The translations under genes were made by a program, and so were the position numbers. Below the pieces are notes generated by a model that saw only the letters and a list, made by a program, of their open reading frames with translations, was not told the origin of the DNA and made no database searches. Positions 1-64,000 of a DNA stretch of 64,000 bases are shown here, one piece after another (within the stretch, counting starts at the first letter, position 1; each line of letters opens with the position of its first letter). Location of the stretch: NCBI GenBank assembly GCA_017437045.1, contig JAFSBY010000028.1, forward strand, positions 62,001-126,000, in the 5' to 3' direction. This DNA comes from Alistipes sp. (GTDB lineage: Bacteria; Bacteroidota; Bacteroidia; Bacteroidales; Rikenellaceae).

Positions 1-1106
1 CATAGCAGGAGTAGCCCGGATTGGATTTGCGATTCAGGTCATCACACATCTGATGGCCATGGTCGGGACGCATGGGGATCGACCGCTGATATTTCTGCTG
101 AATCTCGAGGAAGGCCTTCATCACCTCATACATCGGCACATCGCCCTCCAAATGGTTATCCTCCTGGAAGTTGCCATCGGCATCGCGGCGCGTCGAGCGC
201 AGGTGCACAAAGCCTACACGCTCGCCAAACTCACGCATGATGGCCGGCAGGTCGTTGTCGGCACGCACACCGAACGAGCCGGTGCAGAGACACAAGCCAT
301 TCGATTTGTTGGGTACGGCGGCAATTAACTTACGAAAATCCTCGGCCGTGGACATGATACGCGGCAGACCCAGAATCGGATACGGGGGATCGTCGGGGTG
401 AATCACCATCTCGGCACCCACCTCGTCAGCTACGGGGCAGATCTCGCTGAGGAAGTAGATCAGGTTCGAGCGCAACGTCTCGGCATCGACCTCCTTATAG
501 CGATCCAGCGCCTGGCGGAACTGCTCGATCGTGAAGCTCTCCTCGGCACCCGGCAGACCGGCGATCATGTTGCGCGTGATGAGCTCCTTCTCGGCCTCAT
601 CCATCGCCTCGAAGCGTGCCTTGGCACGTGCCTGCTCCTCGGCCGTGTACTCCGTCTTGGCAGCCTCGCGCTGCAGGATGAACAGGTCGAAGGCCATGAA
701 GGCCGCGCGCTCGAAACGCAACGCCTTCGAGCCATCCTCGACCGTGAAGGCCAGATTCGTACGTGTCCAGTCCAAGACCGGCATGAAGTTGTAGGTGATG
801 CACTTAATACCGCAAGCGGCCAGGTTGCGAATCGACTGCTTGTAGTTCTCGATATAGGTTTGGTACTCACCCTCGCGGGTCTTGATGTGCTCGTGCACGG
901 GTACCGACTCGACGACCGACCAAACCAGACCGGCCTCGGCGATCAGCGCCTGACGCTTTTGGATCTCCTCAACGGTCCATACCTCGCCATTGGGGATGTG
1001 GTGCAGGGCGTGTACAATATCCGTAGCACCTGCCTGACGGATGTTCGAGAGCGTCACCGGGTCATTCGGCCCATACCAACGCCACGATTGTTTACAAAGG
1101 AACATA
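1..1106 (-). CDS. uxuA: Mannonate dehydratase, C-terminus cut by window edge
   Basis: Dehydrates D-mannonate to 2-keto-3-deoxygluconate in cytoplasmic glucuronate catabolism. About 368 codons are visible; the reading frame runs off the left edge just after the motif MRPDHGHQM, so only a short C-terminal tail is missing compared with E. coli UxuA. Other family blocks seen: [12 protein letters not shown] near the N-terminus, [38 protein letters not shown] and [12 protein letters not shown]. The HPDDP and DHGH segments carry metal-binding residues in this family (known). The ATG at 1106 gives the start [12 protein letters not shown], which aligns with the family N-terminus. It lies 44 bases downstream of the SDR gene on the same strand and is probably co-transcribed with it. 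Confidence 0.95.
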
Positions 1107-1150
1107 AAAAGGTGTGTTTTAATGTTGAATGCTAAATTTTGAAACTTACG

Positions 1151-1969
1151 TTAGATGCTGAAGGCATCAAAACCGCCATCGACCACGATCACCGTACCAC
1201 TAACAGCCTTCGAGGCATCCGAAGCCAACCACTGCAGCGTACCGACCAGCTCATCCGGCTCCAAGAAACGACCATAAGGCGTATGGCCCAAGATCGTGTG
1301 CGAGCGGGGCGTGAGCGACCCATCGGGGTTGGTCAGCAGAGCACGGTTCTGGTTCGTGAGCAGGAAGCCCGGAGCGATGGCATTGACACGCAGGCCGTCG
1401 CCAAACTTGATGGCCAGCTCACCACACAGATACTTCGTCCAGTTCGACACGGCAGCCTTGGCCACGCCATAACCGGCCACGCGGGTCAGCGGACGCAGGG
1501 CCGACTCCGACGAGAAGTTGATGATCGAGCCACACTTCTTCTCGACCATAGCCTTGGCAAAGACCATCGTCGGCAGAATCGTACCGAAGAGGTTGAGCTC
1601 CGTGCAGAGCTTCACAGCCTCTACGTCCAGATCGAAAATCGTCTGGTCGGGCTGCACCGTAGCGCGGGCCATGTTGCCACCGGCGGCGTTGAGCAGGATG
1701 TCGATCGTGCCATATTTGGCGATGATATCGGCATAGTTCTGCTCCAGGATCTCCTTATCGAGGACGTTGGTGGCCAGGAAGCAAGCCTCACCACCCTCGG
1801 CTTTGATCTCGGCAATGATCCCCTCGGCGATCTCGCGCGTACGCTCCAAATCGAGCAAGACCACCTTGGCACCCTGCTCGGCAAAATGCTTGACGATCGT
1901 CGCACCCAGCACACCGCAGGCACCCGTCATGACGACCACTTTACCCTCTACACTAAATAAATTTTTCAT
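1151..1969 (-). CDS. SDR-family D-mannonate oxidoreductase (fructuronate reductase)
   Basis: 272-residue short-chain dehydrogenase. Visible motifs: cofactor loop TGACGVLG (15-22), NAAG (94-97), catalytic serine in SSESA (153-157) and the YxxxK dyad YGVAK (167-171). SDRs next to uxuA usually reduce D-fructuronate to D-mannonate, the step before UxuA, replacing the unrelated long-chain UxuB of E. coli; assignment of this substrate is from context plus family. It is the first gene of the pair, with a TATATTTG promoter box about 110 bases upstream. Alternative: a gluconate/KDG-type SDR of another uronate route. The SDR call is certain, the substrate likely. Confidence 0.85.
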   Translation of the reverse strand: MKNLFSVEGKVVVMTGACGVLGATIVKHFAEQGAKVVLLDLERTREIAEGIIAEIKAEGGEACFLATNVLDKEILEQNYADIIAKYGTIDILLNAAGGNMARATVQPDQTIFDLDVEAVKLCTELNLFGTILPTMVFAKAMVEKKCGSIINFSSESALRPLTRVAGYGVAKAAVSNWTKYLCGELAIKFGDGLRVNAIAPGFLLTNQNRALLTNPDGSLTPRSHTILGHTPYGRFLEPDELVGTLQWLASDASKAVSGTVIVVDGGFDAFSI

Positions 1970-2077
1970 CTTTTTTGGTTTTATGTTGGTTTTTTATCTC
2001 TCGTTTTCGTACCCCTTAAACGCAACCACCATCGCGCTTGGTATCTGCCGACAAAAAAAATCGGACCTCACAATCTA

Positions 2078-2085
2078 CAAATATA
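2078..2085 (-). promoter_or_regulatory. -7 box for the SDR-uxuA operon
   Basis: TATATTTG on the minus strand, an exact match to the Bacteroidetes -7 motif TAnnTTTG, 109 bases before the SDR start. No clear -33 TTTG at the usual spacing. Confidence 0.5.
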
Positions 2086-2172
2086 GACAAAAATTTGAAA
2101 TTCGCATGGGTTGCGACCCAGAAAAATCAGTTCAAAAAAATCGGTCTGCAGCCTCGTCGAAAAATCCGATAA

Positions 2173-3549
<1,377 letters not shown>

Positions 3550-3573
3550 TTCCGATTTACATCGCACAAACCA

Positions 3574-3603
3574 AAAGGGCTGTTCCAAACGGGACAGCCC
3601 TTT
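3574..3603. terminator. Terminator after enolase
   Basis: 13-bp stem with A-run on the left and T-run on the right (AAAGGGCTGT ... ACAGCCCTTT), so it can act in both directions; the core GGCTGT/ACAGCC recurs at 24552-24587. Confidence 0.75.
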
Positions 3604-3700
3604 GTTGTATAACGGCCCACAAAGGCTGCCCGCCCCTAACGACGACCACAGCCTCGAAAGAGCGGATAAAAAACAGGCGGGAAGAGGTGATCAGGAGATG

Positions 3701-5164
3701 TTATTTGATCTCTTTGATGGATTCGATGCCGGCACGCGATAAGGAGACGCGGAAGCGTTTATAGTCCGTCTTGCCATCATACTGATACTGCATGACGATA
3801 TTCAAGAAATAGACCTTCTTGCAATTCACACGATAGAGCTGATTCGCCTCGTCGATTTGCGGCAGCGAGATGTACGGATTATCCATCTTATGAATCAAAT
3901 TATTCACATTCAGACGGATAATATCGTTGATGCCATCGGTGTGATAGACATTGTGAGCCACGAGTTGCTCGCGGTCGATATGCACCCATTTGCGATAGAG
4001 CAACACCTTGTCGTCCATGATCAGACGCTCGGCCGGAGCAATAGGTTGCTGTTCGCGCAGGCGCATCACCTCCTGCGGAATCTTGTTTCGTTGCAGAAAA
4101 TCCACGCCCTCCTTGATCCAACCGATCGTGCGCTCACCAATCGAAATGCGCGCCTTATTATCGTAATATTTGCTCCCCTTGCGGTGGGCAAAATAGTAAC
4201 GCGCCAACTCCTTGATGCGATCCTTGCCCATGTAGCTGATGACCAGCACGACAAAGAAGGGCCAAGTGAAATTACCGTATCGTTGTTGGAAATAGAAGCT
4301 GATGATCGTGGCAAAAATCATCGACAGACCGGCCGCAATACTCAAATAGATCTGCTCGATCATCACGCCATCGCGTTTCTTGGGAACACGCAGATAGAGG
4401 GCACTCTCGACATACTTCTTCAAGACCCCGTGCGTATAGATCAGGTTACGATTCTCCAGCCGATCCTCTTTATCGACCATCAGGTAGTTCATCTGCTTGC
4501 GGTAGTCGCCCTCCCGACGCAACAGGTCGGATAGTTGCTCGATCTGTTCCGTATATTGCGCCCGGTCTTGTGCCAACCATTTGATCAGCCGATAGGTCGA
4601 TTGATTGAGCGTATAGCTCATAAATTCGTCGCCATAATGGAACGATCCGCGCGTCTCGGCCGTGATGGTCGGTGTATTGATAATCTGCCGCATGCGGCGG
4701 AAGGTCGCAAGAATCTGCTGGGCATTGTGGCAATAGGCCCGACAAAGCTCCCGCACATCGTCCACTCGCTGATCACCCGAGCTGATATGAACCACCTCCT
4801 CGCGCAATGCGCTCTTCACGATGGCGGCAAAGATCTTGATCTGGTTTTCATACTCGGCAATCGCCGTGCGTGTCGGGTCGCTGGCCATGCGCTCCATAGC
4901 CTGACGCAATCGTTCGGCCGGGGAGTTCTCGCCGCAGGCAATATCGCGCATCAGATAGCGCGGCGTGATCAACCGCACATTCGATTTTACGTCGCGATAG
5001 AAATCGGCCTTGGAGTAGGTCGATGGATTGATATCCAATGAATTGGGTACGAAGATCCACATATAGACCGAGAAGTCGTTGCGACGCATCTTACGACGGG
5101 TCACAAAGCCCACTTTGAATTCGATCGAGAATTGATCGTGTATTTTGGTCGCAATGTCGATCAT
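3701..5164 (-). CDS. Conserved membrane protein of unknown function
   Basis: 487 residues from the ATG at 5164 (the frame can extend 9 bases to a TTG, less likely). The first half is hydrophilic and rich in Arg/Glu helices. Two adjacent membrane segments follow at roughly residues 280-325 (IYLSIAAGLSMIFATIISF and WPFFVVLVISYMG), then a soluble C-terminal region of about 160 residues. No catalytic motif is recognised. It begins 25 bases downstream of the DASS transporter stop on the same strand, so the two are probably translated from one mRNA and may act together. I do not recognise the family; inner-membrane anchored accessory or signalling protein is a guess. Confidence 0.75.
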   Translation of the reverse strand: MIDIATKIHDQFSIEFKVGFVTRRKMRRNDFSVYMWIFVPNSLDINPSTYSKADFYRDVKSNVRLITPRYLMRDIACGENSPAERLRQAMERMASDPTRTAIAEYENQIKIFAAIVKSALREEVVHISSGDQRVDDVRELCRAYCHNAQQILATFRRMRQIINTPTITAETRGSFHYGDEFMSYTLNQSTYRLIKWLAQDRAQYTEQIEQLSDLLRREGDYRKQMNYLMVDKEDRLENRNLIYTHGVLKKYVESALYLRVPKKRDGVMIEQIYLSIAAGLSMIFATIISFYFQQRYGNFTWPFFVVLVISYMGKDRIKELARYYFAHRKGSKYYDNKARISIGERTIGWIKEGVDFLQRNKIPQEVMRLREQQPIAPAERLIMDDKVLLYRKWVHIDREQLVAHNVYHTDGINDIIRLNVNNLIHKMDNPYISLPQIDEANQLYRVNCKKVYFLNIVMQYQYDGKTDYKRFRVSLSRAGIESIKEIK

Positions 5165-5189
5165 CGTACCCAATATTGGTTATATTCGA

Positions 5190-6869
5190 TTAGAAGAACA
5201 GACCCTCGGTATAGCCCAGCCAACGCAGGACGGTCTCTCCCCAAAGAATAATCATTGCCCAACCGATCAGCATCATCGTGATGCCGAAGCGGAAGGTATC
5301 ACTCCAACTGTAATGGTTGGTCGTGTAGAGCAATGCTGCCGGTTTGGAGTTGAAGGGAAACACATAGACATGCTCGATGAGCAACGCTACGGGGAAGGCC
5401 AAACTCATGATCGGATAGCCAAACTTCTGCGCCACACCAATCGCAATCGGGATGAAGATCAAGGCACGCATCGTCTTCGACTGGAAGAGCAATGCCGAGA
5501 ACAACATCATGGCCGTCAGCAGCAAATACAATACCCAGAAGGGGGTATTCTCCGTCACACCCAGGCTATTGAACAGCACATCGACCATGCTCTTCGGCAA
5601 CGCCGTAGCATCCAGACCGGCACCGATGGCATAGGCTCCGGCCGAGAAGAGCATCAGGTGCCAGGGAATATCCACATCATTCCATTTGACAACACCCACG
5701 CCCGGCAACAGCGCGATGACGGCTCCGATAAAGGCAACCGTCGTGGCATCTATGCCGTGCAGTTTATCGGTGGCCCATAGGGCCAACACGCCGACAAAGA
5801 TGGCAATCGACTTCACCTCCTCGAAATTCATCTTGCCCATCGAATCCAGCTCGAGGCGCAGTTTGGCCAGGCCACCTTCGATCTGCGGGATACGCTCCTC
5901 CTTCGGAATCGGGAAGATGAGTTTCGTGCCGACCCACCAGCCGATAAAGAGTAACAACAGCGCAAGCGGGAAGGCCGCTACAAACCAATCCGTGTAGCTA
6001 ATCGAGGTGATACCCAGCGCGCCACCAATCAACGAGGCTGCCAGCAGATTGGCACCCGAACCGGTCAAGAAACCGCTGGCGCCGATATTCACCTGGAAGA
6101 GGTTTTGCAGCACAATGTTACGGCCGAAGTTATTGCGTTTGCCATTCGACGCGCCATACACGGCTGCAACCACCATAAAGATCGGCAACAGGATGGCCGC
6201 CTTCACCGTCGTAGCCGAAATGAAGGCCGAGAGGATGACATTGATGATCAAAAAGCTCAAAAAGACGCCGCTTGCCGAGTGGCCAAAACGCAACACAAAC
6301 CACAAGGCGAGTCGTCGCGCCGCTCGGGTTTTGACCAACATCGACGCAAGCACAAAGGAGAGGATGTTGAGCCACATGACCGGGTGGCCCAACTGCGCAA
6401 AGGCCTCCTTTTGAGAGGTCACCTCCGTGAGCACCAAGCCCAAGATGACGAGCAGGGCTGTCAGGTAGTTCGGGATCGCCTCGGTGATCCACAAAATAAT
6501 GGCCGCCAAAAAGATGGCAAGCATGGCATAGTTGGCACGCGTAAAGTCCTCAAAACCGTTCTCTTCGATGAATTTCACCGCCTTCTTGAGGCTTTTATCG
6601 GGTGCAGGCTGCATCGTAACACTTGTGCCGTCAGCCTGCTCCACGACCACCTCGGCCGGAATAAAATCGCTCTCTTTTAAGTTGTCGATAAAGGAGATAT
6701 CCACAACCCAATAGACCAATATAAAGGCTAGGATTGCCAAAGGTCCTCCCAAACGAGCCATCCACTTCTCGAAAGTGGATTTTTTCATCTTGGGCAGTTT
6801 TTCGATTTTATAGTTATTCATATCCAGCGGATCGAACGTCGCTGTCTGTTGTTGCGCTTGCTCTTTCAT
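5190..6869 (-). CDS. DASS/SLC13-family sodium:anion symporter
   Basis: 559-residue polytopic inner-membrane transporter. About a dozen hydrophobic segments are visible, with two re-entrant family motifs: TGSGANLLAASLIGG in the first half and FNSKPAALLYTTNHY near the C-terminus, corresponding to the paired SNT-like anion/sodium-binding loops. The family moves di- and tricarboxylates, sulfate or phosphate with Na+; the substrate cannot be fixed from sequence. The cytosolic N-terminus is about 45 residues. The gene lies downstream of the CYTH genes but behind a terminator, and just upstream of the two-helix protein. Proximity to an OprP-type porin and CYTH phosphatases makes phosphate or a carboxylate both plausible. 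Confidence 0.88.
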   Translation of the reverse strand: MKEQAQQQTATFDPLDMNNYKIEKLPKMKKSTFEKWMARLGGPLAILAFILVYWVVDISFIDNLKESDFIPAEVVVEQADGTSVTMQPAPDKSLKKAVKFIEENGFEDFTRANYAMLAIFLAAIILWITEAIPNYLTALLVILGLVLTEVTSQKEAFAQLGHPVMWLNILSFVLASMLVKTRAARRLALWFVLRFGHSASGVFLSFLIINVILSAFISATTVKAAILLPIFMVVAAVYGASNGKRNNFGRNIVLQNLFQVNIGASGFLTGSGANLLAASLIGGALGITSISYTDWFVAAFPLALLLLFIGWWVGTKLIFPIPKEERIPQIEGGLAKLRLELDSMGKMNFEEVKSIAIFVGVLALWATDKLHGIDATTVAFIGAVIALLPGVGVVKWNDVDIPWHLMLFSAGAYAIGAGLDATALPKSMVDVLFNSLGVTENTPFWVLYLLLTAMMLFSALLFQSKTMRALIFIPIAIGVAQKFGYPIMSLAFPVALLIEHVYVFPFNSKPAALLYTTNHYSWSDTFRFGITMMLIGWAMIILWGETVLRWLGYTEGLFF

Positions 6870-6889
6870 AAAGGGTCGAACGTATGATT

Positions 6890-6922
6890 AAAAAAACGGA
6901 GGGGAGACTGTGCTCCCCTCCG
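6890..6922 (-). terminator. Terminator after CYTH gene
   Basis: Perfect 10-bp stem (CGGAGGGGAG / CTCCCCTCCG, 6897-6922) followed on the minus strand by a run of seven T. Separates the porin-CYTH transcript from the transporter gene. Confidence 0.85.
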
Positions 6923-6938
6923 CGTGGTTATTGGAAGC

Positions 6939-7409
6939 TTATTTCCAATTCTTGTAAGGATTCTTCATCAGCATCGAGTTGTAATACTTCACATCCCCGG
7001 TGACCTCCTCGCCAAGCCATGCCGGCTTCACGAAGGCCTCCTCCTCGGATGCAAGCTCGACTTCGGCAACCGTCAGGCCGTCGTTGTCGCCATAGAACTC
7101 ATCGACCTCAAAGGTGTGCTCGCCCGACTTAACCAAATAACGGGTCTTGTCGATCACACCCGGCTCGCAGATCGCCAACAGCTGTTCGGCCTCCTCGGTC
7201 GGGATCTCCTTCTCCCACTCGAAACGGCTGGCACCGCTTGCGCTGCCAATACCTTTGATCGTGATAAAGCCCTTGTCGCCCTTTACGCGTACACGTACCG
7301 TACGCTCGGGCACCGAACTCAAATAACCCTGAATGATGCGGGTTGCCTTGCAAGCCTCGGGCTTGAAATCACCTGTCACCAGAAATTTTCTTTCAATCTC
7401 CTGTGCCAT
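6939..7409 (-). CDS. CYTH-domain triphosphatase-like protein
   Basis: 156 residues, a complete single CYTH domain. The N-terminal ExExK motif is EIERKFL (4-10); further basic and acidic tunnel residues follow in TVRVRVKGDKGFITIKG, RFEWEKEIP, KTRYLV and VDEFYGDNDGLTVAEVEL. CYTH proteins hydrolyse inorganic triphosphate or other triphosphate substrates using divalent metals (family knowledge); some bacterial members were historically called class IV adenylate cyclases. Lies three bases after the preceding gene, an evident operon with a CYTH-like paralogue and an OprP-type porin. Substrate not determinable here. Confidence 0.92.
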   Translation of the reverse strand: MAQEIERKFLVTGDFKPEACKATRIIQGYLSSVPERTVRVRVKGDKGFITIKGIGSASGASRFEWEKEIPTEEAEQLLAICEPGVIDKTRYLVKSGEHTFEVDEFYGDNDGLTVAEVELASEEEAFVKPAWLGEEVTGDVKYYNSMLMKNPYKNWK

Positions 7410-7412
7410 AGC

Positions 7413-8057
7413 TTATTCGTTTGCCAAAGGTTTGTTCGACATACCGATCACACGCTTGATAGCCTGCAGGTAGTTGATGTTCTCAACACCCTCCAAACCA
7501 ACATCAGCGATGGTCTTCTTGATATCCTCGATCTCGGTCGATTCGGAGTTGATGGTCACCACCTTCGCGCCATTGATCAGCACATTACCCACCTCGCAGA
7601 TCGTATCATTGACCATGTAGCCAAAGCGCTGCTTGTGAACGCGTACAGCGGCCAGATCGGGGTGCTGCTCCACCATCGAGATGAACTCCTCGTAGGTGTA
7701 GGTCTCCTTCGTGAGCTCGGGCATCTCCACCATGAATGCGGGGAATACCTCCTCCTTGAGCACCTGGGCGGCAATCGGGAACTCACCCTTCATGAGCGGA
7801 TTCCACTGCTCCAGACCATCGACCGTCTGCACATAGGTCTTGATATCCATCTTGCCGTCACGAATCTTCGTGTTGTTGATATCGTTCGTGCGCGAGATGA
7901 TATAAATTTCGTCGCTCTGACGCTCCCATACCTTTTCAGGTACGGGAACCGACAGACGTGCCATACGTTTGTGTGCCTCGCAGAAGCACTGACCAAACGA
8001 GCGGAACTCGAAACGCGGTTTCGAGATGGCGCCAATCTCCATTTTCTCTTTTGCCAT
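7413..8057 (-). CDS. CYTH/VTC-like protein, degenerate motif
   Basis: 214 residues from ATG at 8057. The central segment DEIYIISR followed by NTKIRDGKMDIK resembles the strand pattern of CYTH/VTC tunnel proteins, with alternating basic residues, but the usual N-terminal ExExK is not obvious (EFRSFGQCF occupies that place). The C-terminal third (MVNDTICEVGNVLING ... ESTEIEDIKKTIADVG) also fits a CYTH-type strand followed by an exclusive helix. It lies between the porin (17 bases upstream) and the CYTH gene (3 bases downstream). The CYTH-like assignment is by resemblance and position only; it could be a regulatory or non-catalytic partner. Confidence 0.65.
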   Translation of the reverse strand: MAKEKMEIGAISKPRFEFRSFGQCFCEAHKRMARLSVPVPEKVWERQSDEIYIISRTNDINNTKIRDGKMDIKTYVQTVDGLEQWNPLMKGEFPIAAQVLKEEVFPAFMVEMPELTKETYTYEEFISMVEQHPDLAAVRVHKQRFGYMVNDTICEVGNVLINGAKVVTINSESTEIEDIKKTIADVGLEGVENINYLQAIKRVIGMSNKPLANE

Positions 8058-8074
8058 AGTCTAAACTCGCAAAA

Positions 8075-9568
8075 TTAGAATGCAACCTGGAAGCGCATAG
8101 CCAGCATCTGGTAGTCAACACCACCCTTGCCGACAACAGCCGACGACTTCTTCGTGGGCTCACCGTTCTTGTCGTAACCTACATAGAACTTACCCTTGTC
8201 GCCGCCCTTACCATTGGCGTACTTGTCCTGGTTGATGTAAGCCCAGTTCAGAACGATCTTCACGTTCTTGATGGGATAGTAGTTCAGACCAAGCTCGAAC
8301 ATCTCGGCCTTACCACCGGTGATACCGCTCAGGAAGTCGCCATTTGCGTCGAACTTCGCGTCGTTCAGGTCCATCACCTGGTAACGAGCAGCCAACTCCA
8401 GGTCACCCCAGTTGCGACCAGCCGTCGTGCGGGTGTACTTGGCACCATTCGAATCGTAAGCCTGCGAACCACCGAAGAGCATATACGAAGCCTGTGCATA
8501 CCAACCGTCGCCGGTGAAACGCTTGAAGCCCTCGTCGCCGTAAACTACCTCGTTCACAGCCTCCTTCATGTGAGCCGTACGAGCGATGTAAGCACCCTCA
8601 TAACGCAGACCCTTGTAGTGACCGGCCAACTCGAAGGTCCAAGCCGTCTCATAATCAACACCAATCAGGTCGCCCGAGCTTACATACTTCTTGCGGTTGA
8701 TGTCGGTCGAGTTGCGCGAATCCATAGCCGTACCAAAGACATCCAGCTCGCTGAACTTGCCGGCCTCGATAGCCTCAACGATAGCCTCATCCTCCTCGAT
8801 CAGCTCCTCGAAATCCTTCACCTTGAACTCCGTCGTCTTGGGCTTGCGATACGAGAAAGCAGCACCAATGTGCAACGAAGCATCGGGCGTATTGATCGGA
8901 CGGAGAACAACCTTACCGGTGTACGACAGACCCTCGTCCATACCATAATCCTTGTTGTAGTCCTGCATGAAGCCCATGGCCTCCGAATCCTTCAGCGCGG
9001 GACCGAAGATACCGGCCGAAGCCCAGATCAGCTTGTTAGCATAGCGAACGTTCAAACCCAGGTGGCGCGAAGGAGCCAGCGAGGTAACCATCGGACGCTC
9101 CATGAATACCAAGTAGCGCGACGTGGTGTTACGCTGGATCGAGAAGTTCTCCTTGAAGTTACCCACCTTGAACTCGAAGTTCTTCAGACCCGTGTAGGCG
9201 ATGATAGCGTCCTTGATCTCGGGCGTACCACTCGTCCAGTCGGTATCGAACTCACCATACCAGTTCTTGTCGAGCTGTGCCTTTACGGCGAAACGAGCGC
9301 GACGGATGCTCATGCCGTTACCGATTGCGTCAGCATAACCCGGCTCGTCGAAGAATACGGCTGCATCAGCCTGCAGACGTACGTCAAACCACATCTTGTA
9401 GTTTGCGTTCTTGTTCTGGAAGACCAGGATACCATCCTGTACCGTCGTCTCAATCGGGAGCGACGTAACCTCCTGACCATACTGGTTCACTGCCTTTGCA
9501 GTCTCCTGCTGAGCAAATGCACTCACGCCGAAGCATACAAGTGCCATCGAAAGTAAAAGTTTTTTCAT
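8075..9568 (-). CDS. Phosphate-selective porin O/P family outer-membrane protein
   Basis: 497 residues from ATG at 9568; the in-frame GTG six bases earlier is rejected because MKKLLLSMALVCFGVSAFA is a textbook signal peptide, cleaved before QQE. The mature protein begins with a helical/linker stretch, then alternating amphipathic strands (for example FDVRLQADAAVFFDE, RRARFAVKAQLDKNWYGEFDTDW, FEFKVGNFKENFSIQ) and ends in ...LAMRFQVAF with the terminal Phe typical of outer-membrane barrels. The RRARF ... KNWYGEFD block is characteristic of the Porin_O_P (OprO/OprP) family. Members pass phosphate, pyrophosphate or polyphosphate in Pseudomonas, but the specificity in Bacteroidetes is unproven. 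First gene of a three-gene operon with two CYTH-type proteins. Confidence 0.9.
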   Translation of the reverse strand: MKKLLLSMALVCFGVSAFAQQETAKAVNQYGQEVTSLPIETTVQDGILVFQNKNANYKMWFDVRLQADAAVFFDEPGYADAIGNGMSIRRARFAVKAQLDKNWYGEFDTDWTSGTPEIKDAIIAYTGLKNFEFKVGNFKENFSIQRNTTSRYLVFMERPMVTSLAPSRHLGLNVRYANKLIWASAGIFGPALKDSEAMGFMQDYNKDYGMDEGLSYTGKVVLRPINTPDASLHIGAAFSYRKPKTTEFKVKDFEELIEEDEAIVEAIEAGKFSELDVFGTAMDSRNSTDINRKKYVSSGDLIGVDYETAWTFELAGHYKGLRYEGAYIARTAHMKEAVNEVVYGDEGFKRFTGDGWYAQASYMLFGGSQAYDSNGAKYTRTTAGRNWGDLELAARYQVMDLNDAKFDANGDFLSGITGGKAEMFELGLNYYPIKNVKIVLNWAYINQDKYANGKGGDKGKFYVGYDKNGEPTKKSSAVVGKGGVDYQMLAMRFQVAF

Positions 9569-9660
9569 AAACACTTAAATTTAAGTTAATAAGTCATTTT
9601 TTGCAATAAGCAGATCCTTGCATGATCCATCAAAGTCCCTTATTACAAGCGTTTTCATAA

Positions 9661-9692
9661 CAAATATAATCGATTATTTCAGAAAACGCAAA
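9661..9692 (-). promoter_or_regulatory. Promoter of porin-CYTH operon
   Basis: TTTG at 9692-9689, 20 bases, then TATATTTG at 9668-9661: a near-ideal Bacteroidetes -33/-7 pair. Leader of roughly 90 bases to the porin ATG at 9568. Confidence 0.75.
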
Positions 9693-9744
9693 CATTCATA
9701 AGAGATTTTACAGAAAGATAAGACATCTAAAACACAAGAGAGCT

Positions 9745-9786
9745 GAAAAAAAGCAAAGGGCCGCGTTGAAATCTCAACGCAGCCCT
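9745..9786 (-). terminator. Terminator of tRNA-Leu transcript
   Basis: 13-bp stem (AGGGCTGCGTTGA / TCAACGCGGCCCT, one mismatch) around a 4-base loop at 9757-9786, followed on the minus strand by TTTGCTTTTTTT. Confidence 0.85.
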
Positions 9787-9790
9787 CTTG

Positions 9791-9872
9791 TGCCCAGGAC
9801 AGGAATCGAACCTGCACGCCTTGCGGCACACGCACCTGAAACGTGCGCGTCTACCTATTCCGCCACCTGGGC
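9791..9872 (-). tRNA. tRNA-Leu (anticodon CAG)
   Basis: 82 bases, CCA not encoded. The acceptor stem GCCCAGG pairs with CCTGGGC plus discriminator A. D-loop GGAATAGGTAGAC, anticodon loop TTCAGGT giving CAG, a long class-II variable arm (GTGCCGCAAGGCGT) and T-loop GGTTCGATTCC all fit bacterial tRNA-Leu. It has its own promoter box just upstream and a terminator just downstream, so it is a single-gene transcript. No integrase or att-like duplication is seen next to it. Confidence 0.97.
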
Positions 9873-9890
9873 ATTTCGGTTTTGCAGGTG

Positions 9891-9898
9891 CAAAGGTA
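9891..9898 (-). promoter_or_regulatory. tRNA-Leu promoter -7 box
   Basis: TACCTTTG on the minus strand, 18 bases before the tRNA 5' end. Confidence 0.6.
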
Positions 9899-9939
9899 GT
9901 CAAAAAAAAGCAACCTGCAAACGTTTTTCAAAAAAAATG

Positions 9940-10563
9940 CTATTTACTCAAAAATTTATGGTGAAAAATCAGCAAATAGACCACCGCAACCGAGATATAA
10001 GCATCGGCCAAATTGAAGATCGGGCCAAAGAAGTACCCCTCACGATCGAACAGGAAACTCAACCACGAAGGGGCCGACTCCCAGCGGAAGAGGGGGAAAT
10101 AGCACATATCGACCACCTTACCCATCATGGGAGCGGCATAGCTGCCGCCGAACTCGGCCACCGTCTGGGTCGTGGACTCCGAAAAGAGCCATCCGTAGCA
10201 AGCCGAGTCGATGATATTACCCACCGCACCGGCCAGGATCAGTGCCAAACCGACAAGCACACCCGTCGGGGTCGAGGCGCGACGTGCAAAGCGCACCATG
10301 AGCCAACCAATCCCCACCGAGAGCACAATGCGGAAGATGCCCAAGCCCAATTTGCCCCAATCGAAGCCGTCGCCCGAACCGATCCGCAGACCAAAGGCAA
10401 AGCCCGGATTCTCAATAAAGCGCAGCTGGAACCAGTCGGGGATAATCGTCATCGACTCGCCCAACGTGAAGTGGGTCTTCACCCAGATCTTGAGCACCTG
10501 ATCGGCCACGAGCAGCAGGACGATCAGCAAAACAAGCCATAGTGTCTTTTTCTTCAGATTCAT
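9940..10563 (-). CDS. lspA: Lipoprotein signal peptidase II
   Basis: Inner-membrane aspartyl protease that removes signal peptides from diacylglyceryl-modified prolipoproteins. 207 residues with four membrane segments. Conserved boxes: ADQVLK (D21), RFIENPGFAFG (49-58), the first catalytic Asp in GNIID (D119) and the second in FNLADAYI (D187). An insertion between residues 120 and 180, longer than in E. coli LspA (about 164 residues in total), is common in Bacteroidetes homologues. A TATCTTTG box ends four bases before the ATG, suggesting a nearly leaderless mRNA. It serves the many lipoproteins in this window, including the SusD and helix proteins. Confidence 0.96.
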   Translation of the reverse strand: MNLKKKTLWLVLLIVLLLVADQVLKIWVKTHFTLGESMTIIPDWFQLRFIENPGFAFGLRIGSGDGFDWGKLGLGIFRIVLSVGIGWLMVRFARRASTPTGVLVGLALILAGAVGNIIDSACYGWLFSESTTQTVAEFGGSYAAPMMGKVVDMCYFPLFRWESAPSWLSFLFDREGYFFGPIFNLADAYISVAVVYLLIFHHKFLSK

Positions 10564-10567
10564 GGCG

Positions 10568-10575
10568 CAAAGATA
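10568..10575 (-). promoter_or_regulatory. lspA -7 box abutting the start codon
   Basis: TATCTTTG on the minus strand with only four bases before the lspA ATG; a start site at the usual distance would give a leader of zero to three bases. Could be a chance match. Confidence 0.4.
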
Positions 10576-10638
10576 GGCATTTGTTGTTCAAATTTCAAAA
10601 TTCGCGCCCCAAAAACCCCATCGACCGGCCCACAAGGG

Positions 10639-13137
10639 CTAAAAGTCGAAGTGGAAACTTGCATTGATGGCAAAGTTGGTCGGTTTCTCGGCCCCGGGAA
10701 TCTGCTCGCGGTGGGTCAGACGCCACATGAAATCGACCCGGATCATGTGCACGATATTCTCAATGCCAAAGCCCGCCTCGACATAGGGCTTACGCACCGA
10801 GGACATCCCCACAGGGAAGAGCATCGGCGCCTCGGTTGCCAGCTTTGCGCCATTGTTTCGCTCGCTCAATGAGCCATATACCCCCTTGACAACCAACACC
10901 TCACGCAGTTTCAGCCGCTTGAGCAGCGGAATGCGCCCCAGGAAGAAACCGTTGAAGTGGTGCTCGTAGAAACAGCTCACCCAGCGGTCGGAGGCAAACT
11001 CGTAGTAGTTCATGCACGAGAAGGCGTAGGGGTCATAGAAATAGGTACCATTACCCTCGTGCAACTTCAGCAACGGGTAGGGCACACGGCCCCAGATCTG
11101 GCCCGCATGGAGCGTGATTTCGGAGTAGCCCATTGGCGGAATCTCGGGGCGGTAGCGCATCGACACATCGGCCCGATAATACTCGGGGCTATCGGGCAGG
11201 AAGCCCTTCAAGCCGGCCGTACCGCTCAATGTCAGGATCGGATAGCGCGAGCCGAGCGAGGTCTTATCGAAGGCCTGGCGATAGATCTTCTCATCCTTCG
11301 AGAGGCGCACACCCAGCGTCACCGAGGCGTCATCGACCCACCACGAGGCTGTCGGATCGCCCGCAGGGTTGGGCTTGAGCATCGGGACATACTGGTTGGC
11401 ATAGACGCGGCGACCCATCGCCCCGACAAAGCCACTGATGCCATGCCGCCACTCATGTTCGTAGAGCAGCTCCCCCTGATTGACCATCGAAAGTCGCTGA
11501 TCGCCACGCGAAAAGACCGACGAGAAGAAGTTGGCCTCGGTGAGTGCATTCTGCCCCATGCCGAGCTGTTTGACATCGTGCGAGGCCTTGAGCGTCAGTT
11601 TGCGTGTCAGTCGTTTGCCAAACATCAGCTCGACGCCTCCGCCATATTTCCACACCTCGTCGTCCGTACCATAGGCCGCATAGGCCGACAGACGCACCTT
11701 GCGGCTAAAGTCGGCCGTCGTACGACCGCCTATCTGGGGACGCACACCCTCCAGCTTATTAAAGCTCAAGAGCTTATAATAGGGGCCGATGCCGATATAC
11801 TTCGTGTTGTAATACCCCACCAGCACCGTGTTGATGATCGTATAGATGTTGCGGTAGAGAGGTGTCTGCTGGATCGAATCGACCATCTGGTAGATGCCCC
11901 GCTCGCGTTCGCTCAAGGCATAGGGGCGCGCCTCGTCCCAATAGGCCTCGTCCCGCGCCAACGAATCGACCGTGCTCAAATAGACGTTGTTGTCCATGCG
12001 TTCCACCTCGGAGGGCATCTCCACATCGAAGCATGTATTGCGGTAGGCGATCTCCCGCGACCCGATAATCGAGGTGATCTTCGACGAGTCGGTCAGGGCA
12101 ATCGTAAATTCGGCCATCACGCGGTCGCGCTCACGAAACCAACGCACCGAGTCCACCGGCCGATTTTCGTTTTCGAGCAGCAGGTGCTTGATCCAGTTCA
12201 CATTGGCACGACGGGGCAGCCGCGCACGCACCGAACGCAGCGCATAGTCGGCCGAGTCGATATACATCTCGCCATCGAGGGTCGGGGTGGCCGATCCGCG
12301 GGGGTGGAAGTTGATTTTATAGCTCTTGCGCCCATCAATGAGCAGACTATCGACCAGGAAATAGCGGTAGAACAGCCGTCCGCCATCGGCCGCCGGAGAG
12401 GCGAAGCGGATATTGAAAATGTCGATGAAGTTGTGGTAGAAATTGACATTTCCGGGCATCTGACCCGTGAATTGGGCGATCGAGAAGGTATCCTCGACAC
12501 CCGAAACGCGATTGGCCCGAATCACCTCCCGATCGAGCGAGGGTTGCCGACGGTGGTAGTAGTCGGCCTTCGTCTCGGAGATCATGGCCGGCAGATAGCG
12601 TTGGCCGGTCAGGGCCGACGTATCGACATAGTCGAAGATAAACCCAAAGTTGCGTTGCAGCCGCTTGTTGCGGAAGCCCTCTTTGATGTTGGTCAGGCCG
12701 ACCTCCATCTTCGTGTAGGTCTCGGTGTGGTAGCTCGCGTAGTGATCCGGATCGTTGAGCGGTTTGCGGCGGATCATGCTGTCGAGGATCGGGAAGGCGG
12801 GGTTTTCACCCGGGGTGATCACCACCTGATCGATCGAAATATCGGCCGTCTTCAGGCGGAAATTGATCTCGGCATAGTGTCCCTGCTCCACCGTCTGCTC
12901 GGCGGTCACATAGCCCATCATCGAGGCCTGGAGCACCCGCACGCTATCGCGCGTCTCGAGCGAATAGAGCCCCTCCTCGTCGGTCACCATGCCGACCGTC
13001 GTGCCGACAAAGGCCACGCTGGCAAATTGCAGGGGCACGCCCTCGCTGTCGGTCACGCGACCACGCACGCGGGTGGGTTGAGCCAGCAGCGTGGTGCACG
13101 AAAGCAGCGCAAACAATATGGTAAGCCAACGAAGCAT
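10639..13137 (-). CDS. DUF5686-type outer-membrane protein with carboxypeptidase-regulatory-like domain
   Basis: 832 residues. Signal peptide MLRWLTILFALLSCTTLLAQ. Residues about 22-105 form a CarboxypepD_reg-like beta-sandwich (VRGRVTDSEGVPLQFASV ... GTTVGMVTDEEGLYSL), as at the N-terminus of TonB-dependent transporters. The remainder is the large DUF5686 region, ending in alternating strands and ...NASFHFDF, consistent with an outer-membrane barrel. There is no TonB plug, so it is not a SusC. Function unknown; proteins of this family are widespread and usually single-copy conserved in Bacteroidetes. The gene stands alone between the kinase terminator and lspA (75-base gap). Confidence 0.85.
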   Translation of the reverse strand: MLRWLTILFALLSCTTLLAQPTRVRGRVTDSEGVPLQFASVAFVGTTVGMVTDEEGLYSLETRDSVRVLQASMMGYVTAEQTVEQGHYAEINFRLKTADISIDQVVITPGENPAFPILDSMIRRKPLNDPDHYASYHTETYTKMEVGLTNIKEGFRNKRLQRNFGFIFDYVDTSALTGQRYLPAMISETKADYYHRRQPSLDREVIRANRVSGVEDTFSIAQFTGQMPGNVNFYHNFIDIFNIRFASPAADGGRLFYRYFLVDSLLIDGRKSYKINFHPRGSATPTLDGEMYIDSADYALRSVRARLPRRANVNWIKHLLLENENRPVDSVRWFRERDRVMAEFTIALTDSSKITSIIGSREIAYRNTCFDVEMPSEVERMDNNVYLSTVDSLARDEAYWDEARPYALSERERGIYQMVDSIQQTPLYRNIYTIINTVLVGYYNTKYIGIGPYYKLLSFNKLEGVRPQIGGRTTADFSRKVRLSAYAAYGTDDEVWKYGGGVELMFGKRLTRKLTLKASHDVKQLGMGQNALTEANFFSSVFSRGDQRLSMVNQGELLYEHEWRHGISGFVGAMGRRVYANQYVPMLKPNPAGDPTASWWVDDASVTLGVRLSKDEKIYRQAFDKTSLGSRYPILTLSGTAGLKGFLPDSPEYYRADVSMRYRPEIPPMGYSEITLHAGQIWGRVPYPLLKLHEGNGTYFYDPYAFSCMNYYEFASDRWVSCFYEHHFNGFFLGRIPLLKRLKLREVLVVKGVYGSLSERNNGAKLATEAPMLFPVGMSSVRKPYVEAGFGIENIVHMIRVDFMWRLTHREQIPGAEKPTNFAINASFHFDF

Positions 13138-13213
13138 CGCAAAAAAGAGTGTACTAACCTATTTTTTCGGCGTAAAGTTCCCGAAAAAATCAGAAAACAC
13201 CAAACCTGCCGTT

Positions 13214-13221
13214 CAAAAATA
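13214..13221 (-). promoter_or_regulatory. Possible promoter box for the DUF5686 gene
   Basis: TATTTTTG on the minus strand, 77 bases before the start codon; no well-spaced -33 element. Confidence 0.35.
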
Positions 13222-13273
13222 CGCTTTTAGACGCAAAAAGAGTACAATCGGACGACTGACAAGAGCCGCCGCC

Positions 13274-13309
13274 TCAAAAAAATCAGCGCGACCTTTCGGA
13301 TCGCGCTGA
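13274..13309 (-). terminator. Terminator after kinase gene
   Basis: Perfect 9-bp stem TCAGCGCGA/TCGCGCTGA (13283-13309) followed by TTTTTTT on the minus strand, right after the kinase stop. Confidence 0.85.
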
Positions 13310-13327
13310 AAGCATAAAGCCTAATGC

Positions 13328-14896
13328 TTAAAAAGCGGAGACGGCGCGCACATAGTTGTTGCCGTTCTTATTGCCGTTGTCGGTGCCGCCACGGCTCATA
13401 TTGACATACCACGCGCAGGAGGCATCAATGGCTCGTTTCTCAACTTCTGTTGAAGACCAGTACCATTCAACACCACCTTTGGTGTGTAGTAACGTTCCTC
13501 CATTTGCTGCTAAAGTACGATTGATGGTATTGCGAATCTCGTCGTCAAGCATAAATAGATTTAGTTCTTCTATGGCAGGTAGATACCATCCTGCACCCAA
13601 ATTAGCACACCAGGTAAAAGCGGGATAGTTTATGTGCCAATTTGTCCGTTTTTCTATGGCTTGATGATTGGCAACTCCATTAGTTTTGCTTGATGCGCCA
13701 ATCAGACGTTTCTGTTCGCTTTCACTGGAGGTCCATTGTAATGTACTGTTAGACTGAATCATGCTGACAAGTTTGCCGTGTTGGCCTGTTTCGTCAATCC
13801 AAAAGACAACTCCTTCTTTTGTACCGTCATTATAGTAGTCTCCTACCCGATAGGTATTACCAACAATCTTCCCTTTCTGTATGTCAGCAATAGTTCCTTC
13901 GTCAATCACTACATCCACGACCGTAGCCTCGATCGCGGGGTCGTCGTACGAGGTCTGCTCCCCGGGGGCAGGGGCGATAGGTGTGGTTGTAGCCGCACCC
14001 TTCAGCGCGGCCAAAAACTCGGCCACCGAGCCGTAGCGGTCGCGTTTCATGGGCGACATCGCCTTTTCGACCACGGCGATCGTGCGTTCGCTCACCCCTT
14101 TGGCCGTGAGTTTCTCGGTCGGGAAACCCTCGTTGAGCAACATGGCTGCCTCGGCCGGACGTTCGCCCGTGAGCATCTTGAAAAGGGTAGCACCCAACGC
14201 ATAGATATCCATCTGAACGGGGAAATCCTTGCCCTCGCGGTAGTGCGCCTGCTCCAAGGGGGCATAGCCCGGTGTGCCGCCACCGACCGTAGTGCTCGAT
14301 TCGGGCTCGCCCGACTCGTCATATTGTTTCGAGAGGCCAAAGTCGATCAGGGCAACCGATCCATCCTTGCGCAGCATCACATTGCCGGGCTTCAGGTCGA
14401 GGTGCAGCACGCGCTCGCCGTGCATGGCGACCAACGCCGCACCGATCTGCTCGGCATAGGCCACCGCCTGACCCTCGGCCAGGCCGTCGCCCCCGATCAG
14501 CGCATCCAACGAGCCGCCCTCGCAGAACTCCATGGCATAATAGGCCGTGTTGTTGGCCTCGAACGATTCGAGCACACGGACGATGTTCACATGGCGCAAC
14601 TTGCTCAAATTCTGCGCCTCGCGGGCAAACTTATGGCGGTAATGCTCATAGATGCCGCTCTTGGAGCTGCACGTCACCTCGGCACCGTGACGGCCGTTCA
14701 GGTCGTGCATGAAGAACTCCTTGATAGCCACGTGCAGGGTAGCCTCCAAGGCCCCCAATGCGCCGTCGGCCTTCACCTTGGTCGTGGCTAGGTAGGTGAT
14801 GCCGAAGGTGCCCTGCCCCAACACCCGTTCGATGGTGTAGGTGTAGGAGGCACCACGCAACGTGGTGCCAATCGGCAATTCGAGGTTCGTTGTCAT
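13328..14896 (-). CDS. Ser/Thr protein kinase with C-terminal DUF1566/C-lectin-like domain
   Basis: 522 residues from ATG at 14896 (a GTG one codon earlier is possible). Residues 20-300 are a Hanks-type kinase: glycine loop LGQGTFG, invariant Lys in VAIKEF (K59), alpha-C Glu in REAQNL, catalytic loop HLDLKPGN (D167; the Arg before Asp is replaced by Leu, so non-RD), DFG at 185-187 and GTPGYAPLEQ. No membrane segment, so cytoplasmic. After a short Pro/Thr linker, residues 345-522 resemble the DUF1566/FGE-like fold (GWYLPAIEELNLF, YWSSTE, closing NYVRAVSAF). The DNA for this tail is visibly more AT-rich than the kinase half. The tail may sense or bind a ligand; substrates are unknown. 13 bases downstream of corA. 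Confidence 0.85.
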   Translation of the reverse strand: MTTNLELPIGTTLRGASYTYTIERVLGQGTFGITYLATTKVKADGALGALEATLHVAIKEFFMHDLNGRHGAEVTCSSKSGIYEHYRHKFAREAQNLSKLRHVNIVRVLESFEANNTAYYAMEFCEGGSLDALIGGDGLAEGQAVAYAEQIGAALVAMHGERVLHLDLKPGNVMLRKDGSVALIDFGLSKQYDESGEPESSTTVGGGTPGYAPLEQAHYREGKDFPVQMDIYALGATLFKMLTGERPAEAAMLLNEGFPTEKLTAKGVSERTIAVVEKAMSPMKRDRYGSVAEFLAALKGAATTTPIAPAPGEQTSYDDPAIEATVVDVVIDEGTIADIQKGKIVGNTYRVGDYYNDGTKEGVVFWIDETGQHGKLVSMIQSNSTLQWTSSESEQKRLIGASSKTNGVANHQAIEKRTNWHINYPAFTWCANLGAGWYLPAIEELNLFMLDDEIRNTINRTLAANGGTLLHTKGGVEWYWSSTEVEKRAIDASCAWYVNMSRGGTDNGNKNGNNYVRAVSAF

Positions 14897-14909
14897 CACA
14901 AAAGTTGGG

Positions 14910-15893
14910 TTATAACCATTTCTTATACTTGAAATACCAAATCGTCAGGGCCGAGCAGAGGATCATCAGGCCGATGGCAAAGAGGTATCCGGCAGGCAGG
15001 GTAAAGCTCTCGCCGATCTTGATCTGCCAATCGAGCTCGGGCATGACCTTGAAGTTCATACCATAGATCGAGGCGATGAGCGTCGCGGGCATGAAGATCA
15101 CGGCAGCCACCGAGAAGATCTTCACCACATCGTTCTGCTCGATGTTGATCAGACCCAAGGCGGCATCCTGGATATAGTCCAGACGCTGGAAGCTGAAGTC
15201 GGCGTGGTTGATCAGCGAATTGACGTCCTTGATCATCAGCTGCAGGCGCGGATAGATATCGTTCGGGAAACGCTCCGAGCGCAAGATGCTCGACAAGACG
15301 CGCTGACGGTCGAAGAGGTTCTCACGCAGCAACATCGAGCTCTCCTGCAGGGCACTGATGCGGTAGAGCACCTCGCGATCGATCGAATCCTCGGCCGCAA
15401 TATCCTTGGAAAGCGAGGCCACCTGCTTGGCGATCAACTCCACCAGGTCGGCATCGTAGTCGATGCGCACCTCGAGCAGCGAGATGAAGATGTGGTAGCC
15501 GGTCGAATAGCTGCGGTAGTTCATCTGGAGGCGTTTCTCCGTCTCGCGGAAGGTACGCGACTCGGTATTGCGCACCGAGACCAGCACACCCTCGTTGGAG
15601 ATGATGAACGAGACCGGCTCGACAACAAACGAGTCGCCCGTCGGGATAAAGAAGTTCGAGTTCGAGATGATCGCATTCTCGGTCTCGGAGTATTTCGAGG
15701 TGGACTCGATCTCCTCGACCTGCTGACGGGTCTGGAGGCTGATTTCGATGAAGCTCTCGACGGCACGCTGCTCCTTGATCGTGGGCTCCATCATGTCGAT
15801 CCAGAGAATATCGTCGTAGCCGAGCTCGTCGAAGAGCTTGGTGTCGGCATTGCGGATAATCTTGTTGTATTGCTTGAGGTAGATTGTAATCAT
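14910..15893 (-). CDS. corA: CorA-family divalent metal transporter
   Basis: 327 residues. A long acidic, helical cytosolic domain is followed by two C-terminal membrane helices; the first ends in the signature YGMNF (GMN at 278-280) and the second is LFAIGLMILCSALTIWYF before a basic tail KYKKWL. CorA pentamers carry Mg2+ (also Co2+ or Ni2+) into the cell (family knowledge). It precedes the kinase gene by 16 bases on the same strand, so co-expression and possibly functional linkage are likely. Metal preference cannot be read from the sequence. Confidence 0.93.
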   Translation of the reverse strand: MITIYLKQYNKIIRNADTKLFDELGYDDILWIDMMEPTIKEQRAVESFIEISLQTRQQVEEIESTSKYSETENAIISNSNFFIPTGDSFVVEPVSFIISNEGVLVSVRNTESRTFRETEKRLQMNYRSYSTGYHIFISLLEVRIDYDADLVELIAKQVASLSKDIAAEDSIDREVLYRISALQESSMLLRENLFDRQRVLSSILRSERFPNDIYPRLQLMIKDVNSLINHADFSFQRLDYIQDAALGLINIEQNDVVKIFSVAAVIFMPATLIASIYGMNFKVMPELDWQIKIGESFTLPAGYLFAIGLMILCSALTIWYFKYKKWL

Positions 15894-15969
15894 GACATAG
15901 GTCGCTTAAAAAAGTGGGCGAATGGGTTTTCGTTTACCTATGGCGAGCTGCGTGGGCCCGCTAACCTCT

Positions 15970-16158
15970 TCAGCCGGGATTGGGAGTCGGTTCGATCTTG
16001 ATGCCGGCATCCCATGTTTTTTGAAGCGAACGACAGTATTGATTACGCGCGGACAATAGCGAGGCGGCACGGAGCGGAGCTTCGTGCAGTAAGCCATAGC
16101 GACCCGTCATCGTGCAGCCACACGATGTAGTTACTATCAGCGATACTAAGGCCATCAT
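15970..16158 (-). CDS. Possible small lipoprotein
   Basis: 62 codons from ATG at 16158. The N-terminus MMALVSLIVTTSCGC resembles a short lipoprotein signal with Cys13, although the lipobox (TTSC) is weak and no Lys/Arg precedes the hydrophobic stretch. The rest (TGRYGLLHEAPLR ... DAGIKIEPTPNPG) is not recognised. A TACCTTTG promoter box lies 36 bases upstream on the same strand, and corA follows 76 bases later, so it might be the first gene of a corA-kinase transcript. It may equally be a leader region without a protein. Confidence 0.35.
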   Translation of the reverse strand: MMALVSLIVTTSCGCTMTGRYGLLHEAPLRAASLLSARNQYCRSLQKTWDAGIKIEPTPNPG

Positions 16159-16194
16159 CCATACAAAAATTCAAAAATGATTGATACAGTTGCA

Positions 16195-16202
16195 CAAAGG
16201 TA
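16195..16202 (-). promoter_or_regulatory. Leftward -7 box (lipoprotein/corA/kinase)
   Basis: TACCTTTG on the minus strand in an AT-rich setting; the only clear promoter motif upstream of corA. Confidence 0.5.
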
Positions 16203-16254
16203 CACAAAAATCGTAAAAATTTTCTAAAAAATATAGAAAAAATGCAAAAAGGTC

Positions 16255-16286
16255 TTGACAAGGGGGGTCTGCCGAGTGTATATTTG
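16255..16286 (+). promoter_or_regulatory. Promoter of the phage-derived cassette
   Basis: TTGACA at 16255-16260 and TATATTTG at 16279-16286. The -7 element is a perfect TAnnTTTG, and the upstream hexamer also matches a sigma-70 -35. Leader to the first ATG is about 190 bases. Confidence 0.65.
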
Positions 16287-16334
16287 CACCGTGGTTCAAC
16301 ACCAAACGTTCCTGCCCCGGCCACTTTTCAACAT

Positions 16335-16413
16335 CTATCAAACGGCTGGTTATCAGTATCCCAACGGCAGGTTATCAACGCTTATCAACAGGTATTAACA
16401 CCTTATCAACCGT
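16335..16413 (+). repeat. TTATCAAC-type repeat cluster in cassette leader
   Basis: Repeated cores: CTATCAAAC (16335), TTATCAGT (16350), TTATCAACG (16372), TTATCAACA (16382), TTATCAACC (16403), with AACGGC[T/A]GGTTATCA occurring twice (16341, 16363). TTATCAACA differs by one base from the DnaA box TTATCCACA. Likely operator or protein-binding array; identity of the binder unknown. Confidence 0.55.
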
Positions 16414-16479
16414 TTTATTGACAGCCCTTGTCAGGTTTCCCGCCTGCGCCCTGTCATTCACCTTTTTTCTTCCTTTTTT

Positions 16480-17439
16480 ATGCATTTCACCTCGCTACCG
16501 GAGGCGTATGCGCCCTTTGGAGCCGCGCTACGCTACTCCCTCACCAACCCTTCGGGCTCCAACCTGCAAATCGCCGTGCGTCGAGACGACGGAACGTTGC
16601 TCGGCACTAAACAGTTTCTCGCCGCCACCACCTGCGACATCGACATCGCCCCCATGCTGCGCCACACGCTCGAGATGACCCCTTTGGCCTTCGATTCGGG
16701 ATTTTACAGCGGAGCGCGACGCTGCCTCACGGTCGAGGTCGAGGCCTCGAACGACGCAGAGACGATCCTCTCCGAACGCCGCACCTTCACGGCTACGACC
16801 GAGCCGATACAACGGCCCTCACCCCTGACAACCCTGCCTACGAAGAGGCTGATTACCCCCGACGGGTACGACGAATTGACCTTTGTTGCCGAGGAGCCTT
16901 TAGAGGCCATTGTCACCAGTTCGGCAGGCTACCACACGACCGTCGAGTCGTTCGCATCGCCTACGGGCGGCATGCAACTCTTCTGCCTGCACGCCTCCGA
17001 CTTCCCGCGAGCCGAGCGCATCGTGGTCGAGGTCGGATCGATCGCCACGATCGAGTACACGGTAGTCCCCGCCATCGAGGGGATGCAACACGTAGCCTGG
17101 CGCAGCTCGGCCGGCTCGATCGAGCACTACACCTTCCCAACCACCGAGCGCGTAAACCTCGAAACGACGAAACGCTATCACCGCTCGCCAACGGCTCGTC
17201 ACGCCCACTGCACCTCCATCGAGGAGCGCATGCAGCTCTGCTCGAACTACGAGACCCCGGCCATGATGCGCGCCCTGAGCGAGGTGCTGACCTCCGAGCA
17301 GGTATGGTTGCTCCGAGGGGAGGAGTATGAGGCGGTCGATGTGGTCACCCTCGCGGCCGAGTTGCACCGCCACGGCACGCTGCGCCGGCTCTCGATCGAG
17401 ATTCGTTCCACCCACAACAACGGCACACTATGGAACTGA
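16480..17439 (+). CDS. Phage-type structural protein, possibly distal tail
   Basis: 319 residues, no signal peptide, no membrane segment, rich in Thr, Ser and short beta-strand patterns (ALRYSLTN, LQIAVRRDDGTLLGTKQF, RCLTVEVEA). I recognise no family motif. Its place directly before a 786-residue beta-rich protein is like the pair of distal-tail and tail-tip genes in Bacteroidetes siphophages, so a distal-tail-like role is inferred from position only. The ATG at 16480 is the first of the cassette and has no strong Shine-Dalgarno sequence, as usual for Bacteroidetes. Stop overlaps the next start by 10 bases. Could instead be a dedicated cargo or adhesion protein. Confidence 0.6.
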   Translation: MHFTSLPEAYAPFGAALRYSLTNPSGSNLQIAVRRDDGTLLGTKQFLAATTCDIDIAPMLRHTLEMTPLAFDSGFYSGARRCLTVEVEASNDAETILSERRTFTATTEPIQRPSPLTTLPTKRLITPDGYDELTFVAEEPLEAIVTSSAGYHTTVESFASPTGGMQLFCLHASDFPRAERIVVEVGSIATIEYTVVPAIEGMQHVAWRSSAGSIEHYTFPTTERVNLETTKRYHRSPTARHAHCTSIEERMQLCSNYETPAMMRALSEVLTSEQVWLLRGEEYEAVDVVTLAAELHRHGTLRRLSIEIRSTHNNGTLWN

Positions 17440-19790
17440 TCATCGACAACCAACCCTGCGATCTGCCGTGCAACAACCTGACCCTCCCGGGATTTGACTT
17501 CTCCCAGACCGGCGACCTCAATGCCCTCCGCGAGGGGCGAACGCTGCGCATCACCCTCCCACGCACGGCCACCAACGACCGCCTCATCGGTCGTCCGTGC
17601 GACCCCCAAACGGCCATCCGATTCAATGCCACAGACCACCGTGCCCGCATTGAGGTGGAGGGGACCCCGCTGCTGCAAGGCTCGATCCACCTGCTGACGG
17701 CCTCCGACGAGGGCTACACGCTCGAGATCCACGAACCGGGAAGCGGTTGGGCCTCCCAGGCTGCCCTGCAACAGCTGCATGAGTTGCATTTCGACTACAA
17801 GAAACAACTCACCCCGCAGACCATCTGTGAGAGTTGGCGCGACGATAGTCCTGTGCGCTTTTTCCCGATCCACCGCGACGACTATGAGCCGAGTTACAAT
17901 TCACTCGACCTGCTCCCCTCCGAGCGTATCCTTTCGGTCGATGATTACCACCCATTCCTGCATCTGGCCTCGCTCCTCGAGCAGCTCTTTCGCGAAAGTG
18001 GCTACACGCTCAAGAGCCAATTTCTGCAAAGTGCCCTCTTTCGCTCGCTCTACATCAGCGGAGCCTACTCCACGCGCGACACCGCAGCAGCGGCCTCCCA
18101 CATGGGCTTTTTGGCCAAACGCCTCGGATCGGTTACGGCCGTAGCCAATGCCCACGGCCGAGTGGTGGCCGACCCCTTTGTGCAGGCAGATTACTCGGTG
18201 GGCAACTTAGTCGAAAGTGCCACGCCCCAAAGTGTCGACGCCGAAGGGAAGGTGGTCACGGGACTCTACAACCACGGGAATTGTTTCAGCCTGACCGAAG
18301 ATGGCGCGATCTGCTACACACCACTGACCACAGCCAGCGTAGCCTTCGCCTACTACCTCAAGTACACAACCTCGCATCGCATCTTGACACGCCACCGTCT
18401 GGCCGGATTCGATTCGCTCTACCTCGGACCGGGCAATGAGTTGCACTTCACCCTGACCAACCGCTACGAGGATCGCCGCGAGGCCCTCAACGCCGAGCAA
18501 CGCTACCGCGTCTTGGTCTTTGACCACACCGCCGGAGCCTCCTACCGTCTCTCGGTCAGCCTCGACGGGGAGCCCGACCAATGGGCCACTACCTTCGCCG
18601 AACGATCCGCCTCGGTGATTCTGCCGGCTTCGGGGAGCCCCTCCAATCCGCAGTTAGAGATCCTTCACGGCACCACGTGGGAGCCCTACACCGGCGATTG
18701 GGCGATGTACGATGGCCATATCGAGGAGTATGGCCAGACGATTGTCGAATTGCGCATTCGCACCGCCTCGGAGTTGCTCACGCCCTCCACACCCAAGAGC
18801 TTCGATACGATCTACTTTTTCGGCGCCGACGAGGGGATGACGCTCACGCTGCACCCGGAGTGCTCGATCGAGGCCCACTTCCTCTCCACGCCGGGCTTTG
18901 GCTCCTCGATCACCTTTCAAGATGTGGCACAATTGCAAATTCGTCAAATCGAACTTTTGGAGGCCGTAGCACACCTCTTCAACCTGCGTTTTGCCACCGA
19001 CGAGGCGATCAAAACGGTCTATATCGAGCCATACGACGACTTCTATGGCAGCCACGAGGTGGATTGGTGCGACAAGGTGGATTGGGAGGAGCCGATCTGC
19101 TTCACCGACCTCACCCCGCAACTGCACACCACGCGTACCTGGTGCTACGAAGCGGGGGATGGAGCTGTCAAACGATTCGAGGCACAAGAGGGGACCTCGC
19201 TCGGCAGTTGGACCTACACGACCAACAGCTACGCCACACTCCGAGGGAGGCAGGTGCTGCGCAATCCGCTCTTTCGAGCCTCGGTCAGCAGCGTTGGCCA
19301 CTACACCAATGCCCCCTCGGCGCGGCTGCTGCAGGTGGGCGACCGCGACGACCCAACCGAGGATGCTACGAACTTTTCGCCGCGCATTGTCAGCTATTTG
19401 GGCATGCACCCGCTTGCCGCAGGGGAGTGGTGGGGACATCCGGCAAACGAAGGAGCTTACCCGCTCGTAGCGTTTCATTTTGCAGGGGATGAGACGACCG
19501 AGGGGCTGAACCTCGGTTTTGAGGATCGGGAGGAGGTCACAGGGCTGCATCGTTACTACGACCGTGCGCTGCATGATCAAGTCTATGGGGGTCGCATCTC
19601 CCTCTCGCTCCACCTCCCACCCCATCGCCTCGCCTCGTTGCTGAGGATCAACGATGTCGGAGGCGATCGGCGCGCCATCTTCCGGTTGAGCACTCCGGAG
19701 GGTGACCTCTCCGCCATCTTGGAGCAGATCGAGGCCTTTGACCCAGCCACCGGCATCATTCGTTGCCACTTTATCCGCGTCGATCGATGA
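17430..19790 (+). CDS. Large phage-type protein, possibly tail tip/hub
   Basis: 786 residues, soluble, mostly predicted beta with some helices. The first segment (MELIIDNQPCDLP ... LPGFDFSQTGDLNALREGRTLRITLP) resembles the start of phage baseplate-hub or tail-associated proteins; a middle part contains a SSxHMGF-like helix region and the last third alternates aromatic-rich strands. No peptidase or glycosidase motif is recognised. It is the largest gene of the cassette and the stop overlaps the next start as ATGA. Role in tail-tip formation or receptor binding is inferred from size and order, not from a recognised domain. Confidence 0.6.
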   Translation: MELIIDNQPCDLPCNNLTLPGFDFSQTGDLNALREGRTLRITLPRTATNDRLIGRPCDPQTAIRFNATDHRARIEVEGTPLLQGSIHLLTASDEGYTLEIHEPGSGWASQAALQQLHELHFDYKKQLTPQTICESWRDDSPVRFFPIHRDDYEPSYNSLDLLPSERILSVDDYHPFLHLASLLEQLFRESGYTLKSQFLQSALFRSLYISGAYSTRDTAAAASHMGFLAKRLGSVTAVANAHGRVVADPFVQADYSVGNLVESATPQSVDAEGKVVTGLYNHGNCFSLTEDGAICYTPLTTASVAFAYYLKYTTSHRILTRHRLAGFDSLYLGPGNELHFTLTNRYEDRREALNAEQRYRVLVFDHTAGASYRLSVSLDGEPDQWATTFAERSASVILPASGSPSNPQLEILHGTTWEPYTGDWAMYDGHIEEYGQTIVELRIRTASELLTPSTPKSFDTIYFFGADEGMTLTLHPECSIEAHFLSTPGFGSSITFQDVAQLQIRQIELLEAVAHLFNLRFATDEAIKTVYIEPYDDFYGSHEVDWCDKVDWEEPICFTDLTPQLHTTRTWCYEAGDGAVKRFEAQEGTSLGSWTYTTNSYATLRGRQVLRNPLFRASVSSVGHYTNAPSARLLQVGDRDDPTEDATNFSPRIVSYLGMHPLAAGEWWGHPANEGAYPLVAFHFAGDETTEGLNLGFEDREEVTGLHRYYDRALHDQVYGGRISLSLHLPPHRLASLLRINDVGGDRRAIFRLSTPEGDLSAILEQIEAFDPATGIIRCHFIRVDR

Positions 19791-20059
19791 AACTGACCCA
19801 CCTCGAGCAGCAGCTCTGTCAGCAGCTCGAGCAGGAGATTAAAGGGGTGCGTCGCGAACAGATCATACCCCATCTGTTCACCCTGGGGTTACTCTCCTAC
19901 AAGGCCATCGAAGAGCTGGCCATCCGCCGCCACATCGAGTCCCTCATCGGCCGGGGGCTCTCGACCGGTGGTGCGCTGATCGAAACGGCTCAACACTTCT
20001 GTTGCTCCTACGAGAAGGCGCGAAACATCTATTACAAACCAAAACACAACCATCCATGA
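19787..20059 (+). CDS. Small helical protein, HTH-like
   Basis: 90 residues from the ATG at 19787, which overlaps the preceding stop as ATGA; an earlier in-frame ATG at 19763 would overlap more and is less likely. Nearly all helical: EQQLCQQLEQEIKG, HLFTLGLLSYKAIEELAIRR, then GGALIETAQHFCCSYEKAR, which has the spacing of a helix-turn-helix. It ends in a basic tail (KPKHNH). Lies immediately before the prohead protease. It could be a small DNA-binding packaging or regulatory factor, but no family is recognised. Confidence 0.6.
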   Translation: MKLTHLEQQLCQQLEQEIKGVRREQIIPHLFTLGLLSYKAIEELAIRRHIESLIGRGLSTGGALIETAQHFCCSYEKARNIYYKPKHNHP

Positions 20060-20967
20060 TCAAACCCACAAAAATCCACATCAACAACGAAGCCTCGTGC
20101 TGCCTGATCGAGATCGAAGGGACGATCGGTGTGCCCGAAGAGTGGCAATTTGACGACCCAGACAGTCGCGTAGCCACCTACGAACGCTTCCGCGAATCGG
20201 TCGCCCGCATTGCCCAAATCGAGGCCCCGGAGATCATCGTCTCGATCCGCTCGACGGGCGGCGATGTAAACGACGCGCTGCTCATCCACGACGCACTGCG
20301 CCAGCTCAACGGCCGCATCACCACACGCTGCTACGGCTACACGGCCTCGGCCGCTACGATCATTGCGCAGGCAGCCTCCGAGGGTTGTCGCGAGATCTCG
20401 GCCAACGCCCTCTACCTGATTCACCAGGCGACCTGCACGACCGAAGGCAACGCCTCCCAGCTGAGCGAACAGCTCGACCTGCTTCGCACGACCGACGAGC
20501 GTCTCGGCGCCCTCTATGCAGCCCGTTCGGGTCGTCCGCAAGAGGAGTTTCAGGCCCTGATGAGCGAAAACAACGGCAACGGGCGTTGGCTCTCGCCCGA
20601 CGAGGTCATTGCAGCCGGATTGGCCGACCGCATCATCGGTGGAGAAGCGTCAGTCGAGACCTCTCCCACCCAACCGGCCTCCACGGAGCAGCCCTCAGCC
20701 CTGCGCAACGGCATCCATCGCCTGCTGCGAGCCATTGGCGTAGAACCTGCAGCCACACAAGCGGAGCTGCCCGAGGATCACAACATCCTGCATTTTCAAG
20801 AGGTCTTCAACACCCAGCGTCGGCGTGCCATCAGTGCCATGTCCGCACAAAAACAGTATGAGCCGACACGCACAAAGCCGGTCGAAGATCCCTCTTATCA
20901 GGAGGCCACCCTCTCGGCCAACGCCAAAGCCTATGCCGAGGATCTCAAACAATTCAAACGCTATTAA
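20056..20967 (+). CDS. ClpP-like prohead (head maturation) protease
   Basis: 303 residues from ATG at 20056, overlapping the previous stop as ATGA; the longer frame from 20002 is rejected. Residues 15-195 are ClpP-like: oxyanion-hole region STGGDV (66-71), nucleophile Ser98 in GYTASAATI, His123 in LIHQ. The Ser-His spacing of 25 equals that of E. coli ClpP. The third catalytic residue is not obvious: the segment NGNGRWLSPDEV replaces the Asp-containing ClpP block. The C-terminal 110 residues are a low-complexity, charged extension that may act as a scaffold/delta domain to be cut off. Directly precedes the capsid gene, as in HK97-type phages. Confidence 0.85.
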   Translation: MIKPTKIHINNEASCCLIEIEGTIGVPEEWQFDDPDSRVATYERFRESVARIAQIEAPEIIVSIRSTGGDVNDALLIHDALRQLNGRITTRCYGYTASAATIIAQAASEGCREISANALYLIHQATCTTEGNASQLSEQLDLLRTTDERLGALYAARSGRPQEEFQALMSENNGNGRWLSPDEVIAAGLADRIIGGEASVETSPTQPASTEQPSALRNGIHRLLRAIGVEPAATQAELPEDHNILHFQEVFNTQRRRAISAMSAQKQYEPTRTKPVEDPSYQEATLSANAKAYAEDLKQFKRY

Positions 20968-21013
20968 AACAACCTACAACAACCATTCATTTACCCATTA
21001 AAAACCATTTATT

Positions 21014-21991
21014 ATGCCTTACTTAGAAACTGTAAAGACCTACACAGGAAACGACGTTGAGAAGATCTTTTTCCGCCCCATGCTGACGGGCCCTTCGGCC
21101 GCAGACCTCGGCATCCGTGTACTGTACAACCTGCCAGCACCGACCACGGTCCAATATTGGAGCCCCTATCGTAATATTTTGCAGCCGCTCGAGGGCTCCG
21201 GTTGGAATGGCGGCAAGGGTGCCAACAAACTCCAGAAGACGATCCGGATGGAGCGAGTGAAGGCCGAATTGGCCTTCTCGGCAGCCGACTACTATTCGAT
21301 GGTCTATGAGACAATCACGGCACAGCCCGATGTCAATTTCGAGGATCTGACCGGCACGATCATCGAGCAGGCCGAGACGGCCATCTTCAAGCAGAACATC
21401 GCCGAGAATCTGCGTGTCACCATGTGGATCGGCGACACCCAGAACGCGCAGGGCTACAACACCTTCAACGGACTGCTCTCCCACATTAAGGCATTCAAGG
21501 AGGATGAAGCTTTCACGCCGATCAGCTATTCAGCGCAGGACAAACAAGACCCCGCGTTCATCCCAAGCCTCTTCAACAACTTGTGGGATCAGCTGCATGT
21601 GGATGCCCAATCGGCCAAGCACGAGGGCCAGCTCGCCTTCTTCGTCACGAGCGACATCTACAACCTCTACGAAAAATACCTCGACTCGATGGGGGTTGAT
21701 GCCGCCTACACGGGCACCCTTGAGGGGCATACCGAACTGATGTACCACGGCATCCCGGTCATCGACATCCGTCTGAGCCGCTATTTGGCGGATACCTCCT
21801 TCGATCAATCGTTTGCCCTCTTGACAGACCGTCGCAACCTGATCCTGGCGGTCAATACGGCCGATATGCCCGGCAACGAGGTGCGCATGTGGTATAACCC
21901 CGACGAGATGGAGAATCGTCAGCGAGCCACCTTCATGGCCGGCACGGCGATCCTCGACGAGAGCCTCTTCTCCTACGCTCACATCCTGTAA
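21014..21991 (+). CDS. Major capsid protein, HK97-like
   Basis: 325 residues. Placed directly after the maturation protease, with its own 46-base AT-rich leader and codon use favouring expression. Features typical of Bacteroidetes phage capsids: an N-terminal arm, a long central helix (FEDLTGTIIEQAETAIFKQN), the GYNTFNGLLSHI region, YHGIPVIDIRLS, and a C-terminal strand block MWYNPDEMENRQRATFMAGT. No N-terminal delta domain is present, which fits a scaffold supplied separately or by the protease extension. The fold is inferred from context and pattern; a structural prediction would settle it. Confidence 0.75.
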   Translation: MPYLETVKTYTGNDVEKIFFRPMLTGPSAADLGIRVLYNLPAPTTVQYWSPYRNILQPLEGSGWNGGKGANKLQKTIRMERVKAELAFSAADYYSMVYETITAQPDVNFEDLTGTIIEQAETAIFKQNIAENLRVTMWIGDTQNAQGYNTFNGLLSHIKAFKEDEAFTPISYSAQDKQDPAFIPSLFNNLWDQLHVDAQSAKHEGQLAFFVTSDIYNLYEKYLDSMGVDAAYTGTLEGHTELMYHGIPVIDIRLSRYLADTSFDQSFALLTDRRNLILAVNTADMPGNEVRMWYNPDEMENRQRATFMAGTAILDESLFSYAHIL

Positions 21992-22045
21992 TCCACCCCG
22001 GGGGCACGTCCCACGGCGTGCCCCCACATCAACCCAACCCTTGCT

Positions 22046-23266
22046 ATGACTAAAAAGATTCGATCCACGGCGGTCGGCCTACGCAACACCTCCGACCCCT
22101 ACATCCTCTCCCCCATGCCTGTCGATAATCGCCATTGCTGGCGTTGGGGCGATGATAACCTCTTTCCCCAGGCCCTTGCGCTGATGGCACGTCGCTCGAC
22201 CACCCATCGCCGCATTATCAACGACAAATCGGACTACATTGCCGGCAAAGGCTTCATCTGCGACGAATCGGCGGTTCCCGAACTTGCCTCGTTTATTCGT
22301 TGTGCCAACGGGCATAACGAGACGCTCCGTCAGGTGATCAGCAAACTCGCCTTCGACAAGGCCCTCTTCGGCAACGCTTTTTTGGAGGTCGTAACCGACG
22401 CCCGCCACTCGTTCCTGGCTCTCTACCACCAAGATGCCTCGCGGTGCCGATTGGCCCGCGACTCGCAGCATGTCCTGCTGCACCACGATTGGAGCCAATT
22501 CCGAGCCTCCGAGGCACAATCGCTCCCGCTCTATCCCCATTTCGAGGAGCAGGCCGACGGATCGCTCCGCTCGATGATCCACTATAAAGACTACGAGCCG
22601 ACCTTCGACCACTATGGCGTCCCCTCCTACATTGCCGGCATGAATGTCTCGGCCATCGCCTACAAAACCGATCGGTGGAACATCTCGCGCCTCGACAACT
22701 CGTTCCAACTCTCGGGCGTCATGATGCTCGACTCGGCGGTCGATAACGAGGCTGAGGCCGAGCGGCTCATCCGCTTGGCCGAGGAGAAATTTGGCGGCAA
22801 GCCCGGCCAGGTGATGTTTGTCTTGCGCGATGGCAGCGAAGCGGACAACTCCCACTTCATCCCGATCACCTCCCAAAACGACGGAGATTGGCGCGACCTG
22901 CATGAGCAGGCCCTGGCCGATATTGTCGTGGCACACTCCTGGTTTCGCACACTCAGTGGGCTGGATTACAGCTCCGGATTCAATTCCGAGCGCATTCTGC
23001 AAGAGTATGAGGTGGCCCTCAACACGGTCATCTTGGCCGAGCAGGCCGATCTGCTCGAGCCGATTCGGGAGGTGATCGCCTCGACCCTCGCCGTAGATTG
23101 TTCCTCGCTTGAGATCATCAATCGCCCGCCGACGCGCTCCAAGCCGATCTACATGAAGGTTTGGGAGGCCCGTAAAGCGGATGGTTTGGAGTACGACCCC
23201 GAGGACGAACGCCAACAGTTCTACCTCTCCGAGATCACGAAGTATAACCTTAAATCCATCCACTAA
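22046..23266 (+). CDS. Phage portal protein
   Basis: 406 residues. Portal-like features include the N-terminal clip preceding WRWGDDNLFPQAL, a helix/strand core with GKGFICDE and KALFGNAFLEVV, the conserved portal phrase WNISRLDNSFQLSGVMML, a long helix with GFNSERILQEYEVALNTVI, and a C-terminal acidic tail. Portals form the dodecameric DNA gate of tailed phage heads (known). Here it lies after the capsid gene rather than before the protease, an unusual order. Stop and next start overlap by one base (TAATG). Confidence 0.8.
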   Translation: MTKKIRSTAVGLRNTSDPYILSPMPVDNRHCWRWGDDNLFPQALALMARRSTTHRRIINDKSDYIAGKGFICDESAVPELASFIRCANGHNETLRQVISKLAFDKALFGNAFLEVVTDARHSFLALYHQDASRCRLARDSQHVLLHHDWSQFRASEAQSLPLYPHFEEQADGSLRSMIHYKDYEPTFDHYGVPSYIAGMNVSAIAYKTDRWNISRLDNSFQLSGVMMLDSAVDNEAEAERLIRLAEEKFGGKPGQVMFVLRDGSEADNSHFIPITSQNDGDWRDLHEQALADIVVAHSWFRTLSGLDYSSGFNSERILQEYEVALNTVILAEQADLLEPIREVIASTLAVDCSSLEIINRPPTRSKPIYMKVWEARKADGLEYDPEDERQQFYLSEITKYNLKSIH

Positions 23267-23739
23267 TGACGACGCTTATCACCCCACAAGAGGTTCTCCA
23301 ACGCGGTTTTGCCGGCATCGCACCCCTCTCTCCCGAGATGGTCACCTCGGCCGACATCTTAGCCGCCGAAGAGCGATACCTGATTCCGGCAATCGGCCCT
23401 GCGCTCCACGCCCGACTGCTGCAAGGCAACGATGCGAGCTTCGTAGCTGACTACCTGGCAGCCCCACTGGCCCTCTTCACACGCCTGCTTATCCAGCCGC
23501 GCCTGCAGCTGCTCACCACGCGCATCGGCGTGTTGGAGCCCTCGACCGACCAAGGCTCGGCTGCCAAAACAGCCTCGCTCAATCGTCTGCAACAGAGCCT
23601 GCGCAACGAAGCCTCGACGCTGCTACGCCGCGCCATCCGTTACCTGGAGGCCCACGCCTCCGAATACCCCGAATATGACCCTCACCAAAACATCTTAAAC
23701 CGTTGTACCATCCATGGAAATTACCTACAAATTCATTAG
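23266..23739 (+). CDS. Head-tail connector-like protein
   Basis: 157 residues, almost wholly helical: SADILAAEERYLIPAIG, LHARLLQG, VADYLAAPLALFTRLLI, and a final long helix LNRLQQSLRNEASTLLRR. This matches the size, helical make-up and position after the portal of gp6-type connectors and of DUF6712-like Bacteroidetes phage proteins (family name from memory). Its 3' end overlaps the holin gene by 26 bases, so translation is probably coupled. Confidence 0.6.
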   Translation: MTTLITPQEVLQRGFAGIAPLSPEMVTSADILAAEERYLIPAIGPALHARLLQGNDASFVADYLAAPLALFTRLLIQPRLQLLTTRIGVLEPSTDQGSAAKTASLNRLQQSLRNEASTLLRRAIRYLEAHASEYPEYDPHQNILNRCTIHGNYLQIH

Positions 23740-24139
23740 TGGCTGCGTAGCCGCCCTCGTAGCCCTCTTTGCCCCGATTGCACCGTTGATTATCTGCACC
23801 CTGCTCTTCATTGCCATCGACTTCATCTCGGGCATTTTAGCCGACCGCAAAATGGCTCGCGACGAGGGCCGGCAGTGGTTTTTCGAGAGTGGTCGTGCCT
23901 GGCACACCATCCTCAAAGCCGGCCTTGCGATTGTCGCGCTGGGTATGTCCTGGCTCATCGACAGCTGCATCCTGCAGTTCCTGCATCTGAATCTGGCCCA
24001 GCTCTTCGCCGGATTCACCTGCGGTATCGAGCTATGGTCGTTCCTCGAGAATGCCGCCCAATTGAGCGACGCTCCACTCTTTCGCTGGTTGCGCCAATTT
24101 GTCCACCGCCGCATCCGAAAGGAGGTAGCGCATGAGTAG
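23714..24139 (+). CDS. Phage holin
   Basis: 141 residues with three to four hydrophobic segments (CVAALVALFAPIAPLIICTLLFIAIDFISGI, ILKAGLAIVALGMSWLI, LFAGFTCGIELWSFLENAA) and a basic C-terminus (RRIRKEVAHE). The IDFISGILADRK segment with the downstream FxS/R pattern is typical of the toxin-secretion/phage-lysis holin family seen in Bacteroidetes prophages. Holins open the inner membrane to release endolysin. The gene overlaps both neighbours (26 and 8 bases) and is followed directly by the endolysin. Confidence 0.8.
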   Translation: MEITYKFISGCVAALVALFAPIAPLIICTLLFIAIDFISGILADRKMARDEGRQWFFESGRAWHTILKAGLAIVALGMSWLIDSCILQFLHLNLAQLFAGFTCGIELWSFLENAAQLSDAPLFRWLRQFVHRRIRKEVAHE

Positions 24140-24533
24140 AGGGCTTCGCAACTGCAATCCGGGCAATATTCGCCACTCCATCGCCCGCTTTCGGGGTGAG
24201 GTACGCCCCTCGCGCGATGCCGCCTTCAAAGAGTTCTCCTCGCTGGCGTGGGGCTATCGTGCTATCTTTGTCGTGCTGAACACCTACCGCAAGAAGCATG
24301 GCCTACGCACCCTGCCCGAGATGGTTGCCCGCTGGGCCCCTCCCTCCGAGAACCACACCTCGGCCTATATTCAGGCCGTTCAACGCATGACCGGCATCCC
24401 GCTCGACGAGCCGATCTGCACCGACGACGAGCAGACGATGATCCCGCTGGCGATGGCCATCTCGCAGGTCGAAAATGGCGTTCCGGCCTCCCGAGCCGAT
24501 GTAGAGGCCGGCTGGCGACTCTATCGCACCTAA
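24132..24533 (+). CDS. Phage endolysin-like protein (P5-type muramidase fold)
   Basis: 133 residues beginning with RGLRNCNPGNIRHS; the NPGNIR block is the hallmark of the structural-protein-P5/lysozyme-like family in phages. Later blocks: DAAFKEFSSLAWGYRAIFVVLNTY, MVARWAPPSENHTSAYI and MAISQVENG. Expected to cut peptidoglycan; the exact catalytic Glu is not assigned here, and E33/E28-like acidic residues are candidates. No signal peptide, so export would rely on the holin encoded just upstream. Last gene of the cassette, followed by a hairpin terminator. Confidence 0.8.
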   Translation: MSRGLRNCNPGNIRHSIARFRGEVRPSRDAAFKEFSSLAWGYRAIFVVLNTYRKKHGLRTLPEMVARWAPPSENHTSAYIQAVQRMTGIPLDEPICTDDEQTMIPLAMAISQVENGVPASRADVEAGWRLYRT

Positions 24534-24551
24534 TCATCCACCCACCACAAA

Positions 24552-24587
24552 AAGAGGCTGTCCAACCCATCTGTTGGACAGCCTCTT
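24552..24587. terminator. Shared terminator between phage cassette and DUF3826
   Basis: Perfect 15-bp stem AAGAGGCTGTCCAAC / GTTGGACAGCCTCTT with 6-base loop; T-run follows on the minus strand, so it is strongest for the leftward DUF3826 transcript but can stop both. Confidence 0.8.
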
Positions 24588-24623
24588 GTGCATGTAAAAG
24601 CGGGATTCGTCCCCTCCCGAGGA

Positions 24624-25298
24624 TTATTTACCCTCCTGCTTTTTGCGCTCCTCGATACGCTTATACCACGCTTCGCGCTCGGCCTTCAGGTCATAACCAC
24701 GCTTGGAGAGGTAGTTGTTGATACGACCCTTATATTTGCCAAAGACCTCATGTTTCTTGTTCGAGCTCTCGGCATCAACGGCCAACTCACGCGCCTCCTC
24801 CAGCCACACGCGGATCTGCTCCTTCTCCTCGTCGGTCAGCGTCGGGATCATATCCAGGTGTGAGTCGTAAGTCACCTTCACCACACCGAAGGTAATTCCA
24901 TCCATCACCGCCTCGATCTGCTCATCATTCAGATAGAGCGACAAGGTGGCCGGAAAGGCGAAGTGCGAACGATAGAGTTTGCTGTCACACTCATATTTGG
25001 CAAAATCCTGCGCCATCTGCTTTGCCTCGCCCGTCAGCCCCTGCTCTTTGACGGCAGCCAGACGTTGATCGCGGGCTTCGTAGATGTCGTTGAGCTCAAA
25101 ATAGCGATTGGCAACGATCGTTACGACCTCCTGCTTGACCGCCTCATCGGTCAAAGCCAGCTTATCGACCACCTTCTCCGAACGGGCCACAATCTTTTTC
25201 ACATACTCCGGATCGCGTCCTTCGCTCTTCAATTCAATGGCCGAGGCCGTCATCACAGCCGCCATCAGCAGCACTACACTCAACAAGATTCGTTTCAT
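24624..25298 (-). CDS. DUF3826 secreted protein, PUL-associated
   Basis: 224 residues. Signal peptide MKRILLSVVLLMAAVMTASA, then a helical protein of about 200 residues with the family phrases VANRYFELNDIYEARD, DQIE-like LNDEQIEAVMDGITFGVV and KYKGRINNYLSKRGYDL. DUF3826 members sit in pectin and rhamnogalacturonan loci of Bacteroidetes, but their activity is not known to me. Periplasmic or extracellular by the signal peptide. It has its own TATATTTG promoter box 30 bases upstream, in the narrow gap after the pectate lyase gene, and a terminator behind it. Confidence 0.85.
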   Translation of the reverse strand: MKRILLSVVLLMAAVMTASAIELKSEGRDPEYVKKIVARSEKVVDKLALTDEAVKQEVVTIVANRYFELNDIYEARDQRLAAVKEQGLTGEAKQMAQDFAKYECDSKLYRSHFAFPATLSLYLNDEQIEAVMDGITFGVVKVTYDSHLDMIPTLTDEEKEQIRVWLEEARELAVDAESSNKKHEVFGKYKGRINNYLSKRGYDLKAEREAWYKRIEERKKQEGK

Positions 25299-25327
25299 AA
25301 GCTCTTTTTTGATTGGTTTTCTGTAGA

Positions 25328-25335
25328 CAAATATA
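25328..25335 (-). promoter_or_regulatory. -7 box for DUF3826
   Basis: TATATTTG on the minus strand, 29 bases before the ATG at 25298. Confidence 0.55.
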
Positions 25336-25352
25336 GGATTATTTTTTGAGAC

Positions 25353-27089
25353 TTACAACAGCTTGCCCTTTTCGGCCAACGTATCGTAGTTATTGGCCAT
25401 ATTGGTCCAATCAACCCGATTCTTGGTGTTGATGCCGTTGATATACTTCTCAATGTTCGTGTAACCATCGCCCGTGCAGTCGCCGTTAGCATCCGAAGCG
25501 TCGTTCGGATTCAGACCATTAGCCTTTTCCCAGGCATCGGGCATACCATCCAGATCGGTATCTACATAGGGCTGATAGTCGCCATACTCGGGTTGGCCAC
25601 CCACCTGTCGCGGATCGGTGATTAAACCATAGGTATAGGATCGCTTCGAGTGGCGACGGAATTTGAACGATCCATCGCTATCCTTCTGACGATCCACCAA
25701 ACCCGGCACATCATTCAAATAGGCCCCTTCGGGCAGATCTCGGGCATAGACAATCTTGCCGGTTCGTACCTCCTCGACCACACGGCGATCGACCGCATCG
25801 CGGCAGGGAATCGTTGCTCCCACCTGCTCCAACACGTGCTGATAAGCCGCCTCGGCCGAGAGAATCTTGATATAGGGCATCTCGAAAGGCTCATAAGCAC
25901 GCATGCGGGCCGTATGTCCCTCCGTGTCGGGCTGTTGCTCGATCTGAATACCGCCCTTCCAGTTATCTGCCGAGATCTCGGGATAGCCCTCCACGATGTT
26001 GCCCTCGGCATAGACACGACCATACTGCTTGTAGTTGAGTTTGCTACGACCCGCCTCCGGCTTGAGGATGCGCCAACCGACCGGTTCGTCACGCGGTGTA
26101 GCAGGACCGGGTTTGTAGTAGTTGTTGATCATGTTGTACATGGCCGTATAGTCGCCTCCATCCACCGTGCGATGACCCCAATTGAAGACCACGTTATTGA
26201 CATAGTTAAAGACACCGTTCCAACCGATCGAGGGGTTACGTTTGGGGTTGTTTGCCCACAAATTGCGCATAAACGAGGCATTCTCACCGCCCAGCGTCGA
26301 TCCGCAACCGTTGTTATAGGGATCCAGGGCTTCGGCCGAGATCGTATTCTGGATCGTAACATTGACCGCCGGACGCTTCTCGCTGCGAGCCTTGTATTGC
26401 CCCTCGCTCGGATCGTACATGTGGCGATAGATCGAGATATTCTCATCCATACCCCAATAGCACGAGCAGTGATCTACGATGATGTTACCCACCACATTGC
26501 CACCAAAGGCATCGTTCAGATTCCAGGTCTTCGTACGTCCGCGACGGAAGCGCATGTGGCGCACAATCACATCGTGCGTATCGACCAAAAACGACTCACC
26601 CACGACACACACGCCCTCACCCGGGGCCGTCTGACCGGCAATGGTGATATAAGGGGCTCGCACATGGATCGGGGTCTCCAAACGGATAATACCCGAAACA
26701 TTGAACACCACAATGCGCGCGCCACCTGTCTCACAAGCCTCGCGTAACGATCCCGGACCGCGGTCGTTGAGATTCGTCACCGTGATCACCTTTCCGCCAC
26801 GTCCTCCGGGTGTGTACATGCCACCCCCTTCAGCTCCCGGGAAGGCCGGGATCTTTGCCTGCGGCAGATCATACGGGCGGCTTGCCCAGGGCACATACGG
26901 ACGACCCTCTTCGGCCTGTTGCAAGACAATCGGCAGGGCTCGCTCCCACGCCTCATCCGAGAGGGCCTTTTCGCGGGCATGCATCGCATCATCAGCCGCC
27001 TTTGCCTCGGCCGTCGGCCACGGATCTTGAGCCTGAATAACCCCCACGCTCATCAGCAGCATGGCGAGACAGCATAATTGCTTTTTCAT
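25353..27089 (-). CDS. Secreted pectate lyase-like polysaccharide lyase (copy 1)
   Basis: 578 residues. Signal peptide MKKQLCCLAMLLMSVGVIQA. After a helical spacer, the catalytic right-handed beta-helix begins at IPAFPGAEGGG; ladder phrases include VITVTNLNDRGPGSLREA, RIVVFNVSGIIRLE, ITIAGQTAPGEG, VIVRHMRFRRG, NIIVDHCSCYWGMDENIS, NTISAEALDP and RNPSIGWNGVFNYVNNVV. The C-terminus carries a calcium-type repeat DTDLDGMPDAWEKANGLNP followed by DANGDCTGDGYTNIEKYING. It most resembles family PL1 pectate lyases of Bacteroidetes, which cleave homogalacturonan by beta-elimination. Paralogue of the gene just upstream. Confidence 0.85.
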   Translation of the reverse strand: MKKQLCCLAMLLMSVGVIQAQDPWPTAEAKAADDAMHAREKALSDEAWERALPIVLQQAEEGRPYVPWASRPYDLPQAKIPAFPGAEGGGMYTPGGRGGKVITVTNLNDRGPGSLREACETGGARIVVFNVSGIIRLETPIHVRAPYITIAGQTAPGEGVCVVGESFLVDTHDVIVRHMRFRRGRTKTWNLNDAFGGNVVGNIIVDHCSCYWGMDENISIYRHMYDPSEGQYKARSEKRPAVNVTIQNTISAEALDPYNNGCGSTLGGENASFMRNLWANNPKRNPSIGWNGVFNYVNNVVFNWGHRTVDGGDYTAMYNMINNYYKPGPATPRDEPVGWRILKPEAGRSKLNYKQYGRVYAEGNIVEGYPEISADNWKGGIQIEQQPDTEGHTARMRAYEPFEMPYIKILSAEAAYQHVLEQVGATIPCRDAVDRRVVEEVRTGKIVYARDLPEGAYLNDVPGLVDRQKDSDGSFKFRRHSKRSYTYGLITDPRQVGGQPEYGDYQPYVDTDLDGMPDAWEKANGLNPNDASDANGDCTGDGYTNIEKYINGINTKNRVDWTNMANNYDTLAEKGKLL

Positions 27090-27129
27090 CGTATCAGTTC
27101 GTTTTAAGGTTGTAGTTCAGTCAGAACTG

Positions 27130-27171
27130 AAAGCAAAAACGCATGTGCTCCCGGAGGATCGCACATGCGTT
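27130..27171 (-). terminator. Terminator between the two lyase genes
   Basis: 11-bp stem AACGCATGTGC/GCACATGCGTT (27139-27171) followed by TTTTTGCTTT on the minus strand. Confidence 0.75.
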
Positions 27172-27217
27172 CTGCATTTCGTTGTCCGGGACAAACGAAA
27201 CTCGCTGTCGAAACAGG

Positions 27218-28945
27218 CTACATCAGCTTACCCTTCTCGGCCAACGTATCGTAGTTGTTGTTCAGGTTGCGCCAGTCGATCTTCGTCGTGGTCGGGATGG
27301 CGTTGATATACTTCTCGATATTCGTATAGCCGTCGCCCGTGCAGTCGCCGTTAGCATCCGAAGCATCGTTCGGATTCAGACCATTGGCCTTCTCCCAAGC
27401 ATCGGGCATACCGTCGTTATCCGTATCGACATACTTCTCGCCCTTATACTCCGGATAGCCACCCATCTGACGCGGATCGGTGATGATACCCACCTTGTAC
27501 GAGTCGGGACCGATGCGACGGTAACGGAACGAACCATCTGCAGCCTGCGACTGGGGTGCAAGACCCGAGACATCACCACGATACTTCGCAGCATCCTTGG
27601 CGTAGTAAATCTCGCCCGTACGCACCTCATCGATGATGATCTGATCCACCTTGTCACGGCAAGGAATATTGGCTCCTACATTCTCTAACACGAAATCATA
27701 GGCAGCCTGTGCCGACATGACACGCAGATAGGGCATCGGGAAGGGGCTATTCACACGCATCTGCTCGGTGAAGCCCTCCGTATTGCGCTGGTCCTCGATC
27801 TGGATGCCGCCATTCCAGTTGTCGGCCGAAACCTCGGGGAAGCCCTCCACAAAATTACCGTGTGCATAAACACGCGAATACTGCTTGTAGGGGTGCTTGC
27901 TACGACCCGACTCGGGCTTCAGAATACGGTGAGCCACAGGACTGTTCTTCGGGGTCACCGGACCGGGTTTGTAGTAGTTGTTGATCATGTTGAACATGGC
28001 CGAGTAGTCACCACCATCGACCGAACGGTTGTGCCAGTTGAAGAGCACGTTGTTCACGAAGTTGAAGACACCATTCCAACCCACCGATGGGTTACGTCCG
28101 GCATTCGAGGCCCACAAGTTACGCATGAACGAGGCATTCTCGCCACCCAGCGTCGAGCCAAAGGCATGGTTGTAGGTATCCAAAGCCTTGGCCGAGAGGG
28201 TGTTCTGGATCGTTACATTGACCGTCGGATACTTCTCTTGACGAGCCTGATAGAAACCCTCACTCGGGTCATACATGTGGCGATAGAACGAGATATTCTC
28301 GTCGAGACCCCACGTGCACGAGCAGTGGTCGATCATGATGTTACCCACCGGGTTGCCACCAAACGAGTCCTCACGATGCGTCACCTTCGTCTCACCACGA
28401 CGGAAGCGCATGTGGCGAATGATCACATCGTGCGTATCCACCTGGAACGAATCGCCGGCAATGCAAACGCCATCACCCGGCGCCGTCTGACCGGCAATCG
28501 TAATATAGGGAGCACGTACCACAATCGGAGTCTCCAAACGGATAATACCCGACACATTGAAGACCACGATACGTGCGCCACCCGTCTCGCAAGCCTCGCG
28601 GAACGAGCCCGGGCCGCTATCGTTCAGGTTAGTCACCGTGATCACCTTACCACCACGACCACCGGCCGTGTACATACCGCCACCCTCGGCACCCGGGAAG
28701 GCGGGGATCAAGGCCTGCGGCAGATCGTAGGGACGGTGTGCCCAGGGCACATACGGACGACCCTCTGCAGCCTCCTTCTTCACCACCGGGAGGGCCTTTT
28801 GCCAAGCCTCATCGGCCTGCTGTTGCATCTTACGGTCCTTTGCACGCTTCTCGGCGCCTGCCTCAGCCGTCAGCGAAGGATACTGTGCCTGCGCACCAAA
28901 AGCCACGCAGAGCGCAATCATCACTAAGTAAAGTTTTTTGTTCAT
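27218..28945 (-). CDS. Secreted pectate lyase-like polysaccharide lyase (copy 2)
   Basis: 575 residues from the ATG at 28945; the frame is open further upstream but MNKKLYLVMIALCVAFGAQA is a clear signal peptide. The domain plan is the same as in the downstream copy: helical spacer, beta-helix starting at IPAFPGAEGGG, ladder phrases VITVTNLNDSGPGSFREA, ITIAGQTAPGDG, NIMIDHCSCTWGLDENIS, RNPSVGWNGVFNFVNNVL, and a C-terminal calcium-type repeat DTDNDGMPDAWEKANGLNP. The two copies share most of their length by eye and differ mainly in the spacer and in the region after the helix. A promoter and a terminator of its own indicate a separate transcript, allowing independent control. Confidence 0.87.
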   Translation of the reverse strand: MNKKLYLVMIALCVAFGAQAQYPSLTAEAGAEKRAKDRKMQQQADEAWQKALPVVKKEAAEGRPYVPWAHRPYDLPQALIPAFPGAEGGGMYTAGGRGGKVITVTNLNDSGPGSFREACETGGARIVVFNVSGIIRLETPIVVRAPYITIAGQTAPGDGVCIAGDSFQVDTHDVIIRHMRFRRGETKVTHREDSFGGNPVGNIMIDHCSCTWGLDENISFYRHMYDPSEGFYQARQEKYPTVNVTIQNTLSAKALDTYNHAFGSTLGGENASFMRNLWASNAGRNPSVGWNGVFNFVNNVLFNWHNRSVDGGDYSAMFNMINNYYKPGPVTPKNSPVAHRILKPESGRSKHPYKQYSRVYAHGNFVEGFPEVSADNWNGGIQIEDQRNTEGFTEQMRVNSPFPMPYLRVMSAQAAYDFVLENVGANIPCRDKVDQIIIDEVRTGEIYYAKDAAKYRGDVSGLAPQSQAADGSFRYRRIGPDSYKVGIITDPRQMGGYPEYKGEKYVDTDNDGMPDAWEKANGLNPNDASDANGDCTGDGYTNIEKYINAIPTTTKIDWRNLNNNYDTLAEKGKLM

Positions 28946-29010
28946 TGTAGAGTTATTTAATTGATTCGTTTTGCTCAAGATACTGATGCAATTTGCACCA
29001 TTTAACCTTA

Positions 29011-29040
29011 CAAAGTTAGCAACTATTTTCAGAGAACAAA
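29011..29040 (-). promoter_or_regulatory. Promoter of pectate lyase copy 2
   Basis: TTTG at 29040-29037, 18 bases, TAACTTTG at 29018-29011; leader of about 65 bases. Confidence 0.6.
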
Positions 29041-29112
29041 ATCCATCGAGCGGTAAAACGACCTTTTGACGCGGTGAATCGCCCACCTGCGAGGGTGAAA
29101 TTTCGCCCCTCT

Positions 29113-29150
29113 GCAGACAAAAGAGCCGCTCCCGAATCGGAAGCGGCTCT
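29113..29150 (-). terminator. Terminator of leftward SusCD operon
   Basis: Stem AGAGCCGCT/AGCGGCTCT with an extra paired core, 29122-29150, followed by TTTTG on the minus strand. Confidence 0.75.
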
Positions 29151-29185
29151 CGTTGTAGCCGAAAATCGGCTCTTTTTACTCTTGA

Positions 29186-31516
29186 TTACTCAGCCAGCGG
29201 GTCGAACGTACCCTGACCGCCGTTGTTGTAATCCTCCCAACCGATCGTCTGCTCGAGCGTCGGGTTCTTCGTCTGAGCATTGTTGTTCAGACCCAGCAGA
29301 TAGTAACGCGGCAGGAAGGTCACCACCATTCCGTCAATCGTCTGGTCATTGTTCGACGCGTCACCACGCTTGAGCTTACGCTGCAGATAGGGCTCATAGA
29401 AGTTATCACGCAGCTTCTCCAAAGCCGGATCAAGCTTATTGTTCGAACGCTTGATGCTGTTCAGTTTCACCAAGTTGCCGCTACGCCAGCTCTTGTAAGC
29501 CTCCCACATGGTCTTACCATCGGTCGAAATCACACCGTCAGCAACCAGCTTCTGAGCAATCGGGTCGGGCATGGCATCGGTCATATTGTTCCACTTGTTG
29601 CCACCCAGACCATCGCTGATCGTCGGCTTCACCTGGAACTCCAACTTCTCACGACGCTGACCATTCAGCGGCGTGTAACCCAACCACTCGCAGGTGTTAC
29701 CACCCCAACCGGTCAGCTTCCACGATGCCGGAGCACCCGAGATCTTATCGAAGTCTGCACCGCCGTCGAAGAGCAACCAACGACGCATATCGTCGAAACG
29801 CTTGCCCTCATAAGCGAACTCAACCTGACGCTCATAGAGAATCGAAGCCATACAGATAGCAGCATCCGTAGCAACGTCCTCGGGCAGACCGAAGTTACCT
29901 ACGCCACCCTGGTAAGCCTCAGCCGCCTCCTTGTAACCTGCACGCTGGCGAATGGCCTTCAGCTGCTCGGCAGCATACTCCATATCACCGGCACCGCAAG
30001 CAACCTCAGCCAGGTTGAGCAATACCTCTGCATAGCGAAGCTCCAGATACGAAGCATACGAGAGACGGAAGCCCTGATTCGTGTTGAAGGCAACAGCCAA
30101 CTTACCCGAATCACCCGTCGAGCGCTTCGTTACGTACATACCCTTGGCATTAGAAGCCAGACCGTCAGCACCATAGGTACCCGTAGCATTCTCGTCACCT
30201 ACCTTATCAGCGTCGATGTACCATACGTAGTTCCACAACTCATAGTTCGAACCCGTACCGAAGGGATAACGCGTGTCACCCTCAGCGGCCTCAACGACCG
30301 TACCGTTGAACTGCCACTGCAGACCCGGGAAACCGAACGTGCGGTAGAAACGGTTGTCACGATCGATGAAGGGGTGGTTGGCATCATAGTCAATACCCGA
30401 CTTGGGCAGCTTCGTGTAGTGGTTGTTGTTGGGCACGCGACCATCCTTCATCGGGAAGAGGTCAACCAACATAGCCGACGGCTCGATACCGCCACCACCC
30501 ATCGTATTCGAGGGACGTACCAGATGCTCCCAGGGGTTGTTGCGCGAATAGTCCGGACGACCACCCGAGGGAATGTTGTTGAAGCGAGCGATGAAGACGC
30601 CCTCGGTGTTACCACCGATAGCCTGGAACATATCCGACCAGTCGCGGATCGTGTTACCCTCACCATCGGGACGCATCAGCGCATAACCGGCAGCATTGAT
30701 CTTCTCCAGATCAGCCTTCATAGCGGCATAAGCCTCCGTATAGCGGGTCTGATCACCCGTACGGTTGAAGATCGGCGAGCACCACCAGGTCAGCACACGA
30801 CCCTTCAGAGCCAAAGCCGAACCGACCGTTGCACGACCATAGTTGCTACCCGAAAGCCACTGACCGGCACCCGAAGCAGCCTCCAGCATGGCAGCAGCCT
30901 TATCCAGATCGTCGATGATGAAATCAACGCACTCCTTCAGGCTCGAACGCGGCGTAACCGAACCGGCTGCAATCTCCGGCAGGTCGGTGATGATGGGCAC
31001 ACCACCATACCACTTCACCAGATTGAAATAACGCCATGCACGCAGGAAGTAGAGCTGACCTACCAACTCATCCTTCTCCTCACGCGTCAGCGTACCACCC
31101 TCGATACCGATGATGGCATCGTTGATGTTACGAATGAAACCCCAAACGTTGTTCTGGATGTTCGCAGCGTCCTGACCCTGGAAATAGTCGGGAACCTGTT
31201 TTACACCCGTCACCGTGTTCAGCTCACCCTTCGGATCCACAAAGATACCGAAGCCTGCGAACTCCTCAGTACACTTCGACCAATCATCAGCCTTACCCGT
31301 CGAGGTATATTGCCATCCGGGATTACCATTCGGGTCGGGCAGGTTGTAACGATAGCAATCGCTCACACGAGCAGCACAACCATCATAATAGTTGTAGATG
31401 CTGGGGTCTGCATAGTCGTAGTTGATCTTCTCCTCCAGGAAGTCCGTGCTACACGACGCCAAAGAGGCCGAAGCAAGCAGTGCAAGACCCGCATATTTCA
31501 AATTGAATCTTTTCAT
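29186..31516 (-). CDS. SusD/RagB-family surface glycan-binding lipoprotein (left copy)
   Basis: 776 residues. Lipoprotein signal MKRFNLKYAGLALLASASLASCS with lipobox LASC. Characteristic SusD phrases: DFLEEK after the Cys, RNINDAI, VGQLYFLRAWRYFNLVKWYGGVPI, and near the C-terminus YERQVEFAYEGKRFDDMRRWLLF. TPR-like helices form the partner lid of the SusC transporter and capture glycan at the cell surface. Longer than canonical SusD (about 550 residues), with loop insertions shared with the right copy. Third and last gene of the leftward mirror operon, 13 bases after susC. Confidence 0.95.
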   Translation of the reverse strand: MKRFNLKYAGLALLASASLASCSTDFLEEKINYDYADPSIYNYYDGCAARVSDCYRYNLPDPNGNPGWQYTSTGKADDWSKCTEEFAGFGIFVDPKGELNTVTGVKQVPDYFQGQDAANIQNNVWGFIRNINDAIIGIEGGTLTREEKDELVGQLYFLRAWRYFNLVKWYGGVPIITDLPEIAAGSVTPRSSLKECVDFIIDDLDKAAAMLEAASGAGQWLSGSNYGRATVGSALALKGRVLTWWCSPIFNRTGDQTRYTEAYAAMKADLEKINAAGYALMRPDGEGNTIRDWSDMFQAIGGNTEGVFIARFNNIPSGGRPDYSRNNPWEHLVRPSNTMGGGGIEPSAMLVDLFPMKDGRVPNNNHYTKLPKSGIDYDANHPFIDRDNRFYRTFGFPGLQWQFNGTVVEAAEGDTRYPFGTGSNYELWNYVWYIDADKVGDENATGTYGADGLASNAKGMYVTKRSTGDSGKLAVAFNTNQGFRLSYASYLELRYAEVLLNLAEVACGAGDMEYAAEQLKAIRQRAGYKEAAEAYQGGVGNFGLPEDVATDAAICMASILYERQVEFAYEGKRFDDMRRWLLFDGGADFDKISGAPASWKLTGWGGNTCEWLGYTPLNGQRREKLEFQVKPTISDGLGGNKWNNMTDAMPDPIAQKLVADGVISTDGKTMWEAYKSWRSGNLVKLNSIKRSNNKLDPALEKLRDNFYEPYLQRKLKRGDASNNDQTIDGMVVTFLPRYYLLGLNNNAQTKNPTLEQTIGWEDYNNGGQGTFDPLAE

Positions 31517-31529
31517 TGTATGCTATAAT

Positions 31530-34500
31530 TTAGAAGGTTACATTAAGACCGATCGTAAACTTACGCAGCGTAGGATATGCGCCATACGAACCCGACATCG
31601 GATCAATGAACTTATCCGGATAGGGGTTGTAGAAGTCGCAAATATTCTGACCCGTTACATTTACGCGAACAGCCGAGATACCAATGGGCTGCAGCCACTT
31701 CTTGGGCAGCGAGTAAGCCAGCGTCAAGCGGTTCAGACGAACGCGCGTGCCGCTGATGCGCCAGAACGACGAGTTCACTGCATTGACATTCGTGTAAGCC
31801 AGGTTCGGATAGTGACCATTGCGGTTCTCCTCTACGACAACATTACCATCACCATCAACGATGTCCTGATATACGAACATATTGTCCGGATTCCAGAACG
31901 ACGGCATGTTGCAGTACTCCAAGTTGCCCGAAGGCTTCAGAGCAGCCGAGGGAACGAACGAATAACCACCCCACGAAGCCGAGATCTGAGCCGTCAGCGA
32001 CAGACCCTTCCACTCAGCCGACAGGTTAGCCGTCAGACCGTAGGGATTCGAACGCTGCGAGAGACGTACCTGATCCTCCTCGCCATCTACCTTACCATCG
32101 GGACCGGCATAGGTGCCATCCTCCTGCTGTGCACCGCGCACATCCTTGTAGATCAACATACCCGGACGAACGTCCTCTTTTGCCATACCCATATACGACG
32201 TGATACCGTTCAACTCGAAGTACTCCTCAATATCCTGGAACGAGCGGAACATACCAATGCAGTGCATACCCCACGTACCGATGTCGGTGCGATCACCATA
32301 CTGTACCGTGCGGTAGGTGTGGTCCGTAGCCCAGTCCATCAAGAGCACCTTGTTGTCCGAGTAACCCGTGTTGATACCAATGCGGTACTTGAAGTCCTTA
32401 CCAATCTGGTCACGCCAGTTAGCCGAGAACTCAATACCCCACGAGTTCATCTCTGCCATGTTCTGATAAGCCGACTGGTTACCTACGGTACCCGGAATCG
32501 AAGCCTTGTAAGGCATCAGCATCTCGCGATCCCACTGCTTGTAACCCTCGATTACGAAGCCCAAGCGGTTGTTCAGGATGTTGAAGTCGATACCGACATT
32601 GGCCTTGTACGACTTATCCCAGTGAGCGTCGGGGTTCACACCGGCGTTGTTCTTATTCAGAGCCAGACGGTTACCTGCCTCGCTACCGGGCTGGTCGCCG
32701 AAGATACCACCCTTATCCTTATCCATAGCGTAGGTACGCTGCCACTGCCAAGCCGTCAGGTTATCACGACCCGTCAGACCGACCGAAGCACGAACCTTCA
32801 AGAAGTCAACCCACGTTACGTTGTCAGCAAACCAATTCTCCTTCGATACTACCCAACCGATCGAAGCCGAGGGGAAGTAACCCCAGTAGTTATCCGGAGC
32901 AAACTTCGTCGATGCATCCGTACGGAGCAGGAACTCGAACAGATACTTGTCATCATACGAGTAGTTTACACGACCCAGGTACGACAACGAACCCGACTCA
33001 TAACGCTTAAACTCACCCTCCGTAGCCACGGTCGAAGCCGTCGAGTTCGACTGGCCAGTACCGAACGGATAGGGATCCGAAACAGCCACATACGAGTACT
33101 CCGACTCAGCCTCCGACTTCTCGATCGAGAACATAGCACCTACCGAGTGCTTGCCGAACGTGCGAGCATAGTTGAGCTGGAAGTTCATCTGGTAGTTGTC
33201 CGTGCGCGTCATCGTACGACCCAAGAAACCGGGAGTCTCCTCCGTGGTCAGATCACCATTGTCATCCACGACATACTTGTAACCGTTACCGTTCGAAACG
33301 ACAACACCCTTGTTACCCAGCACGAAGTTGCTGTCATCCATCAAAGCGGCATACGTAGCCTCGTCGGTCAGGGCCGTCGGCGTGTAGAGGTGCTCACCCG
33401 AACCGAAACGGGTCTTCATCTGATAAACATTGTACGACGAACCTACCTGGTTGGTCTTATCGGTCGAGATCGACTTCGAGTACGATACGCGAGCCGTCAA
33501 ACCCTGCAGCGGCTTCCACAGAGCCGAGAAGTCATACGAGAGGTTCAGACCGATGTTGAAGTTCTGCGACATGGTGTTCGAGTAGTCACCATTATTCTGC
33601 AACTCAGCAAAGTGATACTCCTGGTTGGCATTTTTCTGCTCGTTCGAGATACCATAGGCCGAGATAGCCTTGTCACCTACATACTCAGGAATATAACGCG
33701 GGTGGGTCAGCAGAAGGTTGTAATCCTTCTCACCATTCGAGCCACCTACCTTGATGAACGGCGTGGTCTTCTCACCATAGTCACCCGACAGCTGCATACC
33801 GGCCGACAGGCCCTTACCGATCTTCACGTCGATACCGGCACGATACGACCAACGATCGTAATCGAGCTTACCGAGGTTACCACCCTGGTTGAAGTACGAT
33901 ACACCGGCGAAGTAGTTAGCCTTCTCCGTTGCGCCACTCATGTTGAGCGAGTGCTTGTGCGTTACAGCCGACTCCCAATACTTGTCGATCAGGTTGTAAT
34001 CCAAGCCCTTCATAGCCTCCAACTCGTCAGCCTGGAAGATGTCATAACGCTTGTTGAGGTTCGTATTTATCGGGTCAGCACCAGCCACAGCGTTGAAGAG
34101 TTTACCATACTGATAAGCATTCAACATGTCAGGGTGCGAGAAGGTATCTGCGATACCGATCGAACCGCTGTACGAAATCGAGGGAGCACCCACCTTACCA
34201 CGCTTCGTGGTTACGAGGATAACACCGTTAGCTGCACGCGAACCATACACGGCTGCCGAAGCATCCTTCAGCACCGAGATGTTCTCGATCATCGACGGGT
34301 CGATGTTGTTGAAGGCCTCTGCACCGTAGTTCTGCGTGTCGTTACCTACCTTCACGTCATTCGGGTAGATGTAACCATCAATTACATAGAGCGGCTCCTG
34401 TGCCGTTACACCCACCGTGCTCAGATCGTTAGCATTACGGATGTAGATCTTGGCACTCTCACCCGGACGGCTCTCACCACCCGAAACCGAGACACCGGTC

Positions 34501-34928
34501 ATAAGACCCGACAGGGTCGAAGCCAGGTTACCCGAAGCCAAATCCTGGATGTCATCCATCGGAACCGTAGCCACCGAACCGGTCAAGGTAGCCTTCTTCT
34601 GCGTACCGTAACCCACAACGACTACCTCCTCAATGTTCTGACGGTCCTCCTTGAGCACGATCTCGGTCTTGGTCAGATCCGACACCTTCTCGGTGATGTA
34701 ACCAATGTAAGAGATTTGCAGCTCGGCACCGGCCGGAACTGCCAGGACGAACGAACCGTCGATACCCGACGTCGTACCGTTCGTCGTACCCGATACGATG
34801 ACCGTAGCACCGATTACCGGCTGACCGGCCTCGTCCACGATCTTTCCTTTATACTGCGTCTGCGCCGAGGCCGACAGCACGAAGAGTGCCATCACGAAAC
34901 TCAGGCAAATACCCAATACTTTTTTCAT
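31530..34928 (-). CDS. SusC/RagA-family TonB-dependent transporter (left copy)
   Basis: 1132 residues. Signal peptide MKKVLGICLSFVMALFVLSASA, then a CarboxypepD_reg-like domain (GKIVDEAGQPVIGATVIV ... ISYIGY), the TonB box/linker EDRQNIEEVVVVGYG, a plug with QEPLYVIDGY and ISVLKDASAAVYGSRAANG, and the 22-strand barrel ending in ...TIGLNVTF. Imports oligosaccharides with SusD, powered by TonB-ExbBD. Highly similar to the right copy through plug and barrel, with divergence in extracellular loops. Preceded by 34 bases after the helix lipoprotein gene. Confidence 0.96.
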   Translation of the reverse strand: MKKVLGICLSFVMALFVLSASAQTQYKGKIVDEAGQPVIGATVIVSGTTNGTTSGIDGSFVLAVPAGAELQISYIGYITEKVSDLTKTEIVLKEDRQNIEEVVVVGYGTQKKATLTGSVATVPMDDIQDLASGNLASTLSGLMTGVSVSGGESRPGESAKIYIRNANDLSTVGVTAQEPLYVIDGYIYPNDVKVGNDTQNYGAEAFNNIDPSMIENISVLKDASAAVYGSRAANGVILVTTKRGKVGAPSISYSGSIGIADTFSHPDMLNAYQYGKLFNAVAGADPINTNLNKRYDIFQADELEAMKGLDYNLIDKYWESAVTHKHSLNMSGATEKANYFAGVSYFNQGGNLGKLDYDRWSYRAGIDVKIGKGLSAGMQLSGDYGEKTTPFIKVGGSNGEKDYNLLLTHPRYIPEYVGDKAISAYGISNEQKNANQEYHFAELQNNGDYSNTMSQNFNIGLNLSYDFSALWKPLQGLTARVSYSKSISTDKTNQVGSSYNVYQMKTRFGSGEHLYTPTALTDEATYAALMDDSNFVLGNKGVVVSNGNGYKYVVDDNGDLTTEETPGFLGRTMTRTDNYQMNFQLNYARTFGKHSVGAMFSIEKSEAESEYSYVAVSDPYPFGTGQSNSTASTVATEGEFKRYESGSLSYLGRVNYSYDDKYLFEFLLRTDASTKFAPDNYWGYFPSASIGWVVSKENWFADNVTWVDFLKVRASVGLTGRDNLTAWQWQRTYAMDKDKGGIFGDQPGSEAGNRLALNKNNAGVNPDAHWDKSYKANVGIDFNILNNRLGFVIEGYKQWDREMLMPYKASIPGTVGNQSAYQNMAEMNSWGIEFSANWRDQIGKDFKYRIGINTGYSDNKVLLMDWATDHTYRTVQYGDRTDIGTWGMHCIGMFRSFQDIEEYFELNGITSYMGMAKEDVRPGMLIYKDVRGAQQEDGTYAGPDGKVDGEEDQVRLSQRSNPYGLTANLSAEWKGLSLTAQISASWGGYSFVPSAALKPSGNLEYCNMPSFWNPDNMFVYQDIVDGDGNVVVEENRNGHYPNLAYTNVNAVNSSFWRISGTRVRLNRLTLAYSLPKKWLQPIGISAVRVNVTGQNICDFYNPYPDKFIDPMSGSYGAYPTLRKFTIGLNVTF

Positions 34929-34962
34929 AATCTTTTCAGTTTCTTGTTGTTAGCACTCTAAA

Positions 34963-36462
34963 TTAGTTCAACCAACGCGGGTCACCATTGCCGGTTGCAG
35001 GCGTGAAGTTCACACCACCGTTTGCGGCCGTCAGATCCAGAATTGCGTTGTCGATGTAGCTCTCGTCGAAACCGTGATTCGACTCGGTAGCGAACTCCTT
35101 CTTATCGGTACTGTCAACCGAGTTGCGAACACCCTGAATCGTGTTACCCGACATCACGAGCGTACCACCACGCTTTACCTTCTGCAAACGATAGCAGTCG
35201 TGGAAGCACGAATCCTCGAACGTGATCACATAGGCAGGCTTGTTGGCGATGTTGTTACCGAAGTCCTTATTCGGCATCATACGAATCAGCGTCGAGTTCT
35301 TAATATCGAATACACCGTTATAAGTACCGAAGCACTTGTCAATCGACTGGTTGGAAAAGCGGATGAAGTAGTTTTTGTTACCTACCGAAGCCGAAGGATA
35401 GCGGTTCCAGATCGTCGAGTTCAGTACATAGGTCTTCAGGATACCGCCATACCAGCTGGCGCCCGCCTTACCATTGACATAACCCGTACCCGACCAACCA
35501 TTGATGAAGGTGTGCCACTGGTCACCATTCTTACAATTGAGCTGTACCAAGCAGTCCGACATACGGAACTCGTCGATACCCCAAGCACCATCGCTGATGT
35601 TGAAGAGCGACGTGGTCAGCTCCTTCACCCAGCACGACTCGATGCGGATCGGCGATGTACAAGCCATCTGGCCACCCGAAGTCAGGGGTACATCCGTACG
35701 CGAGTAGTCCATCTCGATCAGGGCGCGTGAGGTCATCGACGTACAATCGAAGTTCACGTTCTTGATCTTCAGACCGCTGGCAGGCGACAACGAACCCTTC
35801 TCTCCTACCGTAACGATCGGGCGATTGCCCAATACACCACGCAGACGAATAGGAACCAGACCCGATTTTGCAGCCACGTCGAGCGTATAAGCAGCACCGG
35901 CCTCGAGGTCGAATGCCCACTCGAAGTTAGCATCGGCAGCCACAGCAGCTGCATACTCCTCAGCATGAGCCGTCATCCAATCGGTAATGTACTGACCGAT
36001 CTCCGTACCTGCGGGGATCGTCTGACCACCAATCACCGACGAGTAGCTCACCGTCGTTGCCTCAGCAGCACCGGAGTTGTTGTAACGCTCGTTGCCCAGC
36101 GTCAGCACGCTAACAGCGTAGTTCGTATCCTCCTCCAAGGGGAAGAGCAACGAACAGCCGTCCACCGTTTGGTGGTCTACCACCACAACAGGATTCGTGG
36201 GATCGTTCTGATTGATCACCGTGACCTCATAGCCACCGGCACCCATCTCAACGGGCCACTCCACCTTCACCTGCTCATTACCACTTGCATCAGTGGCCAG
36301 GCTGAATACGATCGACTCAGCGGCAGGCGACTCCAACTGAACACCGCTAATACCGGCGCTCCACGTCTCATCATCGACACCCTGTGCACACGATACGGCA
36401 AACATCGCCATAGCTGCGCAGCAAAGGCCTCCGAAGAGCTTTCTGAAAGTCATCTTTTTCAT
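34963..36462 (-). CDS. Beta-helix surface lipoprotein, DUF4957/DUF5123-like (left copy)
   Basis: 499 residues. Lipoprotein signal MKKMTFRKLFGGLCCAAMAMFAVSC with the Cys at 25. Residues about 45-130 look like a fibronectin-III-type domain (VKVEWPVEMGAGGYEVTV ... NYAVSVLTLGNERYNN); the rest is a repetitive right-handed beta-helix (GLKIKNVNFDCTSM, IRIESCWVKELTTSLFNI, NSTIWNRYP, NYFIRFSN, FDIKNSTLIRMMP). In Bacteroides pectin loci, such lipoproteins are thought to be surface glycan-binding proteins. It might have weak lyase activity, but no catalytic set is recognised. First gene of the left operon; nearly identical signal peptide to the right copy. Confidence 0.82.
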   Translation of the reverse strand: MKKMTFRKLFGGLCCAAMAMFAVSCAQGVDDETWSAGISGVQLESPAAESIVFSLATDASGNEQVKVEWPVEMGAGGYEVTVINQNDPTNPVVVVDHQTVDGCSLLFPLEEDTNYAVSVLTLGNERYNNSGAAEATTVSYSSVIGGQTIPAGTEIGQYITDWMTAHAEEYAAAVAADANFEWAFDLEAGAAYTLDVAAKSGLVPIRLRGVLGNRPIVTVGEKGSLSPASGLKIKNVNFDCTSMTSRALIEMDYSRTDVPLTSGGQMACTSPIRIESCWVKELTTSLFNISDGAWGIDEFRMSDCLVQLNCKNGDQWHTFINGWSGTGYVNGKAGASWYGGILKTYVLNSTIWNRYPSASVGNKNYFIRFSNQSIDKCFGTYNGVFDIKNSTLIRMMPNKDFGNNIANKPAYVITFEDSCFHDCYRLQKVKRGGTLVMSGNTIQGVRNSVDSTDKKEFATESNHGFDESYIDNAILDLTAANGGVNFTPATGNGDPRWLN

Positions 36463-36555
36463 AGGCTAATAATGTTAAGTTAATTAAAAGGTTTATAAAT
36501 AGTGTGTTATTCTATTTTCGAGCATTCGTTTGTTCTATTCGTCCATTCTGCAAAC

Positions 36556-36582
36556 CTTTTCTTCAAAAAAAGTGTAGTGAGC
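36556..36582 (-). repeat. 27-base conserved element, left copy
   Basis: Minus-strand sequence begins GCTCACTACACTTTTTTTGA and ends AGAAAAG; 26 of 27 bases match the right copy. 94 bases before the helix lipoprotein start. Confidence 0.85.
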
Positions 36583-36721
36583 CCATTTTTTCGGTTTTTT
36601 GACGCGCAGAAAATCGACAGGCGGATTATTTGCGTTTAATCGTTTCTTATCCTCTGTTAATCAGCTATTTATCTCTATTTTTGACCAAATTTGGGCGTAA
36701 TTATGCACACATTCAGTTATA

Positions 36722-36729
36722 CAAAGATA
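36722..36729 (-). promoter_or_regulatory. Leftward PUL promoter -7 box
   Basis: TATCTTTG on the minus strand. If used, the leader is about 255 bases and includes the 27-base element. No equally good box is seen for the right-hand operon. Confidence 0.5.
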
Positions 36730-37378
36730 ATAAAAGTTCGATCACAGAAAAAAGTTTTTGCAAAAAAAAGGGGGTAAAACCACAAAAAAAGTAATGATTA
36801 AGTCAAAAAGTGCAACAAAGCGCAGGGTTATTAAAAAATTTACAAATCAAAACCCCTGTTTCCCCTCTCCGCATTGGCCACAAAGGAGCGTCAATCACCC
36901 CATACCTATATATATTTAGGCCTTTTGAGCTTCTTTTGGGGCGGTGGGGCCTGATTGGCACATCCTTTTGCCAGCCTCTGCGTTTGGCGGAATTTCGATT
37001 TTAAGCCTCGTTGTTTTGTAAAAATTTTAGAAACGAGATTCTTGTAGTGGCACCCGCTTGCATGGCTGTTTTTTTGAACAAAATATGTTACCGAACAGAG
37101 AATCAAGGAAATAGCCGTAAGCGAGGGATAAACTATTCTTCAAAAGGTACAATTTAGCAACCGTGCCTATCAAAAGGTTACACATCCGCCCTTCCGACGA
37201 TCATAATGATCTCTTTATCAGCATTAAATCATTAAAAACAGACTGATACCAACGAATAGAACATCACTTTGGTGAATAGTATTCTGCGTTGATATTCAGC
37301 CTGTTATAATGGTTTCTCGGCTACAAACAACGTAAAATCGTATTTCGCTATTTATCAGGCGTTTAGAGTGTTTGGATT

Positions 37379-37405
37379 GCTCACTACGCTTTTTTTGAAG
37401 AAAAG
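37379..37405 (+). repeat. 27-base conserved element, right copy
   Basis: Begins GCTCACTACGCTTTTTTTGA and ends AGAAAAG on the plus strand, 122 bases before the right helix lipoprotein start; inverted relative to the left copy. Confidence 0.85.
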
Positions 37406-37526
37406 TGAGCCGGCAACAGGTCAGAACGAGGCGGTTGCGATGCGTTGAGGCGAATAGAGAGACGGTGAAAACAACACAAAAAAAACTTTATAAACCAATT
37501 TTAACTAACTAAACATTATTTAGCCT

Positions 37527-39017
37527 ATGAAAAAGATGACTTTCAGAAAGCTCTTCGGAGGTCTTTGCTGCGCAGCGATGGTGGCGTTTGCCGCATCGTG
37601 TGCTCAGGGAGCCGACGATGAGTCGTGGTCGGCAGGCGTCACCAACAGCGAGTTGGAGGCTCCTACGATTGATGATTCGTGCTTCGAGGTTGTTTCGACT
37701 TCAAGTGGAGACGTAATCAAGCTCACGTGGCCCGTGGTCTACGGTGCCGGTGGCTATCACGTCACCGTTTACGAGGAGGCGAATCCCGAGACGGCACTTG
37801 TTGACGAGGATGTTGATGGTCAGACGATCACCTTCCCGATGGTGGAGGATACCAACTTCAACATCTCGGTAACGACGTTGGGTAACGACCGTCTCAACAA
37901 CACGCAGTCGGAGGCCAATGCCTACACCTTCAGTACGTTCGGTACGCTGCAGCAGATTCCGGATGGCAGCGAGATCGCAAGCTGGATCGAAGCCAACTAT
38001 GTTGCTCCCGAGAAGGAGATCTTCGGTTTGGTGTATGAGTTGGCAGCCGGTGGTCAGTATACGCTCGATGCTCCTGCCGATTTCAAACTCGACAAGGTGA
38101 TGCTTCGTTCCGATGCTTCGAATCCTGCCACGGTAACCGTAAATGGTGATGGTGCTCTGATGTTGCAGGCTGGTCTGAAGGTGATGAACATCAAATTCGA
38201 CTGTACGGCTCAAACGGCTCGCGGTCTGTTGTTGATGCACAGCACGCCCGACAACTCGATTTCGACCGAATCGCTGGGTTACAAGGCTGCCGGTGCTAAC
38301 CAAAACTGCTTTGTGGTTGTTAAACCGGTGATTTTCGACAATTGCTGGGTGAAGAACCTGCCCAATGCTTTCTTGGATGACAACCAGCAGAAGTTCGCTC
38401 TGGCTGATTTCCGCATCACGAACTCGATCATTCAGCTCAAAAACAGCGGCTCGAATGGTTTCATCAAATTCGACAAGGGTGGCTACCTGATTCAGAAGAT
38501 GACGATCACCGGTTCGACGATCTACAACTCGGTACAGAACGGTGGTGGTGTCTATTTCATCCGCTTCTCGAACTCGTCGAACGCACAGCCCAAGAAGGTG
38601 TTTGGTAACAACAACAACTTCCTGGAGCACACGATCAAGGATTGTACGATCGCTCGTACCTTCCCCAAGAAGGATTTTGCCAACAATATGCCCAATACGC
38701 AGAACGGTCAGCGTCTGTGGTGCCACATCGAGAATGTACTCTTCTTCGATATTTTCCGCTTGGAGAAGTATATCCAATCGCAGTGGTATATGACGACCCC
38801 CAACAATGTGTTGTTCTGCTCGGCTAACGCCAGCTACAATAGCGGTGACGCAAGCAAGAAGGATAAGTTGGGTAATACCTACACGATCAACGAGGATCCG
38901 GGCTTCTCGGAGACCGACTTTGTTGAGTTGGATCTTAATGCTCCCAACGGTGGTCTGAATCTCAAGGCAAAATCGGGTGCTTTGGCTCCGACGATTGGCG
39001 ACCCGCGCTGGTTGTAA
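37527..39017 (+). CDS. Beta-helix surface lipoprotein, DUF4957/DUF5123-like (right copy)
   Basis: 496 residues. The signal peptide MKKMTFRKLFGGLCCAAM is identical to that of the left copy for 18 residues, then VAFAASC gives the lipidated Cys. An Fn3-like domain (IKLTWPVVYGAGGYHVTVYE) precedes the beta-helix (LKVMNIKFDCTAQTARGLLLMHS, PVIFDNCWVKNLPNAF, ITGSTIYNSVQ, YFIRFSNSS). Both end in GDPRWL. The mature parts have diverged far more than the signal and leader, suggesting selection for different ligands. First gene of the rightward operon, with susC 31 bases downstream. Role as surface glycan-binding protein is inferred. Confidence 0.82.
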   Translation: MKKMTFRKLFGGLCCAAMVAFAASCAQGADDESWSAGVTNSELEAPTIDDSCFEVVSTSSGDVIKLTWPVVYGAGGYHVTVYEEANPETALVDEDVDGQTITFPMVEDTNFNISVTTLGNDRLNNTQSEANAYTFSTFGTLQQIPDGSEIASWIEANYVAPEKEIFGLVYELAAGGQYTLDAPADFKLDKVMLRSDASNPATVTVNGDGALMLQAGLKVMNIKFDCTAQTARGLLLMHSTPDNSISTESLGYKAAGANQNCFVVVKPVIFDNCWVKNLPNAFLDDNQQKFALADFRITNSIIQLKNSGSNGFIKFDKGGYLIQKMTITGSTIYNSVQNGGGVYFIRFSNSSNAQPKKVFGNNNNFLEHTIKDCTIARTFPKKDFANNMPNTQNGQRLWCHIENVLFFDIFRLEKYIQSQWYMTTPNNVLFCSANASYNSGDASKKDKLGNTYTINEDPGFSETDFVELDLNAPNGGLNLKAKSGALAPTIGDPRWL

Positions 39018-39048
39018 TTCTCATACATATATTAAAATATAGGAAGAG

Positions 39049-42000
39049 ATGAAGAAGAATTTCATATATAGCTTTTGTCTGAGCTTGGCAGCGATCTTTA
39101 TGACCCTGTCGGCTATGGCACAGCAGACGGTTACAGGTACCGTTGTAGATGAGGCCGGCCAGCCCGTAATCGGTGCTACGGTCATTGTAAAGGGTTCGGC
39201 ACAGGGAACAACCACGGGCATCGATGGTAAGTTCCACCTGATCGTTCCCGCAGGCGGGGAGCTCACGGTTTCGTATTTGGGCTACATTTCGCAGGATATC
39301 AAGGATTTGAACAATCCGAAGATTACGATGGTCGAGGACCGTCAGAACATCGAGGAGGTAGTCGTTGTGGGTTACGGCTCGCAGAAGAAGGCTACGCTGA
39401 CCGGTTCGGTCGCTACGGTCGATGTGGATGATATTCAGGACATCGTGGCCGGTGACCTCGGTACGACGCTGCAGGGTTTGATGCCCGGTGTATCGGTATC
39501 GGGTGGTAACGCGCAGCCCGGTGAGCGTTCGCAGATCTACGTGCGTGACGCTTCGTCGCTGAGCGCACTGACGACCTCGGGTAACTCGGGTACGCAGGTA
39601 TTCGCACAGGAGCCGCTCTACGTGATCGACGGTTATGCTTACCCGAACGACATCGTGGTAGGTAACGACACGCAGAACTACGGTGCTGAGGTATTCTCGA
39701 ACCTCGATCCGACGATGATCGAGTCGATCTCGGTGTTGAAGGACGCTTCGGCTGCCATCTATGGTGCTCGCGCTGCCAACGGTGTTATCTTGGTAACGAC
39801 GAAGAAGGGTAAGGTAGGTGCTCCGCAGATCTCGTATAGCGCATCGATCGGTGTGGCTGATCAGAGCGCTCCGAAGATGTTGAATGCCCACCAGTATGGT
39901 CGCCTCTACAACATCATGAAGACGGCCGACGATCAGTCGATCTCGACCAACCTGAACAACACGACCGACCTCTTCCAGCTCGACGAGTTGGAGGCTATGA
40001 AGCACCTGAACTACGACCTGCTGGATGAGTATTGGGAGGCTGCCGTAAAGCAGAAGCACTCGCTCAACATCACGGGCGCCTCGGAGAAGGCTAACTACTT
40101 TGCCGGTATTTCGTACTTCAACCAGGATGGTAACTTGGGTAGCTATGCCGACGAGCGTTGGAACTACCGCGCCGGTGTCGATGTACAGGTGAACAAGTGG
40201 TTGAAGGCCGGTCTTTCGATCACGGGTGACTATGGTGAGCAGAAGAAAGCCAACATCAAGGTGGCCGGCTCGAGTGCTATGAATGACTATAACATGCTGT
40301 TGATGCACCCGCGCTACATTCCCGAGACGGTGAACGGTTTGCCGATCGTGCAGTACGGTGTATCGAACGAGCAGAAGGACAACGACCAGCTCTACAACTA
40401 CGGTCTGCTGCAGAGCCAGGGTGACAAGACCCGCACGATGAGCTCGAACATGAGCATCCAGGGTAACATTTCGGTTGATTTCGGTCAGATGTGGGCTCCG
40501 CTGCAGGGTTTGCAGGCTCGTTTGAGCTATGGTAAGTCGATCTCGACGAGCAAGACCAACCAGGCAACCTCGCGCTTTACGCTCTACGAGATGGTTGAGC
40601 GTTTTGGTTCGGGTCAGCACCTCTACACGCCGACCGCACAGACCACGCAGGAGGATTTCGAGCGTTTGATGGCTTCCGAGAACTTCACCGAGCGTGATTT
40701 GGCCAACTCGAATGGTGGTACGGGTAGCGCTACGCTGCTGCGCGATATGAGCCGTGCGGACAACTATCAGCTCAACTTCCAGGTAAACTACAACCGTTCG
40801 TTCGGTAAGCACACCGTAGGCGCGATGTTCAACATCGAGAAGTCAGAGGCTGAGGCCGAGTGGAGCCGTGCCGCTAAGGATGATCCGTATTCGTTCACGA
40901 CCGGTTCGTCGAACACCGCTACGGGTACGATGTCGGCTGAGTTCAAGGGTTCGATGTCGGGTACGCTGTCGTATCTGGGTCGTATCAACTACTCGTACGA
41001 TGACAAGTATCTGTTGGATGCGCTGTTGCGTGTCGATTCGTCGACGAAGTTTGCTCCCGAGAACTACTGGGGTTACTTCCCCTCGGTATCGGCCGGTTGG
41101 GTAGTATCGAAGGAGAATTGGTTTGCCGACAACGTGAAGTGGATTGATTTCTTGAAGCTCCGCGCATCGTTCGGTCTGACGGGTCGTGACAACTGTACGG
41201 CTTGGCAGTGGATGCAGAGCTATTCGGCCACCGAGGGTTCGGAAGGCGGTCCGGTATTCGGAACGGGTACGGACAACAAGACGAGCAACCACCTAACGTG
41301 GTCGAAGGCGATGGCCGCTATAAACCGCGACGTACACTGGGATAAGTCGTACAAGATGAACATCGGTTTGGATGTAAACCTCTTGAACAACCGCTTGGGT
41401 CTGGTATTCGAGGGTTACAAGGAGTGGAACCGCGAGATGTTGATGATCCTCTCACAGAATGTGCCTCTCACCGTAGGTACCGAGTCGGCTGCTGTGAACC
41501 TCGGCGAGATGAACTCGTGGGGTCTGGAGTTCTCGGCTAACTGGAGCGACCGCATCGGTAAGGACTTCAAGTACAAGATCGGTATTCAGACCGGTTATGG
41601 CGACAACAAGGTGCTCGTAGCCGACTTTGAGACCTCGGCCGACAAGTACTACAAGTCGATGAAGCAGGGAGGCCGCACGGATGTAGGTACGTGGGGTATG
41701 CAGTGCCTCGGTATGTTCCGTTCGTATCAGGACATCAACGAGTACGTAGAGCGTTACGGTATCACCTCGTATATGGGTATGTCCGTTGAGGATATCCGTC
41801 CGGGTATGCTGATCTACAAGGATATTCGTGGTGAGGCCTTTGACAAGGAGACGATGACCTATGCAGGTCCCGATGGTAATATCAGCGATGACTACGATCA
41901 GGTACGTCTGTCGAACCGCTCGAACCCCTACAGCTTGACGACCAACCTCGGCGCCGAGTGGAAGGGTATCTCGCTCAACGCACAGATTTCGGCTTCGTGG

Positions 42001-42438
42001 GGCGGTTATTCGTTCGTTCCGAACGCTGCTCTGCAGAGTGTGAACATGGAGGTTTACAGCATGCCTTCATTCTGGAATCCCGACAACGTATTTACTTACC
42101 AGGACATCTATGACGTAAACGGCAATCTGCTGATCGCTGAGAACCGCGACGCAGGTCTTCCGAACCCCGAGTTCTCGGATGTGAATGCTCGTCAATCGTC
42201 GTTCTGGCGTGTAAGCGGTACGCGCGTGGCTCTGCGCCGTCTGACGTTGGCCTACTCGTTGCCCAAAAAGTGGCTGCAGCCGATCGGCATCTCGTCGGTA
42301 CGTGTAAACGTAACGGGTACCAACCTCTTCGATTTCTATAACCCCTATCCCGATAATTTCATGAGCACGCTGGCAGGCTCGTATGGCAAATACCCCAACC
42401 TGCGTAACTGGACGATCGGTGTAAATGTATCATTCTAA
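39049..42438 (+). CDS. SusC/RagA-family TonB-dependent transporter (right copy)
   Basis: 1129 residues. Signal peptide MKKNFIYSFCLSLAAIFMTLSAMA; CarboxypepD_reg-like domain (VVDEAGQPVIGATVIVKG ... VSYLGY); linker EDRQNIEEVVVVGYGS; plug QEPLYVIDGYAYPND and ISVLKDASAAIYGARAANG; barrel ending ...TIGVNVSF. Aligns with the left copy over its full length by eye, with matching phrases such as HPRYIPE, PLQGL.AR.SY.KSIST and ITSYMGM. Codons are biased like enolase (GGT, CGT, TAC), suggesting high expression. Works with the SusD encoded 9 bases downstream. Confidence 0.96.
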   Translation: MKKNFIYSFCLSLAAIFMTLSAMAQQTVTGTVVDEAGQPVIGATVIVKGSAQGTTTGIDGKFHLIVPAGGELTVSYLGYISQDIKDLNNPKITMVEDRQNIEEVVVVGYGSQKKATLTGSVATVDVDDIQDIVAGDLGTTLQGLMPGVSVSGGNAQPGERSQIYVRDASSLSALTTSGNSGTQVFAQEPLYVIDGYAYPNDIVVGNDTQNYGAEVFSNLDPTMIESISVLKDASAAIYGARAANGVILVTTKKGKVGAPQISYSASIGVADQSAPKMLNAHQYGRLYNIMKTADDQSISTNLNNTTDLFQLDELEAMKHLNYDLLDEYWEAAVKQKHSLNITGASEKANYFAGISYFNQDGNLGSYADERWNYRAGVDVQVNKWLKAGLSITGDYGEQKKANIKVAGSSAMNDYNMLLMHPRYIPETVNGLPIVQYGVSNEQKDNDQLYNYGLLQSQGDKTRTMSSNMSIQGNISVDFGQMWAPLQGLQARLSYGKSISTSKTNQATSRFTLYEMVERFGSGQHLYTPTAQTTQEDFERLMASENFTERDLANSNGGTGSATLLRDMSRADNYQLNFQVNYNRSFGKHTVGAMFNIEKSEAEAEWSRAAKDDPYSFTTGSSNTATGTMSAEFKGSMSGTLSYLGRINYSYDDKYLLDALLRVDSSTKFAPENYWGYFPSVSAGWVVSKENWFADNVKWIDFLKLRASFGLTGRDNCTAWQWMQSYSATEGSEGGPVFGTGTDNKTSNHLTWSKAMAAINRDVHWDKSYKMNIGLDVNLLNNRLGLVFEGYKEWNREMLMILSQNVPLTVGTESAAVNLGEMNSWGLEFSANWSDRIGKDFKYKIGIQTGYGDNKVLVADFETSADKYYKSMKQGGRTDVGTWGMQCLGMFRSYQDINEYVERYGITSYMGMSVEDIRPGMLIYKDIRGEAFDKETMTYAGPDGNISDDYDQVRLSNRSNPYSLTTNLGAEWKGISLNAQISASWGGYSFVPNAALQSVNMEVYSMPSFWNPDNVFTYQDIYDVNGNLLIAENRDAGLPNPEFSDVNARQSSFWRVSGTRVALRRLTLAYSLPKKWLQPIGISSVRVNVTGTNLFDFYNPYPDNFMSTLAGSYGKYPNLRNWTIGVNVSF

Positions 42439-42447
42439 CAATCGAAT

Positions 42448-44682
42448 ATGATGATGAAAAAGATAATGAATTTCAAATCGCTCGCTATGGGCCTTGCCGT
42501 AGCTTCGCTCGGTCTGGCTGCTTGTAGCGATGCCTTCCTCGAGGAGAAGAAGGACCTCGATCGTGTAAGTACGATCATTTACGATGACTTCGAGGGTGCA
42601 GAGGGCCGTGTAAACGACTGCTACTCGTGGTCGTTGCTGGGTGCCAATTCGTACGACAACCAGGCTGTTCAAAGCAAGGGTATGACCTTTGGTGGTTCGG
42701 ATTACCTCTCGCAGACGACCGAGGAGTACGTTGGTTTGTGCGACTGGGTGAACCCCGAGTACAACATGAACAATGTAAACTACGAGGGTAAGAAGATGCC
42801 TTACGACTACTTCCAGGGTGCTGCGGGTAATGTTACGCAGAGCCCCTACGGACGTATTCGTAACTTCAACGATATGATCCGCGGCATCAACGATGGTGCG
42901 CTCTCGCAGGAGGAGAAGGATATGCTGCTCGGTCAGGTGCACTTCTGGCGTGCTTGGGCTTACTACCAGCTCGTTAAGTGGCATGGTGGTGTGCCTATCG
43001 TAACCGATGTGCTCGATCCGATCGAGGGCCCCGGAACGCCCCGTTCGTCGGCTGAGGAGTGCTTCCAGTTTATCTTCGACGAGTTGGATCTGTCGGCTCA
43101 GCTCTTGGAGGCTGCTACGGGTCAAGGTGGTTGGGCTGAGGCTTCGGACTGGGGCCGCGTAACGACCGCTTCGGCTTTGGCACTGAAGGGCCGTCTGATG
43201 AACCTCTGGGCAAGCCCGATGTTCAACCGTCAGAACGACATCTCGCGTTGGGAGGCTGCTTATCAGTTCATCAGCGAGTCGTTGCCGAAGATTCAGGCTT
43301 GCGGCCACGGCTTGGTGGATGGTTCGACCAAGACGGCTGCCGGTTGGGCTGACATCTTCGCTCGCACCGACCGCAACCCCGAGGCTGTCATGGTACAGTT
43401 GTTCAACACCTTCGATGGTGAGACCGACGACAGCGCAGATGAGACGATCGTATTGAACAGTGGTTGGGAGCACTCGATCCGCCCGAAGAACACGGGTGGT
43501 GATGGCGGTCTGCAGCCTTCGCAGATGATCATCGACCTCTTCCCGATGGCCGATGGTAAGGTTCCCTCGGTAGCTTCGAACTACACCTCGCTGGGTGTTT
43601 CGGAGATTGAGTACGATGAGGCTTGCCCGTGGATGAACCGCGACCCGCGTTTCTACCGCACGTTTGCCTTCCCGGGTGTACGTTGGGCCATGAACGGCGA
43701 CCCCTCGTCGTACAATGCAAACAACTGGAAGGGTAGCGATTATGAGTGCTGGAGCTATGTATGGTATCTGAAAGACGATGCTTCGAAGATCAACGAGTTC
43801 CGTTCGTCGTCGAACCACGGTCCCGACGGTCTGAATGGCTCGGCCAAGGGTTTCTATGTACGTAAGCGTACGTGCGACAACGATGTTTCGGGTGCCAACT
43901 ACCTCTATACGGGTTCGTTCCGTCGTTCGGCTGCTCCCTATCTCGAGATCCGCTACACGGAGGTACTGCTCAACTTGGCCGAGGCTGCTGCCGGTGCCAA
44001 CAAGCTCGATGTAGCTGTTGATCAGCTGCGCCAGATCCGTAGCCGCGTGGGTTACACCGGTGACTGCGGTATCGCCAATGGCATGAGCCAAGGTCAGACG
44101 ATGGCCGCTGTGCTCTACGAGCGTATGATCGAGCTGGCCTTCGAGGGTAAGCGTTTCGAGGATGCTCGTCGTTGGATGCTCTTCGACGGTGGTGCTGAAC
44201 TTCCCAACGGTGCTCCCTCGACGTGGAACGTATCGGGCTGGGGTGGTAACACCTGCACGTGGCTCGGCATCGCTCCGCTCAATGGCAAGCGTCGTGAGAA
44301 CTATGAGTTCCACATCACCTATGATGCCGGTATGGGTGCCGGTATCGGTGAGGACCTGACGAATGGTGACCCGTTGACCAACGTGGCAGGCATCGCACGT
44401 CCGGCAGCTATCGACTTCCGTCAGGAGGGTGAGGCTTTGACGGCTCAGTTCGACGCTTTGAAGGCTTGGTATGGTCAGTATCTGGCTTGCAAGGTCTACT
44501 CGGGTGACGCATACAACGAGGAAACGGGTATCGACTATGCCATCACGTGGCGTCCTCACTACTACTTTGTCGGTTTCCGCAAGCCGGAGTCGATGGAGAA
44601 GTTTGAGCAGACGATCGGTTGGGACAAGACCGATGGTTCGTGGGGTACGTTTGACCCGCTGGCCTCCAACTCGGTGCAGTAA
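42448..44682 (+). CDS. SusD/RagB-family surface glycan-binding lipoprotein (right copy)
   Basis: 744 residues; start at the first of three consecutive ATG codons (the exact one is uncertain). Lipoprotein signal MMMKKIMNFKSLAMGLAVAS ending in lipobox GLAAC. SusD phrases: DAFLEEKKDLDRV, GRIRNFNDMIRGIN, GQVHFWRAWAYYQLVKWHGGVPI, YERMIELAFEGKRFEDARRWMLF. The C-terminal region, with GWGGNTCTWLGIAPLNGKRR and EQTIGWDKTDGSWGTFDPLA, closely parallels the left copy. Last gene of the rightward mirror operon. Confidence 0.95.
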   Translation: MMMKKIMNFKSLAMGLAVASLGLAACSDAFLEEKKDLDRVSTIIYDDFEGAEGRVNDCYSWSLLGANSYDNQAVQSKGMTFGGSDYLSQTTEEYVGLCDWVNPEYNMNNVNYEGKKMPYDYFQGAAGNVTQSPYGRIRNFNDMIRGINDGALSQEEKDMLLGQVHFWRAWAYYQLVKWHGGVPIVTDVLDPIEGPGTPRSSAEECFQFIFDELDLSAQLLEAATGQGGWAEASDWGRVTTASALALKGRLMNLWASPMFNRQNDISRWEAAYQFISESLPKIQACGHGLVDGSTKTAAGWADIFARTDRNPEAVMVQLFNTFDGETDDSADETIVLNSGWEHSIRPKNTGGDGGLQPSQMIIDLFPMADGKVPSVASNYTSLGVSEIEYDEACPWMNRDPRFYRTFAFPGVRWAMNGDPSSYNANNWKGSDYECWSYVWYLKDDASKINEFRSSSNHGPDGLNGSAKGFYVRKRTCDNDVSGANYLYTGSFRRSAAPYLEIRYTEVLLNLAEAAAGANKLDVAVDQLRQIRSRVGYTGDCGIANGMSQGQTMAAVLYERMIELAFEGKRFEDARRWMLFDGGAELPNGAPSTWNVSGWGGNTCTWLGIAPLNGKRRENYEFHITYDAGMGAGIGEDLTNGDPLTNVAGIARPAAIDFRQEGEALTAQFDALKAWYGQYLACKVYSGDAYNEETGIDYAITWRPHYYFVGFRKPESMEKFEQTIGWDKTDGSWGTFDPLASNSVQ

Positions 44683-44753
44683 ATCAATGAATGAGTGTAT
44701 GATGGGATCACCTGCCCAATCGGCGGGTAATCCCATTCATACCAATAAAAATC

Positions 44754-44791
44754 GATTGCGCGTATAGTAAAAGCAACATGCACGCGCAATC
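44754..44791. repeat. Perfect 10-bp inverted repeat
   Basis: GATTGCGCGT and ACGCGCAATC separated by 18 bases; no T-run, so not a typical terminator. Confidence 0.6.
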
Positions 44792-44905
44792 AAGACTCCC
44801 CAACAGATGATATTCGATCAAGAACGTTTTGACAACGTTACCCAGAACCGCCCCCATAAATCGCTGAGGGGGGGGGAATTACGTAGTCGATCGGTACGAG
44901 TAACA

Positions 44906-44913
44906 TATCTTTA
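44906..44913 (+). promoter_or_regulatory. Weak -7 box for third SusC
   Basis: TATCTTTA, one base off TAnnTTTG, ending four bases before the stem-loop at 44918. Confidence 0.35.
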
Positions 44914-44917
44914 ATTC

Positions 44918-44965
44918 ACCATAGGCGGATGACTGTACAATTCTGTGCAGCCATCCGCCTATGGT
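44918..44965 (+). repeat. 14-bp stem-loop in leader of third SusC
   Basis: ACCATAGGCGGATG pairs perfectly with CATCCGCCTATGGT, with further partial pairing inside. It would start at or near the 5' end of the mRNA if the 44906 box is used; it may stabilise the mRNA or attenuate transcription. Confidence 0.65.
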
Positions 44966-45023
44966 TGTTTGGGGAAAGACAACGAAGCAACAACCTATTG
45001 TCTAACTTAAATACAGAGAAAAC

Positions 45024-48000
45024 ATGAAACAAAATTCCACGATTCGCGTTTCGGCTCTTCTCCGCAAGCTATGTTTAGTGATAGCTATGGTGGGACTGAC
45101 CGCATTCGCGTATGCGCAGCAACGTGTGACCGGTAAGGTGACGGATGCTGCAGGTCAGCCCGTAATCGGTGCCAATGTCCTCGTCGAAGGTACGATGATC
45201 GGTACAACTACGGGTGTAGATGGTAGCTATCAGCTCGAGGTTCCGGCCAACGGCAAGCTGACCATCTCGTATATCGGCTACAAGTCGCAGACGGTAGCCG
45301 TAGCCGGCAAGACGGCTGTCGACGTACAGCTTGCCGAGGATGCCGCCATGCTCGACGACGTAGTCGTTATCGGTTATGGTACGGTCAAGAAGCGCGATTT
45401 GACGGGTGCCGTAGCATCGGTCAAGAGCGACGTGATCACGATCACGCCGACAGCCAACCCGATGGAGGCACTGCAGGGTCGCGTAGCCGGTCTCGACATC
45501 ACGAAGACCAGCGGTCAGGCCGGTGCAGGTGTCAATATGCAGCTGCGTGGTAACCGTTCGTTCACGGCCAGCGGTACGCCGACCTTCATCATCGACGGTA
45601 TGCCGGGTGACTACTCGACGCTCAACCCGAACGACATCGAGTCGATCGAGGTCCTCAAGGACGCTTCCTCGACGGCTATCTACGGTTCGAGCGGTGCCAA
45701 TGGTGTGATCTTGATCACCACCAAGCAGGGTAAGGCCGGTAAGGTCAATGTAAACTTCAACGCCTACATCGGTGTAAACGGTTGGTCGACGATGCCCGAC
45801 GTACTGCAGGGTGAGGCCTATATGGAGAACCGCCGTCAGGCTGCCCGCAACGCCGGTACGTATGTAAACGATGAGGCTCTCTTCACCGATCCGACGCTCT
45901 ACGCTGCTTACAAGGCAGGTCAGAACATCGATTGGGTAGATGCCATTATGGATACGGGTATGACGCAGAACTACTCGTTGTCGGTTTCGGGTGGTAATGA
46001 CAAGACGAAGGCCTATATGTCGTTCAACTTCTCGGACGAGAAGGGTCAGTATGCACACGACCGCAACAAGGTTTACTCGACCAACATCCGCGTAGACCAT
46101 CAGGTGAATAAGTGGCTGGCTGCCGGTGTCAATATGCAGGGTTCGTTTACCTACCGCGACAGCGCGTGGGCTAAGTTGGACGATGGTCTGACGGCGATCC
46201 CGTTCGGTGAACTCTACGACGAGAACGGTGAGCTGAATCCGATCTTGCCGGGTGGTGAGTACAACCTGTTGCTCAACACGAACGAGGACAACTACCGCAA
46301 CCACAGCCAATCGACGCGCCTCTACATCAACCCCTACATCCGCATCACGCCGCTGAAGGGTCTGACGATCGAGAGCCGTCTGAATGGTTCGTTAGGCTAC
46401 TCGCGTTCGAATCAGTTTATTGGTCAGGGCTCGTTCCAGTATGTACGTGCCGGTGGCAACTGGGAGACCGACACCTCGGCTACGGTGAACAAGAACGAGA
46501 GCTACAACTATAAGTGGGAGAACATCGTAACGTACAACTTCACGGTTGCTGATGACCACGACTTCACCATCACGGGTGTAACGTCGTACAACCACAACCA
46601 GTCGGACAACGCTTCGATGACCGGTACGGGTATCAAGAACAACAAGACGCTGTGGTATGATCTGGCCAACGCCGTTACGTCGAACAACTCGACCTCGTAT
46701 ACGATGTCGAAGGGTATGGCTTACATCGGCCGTTTGAACTACTCGTACAAGGGTCGCTACCTCTTCTCGGCTTCGATTCGTCACGATGGTAGCTCGCGTC
46801 TTGCCAAGGACTATCGTTGGGATACCTTCCCCGCAGTTTCGGCCGGTTGGCGTATTTCGGACGAGGCCTTCATGGAGAACACGCGCGATTGGATGGATAA
46901 CCTGAAGCTCCGCGTAGGTTATGGTGAGACGGGTACCGCCTCGATCGATCCCTATAGCTCGGTTTCGTCGCTCGAGCAGACGATGATCACGATCGGTGAT
47001 CAGCTGATTCAGCCTACCTACAACTTCACGCAGACGGTTGCCAACAAGTCGCTGGGTTGGGAGCGTTCGAAGAGCTGGAACATCGGTGTGGATGCTTCGT
47101 TCTTTGGTGGCCGCATCGACCTGACGATGGACTACTACAACACGAAGACCGAAGGTGTTATCTGGAAGAAGAACCTGCCGATCATCAACGGTGGTTATGC
47201 CTATAACAAGCCCTTCAATACCAACGTAAACATTGCTGAGACGAAGAACAAGGGTATCGAGATCCTCTTGAACACGCGTAACATCGTCAAGAAAGACTTC
47301 ACGTGGAACACCACCATCACCTTCGCCTACAACAAGGAGGAGATCACGAAGCTGGCCGGCACCGAAAACGAGGTTGTGATCAACGGTGACTATGCACTGG
47401 CTATGGGTGAGGCTGTAAACTCGTATCGCGCCCTGAAGAAGGTGGGCATCTGGCAGACGCACGAGGCTGCCGAGGCTGCTATCTTTGGTCAGGATGCCGG
47501 TCACATCAAGATCGACGTGCCGGGTCTGGTACGCCACAGCGAGGGTGGTTCGGTTTACTACACGAAGGTAGATGCCGATGGTGTTGAGCATCGTTATGAT
47601 GCCGCTAATCCGTATGCTATCTCGGATGCCGACGCACAGATCATTGGTCACAACTCGCCCGATTGGACGATGGGTATCAACAACACCTTCACCTACAAGA
47701 ACTTCGACCTGTCGATCTACATGTATCTGCGTTGGGGCTCGATGTTCAAGTACAGCCTGGCTACGGACTACGATCCGACGGGTGTAAACAACTATCCGGC
47801 ACACTTCAACGTTTGGTCGCCGACCAATCCGTCGAACGATTTCCCGGCACTCGACGCCAATATCTCGAACAAGTTGGCTGACTACACCGGTTTCTCGAGC
47901 TTGGCCTATGTAGATGGTTCGTTCTTCAAGATCAAGAACATCACGCTGGGTTACACGTTGCCTTCGAAGGTTTGCAAGAAGATCGGTATCCAGAACCTGC

Positions 48001-48137
48001 GCGTTTACGGTACGATCACCAATCCGCTCGTAGTTGCTAAGAGCGACATCCTGAAGGATTACGATCCTGAGTTGAACGGTAACCTGGATTATCCGCTCAC
48101 CAAGCAGCTGGTATTCGGTGTGAACTTCTCGTTCTAA
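45024..48137 (+). CDS. SusC/RagA-family TonB-dependent transporter (third)
   Basis: 1037 residues, about 90 shorter than the mirror pair and clearly a different branch. Signal peptide of about 31 residues (ends TAFAYA|QQ); CarboxypepD_reg-like domain VTDAAGQPVIGANVLVEG ... ISYIGYKSQ; linker DDVVVIGYGTVKKRDLTGAV; plug with TPTFIIDGMPGDYS and IEVLKDASSTAIYGSSGANG; barrel ends QLVFGVNFSF. The genes are in a separate transcription unit behind a complex leader. Ligand unknown; location in the pectin-type locus suggests another pectin fragment or side chain. Confidence 0.95.
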   Translation: MKQNSTIRVSALLRKLCLVIAMVGLTAFAYAQQRVTGKVTDAAGQPVIGANVLVEGTMIGTTTGVDGSYQLEVPANGKLTISYIGYKSQTVAVAGKTAVDVQLAEDAAMLDDVVVIGYGTVKKRDLTGAVASVKSDVITITPTANPMEALQGRVAGLDITKTSGQAGAGVNMQLRGNRSFTASGTPTFIIDGMPGDYSTLNPNDIESIEVLKDASSTAIYGSSGANGVILITTKQGKAGKVNVNFNAYIGVNGWSTMPDVLQGEAYMENRRQAARNAGTYVNDEALFTDPTLYAAYKAGQNIDWVDAIMDTGMTQNYSLSVSGGNDKTKAYMSFNFSDEKGQYAHDRNKVYSTNIRVDHQVNKWLAAGVNMQGSFTYRDSAWAKLDDGLTAIPFGELYDENGELNPILPGGEYNLLLNTNEDNYRNHSQSTRLYINPYIRITPLKGLTIESRLNGSLGYSRSNQFIGQGSFQYVRAGGNWETDTSATVNKNESYNYKWENIVTYNFTVADDHDFTITGVTSYNHNQSDNASMTGTGIKNNKTLWYDLANAVTSNNSTSYTMSKGMAYIGRLNYSYKGRYLFSASIRHDGSSRLAKDYRWDTFPAVSAGWRISDEAFMENTRDWMDNLKLRVGYGETGTASIDPYSSVSSLEQTMITIGDQLIQPTYNFTQTVANKSLGWERSKSWNIGVDASFFGGRIDLTMDYYNTKTEGVIWKKNLPIINGGYAYNKPFNTNVNIAETKNKGIEILLNTRNIVKKDFTWNTTITFAYNKEEITKLAGTENEVVINGDYALAMGEAVNSYRALKKVGIWQTHEAAEAAIFGQDAGHIKIDVPGLVRHSEGGSVYYTKVDADGVEHRYDAANPYAISDADAQIIGHNSPDWTMGINNTFTYKNFDLSIYMYLRWGSMFKYSLATDYDPTGVNNYPAHFNVWSPTNPSNDFPALDANISNKLADYTGFSSLAYVDGSFFKIKNITLGYTLPSKVCKKIGIQNLRVYGTITNPLVVAKSDILKDYDPELNGNLDYPLTKQLVFGVNFSF

Positions 48138-48166
48138 TATCACAAACCAAAACATAGAAACAGATT

Positions 48167-50200
48167 ATGAAAAAGATATTATTTGCTTTGATCGCCTGCG
48201 CGGGTCTTTCGATGACGGCTTGCAGCCTCGACGAGTACAACCCGAAGGAGATCACCGGTGACGAGATCCTCGCCACCTACGATGGCTTCTATGGTATGCA
48301 GGCCCAGTGCTATGCCCCGATCTATGGCCAGCTCTACACCGTTACGGACTTCATCGCAATGGCCGAGGGTGGTACCGACCTGTGGGTAACAGCCAATAAC
48401 AAGACCCACACCAAGGAGATGTTCTACTACGAGTCGCTCGTACCGTCGGCAAACAAGGGCTGGGACAAAGCCTTTACGCAGATGTACAGCGCATTGGGTC
48501 TTTGCAACGCAGTCATCGGCCGTGCCGATGCGGTTGCCGAGAATCCCGAGTATGTCAAGGTGCTGAAGGCCGAGGCACACTTCCTGCGTGGCTACTACCA
48601 CCTGCTGCTGACGACCTACTACGGCCCGATCACGCTCGTAACGAGCGAGCCGTCGGAGAGCCCGATTCTGGCTCCGCAGCGCAACACGCTGAGCGACATC
48701 TACTCGCTGATCATCAGCGACCTGAAAACGGCTGTCGAGGTGTTGGGTGAGACGCCGTTCGAGAACAACCGTCAGCGTCCGACCAAGGCTGCTGCTCGCG
48801 GTATGCTGGCTCGCGCCTACATTCAGGGTGCCGGTCAGGGTCTCTCGGAGAATGGTAAGAGCTACTATGAGCTGGCCAAGGAGGTTGCCGAGGCGATGAT
48901 TGCCGACTATGGCACGTCGAAGATGTACACCGACATCAACGATATGTGGGCCGACGCCAACAACCGTAACAACAAGGAGATGCTCTTCGTTGCCGGTGGT
49001 GTGATCGACAATGGTGATTCGAACTTCTACTGGTATGCACAGCCGGGTAACAACAAGATCTTTGGTTTCACCTACCCGGGTCTGAACAACATCAACGACC
49101 TGAGCGGTATCAAGGATAACAAGAACGGTACCGCCGGTTCGCACGCCTACGGTCGTTTGAACAGCGGTATTATGGTTCCGACGAAGTACCTGATCGACGC
49201 TTTCGATATGTCGTGGGACAAGCGTTGGGAGAACTCGTTCCAGACCGCTTTTGGTCGTGGTTCGTTCCTCGGTTGGTCGTCCCCGACCTACGAGAAGGCC
49301 ACCTTCGAGCTGACGGCAGAACTTTGCGCTAAGTACGACATTGACCCGCAGCACGTTGGCAAGAAGATCTACCCGCTCTACAACGCAGGTGATAATCCGG
49401 TGAAGGCCTATCCCAATGCCGGTAATCAGTACACGGTACGTGTATGGCCGTTGGGCAACACGAACGGTCTGTACGAGGATCTCGTAGAGGTGAAGAAGCC
49501 TTACGTAATCGACCCGACGACCATTACGCCGGCCGAGAACCGTCTCTTCCTCTATCTCTCGAAGAAGAAGATGTCGGATAGCGAGAAGGCTCAGTATCAG
49601 TTCCCGATCGTGAACATCGACGATATGATCACGGCCAATGGCTCGTGGGTAGAGAATGCCGATGCGATGACTGCATTGAAGGATAAGACCAGCAACGTAT
49701 GGCAGATGTATCCCGCTATGAACAAATACCAGTGGGGCTACGACGGTGTATTCTACGGCTCGAACCTGCAGGTGAAGAATGGCGACATCATCATCCTGCG
49801 TATGGCCGAGATCTACCTGATCGCTGCCGAGGCTAATGTGGCTTTGGGTGATGGCGCTACGGCTGCCCAGTACCTCAACGTACTGCGTAAGCGTGCAGCC
49901 CGTCAGGGTGTTTCGGAGTCGGTTTGGAAGCTGACGTCGGCCGACAAGGAGGTCGTACTCGACGAGTATGCTCGTGAGCTTTGCGGCGAGTATCAGCGTT
50001 GGGCTGTGCTGCAGCGTAACGGTGCTTTGAAGGATCGTCTGACGAAGTACAACAAGCGCGCTGCTGCTGCCTTCCAAGACCACTGCGTATGGCGTCCCAT
50101 GTCGCAGACCTTCCTGCAGCAGATCGACAACGCCGAGGAGTATGGTGACAACGGTTACGGCACGACGGCTAAGTCGGGTCTGGACGGTTATCTCCAGTAA
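48167..50200 (+). CDS. SusD/RagB-family surface lipoprotein (third)
   Basis: 677 residues. Lipoprotein signal MKKILFALIACAGLSMTACS with lipobox MTAC. SusD features: LDEYNPKEITGDEI, LKAEAHFLRGYYHLLLTTYYGPI, AARGMLARAYI, then the C-terminal ILRMAEIYLIAAEANVALGD and ARELCGEYQRWAVL. 29 bases after the third SusC gene, so the two form an operon, ended by a strong terminator at 50229-50266. Confidence 0.95.
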   Translation: MKKILFALIACAGLSMTACSLDEYNPKEITGDEILATYDGFYGMQAQCYAPIYGQLYTVTDFIAMAEGGTDLWVTANNKTHTKEMFYYESLVPSANKGWDKAFTQMYSALGLCNAVIGRADAVAENPEYVKVLKAEAHFLRGYYHLLLTTYYGPITLVTSEPSESPILAPQRNTLSDIYSLIISDLKTAVEVLGETPFENNRQRPTKAAARGMLARAYIQGAGQGLSENGKSYYELAKEVAEAMIADYGTSKMYTDINDMWADANNRNNKEMLFVAGGVIDNGDSNFYWYAQPGNNKIFGFTYPGLNNINDLSGIKDNKNGTAGSHAYGRLNSGIMVPTKYLIDAFDMSWDKRWENSFQTAFGRGSFLGWSSPTYEKATFELTAELCAKYDIDPQHVGKKIYPLYNAGDNPVKAYPNAGNQYTVRVWPLGNTNGLYEDLVEVKKPYVIDPTTITPAENRLFLYLSKKKMSDSEKAQYQFPIVNIDDMITANGSWVENADAMTALKDKTSNVWQMYPAMNKYQWGYDGVFYGSNLQVKNGDIIILRMAEIYLIAAEANVALGDGATAAQYLNVLRKRAARQGVSESVWKLTSADKEVVLDEYARELCGEYQRWAVLQRNGALKDRLTKYNKRAAAAFQDHCVWRPMSQTFLQQIDNAEEYGDNGYGTTAKSGLDGYLQ

Positions 50201-50228
50201 TCGTCGGCTTGACCAACGGTCATAAACA

Positions 50229-50266
50229 AGGGAGTGTCTAACAAGTTTTGTAGACACTCCCTTTTT
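50229..50266 (+). terminator. Terminator of third SusCD operon
   Basis: Stem GGGAGTGTCT/AGACACTCCC with flanking A/T pairs, followed by CTTTTTG on the plus strand. Confidence 0.88.
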
Positions 50267-50448
50267 GTTAGAAGTTTGTATAACAAGAGGGATTTCAAGG
50301 CTTGCGTAGCCCGAAAAAGCGCAGTTTACTCGGTGTAAATGAGCATTTTGAGGGTAAGCGTAACGCAGAAATCACCTTGTTAAACAACTTCTTTTCGTTT
50401 GATCGCCTCAACCAGGATAGCGCCCCTTCTTGGCCAACCATTGGCAAA
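50267..50448. other. Intergenic stretch, possible dispersed repeat
   Basis: Contains self-similar fragments (TTGTTAGAAGTTT, CTTGTTAAACAACTTC) related to the terminator arms just before it. No gene or promoter recognised. Confidence 0.35.
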
Positions 50449-50784
50449 TTAAAAAAGCCGGACTACTGTTCGTTCGGTCAAGCACATCGTCTGGTAATCC
50501 AGGCCCGAGAGCAGCACCAGGCGTTCGGAGGTGGGATCCACCAACGGCGGAAGCAACTCCGCAAGGGGTGTCGTGTGGTCATGTACTACCGCTGCAAAGG
50601 CTTCACACGAAAGCCCCACCACCAACACCCCGGCATAAAACTCGGTAAAGGATTCCCGATCGGGGGTCGAGCAACGCCCGACGGCAAGCACACATCCCTC
50701 GTCCGAGAGCTCCACCAGCGGTTCCCGAACCCATTCTCCTCTATAAAACAGCAGATTAGAGGCTATCTTTCTCGATGGCTGCAC
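50449..50784 (-). CDS. Small hypothetical protein, start codon unclear
   Basis: An open frame whose last 100 residues look protein-like: NLLFYRGEWVREPLVEL, CVLAVGRCSTPDRESFTEFYAGVLV, then PLAELLPPLV and RLVLLSGLDYQTM. There is no ATG in this frame. The likely natural N-terminus is near LLFYRGEW, immediately after the stop of the preceding gene, where only CTG codons are available (50754); in-frame GTG (50784) or TTG (50802, 50841) would overlap the preceding gene. It may use a non-standard start by coupling, or may have lost its start. Last gene of the long minus-strand operon. Family not recognised. Confidence 0.45.
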   Translation of the reverse strand: MQPSRKIASNLLFYRGEWVREPLVELSDEGCVLAVGRCSTPDRESFTEFYAGVLVVGLSCEAFAAVVHDHTTPLAELLPPLVDPTSERLVLLSGLDYQTMCLTERTVVRLF

Positions 50785-51580
50785 GCAAGAATTGGTCGGC
50801 AAAGATACGTACCTTGAGCTGACGCTCGTAGAGTTGATCAATCGCCACCTCGGCCGGGGGTGTATGGCTGATCCGCAGATTCGTCACCGTAATCGAGGGG
50901 CGTTTAGGCTTCTCGATGAAGGCCAGCAACTTCAGATGCAGTTTTCGGGCCGCCGTATCGATTGTCATCGCGCGCGAGGCATGATCCTCGACATGACGAC
51001 GCAGTTGGAAATACTGCGTTTGCTCCTTCTCTCCCTCCGAGTTCTCCACCCAGATACGTCGCTGCAAGCGGGTGTTTTCGTCCAGCGAGTCTACCAGATA
51101 ATCATACTGCACCTCGTAGCTACCCGGCTCCACATCGATCGAAATGGACAGTTTAACTGTATCACGCAACGAGCGCACACGAATCCGATCCTGCTCATAG
51201 ACCGTGCGGCGAGCCGAGCGCAAGGCGACCTGTTTGATCGTATCGAGAGCTGCGACCTCGCGGTTGTAGAACTTCTCCTCGGCCTCGAGCAGATCAATGG
51301 CCGCCTCCACAACATCGCTCAAGCGGGCACTTTTGCGCTTCGAGAAGTTACCGATCGTATATTGCACATCCTCGGTCGTATAACCATAGCGGGCAAAGAT
51401 CGGGGCATAGATGTTCAGCGAATCAATATCGACCCGCTGGCGTTCGATATAGGCATTCGTGAGGAAGGCGTCATGAAAAATCTGCGCCAACTCATCGTCG
51501 GGAATAATCGTATGCTGACTGCAGGCAGTCGAAAGCAGAGTCAGTGCCGCCACAAGCGGCCAAGTCAAGCGTTTTATCAT
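50756..51580 (-). CDS. DUF4296 lipoprotein
   Basis: 274 residues from ATG at 51580, preceded by AAGGAG and overlapping the upstream stop as TGATG; a GTG one codon earlier is rejected. Lipoprotein signal MIKRLTWPLVAALTLLSTAC. The DUF4296 phrase IIPDDELAQIFHDAFLTNAY follows directly, then GYTTEDVQYTIGNFSKR. The C-terminal half is a charged region with beta character (KLSISIDVEPGSYEVQYDYLV). DUF4296 proteins are usually about 100-150 residues, so the C-terminal extension is notable. Function unknown; translationally coupled to a LolC/E-type permease, so lipoprotein traffic or envelope maintenance is a fair guess. Confidence 0.8.
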   Translation of the reverse strand: MIKRLTWPLVAALTLLSTACSQHTIIPDDELAQIFHDAFLTNAYIERQRVDIDSLNIYAPIFARYGYTTEDVQYTIGNFSKRKSARLSDVVEAAIDLLEAEEKFYNREVAALDTIKQVALRSARRTVYEQDRIRVRSLRDTVKLSISIDVEPGSYEVQYDYLVDSLDENTRLQRRIWVENSEGEKEQTQYFQLRRHVEDHASRAMTIDTAARKLHLKLLAFIEKPKRPSITVTNLRISHTPPAEVAIDQLYERQLKVRIFADQFLRAAIEKDSL

Positions 51581-52782
51581 CACTCCTTATTTTTAATCAT
51601 CGTACGCACGGTCAGCGTCGAAAGTCCCCATGCCACCCCCGCAAAGGTGAGCAGAACCAGGACCAAATCGCCCACGTGCAACTCTACCGGATAGCTTTGC
51701 GTCAAGAAACTTGTCGCCGGGATCTCTATCCACCCGAAATAGGCCTGTCCGAGCGTCAGCCCGACCCCTAACAAGAGACCGAGGAGTGCTCCAAGCCCGC
51801 AAATCAGATAACCCTCATGGCGGAAAATCGCACGAATGAAGGTGTGTGTAGCCCCCATAGCCCGCAGGGTAATCCGCTCATCGCGTTTCTCCAAAATCAG
51901 CATCGAGAGGGCCCCAATCACCGAGAAAGAGGCGACAAGCAGCACCAAGAGGGCGATGAAAAAGACACCCCACTTCTCGTAGTTCATCAGCCGATAGAAC
52001 GAGGCGCGCAGCTGATCACGATTCTCCACACGGAAGGCCTCGCCGAGTTGCTCCTGCAAGGCCTGTTGTACCGCTCCAACCTGCCCTTCACGGCACCCCA
52101 CCAGCAATGCCGAAGCACGTCCCGATCGCTCCAAGAGCCGTTGTGCAAAGCGCAGCGGGGCGATGACATAACCACTCTCGTCGGCATAATCGGCCGCGAA
52201 GATCCCCTCCACCTCCACCCGCGCACGGGTGTAGTTGCCCATCGGCACAAGGGTCGAAAAAGAGCCTCTACGCAAGGCGTAGAGATACATCGTCCGATCA
52301 GCCAACGAACGCACTCCCAACTGATAGGCCATCGTCTGTCCGATCAGCAACCGATCCAACTCGCCCAACTCCACGCGGCTCGTTCCCGAGACAATGGCCG
52401 GCTCGAGGGCTACCACCTGCGGATAGTTCGGATCGACCCCTCGCAGCGTGGTCGTCGCCTGTCGATCGTTCCCCTCCATGAGAATCTGCTGTTCGAGGAT
52501 GGCCGAGTAGGCCTCCACCCCCGCCACTGTTCCGATACGGGCCGTATCTAACTCTTCGAGCAAAAAGCTCTGCCCCGTGGTGGGGCTGATGCGCAGATCG
52601 GCATCGAAGACCGAGTAGTTGCTGCGGATGAGCTGCTCAAAGCCATTGAAGACCGAAAGCAGGATGATCATCGCTGCCACCGGCATAGCTACCGCCACGA
52701 CGCTCAAGGTCGCAATCAGGTTGATCACCGAGCGCGACTTGGACGAGAAGAGGTAACGGCGGGCGAAGAGCAGCGAGAGCAT
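51580..52782 (-). CDS. LolC/LolE-type ABC transporter permease
   Basis: 400 residues. Layout of the lipoprotein-releasing/FtsX family: an N-terminal membrane helix (INLIATLSVVAVAMPVAAMIILLSVFNGF), a periplasmic domain of about 210 residues, and three C-terminal helices (FFIALLVLLVASFSVIGALSMLI, LICGLGALLGLLLGVGLTL, LVLVLLTFAGVAWGLSTLTV). The cytosolic EKRDERITLRAMGA segment is the coupling helix contacting the LolD ATPase. It extracts lipoproteins from the inner membrane for transfer to LolA. No ATPase partner is encoded nearby, which is common in Bacteroidetes. Six bases after rbfA. Confidence 0.88.
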   Translation of the reverse strand: MLSLLFARRYLFSSKSRSVINLIATLSVVAVAMPVAAMIILLSVFNGFEQLIRSNYSVFDADLRISPTTGQSFLLEELDTARIGTVAGVEAYSAILEQQILMEGNDRQATTTLRGVDPNYPQVVALEPAIVSGTSRVELGELDRLLIGQTMAYQLGVRSLADRTMYLYALRRGSFSTLVPMGNYTRARVEVEGIFAADYADESGYVIAPLRFAQRLLERSGRASALLVGCREGQVGAVQQALQEQLGEAFRVENRDQLRASFYRLMNYEKWGVFFIALLVLLVASFSVIGALSMLILEKRDERITLRAMGATHTFIRAIFRHEGYLICGLGALLGLLLGVGLTLGQAYFGWIEIPATSFLTQSYPVELHVGDLVLVLLTFAGVAWGLSTLTVRTMIKNKE

Positions 52783-52788
52783 GGCCGA

Positions 52789-53127
52789 TTAACGTTTCAG
52801 TGCCTCGTCGATGTGGTCGATATACTCGAGCGAATCGTCGAGGAAGAATTGCAATTCGGGCACATTCTTCAGCTGGTTGCGAATGCGACGTCCCAATTCG
52901 CGGCGGAGGAGCCAATTGTTCTCCTCCAGGCTCTTCAGCAGAGCCTCGTGCTGCTCAAAGGGGAAGACGCTCACATAGATCTTCGCATAGCCAAAATCGG
53001 GCGATACACGCACCGTAGTCACAGTCACGAGCAGCCCTCGCACCAGATGAGCGGCCTCCTTCTGGAAGATCTCCGCAATATCCTTCTGGATCTGCTTGGC
53101 GACCTTTTGTTGACGCGTTGTTTCCAT
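52789..53127 (-). CDS. rbfA: 30S ribosome-binding factor RbfA
   Basis: 112 residues, the usual length. KH-like fold with family blocks RQQKVAKQIQKDIAEIF, VTVTTVRVSPDFGYAKIYVSVF, LRRELGRRIRNQLKNVPELQFFLDDS and a C-terminal helix DHIDEAL. RbfA helps 16S rRNA 5'-end maturation of the small ribosomal subunit and cold adaptation. Gene order rbfA-lolC/E is common in Bacteroidetes. Confidence 0.96.
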   Translation of the reverse strand: METTRQQKVAKQIQKDIAEIFQKEAAHLVRGLLVTVTTVRVSPDFGYAKIYVSVFPFEQHEALLKSLEENNWLLRRELGRRIRNQLKNVPELQFFLDDSLEYIDHIDEALKR

Positions 53128-53151
53128 ATCGTGTAAATAGCTGTTTATGAT

Positions 53152-53943
53152 TTATTTGCTGTATTCAAAGACTTCACGATTCTTCTCACGCTTTCGGCGC
53201 GGTTTCCACGCCTCGAAGCCCTCCTTACCAAAGCGGTAGTTCATACCAATCGTGATCGTCAGGTTGTCGAGTGGCGAACGCAAAGGGGTCAGCGTAAAGC
53301 CCTCGATCGTGTCGTAGTGTTTGTTGCGATTCTTCAGAATATCGGCATACCCAAAGTAGTAACGCACGCGAGCATTCAGTTCATACTGACCCAGCAACAC
53401 CGCTACACCACCACCACCGACCAGGCCATAGCCCCATCGGTTATCGCGCACGGTCGAGAAGTGGTAGTCGTGTTTCTCGGTCTGCTTGACGCCATCGACA
53501 ATCTTCTCCATCTCGTAGGTCGAGGAGATGTTGTAGGAGAGGGTTACACCCGCCTCGGCATAGAGACGAATGCGTCGCTTGAGCATGTAGGTATGGGGCT
53601 GCCAGACGAGGGGCAGGACCAACGAGTTTACGTTGCGCGTGTAGTAGAGGTAATCCTTCGGATCATCCACGCGATTGACATTCGTGGCGATCGAAAAACC
53701 GCGTTGCATAAACTCCAAATCGGCACCTACAGCACCTACGACGCGCTGCGACGTATAGTAACGCCACGAAAAGCCTCCGGTCAGAATACCCCAAATGGGC
53801 TTGGTCTCCTGGGTGGGCTCGAAGCGGCCGCTGGCCATACCGCCACCCACATTAAAACCGATCGTATGCTGTGCCGAGCTGCGTGTCAAGCCTCCCACCA
53901 AAACAGCTCCAACGAGGAGCCATGTATAAATGATTCGTTTCAT
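53152..53943 (-). CDS. PorT-like outer-membrane beta-barrel protein
   Basis: 263 residues. Signal peptide MKRIIYTWLLVGAVLVGGLTRSSA, then eight or so amphipathic strands (HTIGFNVGGGMASGRF, GILTGGFSWRYY, GAVGADLEFMQRGF, RLYAEAGVTLSYNIS, YGLVGGGGVAVLLG, ELNARVRYYFGYAD, LTITIGMNYRFG) and a short basic tail (KPRRKREKNR). Fits the outer-membrane beta-barrel/PorT family. No enzymatic motif. Lies between the Ig-like lipoprotein gene (9-base gap) and rbfA in a long operon. Confidence 0.78.
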   Translation of the reverse strand: MKRIIYTWLLVGAVLVGGLTRSSAQHTIGFNVGGGMASGRFEPTQETKPIWGILTGGFSWRYYTSQRVVGAVGADLEFMQRGFSIATNVNRVDDPKDYLYYTRNVNSLVLPLVWQPHTYMLKRRIRLYAEAGVTLSYNISSTYEMEKIVDGVKQTEKHDYHFSTVRDNRWGYGLVGGGGVAVLLGQYELNARVRYYFGYADILKNRNKHYDTIEGFTLTPLRSPLDNLTITIGMNYRFGKEGFEAWKPRRKREKNREVFEYSK

Positions 53944-53952
53944 GTCGCTGGA

Positions 53953-56016
53953 TTATCTGAGCGTGTTGAACATATCTCCGGTCGATTGCATGGCCGAATT
54001 GCCACCGCCAAAGCCGCCGAAGCCGCTGCTACCGTGGTTGTGGCCATCATCGTTCTTCTTCTTACCCTCCTTGAGTCGTTTCTCGGCCTCACGCTCCAGA
54101 CGCTGCATTTCGCGCTCGTCGAAGAGGCGTTGCAACGACTGCATCGTCACCGGGGCAAAGACGCGATCGACGTCAATCGTCAGCTCCATCTCCCAATTGG
54201 CCTTCGTTGCAAAGATCGTCTCGCCCTCCTCATTGACATAGAGCTCCGACCGCTCGGGCTGGCGACGCTCCACCACATTGCCCGTATCCCACTTGCCGTT
54301 GCCGTTCTTATCCTCAATCAGGCGCACCTGAATCTCACCCGGCTTGACATAGTTGAACTGCACGAAACCATCGGCCGGCTTCACGCCCCGCTTCTCCTGC
54401 TGCATGCGTCCCGAGGCATCGAGCTGCTGCACGACATAGGTTGCTTGGGGATCTTGCCCCGTCAGTTTCACCTTCAGGACGGCAAACTTCGCAGGATCAT
54501 AGACCGTATATTTTCCGATAATCGTATCGTTCTGCTCCCCGGCCACGTTGCGGATCGCCCCGGCCGGAATCGTCAGCGTATAGTTGCCACCGACCTCCCA
54601 ATTCGAGCGAATCTGATAACGGCGCAACTTGGCCGTATCGCGCACGAAGCTCACCTTGCGATCCTCGATCGTATTGTCCCCCAACGTACGTGTCAATAAG
54701 ACCGAAGCCGAATCCAGCTGCGTAATCGGATAGTCGAACTCCATCCACAGGTGCTCCTCGGGATTCACCTCACCCGAGAGGGGCAGATTGACCTTAAAGG
54801 GGTTCTCCTGCTTCGGCGGGGTGTACTCCTCACCGGCCGCCTCGGCACGTTTGCGCTCACGCTCCTGCTTCTCGCGCTCGCGTTCCTCCTCTTTCGACTC
54901 CACCTTGCGCCATGCCAGCTTCAATTTGGCCGTATCGAGCCGCAGCATGTTGGCCGTATCGTGCTTGTAATAGATCACCTCGCCCTTGATCGTGTCGGGC
55001 AACTGCTCGGGAGGCATGTTAAACCACAACGAAAGGGTATCCTTCCCGACCGTCTCATACTCAACAATGATCCGCTCTGCGGGGATCGAATCAAAGGTCA
55101 TCGACTCGATTTTCGGGTGTGCCGCTCCGAAGAAGAGCTGGGCGCGATGCTGCAACGGACGCTTCGAGTCCTGCAAGAGCTGACGACGGAAGGCCACATC
55201 GGTAAACATACGGAAGTAGAGCTGCGGCTCGGCCGTCACGTAGCGACGCAACGAGTCGTACCACATAGCAAAATCGGGCTGCTCGATCGGATTGATCGGC
55301 TCGTCCAGGAAGCCCACCTGATCCGAGGCCGGCTCATACATCTGGTTGTCATTCTTATCCTGAATGGCATAGACACGATAGCGGATCGGCTTGAGGTTCT
55401 GTGCGATAAAGACACCATTGGTCTCGGCACGGCCAATCTGCTTGGGCTTAAACTTGAAGATCGTCGAGTCGTACTCCTTCACCTCGTCGATCGAATCGAC
55501 CGGGAAGAACCAGATGTAGCTCTTCGAGACCGAGTCGGCCTTGTAGCTGTCGGCCGTATAGCCCGAAACGATCATCGAGTCGATCTCGGGGCCGGTCGAG
55601 AAGACATAACGCATCGAATAGAGCGGATTGCCCTCGTTGTTATCGCGGATCGCGCTGCAGAAGTTGAGCGAATAGGTCGTATTCGGCTCTAACGTATCGC
55701 GCAACTGCACCACAATGCCACGACCGCGCTGCGTGATGAGCGGTTTCTTCTTCATGGCCGGCGAGGTGAAGAACTCCTTCTGCTGATCCTTGATCTGCAC
55801 ATACTCATCAAACTCGATGTAGATGCGCTCGTGGTTGGTCAGCGGGCGGTTGGTCGAGAAATTATCGGGCGTCAGGCGAATGATCACCGGAGGTAACGAA
55901 TCCTTCGGTCCGCCCGTAGGCGTTCCGATCGTCGCACATCGGCTCAAGAAGGCGGTCACGAAGAACAAGGCCACCGCGACCTGTAACAAGGCTGTATCTC
56001 TATATCTGATCTTCAT
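53953..56016 (-). CDS. Ig-like (SbsA-type) domain lipoprotein
   Basis: 687 residues. N-terminus with a membrane stretch ending FLSRCATIGTPTGGPKD; the CATIGTPTGGPKD motif with the preceding Cys is typical of this conserved Bacteroidetes lipoprotein family. Residues about 40-140 form the SbsA_Ig-like domain (PPVIIRLTPDNFSTN ... TYSLNF). Several further beta domains follow, with a coiled, Glu/Arg-rich linker (EEREREKQERERKRAEAAGEE) in the middle and a glycine-rich tail (GFGGFGGGNSA). Periplasmic or outer-membrane; function unknown. Also resembles proteins near cell-envelope gene clusters. Confidence 0.78.
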   Translation of the reverse strand: MKIRYRDTALLQVAVALFFVTAFLSRCATIGTPTGGPKDSLPPVIIRLTPDNFSTNRPLTNHERIYIEFDEYVQIKDQQKEFFTSPAMKKKPLITQRGRGIVVQLRDTLEPNTTYSLNFCSAIRDNNEGNPLYSMRYVFSTGPEIDSMIVSGYTADSYKADSVSKSYIWFFPVDSIDEVKEYDSTIFKFKPKQIGRAETNGVFIAQNLKPIRYRVYAIQDKNDNQMYEPASDQVGFLDEPINPIEQPDFAMWYDSLRRYVTAEPQLYFRMFTDVAFRRQLLQDSKRPLQHRAQLFFGAAHPKIESMTFDSIPAERIIVEYETVGKDTLSLWFNMPPEQLPDTIKGEVIYYKHDTANMLRLDTAKLKLAWRKVESKEEEREREKQERERKRAEAAGEEYTPPKQENPFKVNLPLSGEVNPEEHLWMEFDYPITQLDSASVLLTRTLGDNTIEDRKVSFVRDTAKLRRYQIRSNWEVGGNYTLTIPAGAIRNVAGEQNDTIIGKYTVYDPAKFAVLKVKLTGQDPQATYVVQQLDASGRMQQEKRGVKPADGFVQFNYVKPGEIQVRLIEDKNGNGKWDTGNVVERRQPERSELYVNEEGETIFATKANWEMELTIDVDRVFAPVTMQSLQRLFDEREMQRLEREAEKRLKEGKKKNDDGHNHGSSGFGGFGGGNSAMQSTGDMFNTLR

Positions 56017-56045
56017 AGTTGATCTGCTGCATCTTTAGGCTATTC

Positions 56046-57008
56046 TTATTCGCTCTTGGGCGTCGTATCTTCCGGTTCCGGCTCCAGGTCGGGATTGACG
56101 ACACACCATCCATTTTCGTTCTGCTTCCACAACTCGTTCTGCCACAGGCGGAAAACAACCGAGTAGGTGGGGCTTTCACCCTCCAGATCGGGTCGTTGCT
56201 CGGTGTAGGCATAACGGCCATGGGTACGATCTACGGCCACGATCATAATCGGCGAACGATCAACCGTCATCCGATAACGGATCGGATCGTCGGTTTGGTA
56301 GGCGTTGTATTCGGGCAAGGTGCGGGTCTGCGACGGATCCCGCTCCGAGGTGATGATACCACCCACGGCATCCTCATAGGAGCGCACCTTCCACAACGTG
56401 GTATCGGCCGCAAAGGCGTAGATCTTCATGTTGTTGATCACCTCCTGCTCATCGCCCCCCTCGACCGACTGCGCCGAGGCCTCTACAAAGGTCTCCAACT
56501 TGGGCAGCGGCGCATAATAGGGGTTATAGAAGCTCCAAGCCCCCTCTTTGTAGGCCGTCGTCTCCTTCCACGGCTTGAAGATCAGCGTCACATAGAGTCG
56601 CCCGACCGAGGGTTTCATCGTCTGCTGCGTGTAGGCATAGAGGCGATTCAACGGATCGACCACCACAATCATCGTCTCGGCATCGGGCAGGCGCAACTCG
56701 AAACAATCGCTCACCTCCGTACCGGCATACGGCTCGGCCACGCCATAGGGGCTGGCGATCTTCTGGGTCGGATCCTCCTTCGAGGTGATGATACCCTCCA
56801 GCGCATCGTCGTACGAGGCGATGGTCCAAAGCGTCGTATCGGCCTCAAACGAGTAGGCCGTGAGCGATGTGAGCTGTTCGCCCAGGTCGCCCGAGGTATA
56901 TTGTGCCATCCCCTTGATGACATAGCTGTTACCGGTCTCCTCCGATTTGAGGCACCCGCTCATCAGCCATGCCACCAACGTGGCTACGATCAATGTACAG
57001 TATCTCAT
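56046..57008 (-). CDS. Lipoprotein with two duplicated domains
   Basis: 320 residues. Lipoprotein signal MRYCTLIVATLVAWLMSGC. The mature protein is an internal duplication: residues about 50-150 and 190-300 each contain F.ADTTLW, a SY.DA..GIIT segment and S..DP.Q, followed by MIVxVDxxxxxYAYT.Q. A third shared part (LIFKPWKE vs VVFRLWQN) closes each repeat. The family is not recognised; a surface or periplasmic two-domain binding protein is likely. Acidic C-terminal tail EPEPEDTTPKSE. Confidence 0.75.
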   Translation of the reverse strand: MRYCTLIVATLVAWLMSGCLKSEETGNSYVIKGMAQYTSGDLGEQLTSLTAYSFEADTTLWTIASYDDALEGIITSKEDPTQKIASPYGVAEPYAGTEVSDCFELRLPDAETMIVVVDPLNRLYAYTQQTMKPSVGRLYVTLIFKPWKETTAYKEGAWSFYNPYYAPLPKLETFVEASAQSVEGGDEQEVINNMKIYAFAADTTLWKVRSYEDAVGGIITSERDPSQTRTLPEYNAYQTDDPIRYRMTVDRSPIMIVAVDRTHGRYAYTEQRPDLEGESPTYSVVFRLWQNELWKQNENGWCVVNPDLEPEPEDTTPKSE

Positions 57009-57017
57009 GGTCTCAAA

Positions 57018-57527
57018 TTATGCTTGTTTATTCGCTTCGCGTGTACGCAACGCCGAAAGCATCTCCGCAACGGTCTGTCCCGTCTCGGGATGCACCATCT
57101 GGCGCATGATCTCATGGAGCGGAACGAGTGCAAACTCACGCTCCGGCAGGTGGGGATGCGGCACCACCAACCGCTCCGAATGGATCACCTCGGCGCCATA
57201 GAAGAGGATGTCGATGTCAATCGGCCGTCCTACGTAGCAGGCACCCGTCGCAGCCTTCTCTTGTGCCTCGGCAGCCCGATCACGCCCCAAATCCAACTCA
57301 ATCTGCTGGATCGTATCGAGCACTTCGATCGGCGAAAGATCGGTCGAAACCTCCAACGCTTGGTTGAAGAAGGTCTGCTCATCCTCAAAGCCCCACGGAA
57401 GGCTTTCATAGCGATTCGAACAGCGCATAACAGCTCCCACACGCTCGTTGATGAGCTGTTGAGCCTGCTGCAACGTGCGTTTCACGTCGCCTCTGTTTCC
57501 TCCCAAAAGTAATGCTACGCGTGCCAT
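57018..57527 (-). CDS. folK: Hydroxymethyldihydropterin pyrophosphokinase
   Basis: 169 residues. Transfers pyrophosphate from ATP to 6-hydroxymethyl-7,8-dihydropterin in folate synthesis. The signature RPIDIDILFYG (101-111, with D104 and D106 binding Mg) and the N-terminal LLLGGNRGD are present, as is the pterin loop SLPWGFEDEQTFFNQ. Start ATG at 57527. Adjacent to holB-like delta prime and a lipoprotein gene, with which it has no known functional tie. Confidence 0.95.
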   Translation of the reverse strand: MARVALLLGGNRGDVKRTLQQAQQLINERVGAVMRCSNRYESLPWGFEDEQTFFNQALEVSTDLSPIEVLDTIQQIELDLGRDRAAEAQEKAATGACYVGRPIDIDILFYGAEVIHSERLVVPHPHLPEREFALVPLHEIMRQMVHPETGQTVAEMLSALRTREANKQA

Positions 57528-57538
57528 ATCTCTCTACT

Positions 57539-58684
57539 TTACAGGTGTTTTATCATTTTACTTACCGCCAACGCAAAGTGCGTAAAGACGATGGTCGGAT
57601 TGCCATTCTGGTTGATCTGGGCAGCAGCCGTCTCAATCTGGGCAACGATCGGCTCCACATTCTCCGGCCCTACAAAGGGGGCAAACTTCCGGCAGAAGGC
57701 CAACTCCTCACCCCACAGGTAGGAGATCCGCTCAATGCCGGCATGGAGCATAAAGCTCTCGCGCAGGAGCCGCGCAGCATCACGCAACAGGGCCCGCTGC
57801 TGCTCCCGCGAAAGTTGTGCCACCTCCTCGGCCCAGCCGATCAGTTCGAGGTGCTTATCGTTGTAGCTCAAACGCATCAGCTGGCAGAAGAGCTCGAAAT
57901 TCTCGTGCCGTTGTGCATCGCTCTCCCCCGCCATCAGGTGGCGCAGCTCCAGCAGATCACCCGAGGCCAGGCGTGCCATGTTGCGCGCCTGCACAGGATC
58001 CTCGACCCCCTCTTGGCGTGCCAACTGCTCCAACACTTCTGCTCCGATACGCCCCACGGCCACCTCCTGCGTACGCGAAAGGATCGTCGCCAACAGCCGT
58101 GTCGGCTGTTCCGAGACGAGCAGGAAGAGGGTCTTCTCCCACGGCTCCTCCAAGATCTTGAGGATCTTGTTAGCCGCCTCCTCGTTCATCGTCTCCGGCA
58201 GCCAAATCAGCATCGCCTTGTAGTCGGCCTCAAAACTCTTGAACGAGAGTTTGCGGATGATCGTATCGGCCTCACGCGCCGTGATCAACCCCTTGAGCGT
58301 CTTACCCAGATCGAGGCGATCATACCAATCGGCCGGTGAGAAATATCCCTGCCGCTCGGCAAAGAGCGCACGAAAGGCCGGCAGAAACTCGTCCGAGAGG
58401 ATCACCTCGCCCGACTTCTTACCCTGTTTATTGACCGGGAAGACCAAATGCAGGTCGGGATGTGCCAACGCTGCAATCTGGCGGCAGTTGGGACATTCGC
58501 CACACGAATCGCCTCCGGCACGGTGCTCACAACACAGATACTGGAAGTAGGCGATGGCCAACGGCAACGTACCGGCCCCCGCACTACCCGTAAAGAGCAG
58601 GGCGTGGCTCACACGACCACTCTCGATGGTCTGTACGAGCCTTTTTTTCAGCTCCTCATGTCCGACAATATCCTTAAACTGCAT
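57539..58684 (-). CDS. DNA polymerase III subunit delta prime
   Basis: 381 residues. AAA+ clamp-loader subunit of the DnaX complex. The P-loop position reads GSAGAGTL (33-40): the Walker Lys is replaced by Thr39, consistent with a non-hydrolysing delta prime. Zinc module C51/C52, C61, C64 and C67. The clamp-loader box with SRTQEVAVGR (the SRT arginine finger) and LLVSEQPTRLL are present. The length fits Bacteroidetes delta prime rather than DnaX tau/gamma, which would retain the P-loop. 11 bases upstream of folK. Confidence 0.88.
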   Translation of the reverse strand: MQFKDIVGHEELKKRLVQTIESGRVSHALLFTGSAGAGTLPLAIAYFQYLCCEHRAGGDSCGECPNCRQIAALAHPDLHLVFPVNKQGKKSGEVILSDEFLPAFRALFAERQGYFSPADWYDRLDLGKTLKGLITAREADTIIRKLSFKSFEADYKAMLIWLPETMNEEAANKILKILEEPWEKTLFLLVSEQPTRLLATILSRTQEVAVGRIGAEVLEQLARQEGVEDPVQARNMARLASGDLLELRHLMAGESDAQRHENFELFCQLMRLSYNDKHLELIGWAEEVAQLSREQQRALLRDAARLLRESFMLHAGIERISYLWGEELAFCRKFAPFVGPENVEPIVAQIETAAAQINQNGNPTIVFTHFALAVSKMIKHL

Positions 58685-58696
58685 CTCTTCTGTTTT

Positions 58697-60163
58697 TTAT
58701 CGTTTCAACACCCGACGCACCATTGCCCGCAGGTCAATGTGCTCACGGCGCACCAAATAGGCACAATAGGCCACAAAGATCACCAGATGGATCGCATAGC
58801 CCACGATCGGTTGTCCTACCAACTCGACCAGATACTCCGCGCCAAAGAAGGCAGCCACCGCAACGGCCACATACTCCACCATGCGCGGCCAATCGTAGGG
58901 GGTCGGGTAGAAGCGTTGGTTCAGATAGAGGCTCACGGCCACCATCGTCGCCTCACTGGCCAAACGCACCCAGGCGGCACCGTAGTATCCCATCACGGGG
59001 ATCAAGGCTACACCTGCCCCCAACGTCACCACCAGACCGGCCAACGTCACCACAATCGAAAGCGAAGTACGCTCCTCGCGTTTGTACCAGAACGAAAGGT
59101 TCAACCACACACCGGCCAGCACATTACCGGCCAACACCACCGGCAGGATGTAGATACCCTCGCGGAAATCGCGTCCGACAATCAGTGCAAACAGATCGCG
59201 GAACTGCGCGATGGCCAGGAAGATCACCATCGAGGCCATCAGGTAGTATTTCAAGGCCGCCGCATTCATCTCCTTGAACTCCTCCTTCTTGAAATTCTGC
59301 AGGAAGAAGGGTTCGGCCGCCAGGCGGTACATCTGGTAGAAGAGCATCATCACCACCGCGATCTTCGTGATGGCACCATAGATGCCCAACTGCGCCATCG
59401 ACCCCTCGGGAACCAGATATTTGATCAGTTGGCGGTCGATAAACTCGTTGGCCGTACCGGCCAATCCACCCAGCAACAACGGCAACGAATAGGCCAAAAT
59501 CCGCCCCAGCAGTCGCCAATCAATCTTCGGAGTAACCCAGCCCACCGAAACCAGGATAAAGCCCAGGGCCACCAACGAGGCGACAAAGTTGGCCACCAGC
59601 ACCCAGCCCACGCCAAACGAATCGGCAAAGAGGCCGAGCAACCCAAAACCAACCGCCAGGGCCACATTGACCACCACGCTGGCCAACTTCACCCCCACAA
59701 AACGCATCGCGCGCCCCTCTTGACGCAACCGCGAGAAGGGGATGGCCGTCACCACATCGAGCAAGACGATGGCTGCCACCCAGACGACATAGTCCGGATG
59801 GGCCACATAGGCTTCGCCCATCCAGGCCGAGACCTCATCCCGCAGCAACACCACCCCTCCGAAGAAGAGCAACGCTGCCACGATCGTCGTGCCCCAGGTC
59901 GTCGCAAAGAGGCGACGCTTGGCCCCCGCGACATCGCCACCGGCCGCCTCGGCTTTAGCCGCAAAGCGGAAATAGCTCGACTCCATGCCCATCGTCAGCA
60001 GGGTCAAAGCCAGCGGAATCAGGGCGTAGATGTCGGTCACGATGCCATAGGTCTCCTGCCCAAACAGACGGGTATAGTAAGGCGTGAGCAGGTAGCTCAG
60101 GAACCTCACCAGAATCGTACTGATTCCGTACACCGCTGTCTGTTTTGCCAATTTTTCGAGCAT
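58697..60163 (-). CDS. Polysaccharide flippase, Wzx/MATE-like
   Basis: 488 residues, about 14 hydrophobic segments. N-terminal signature MLEKLAKQTAVYGISTILVRFLSYLLTPYYTRLF and the later phrase LLLGGLAGTANEFIDRQLI are typical of lipid-linked oligosaccharide flippases (MOP superfamily). Might flip a capsule, O-antigen or other undecaprenyl-linked glycan. No glycosyltransferase is nearby. First gene of the long operon, with a TATCTTTG promoter box at 60190-60183. Confidence 0.9.
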   Translation of the reverse strand: MLEKLAKQTAVYGISTILVRFLSYLLTPYYTRLFGQETYGIVTDIYALIPLALTLLTMGMESSYFRFAAKAEAAGGDVAGAKRRLFATTWGTTIVAALLFFGGVVLLRDEVSAWMGEAYVAHPDYVVWVAAIVLLDVVTAIPFSRLRQEGRAMRFVGVKLASVVVNVALAVGFGLLGLFADSFGVGWVLVANFVASLVALGFILVSVGWVTPKIDWRLLGRILAYSLPLLLGGLAGTANEFIDRQLIKYLVPEGSMAQLGIYGAITKIAVVMMLFYQMYRLAAEPFFLQNFKKEEFKEMNAAALKYYLMASMVIFLAIAQFRDLFALIVGRDFREGIYILPVVLAGNVLAGVWLNLSFWYKREERTSLSIVVTLAGLVVTLGAGVALIPVMGYYGAAWVRLASEATMVAVSLYLNQRFYPTPYDWPRMVEYVAVAVAAFFGAEYLVELVGQPIVGYAIHLVIFVAYCAYLVRREHIDLRAMVRRVLKR

Positions 60164-60182
60164 AGTGATCCAATCTATCCTG

Positions 60183-60190
60183 CAAAGATA
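60183..60190 (-). promoter_or_regulatory. -7 box of the ten-gene minus operon
   Basis: TATCTTTG on the minus strand, 20 bases before the flippase start; short leader. Confidence 0.6.
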
Positions 60191-60308
60191 GTAAAAAGTG
60201 GTGATAAACCACCGCTCGCGCGTAAGAATTGCTAAAGCAATTCCAAAACAGCCCTAAAACAGCCCTATTTTTGACCTCAAAAGAGGCTATCAACCGGGCC
60301 CAAAAGCA

Positions 60309-60347
60309 CAAAAAAAGCACCCCCGCCAGAGCCTCTCTGACGGGAGT
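60309..60347 (-). terminator. Terminator of the orphan plug gene
   Basis: 13-bp stem with two G-T pairs (60319-60347) followed by CTTTTTTTG on the minus strand. Confidence 0.82.
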
Positions 60348-60385
60348 GTTAAATTTGGGTGCCCCCTCTAAAAGGGACTAAACCT

Positions 60386-61087
60386 TCAGGGTTTTAACTT
60401 CAGACCTACGGTCTCGGCACTCTTCGTGCGCACCACGATGGCACCGTTTCCTCCTCGTGAGCCATACATGTTGCCACTCTTCATCACGATAACGTAGGCC
60501 ACCTGGTTCAGATGGATATGATCGATCGACGGCACCACAATCTCGTCCACCACATAGAGCGGGGTCAGATCGGCCGCCTGACCACTGCCACGAATATCGA
60601 CCACATAGGTCCCCTTTTCGTCGTCATACGAGATATTCAACCCCGGGATCATACCCGAAAGAGCCGACAAGATGTCGGTGCAACCCGTGCGCATCAGCTC
60701 CTCGCCCGTGATACGGCTGTCGTAACCGGCATATTCGCGCTGTTTGACATAGCTGAAGCCATAATCGAGTAACGAGGGCGTCTCCTCGCTCTCGAATTTC
60801 AAATCGGGCAAGACACGCACCGTAAGGGTCGTTTTTCCAGCCACAGGCACCTCATAGGTGTGTTTGTTGTAGCGGATGCGGATCGTATCATCGGGATTGA
60901 CATTCGTCAGACCAAAACGCCCCTGCTTATCGCTCTGCGTATAACGATCCTCGTTGACATAAACACGAGCTCGACGGATCGGCTTCCCCTTTCCATCCAG
61001 CAGCAATCCATTGAACGGAACAGCCTCTTGAGCCAATGCCGACAACGTAAGCATCAGCCCACCAAGCAACATCATAAAACTCTTCAT
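60386..61087 (-). CDS. Orphan TonB-plug-like protein without a barrel
   Basis: 233 residues. Signal peptide MKSFMMLLGGLMLTLSALA. Residues about 25-95 form a CarboxypepD_reg-like domain (FNGLLLDGKGKPIRRARVYV ... KHTYEVPV); about 115-225 form a SusC-like plug (ILSALSGMIPGLNISYD, VVDIRGSGQAADLTPLYVVDEIVV, GSRGGNGAIVVRTK). It then stops, with no beta-barrel: normal SusC proteins are about 1000 residues. Own promoter (61124-61117) and terminator, so not a truncation of the neighbouring genes. It might act as a periplasmic decoy, a TonB partner, or a regulator; no experimental analogue known to me. Confidence 0.78.
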   Translation of the reverse strand: MKSFMMLLGGLMLTLSALAQEAVPFNGLLLDGKGKPIRRARVYVNEDRYTQSDKQGRFGLTNVNPDDTIRIRYNKHTYEVPVAGKTTLTVRVLPDLKFESEETPSLLDYGFSYVKQREYAGYDSRITGEELMRTGCTDILSALSGMIPGLNISYDDEKGTYVVDIRGSGQAADLTPLYVVDEIVVPSIDHIHLNQVAYVIVMKSGNMYGSRGGNGAIVVRTKSAETVGLKLKP

Positions 61088-61116
61088 AGCCTTCTATTTT
61101 ATCGACAAATGATGTA

Positions 61117-61124
61117 CAAATATA
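61117..61124 (-). promoter_or_regulatory. -7 box for the orphan plug gene
   Basis: TATATTTG on the minus strand, 29 bases before the start. Confidence 0.6.
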
Positions 61125-61195
61125 GCTAAATCACCCGTTATGCACAATATTTCGGGGGTCAAACACCCAAATCCGAAGGTCAAACGACTCCCTCT

Positions 61196-61753
61196 CTACT
61201 CCTCTTTGTAAAGATCTATTTCGCCACGCTCGACCTTCCCGTGCAGGGCAGCCAACTCGGCCACCACAGGCGAGATAAACTCCAACGTATCCTTCACGGC
61301 GGGGTGCTCCTGCTGCCCCTTGATGCGATAGAGCATCACGGCATAGAGGGCGCGAAAGGCCAACTCCGTGTCATTCATGCCCGGATTACCCAACACGGCG
61401 CGCAGTTTCGGCAACTCCGGCTCAAGGCGTGCTACTACCGTACGATAATGCTCTCCGGCCGGCAACTTCATCAGACGCAGGTGCAGATCATGCAGGTCGT
61501 TGATCAGATGCAACGTATGCTCCAGGTGGCCCTTCTCCTCCTTGCCCTCCTCACGCAGCAGGTTGGCAATGTCCATATACCAGATCAGAAAGGCCGACTT
61601 CTGCTGCTCGTCCAACTCCTTTCGCGGGGCTATCAACGTGGCATAGACCGCTTCGGGGCTGAACTGCATCGCCCGCAGCAGATCCTCCAACTGCCACAGA
61701 TAGAGGATGTATTCGGCAATATTCTCCTTGCGTTTTGTCAGTGCTATATCCAT
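61196..61753 (-). CDS. DUF4924 family protein
   Basis: 185 residues, all helical and soluble, no signal peptide. The family start is KRKENIAEYILYLWQLEDLLRAMQF; later helices include WYMDIANLLREEG, HTLHLINDLHDLHLRLM and FRALYAVMLYRIKGQ. Widely conserved in Bacteroidetes with unknown function. Encoded 15 bases downstream of the PiT transporter, so probably in the same transcript. Confidence 0.85.
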   Translation of the reverse strand: MDIALTKRKENIAEYILYLWQLEDLLRAMQFSPEAVYATLIAPRKELDEQQKSAFLIWYMDIANLLREEGKEEKGHLEHTLHLINDLHDLHLRLMKLPAGEHYRTVVARLEPELPKLRAVLGNPGMNDTELAFRALYAVMLYRIKGQQEHPAVKDTLEFISPVVAELAALHGKVERGEIDLYKEE

Positions 61754-61768
61754 ACAAACCGTTCGCTT

Positions 61769-63988
61769 TTAGTGCTCTTTTTCCTCTTGGTGTTGCAAGA
61801 AATATTGTTGTGATTTCAACAGGTTACGCGACTGCAAGACCATGTTCTTCGTCTCGGAAAGAATCGTCAAATAGAGCATCGAAGCACGCGTGCTGGTCTT
61901 CGACGAATCGATACGCGAAAGCTCGGCCAACATCGCCTCCGAGATCCGCTCAAAGAGCCCGTCTCGCATCAACAGCACGGTCTCGATCTCGGCAAATTTA
62001 CCCTCACGCAGCATCGTGTTGATGCGGCGATTGATCATCTCCACCTCGTCGTTGATGGCCATCAGGTCGCGCGTTTCGTCGCTCGTAAAGCCCTCATGAC
62101 AATTGTCGATGTGATCAAAGGCCGGACGGGCAATATGCAGCAACGCCTTGGTCACCTCATTCAGATAATCGACCACCTGCACATAGTAGTGTGCGGCATA
62201 GATATCGGCATGTTGCAACCGCTTCAGCGTCGGCATCAGCGTATATTTTCGCTCTCGCGACTGGTAGAAGAGGTTATTGGCCTCCTTGACCATCGCCTGC
62301 AACTCGCTGCGATTCTCGCGCATCGTGGCGATCATCGTGCGGTCGTAGATCTTCGTAGCCTTGAGCATCGTGTGCTCGACCTCCTCGCGCAGTTGGCGGA
62401 TCACATCTTCATTGGTTGTTGCTCGCTCCTCGGCTACCGCCTCAGCGCCCTTCTTCTTCGAGAAATTGCTGCGAATCAGCATGTAGGCACACAAGATCGT
62501 AACCACCACAAAGGCTACCGTGCCGCCATAGATCAGGATCAGACCCACGACAAAGGCGATCAAGAAACCGCCCAAAGCCGTCACAAACCAACCCATCACC
62601 ACCGTAATCACACCCGAAATACGATAGACGGCACTCTCACGACCCCAAGCGCGGTCGGCCAACGACGAACCCATCGCCACCATGAAGCAGACATAGGTGG
62701 TCGAGAGGGGCAATTTGAGCGACGTCGCCAGGGCAATCAGCAGAGCCGAGGTGGTCAGATTGACCGTGGCGCGGATCATATCAAACGGAGCACCACTGTG
62801 CTCGATATCTTCATACTCAAAGCGGCGATCAATCCGGCGTCTCAACCCTTTCGGGGTGATGTAATTCAGGCCGTTGCTGATCTGCATGGCGGCACGTACG
62901 ATCGTGCGCGAGAAGACCGACGAGTTGTTTTGACTCGTATCCTCCTCCTCTTTCGAGGCGGCCAGCTTCAGCTCGGTTTGCGAGACATGCATCGCCTTTT
63001 TCGAGGTCCAGAGCGTCAGCAACATGACACCTCCGGCGATGAGCAGATAGCTCATATTGGCCGGAATATCCGCACTCAACGCCCCCATCAGCATCGTCGT
63101 ACTGCCGGCTTCGGAGGCGATTTTATAGGCATCGAAGCTCGCCACCGGCACACCGATAAAGTTCACCAAGTCGTTACCGGCAAAGGCCAAAGCCAGGGCA
63201 AACGTACCGGCCAGGATCGTGATTCGCAGGATATTGACACGGAACAGTTGCACGAAGAGCAGGATGAGCGAGCAGGCCACCCAGCAGATACCGAGCGAGA
63301 GCAGCAGATGCTCCGACACCCACTGCGTGAAGGGGTGGTCGGAGAGCAGGTTTTTCAACCCCTTGAAGAGGGCAAAATAGAGGATCGCTGTCAGCGAAGC
63401 ACCACACCAGAAGGCACCAAAACGGCGCAACATGGCCGAGTAACGGAACGAGAAGATCGTGCGCGAGATGTACATGACAATCGTACCACACGTGAAGGCG
63501 ATCACCACCGACAACAGAATGGCCGAGACGATACCCATGGCGCGGGTCGTATTGATATACTCCCCGATCGAGGCAAGGCTTACGGCCGGATCACTCGAAA
63601 TTTTGAAGATCGAGACGGCGATAGCCGATCCCAACAGACAGAAAATGAGCGATACGGTGGTCGATGTAGGCAGACCCAGCGAATTGTAGAGATCCAACAG
63701 AATGATGTTGGCAAACATCACGCCCAGATAGAGGATCATCACCTCGTGGAAGGTGAACATACCGGGGTTGAACATACCGCTACGAGCCACCTCCATCATG
63801 CCACTCGAGGTGAGCACACCGATAATGATACCGATCGAGGCCACGGCAAGGATCATACGTTTGGGAGCCGCTTTCGAGCCGATGGCCGAATTCAGAAAGT
63901 TCACGGCGTCATTTGTCACACCGACAAACAGACCCGAGATGGCCAGAATGCCCAGAATGACAACAATGATGGTGTATAAGATGCTCAT
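61769..63988 (-). CDS. PiT-family phosphate transporter with PhoU-like C-terminal domain
   Basis: 739 residues. Membrane part in two halves with paired motifs: GVTNDAVNF (23-31), LGLPTSTTVS, then FAGNDLVNFIGVP and LPLSTTYVCFMVAMGSSLADRAWG. A cytosolic insertion lies between the halves. After about residue 545 comes a helical PhoU/DUF47-like region (RQLREEVEHTMLKATKIYDR, AMVKEANNLFYQSRERKY, VDYLNEVTKALLHI). Low-affinity inorganic phosphate uptake coupled to H+ or Na+; the PhoU-like tail may regulate it. Start ATG at 63988, 12 bases from the window edge, so its promoter is outside. Confidence 0.92.
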   Translation of the reverse strand: MSILYTIIVVILGILAISGLFVGVTNDAVNFLNSAIGSKAAPKRMILAVASIGIIIGVLTSSGMMEVARSGMFNPGMFTFHEVMILYLGVMFANIILLDLYNSLGLPTSTTVSLIFCLLGSAIAVSIFKISSDPAVSLASIGEYINTTRAMGIVSAILLSVVIAFTCGTIVMYISRTIFSFRYSAMLRRFGAFWCGASLTAILYFALFKGLKNLLSDHPFTQWVSEHLLLSLGICWVACSLILLFVQLFRVNILRITILAGTFALALAFAGNDLVNFIGVPVASFDAYKIASEAGSTTMLMGALSADIPANMSYLLIAGGVMLLTLWTSKKAMHVSQTELKLAASKEEEDTSQNNSSVFSRTIVRAAMQISNGLNYITPKGLRRRIDRRFEYEDIEHSGAPFDMIRATVNLTTSALLIALATSLKLPLSTTYVCFMVAMGSSLADRAWGRESAVYRISGVITVVMGWFVTALGGFLIAFVVGLILIYGGTVAFVVVTILCAYMLIRSNFSKKKGAEAVAEERATTNEDVIRQLREEVEHTMLKATKIYDRTMIATMRENRSELQAMVKEANNLFYQSRERKYTLMPTLKRLQHADIYAAHYYVQVVDYLNEVTKALLHIARPAFDHIDNCHEGFTSDETRDLMAINDEVEMINRRINTMLREGKFAEIETVLLMRDGLFERISEAMLAELSRIDSSKTSTRASMLYLTILSETKNMVLQSRNLLKSQQYFLQHQEEKEH

Positions 63989-64000
63989 TGGGTTGAGTTT

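What the first reader, a model, noticed from the sequence alone, without database searches (positions are those of the whole stretch)
16255..24590. Compact phage-derived capsid/lysis operon lacking terminase, tape measure and integrase
Seen: nine intact, mostly overlapping plus-strand genes with an own promoter and terminator, in the midst of minus-strand chromosomal genes. Parts recognised are prohead protease, capsid, portal, connector, holin and endolysin; parts absent are terminase, tail tube, tape measure, integrase, repressor and replication genes. Inferred: not a decaying prophage (no broken frames) but a domesticated particle-forming and lysis module, for example a gene-transfer-like or cargo-delivery particle that either packages no DNA or borrows a terminase.
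Basis: partly seen in the sequence, partly recalled or inferred. Interest (0 to 1): 0.85.

Follow-up and report, generated by a model that had tools for sequence, protein, structure and literature searches.

The report
Inherited gene-transfer particle of gut Alistipes
About nine in ten sampled genomes of one family of gut bacteria (Alistipes and relatives) carry the same core set of virus genes, passed down with the host lineage and kept at two separate chromosomal sites, which likely builds a virus-like particle that would pack and move pieces of the bacterium's own DNA.

Summary
In detail: nine intact plus-strand genes (16480-24533) form an operon of phage descent, with no terminase or tail-tube gene seen beside it. 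Nor is it strain-specific. Its capsid occurs in 181 of 200 sampled genomes of the family (105 of 109 good-quality ones), single copy in 177 of 181, in conserved gene order and under purifying selection; the portal tree follows the genera. The 'missing' terminase and repressor sit on another contig: an S24 repressor, a 95-aa gene and a large terminase with conserved catalytic motifs. That terminase occurs in 181 of 200 genomes too, diverges in step with the capsid, and tends to be absent with it (13 genomes lack both, p = 7e-12; among good-quality genomes 2 of 109, p = 0.006). A strand-specific repeat array (TTATYRACA) marks the Alistipes operon leader. I read this as a domesticated, two-locus, gene-transfer-agent-like system; my searches found no report of one in Bacteroidota. 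Particle formation, DNA packaging and transfer are inferred. Against it: no tail tube or tape measure was found, some relatives lack the protease domain or have split frames, and a 2026 faecal virome study found Rikenellaceae abundant in stool but named none among its packaging events.

The parts
16255..16286 (+). promoter, TTGAC-N19-TATATTTG
   Evidence: sequence; pattern upstream of p1 in 27 of 59 related loci, none from p1 onwards
16350..16423 (+). leader repeat array: TTATYRACA exact at 16382 and 16415, near copies at 16350, 16372 and 16403
   Evidence: sequence: enriched, strand-specific and spaced by about 11 bases in Alistipes leaders
16480..17439 (+). p1, 319 aa beta-rich protein, predicted tail-tip/adaptor part
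   Evidence: model pLDDT 93.9; Ig-like folds only; 39 of 40 family loci
17430..19790 (+). p2, 786 aa predicted tail hub with an inserted TNF/C1q-like jelly roll (about 219-486)
19787..20059 (+). p3, 90 aa small conserved protein, possibly DNA-binding
   Evidence: 33 of 40 loci; faint match to HTH proteins of compact phage elements (20%)
20056..20967 (+). ClpP-type head maturation protease, 303 aa
   Evidence: PF00574, phrog_94; at least 70% of the profile in 36 of 40 loci, only its C-terminal tail in 4
21014..21991 (+). major capsid protein, 325 aa
   Evidence: phrog_1623 1.6e-5; 181 of 200 family genomes
22000..22026 (+). GC-rich hairpin between capsid and portal (possible attenuator)
   Evidence: seen in the sequence; not tested
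22046..23266 (+). portal protein, 406 aa
   Evidence: PF04860, phrog_11226; 61-78% identical to 32 family members
23266..23739 (+). connector / head-completion protein (DUF6712), 157 aa
   Evidence: PF20459 1.2e-11; 40 of 40 loci
23714..24139 (+). holin, 141 aa
   Evidence: PF05105, phrog_199; 27 of 40 loci
24132..24533 (+). endolysin, 133 aa
   Evidence: phrog_873 1.1e-42; 20 of 40 loci
24553..24586 (.). terminator-like hairpin, copy of a dispersed repeat
   Evidence: sequence; 11 other places among the matches listed

Best explanation
This operon is the capsid, predicted tail-hub and lysis half of a vertically inherited, two-locus phage-derived system found in about nine in ten sampled Rikenellaceae genomes, and it likely makes gene-transfer-agent-like particles that would package host DNA. 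Shown: gene content and order, distribution, purifying selection, inheritance along genus lines, and co-distribution and co-divergence with a terminase locus elsewhere (S24 repressor, 95-aa gene, terminase large subunit). Inferred steps: (1) a signal, probably DNA damage acting through the S24 repressor, would release the terminase locus, while the leader array would control the capsid operon; (2) capsid and protease would form a procapsid on the portal; (3) the terminase would fill it with chromosomal DNA, since neither locus carries recognised integration or replication genes; (4) connector, p1 and p2 would close it with a short, hub-tipped end; (5) holin and endolysin would lyse the producing cell and free the particles.
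Against: No particle, packaged DNA or transfer was observed. No tail tube or tape measure: f9 and PF10145 not found in this genome (the f9 search had no positive control). In 4 of 40 loci only the C-terminal tail of the protease profile matches. Frames are split in 3 of 40 loci: portal in L053 and L079, connector in L054, p1 in L079. Holin and endolysin profiles find 27 and 20 of 40 loci. No shared operator links the repressor to the capsid operon. In three human donors Rikenellaceae were abundant in total DNA but are not among the GTA-type events named (PMC12946183, sections 7 and 9). Four genera lack both loci in the 8 genomes sampled. The two-repeat pattern is no commoner genome-wide than its reversed control (4 against 5 in six genomes); only its position is telling. 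In 2 of those 6 genomes it does not occur.
Confidence: 0.66

Rival explanations
1. A killing particle like PBSX: host DNA is packaged, but particles act on competing strains and deliver nothing.
For: PBSX packages 13-kb host fragments without transfer (PMC7667829, passages seen). p1 is fast-evolving (16-44% identity to the window's), as a recognition part might be. Lysis genes are present.
Against: No sheath or tube gene was recognised in the operon to pierce a cell; no immunity gene was noticed beside it, though none was sought systematically.
Confidence: 0.13
2. Two independent relics: the terminase was kept for another role and has nothing to do with the capsid operon.
For: The loci are on different contigs here and far apart in some genomes; no shared operator; the closest viral contigs found for terminase and portal differ; co-absence is modest in good-quality genomes (p = 0.006).
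Against: Co-absence at genus level and co-divergence, which shared host descent alone could also produce in part; loci close together in four g20 genomes; motor and nuclease motifs kept.
Confidence: 0.12
3. A helper-dependent satellite or remnant that borrows tails from resident phages.
For: Tail tube and tape measure were not found; tail-tip parts p1 and p2 are kept.
Against: No integrase, excision or replication genes recognised in the operon; presence follows genus lines, unlike a mobile satellite.
Confidence: 0.06
4. A capsid shell that packages no DNA, kept for storing or delivering protein cargo.
For: No terminase in the operon itself; no tail tube.
Against: A strongly conserved portal and a co-inherited terminase make most sense with DNA packaging.
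Confidence: 0.03

Closest known systems
FpGTA of Faecalibacterium (PMC12946183; abstract, outline, sections 7 and 9 and passages seen)
   Same: Two separate operons, one carrying a terminase and the other the lysis genes; conserved across a gut genus; no visible tail on the particles.
   Different: Different host phylum. There capsid, portal and terminases share operon I; here capsid and portal sit with hub and lysis genes and the terminase is with a repressor. FpGTA particles and DNA of about 8.4-9 kb were seen; here nothing has been tested at the bench.
RcGTA of Rhodobacter capsulatus
   Different: RcGTA has a tailed particle (recalled); no tube or tape measure gene was found here. The terminase here is a phrog_38 type akin to Bacteroides phage terminases.
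PBSX of Bacillus subtilis
   Same: Defective phage locus that packages host DNA.
   Different: PBSX acts as a bacteriocin and is one phage-like cluster (recalled). Here there are two loci and no tail body.
Bacteroides phage B40-8 and IMG/VR phage contigs L110, L112, L160
   Same: Terminase about 45-47% (B40-8 group) and 58% (L160) identical; protease-capsid-f9-portal-connector order, portal 47-52% identical, in L110 and L112; p2 homologue in L160.
   Different: They carry fibre-like genes, an integrase-like gene (L110), a tape-measure-like gene (L160) or replication genes (several named by reading only) that the family system lacks.

Membership tests
Gene transfer agent | phage-derived head genes conserved in a host lineage and inherited vertically | tested here: met
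Gene transfer agent | structural genes under purifying selection | tested here: met
   dN/dS medians 0.16-0.27
Gene transfer agent | terminase large subunit with intact motor and nuclease | tested here: met
   by motif conservation only, at a second locus
Gene transfer agent | no integration or replication genes of its own | tested here: met
   none recognised in the operon or in the repressor-terminase locus, by reading the ORFs; not searched genome-wide
Gene transfer agent | release by lysis genes | tested here: inconclusive
   holin and endolysin here, but profiles find them in only 27 and 20 of 40 loci
Gene transfer agent | tail able to deliver DNA | tested here: inconclusive
   hub-like p2 present; tube and tape measure not found
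Gene transfer agent | packages mostly random host DNA | not testable with these tools
   needs purified particles
Gene transfer agent | transfers DNA between cells | not testable with these tools
   needs a transfer assay
Active or decaying prophage | integrase, replication and full structural set at one site | tested here: not met
   not seen in the window; no such conserved block in 40 family loci, whose flanking ORFs were compared but not all annotated
Active or decaying prophage | patchy, strain-level presence, with decay in remnants | tested here: not met
   181 of 200 genomes, no stops in listed capsid rows; split frames in 3 of 40 loci
Phage satellite (PICI-like) | mobile island with integrase, hijacking a helper | tested here: not met
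   no integrase recognised in or beside the operon; tree follows genera
Contractile injection system / tailocin | sheath and tube without a capsid | tested here: not met
   capsid, portal and terminase present; no sheath or tube recognised in the operon

The most novel reading that the evidence does not exclude
Rikenellaceae own a working gene transfer agent, the first known in the Bacteroidota: a tube-less, hub-tipped capsid whose packaging motor and repressor are held at a second, unlinked locus. It was captured once near the base of the family and has since been used by the host to exchange chromosomal DNA, with a private, helically phased leader array as its switch.
Probability: 0.48. Interest if true: 0.92.

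Novelty: new variant of a known kind. Interest (0 to 1): 0.83.

Why it matters
Alistipes and relatives are common gut bacteria. A family-wide inherited packaging system would add, beside conjugation and phage transduction, a route for gene flow in the gut and a further independent origin of gene transfer agents. Relatives of the locus already turn up in viral collections (IMG/VR contigs L039-L044, INPHARED records MT838805 and MT838736), so it also shows how such loci can get filed as viruses. The prediction is sharp: a terminase deletion should abolish packaged host DNA.

Tried and rejected
Terminase by phrog_2 in this genome: the hit is a PhoH-like protein, by my reading of its sequence. PF04466 terminases: 17 of 200 family genomes; in none of the 12 whose capsid place was listed do they lie beside the capsid. 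PDB sequence searches with p1, p2, f8, f9 and capsid profiles gave nothing useful; the terminase query matched only TAL-effector repeats, with no stretch significant on its own. p1 Foldseek and VIA matches are mostly Ig-like and complement folds; a phage N4 tail chain (rank 29) and a T6SS effector domain (rank 6) appear without standing out. An S24 operator shared with the capsid operon: TTCAAnnnTTGAA is in the repressor-95 aa gap of 29 of 34 genomes at up to one mismatch (shuffle mean 0.8), but upstream of the operon in 7 of 18 at two mismatches (shuffle mean 3.6, maximum 8): rejected. RNA role for the leader array: motif accessibility is close to base-matched controls. Outside Alistipes the array is neither strand-biased nor phased (10 forward, 12 reverse; 25 loci). 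Rfam: nothing. p3 as a homologue of the HTH gene of compact elements: 20% probability, left open. f8 and f9 matched no family and no solved structure at the limits used. Literature: searches found no report of this system; most subscription papers and bioRxiv preprints are not in that library.

Papers, what I saw: PMC12946183, abstract, outline, sections 7 and 9 and passages; PMC9723715, PMC7947584, PMC7667829 and PMC11841831, passages only; the others, search listings. Features of RcGTA and PBSX not cited to a call, the Bacteroidota promoter type, and the names of the terminase and LexA/CI motifs are recalled.

Full report
What is there. The stretch 16480-24533 holds nine plus-strand genes, each from ATG to a single stop, with 6 of 8 junctions overlapping: p1 (319 aa), p2 (786), p3 (90), ClpP-type head protease (303), capsid (325), portal (406), DUF6712 connector (157), holin (141) and endolysin (133). 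A Bacteroidota-type promoter (type recalled) stands at 16255-16286. Its pattern recurs upstream of p1 in 27 of 59 related loci and not from p1 onwards in them. G+C is 0.597 against 0.541 for the rest of the window. I recognised no integrase, replication, tube or tape-measure gene among the ORFs of 13000-28000.

It is family-wide. A search of 200 genomes of the family with the capsid found 181, and 105 of 109 good-quality ones; 177 of the 181 have one match, and no listed match contains a stop (the list of matches is cut). In a search of 393 genomes of the order with the portal, 17 matched: five of the family at 64% identity or more, four genomes of other families at 33-38%, and eight more weakly. 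A scan of named genomes kept the best 80 of 260 portal relatives, titled Alistipes, Rikenellaceae, Tidjanibacter or, for one, Bacteroidales bacterium.

Gene order. I compared 40 loci of 20 kb (fewer bases where contigs end), chosen from the capsid hits for contig length and genus spread, so not a random sample. Capsid, portal and connector are in 40 of 40, p1 and p2 in 39 (the other contig ends there), p3 in 33, holin in 27 and endolysin in 20, in this order. The protease profile matches in 40, but in 4 (L055, L058, L075, L076) only over its C-terminal part; no ClpP active-site motif is seen there between p2 and capsid (the motif check missed one of two control loci, L079). Many loci, some Alistipes among them, add genes: f8 (about 140 aa) before p1 in 27, f9 (about 150-175 aa) between capsid and portal in 22, f15 in 15 and f19 in 7 of 40. 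Frames are split in 3 of 40 loci: portal in L053 and L079, connector in L054, p1 in L079.

Inheritance and selection. Eight genes have median dN/dS of 0.16-0.27, highest pair 0.451. Only pairs of 75-99.5% identity with dS of 0.05-2 were used; pairs are related and some genomes entered twice, so they are not independent. In a tree of 60 family portals and three phage portals, 13 groups need 12 label changes, the minimum. Alistipes (36 rows) and two further genera with five or more rows are single clades with starred support; genus g16 (3 rows) is not one clade in this tree, and the phage rows are on long branches. This fits vertical descent from about the base of the family.

The missing terminase. 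Searching this genome with three terminase families in turn (PF04466, phrog_2, PF03237), one real hit appeared, on contig C24: a 470-aa large terminase at G000:C24:56237-57646, minus strand, between tsaD and a divergent HTH-S24 repressor, with a 95-aa gene 180 bases upstream of it. It is phrog_38, 5.6e-85. It occurs in 181 of 200 family genomes and 105 of 109 good-quality ones. Thirteen genomes lack both it and the capsid, six lack only the capsid and six only the terminase (Fisher p = 7e-12). Six of the thirteen are under 80% complete; among 182 genomes at 80% or more, seven lack both (p = 8e-8), and among the 109 good-quality ones, two (p = 0.006) (from the tables). Genomes of one genus are not independent, so these are rough. 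In 26 genomes with both, capsid and terminase distances correlate at 0.89, and at 0.76 within the 21 Alistipes genomes; no permutation of 999 reached either (for p1 within Alistipes, 3 of 999). Shared host descent alone would give part of this. The trio is conserved: repressor in 37 and 95-aa gene in 37 of 38 loci from 36 genomes, tsaD within about 3 kb in 15 (some loci are cut by their ends). Walker A, Walker B and nuclease motifs are kept in 36 family and 2 phage sequences. In four g20 genomes, picked because their listed places were close, terminase and f8 are 3.7-4.0 kb apart. In other g20 genomes they are 37 kb or more apart or on other contigs, and farther in Alistipes.

Control region. 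After seeing 18 Alistipes leaders I counted TTATYRACA. In 39 loci it has 2.39 hits per kb in the 600 bases before the first gene, against 0.088 elsewhere; 16 of 39 have two or more. In 59 other loci, some of the same genomes, it has 1.56 against 0.047, 30 with two or more. There it is strand-specific (89 forward, 3 reverse), and in the 27 with the promoter 39 of 40 forward copies lie downstream of it. Spacings cluster at multiples of about 11 bases: R is 0.84 over 38 related spacings and 0.75 over 17 distinct values, two spacings over 100 being left out and the period chosen after seeing the data. This would suit a protein binding one face of DNA. In six whole genomes the close pair occurs four times, once each in four genomes, each 56-210 bases before p1; the reversed control pattern occurs five times, so position and not number is telling (distances). 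Outside Alistipes, orientation and phasing vanish. The repressor has its own palindrome, TTCAAnnnTTGAA, in 29 of 34 gaps, but this does not recur significantly at the operon. An Ala-Gly pair and a Ser and a Lys, each conserved in at least 90% of 35 sequences, would fit LexA/CI-type self-cleavage (the rule is recalled).

Comparison. The nearest published parallel is FpGTA of Faecalibacterium, with two operons and particles seen (PMC12946183, section 9). That paper bears on this case also negatively: Rikenellaceae were among the most abundant families in total DNA, yet the packaging events it names are Ruminococcaceae (17 of 25), Oscillospiraceae (3) and Christensenellaceae (3), two being unnamed in the section. 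It is the only paper in the library holding both 'Rikenellaceae' and 'gene transfer agent'. I therefore do not file the system as a proven gene transfer agent: it would work like one, and its two functional criteria remain untested. On re-checking, the weaker co-absence among complete genomes and the shortened protease in four loci made me lower the confidence from 0.68 to 0.66, the novel case from 0.50 to 0.48 and interest from 0.84 to 0.83, and raise the two-relics rival from 0.10 to 0.12.

Noticed in passing
L100-L103, L104-L105, L107-L108 (genomes G370 twice, G544, G356): Compact elements in other Bacteroidales families: a terminase gene (PF04466 shown for G544) divergent from protease-like, capsid, portal and connector genes, with no tail genes recognised beside them by reading; possibly another class of reduced or domesticated capsid locus.
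   Followed up: partly
L055, L058, L075, L076: The ClpP domain of the head protease is missing and only a C-terminal tail remains as a small open frame, as if a scaffold-like part outlived the protease.
   Followed up: partly
24553-24586: The terminator hairpin belongs to a dispersed repeat of about 40 bases found at 11 other places among the matches listed.
   Followed up: no
L039-L044, L109; GenBank MT838805, MT838736: IMG/VR contigs and 'Bacteriophage sp.' records that carry relatives of this chromosomal locus and are filed as viral.
   Followed up: partly
G000:C24, gap between S24 repressor and 95-aa gene (L117 12116-12243): Palindrome TTCAAnnnTTGAA in 29 of 34 genomes at up to one mismatch, but not seen at the corresponding place of this genome.
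   Followed up: partly
L112 7632-8618: A reverse transcriptase-like gene follows a 555-aa fibre-like gene in a phage relative, as in diversity-generating retroelements (by sequence appearance only).
   Followed up: no
25353-29086: Two adjacent similar proteins downstream on the minus strand, pectate-lyase-like by reading, in one cluster: a duplication.
   Followed up: no
L046 (G087): About 1.5 kb of extra sequence lies between p1 and p2 in this single-contig genome.
   Followed up: no
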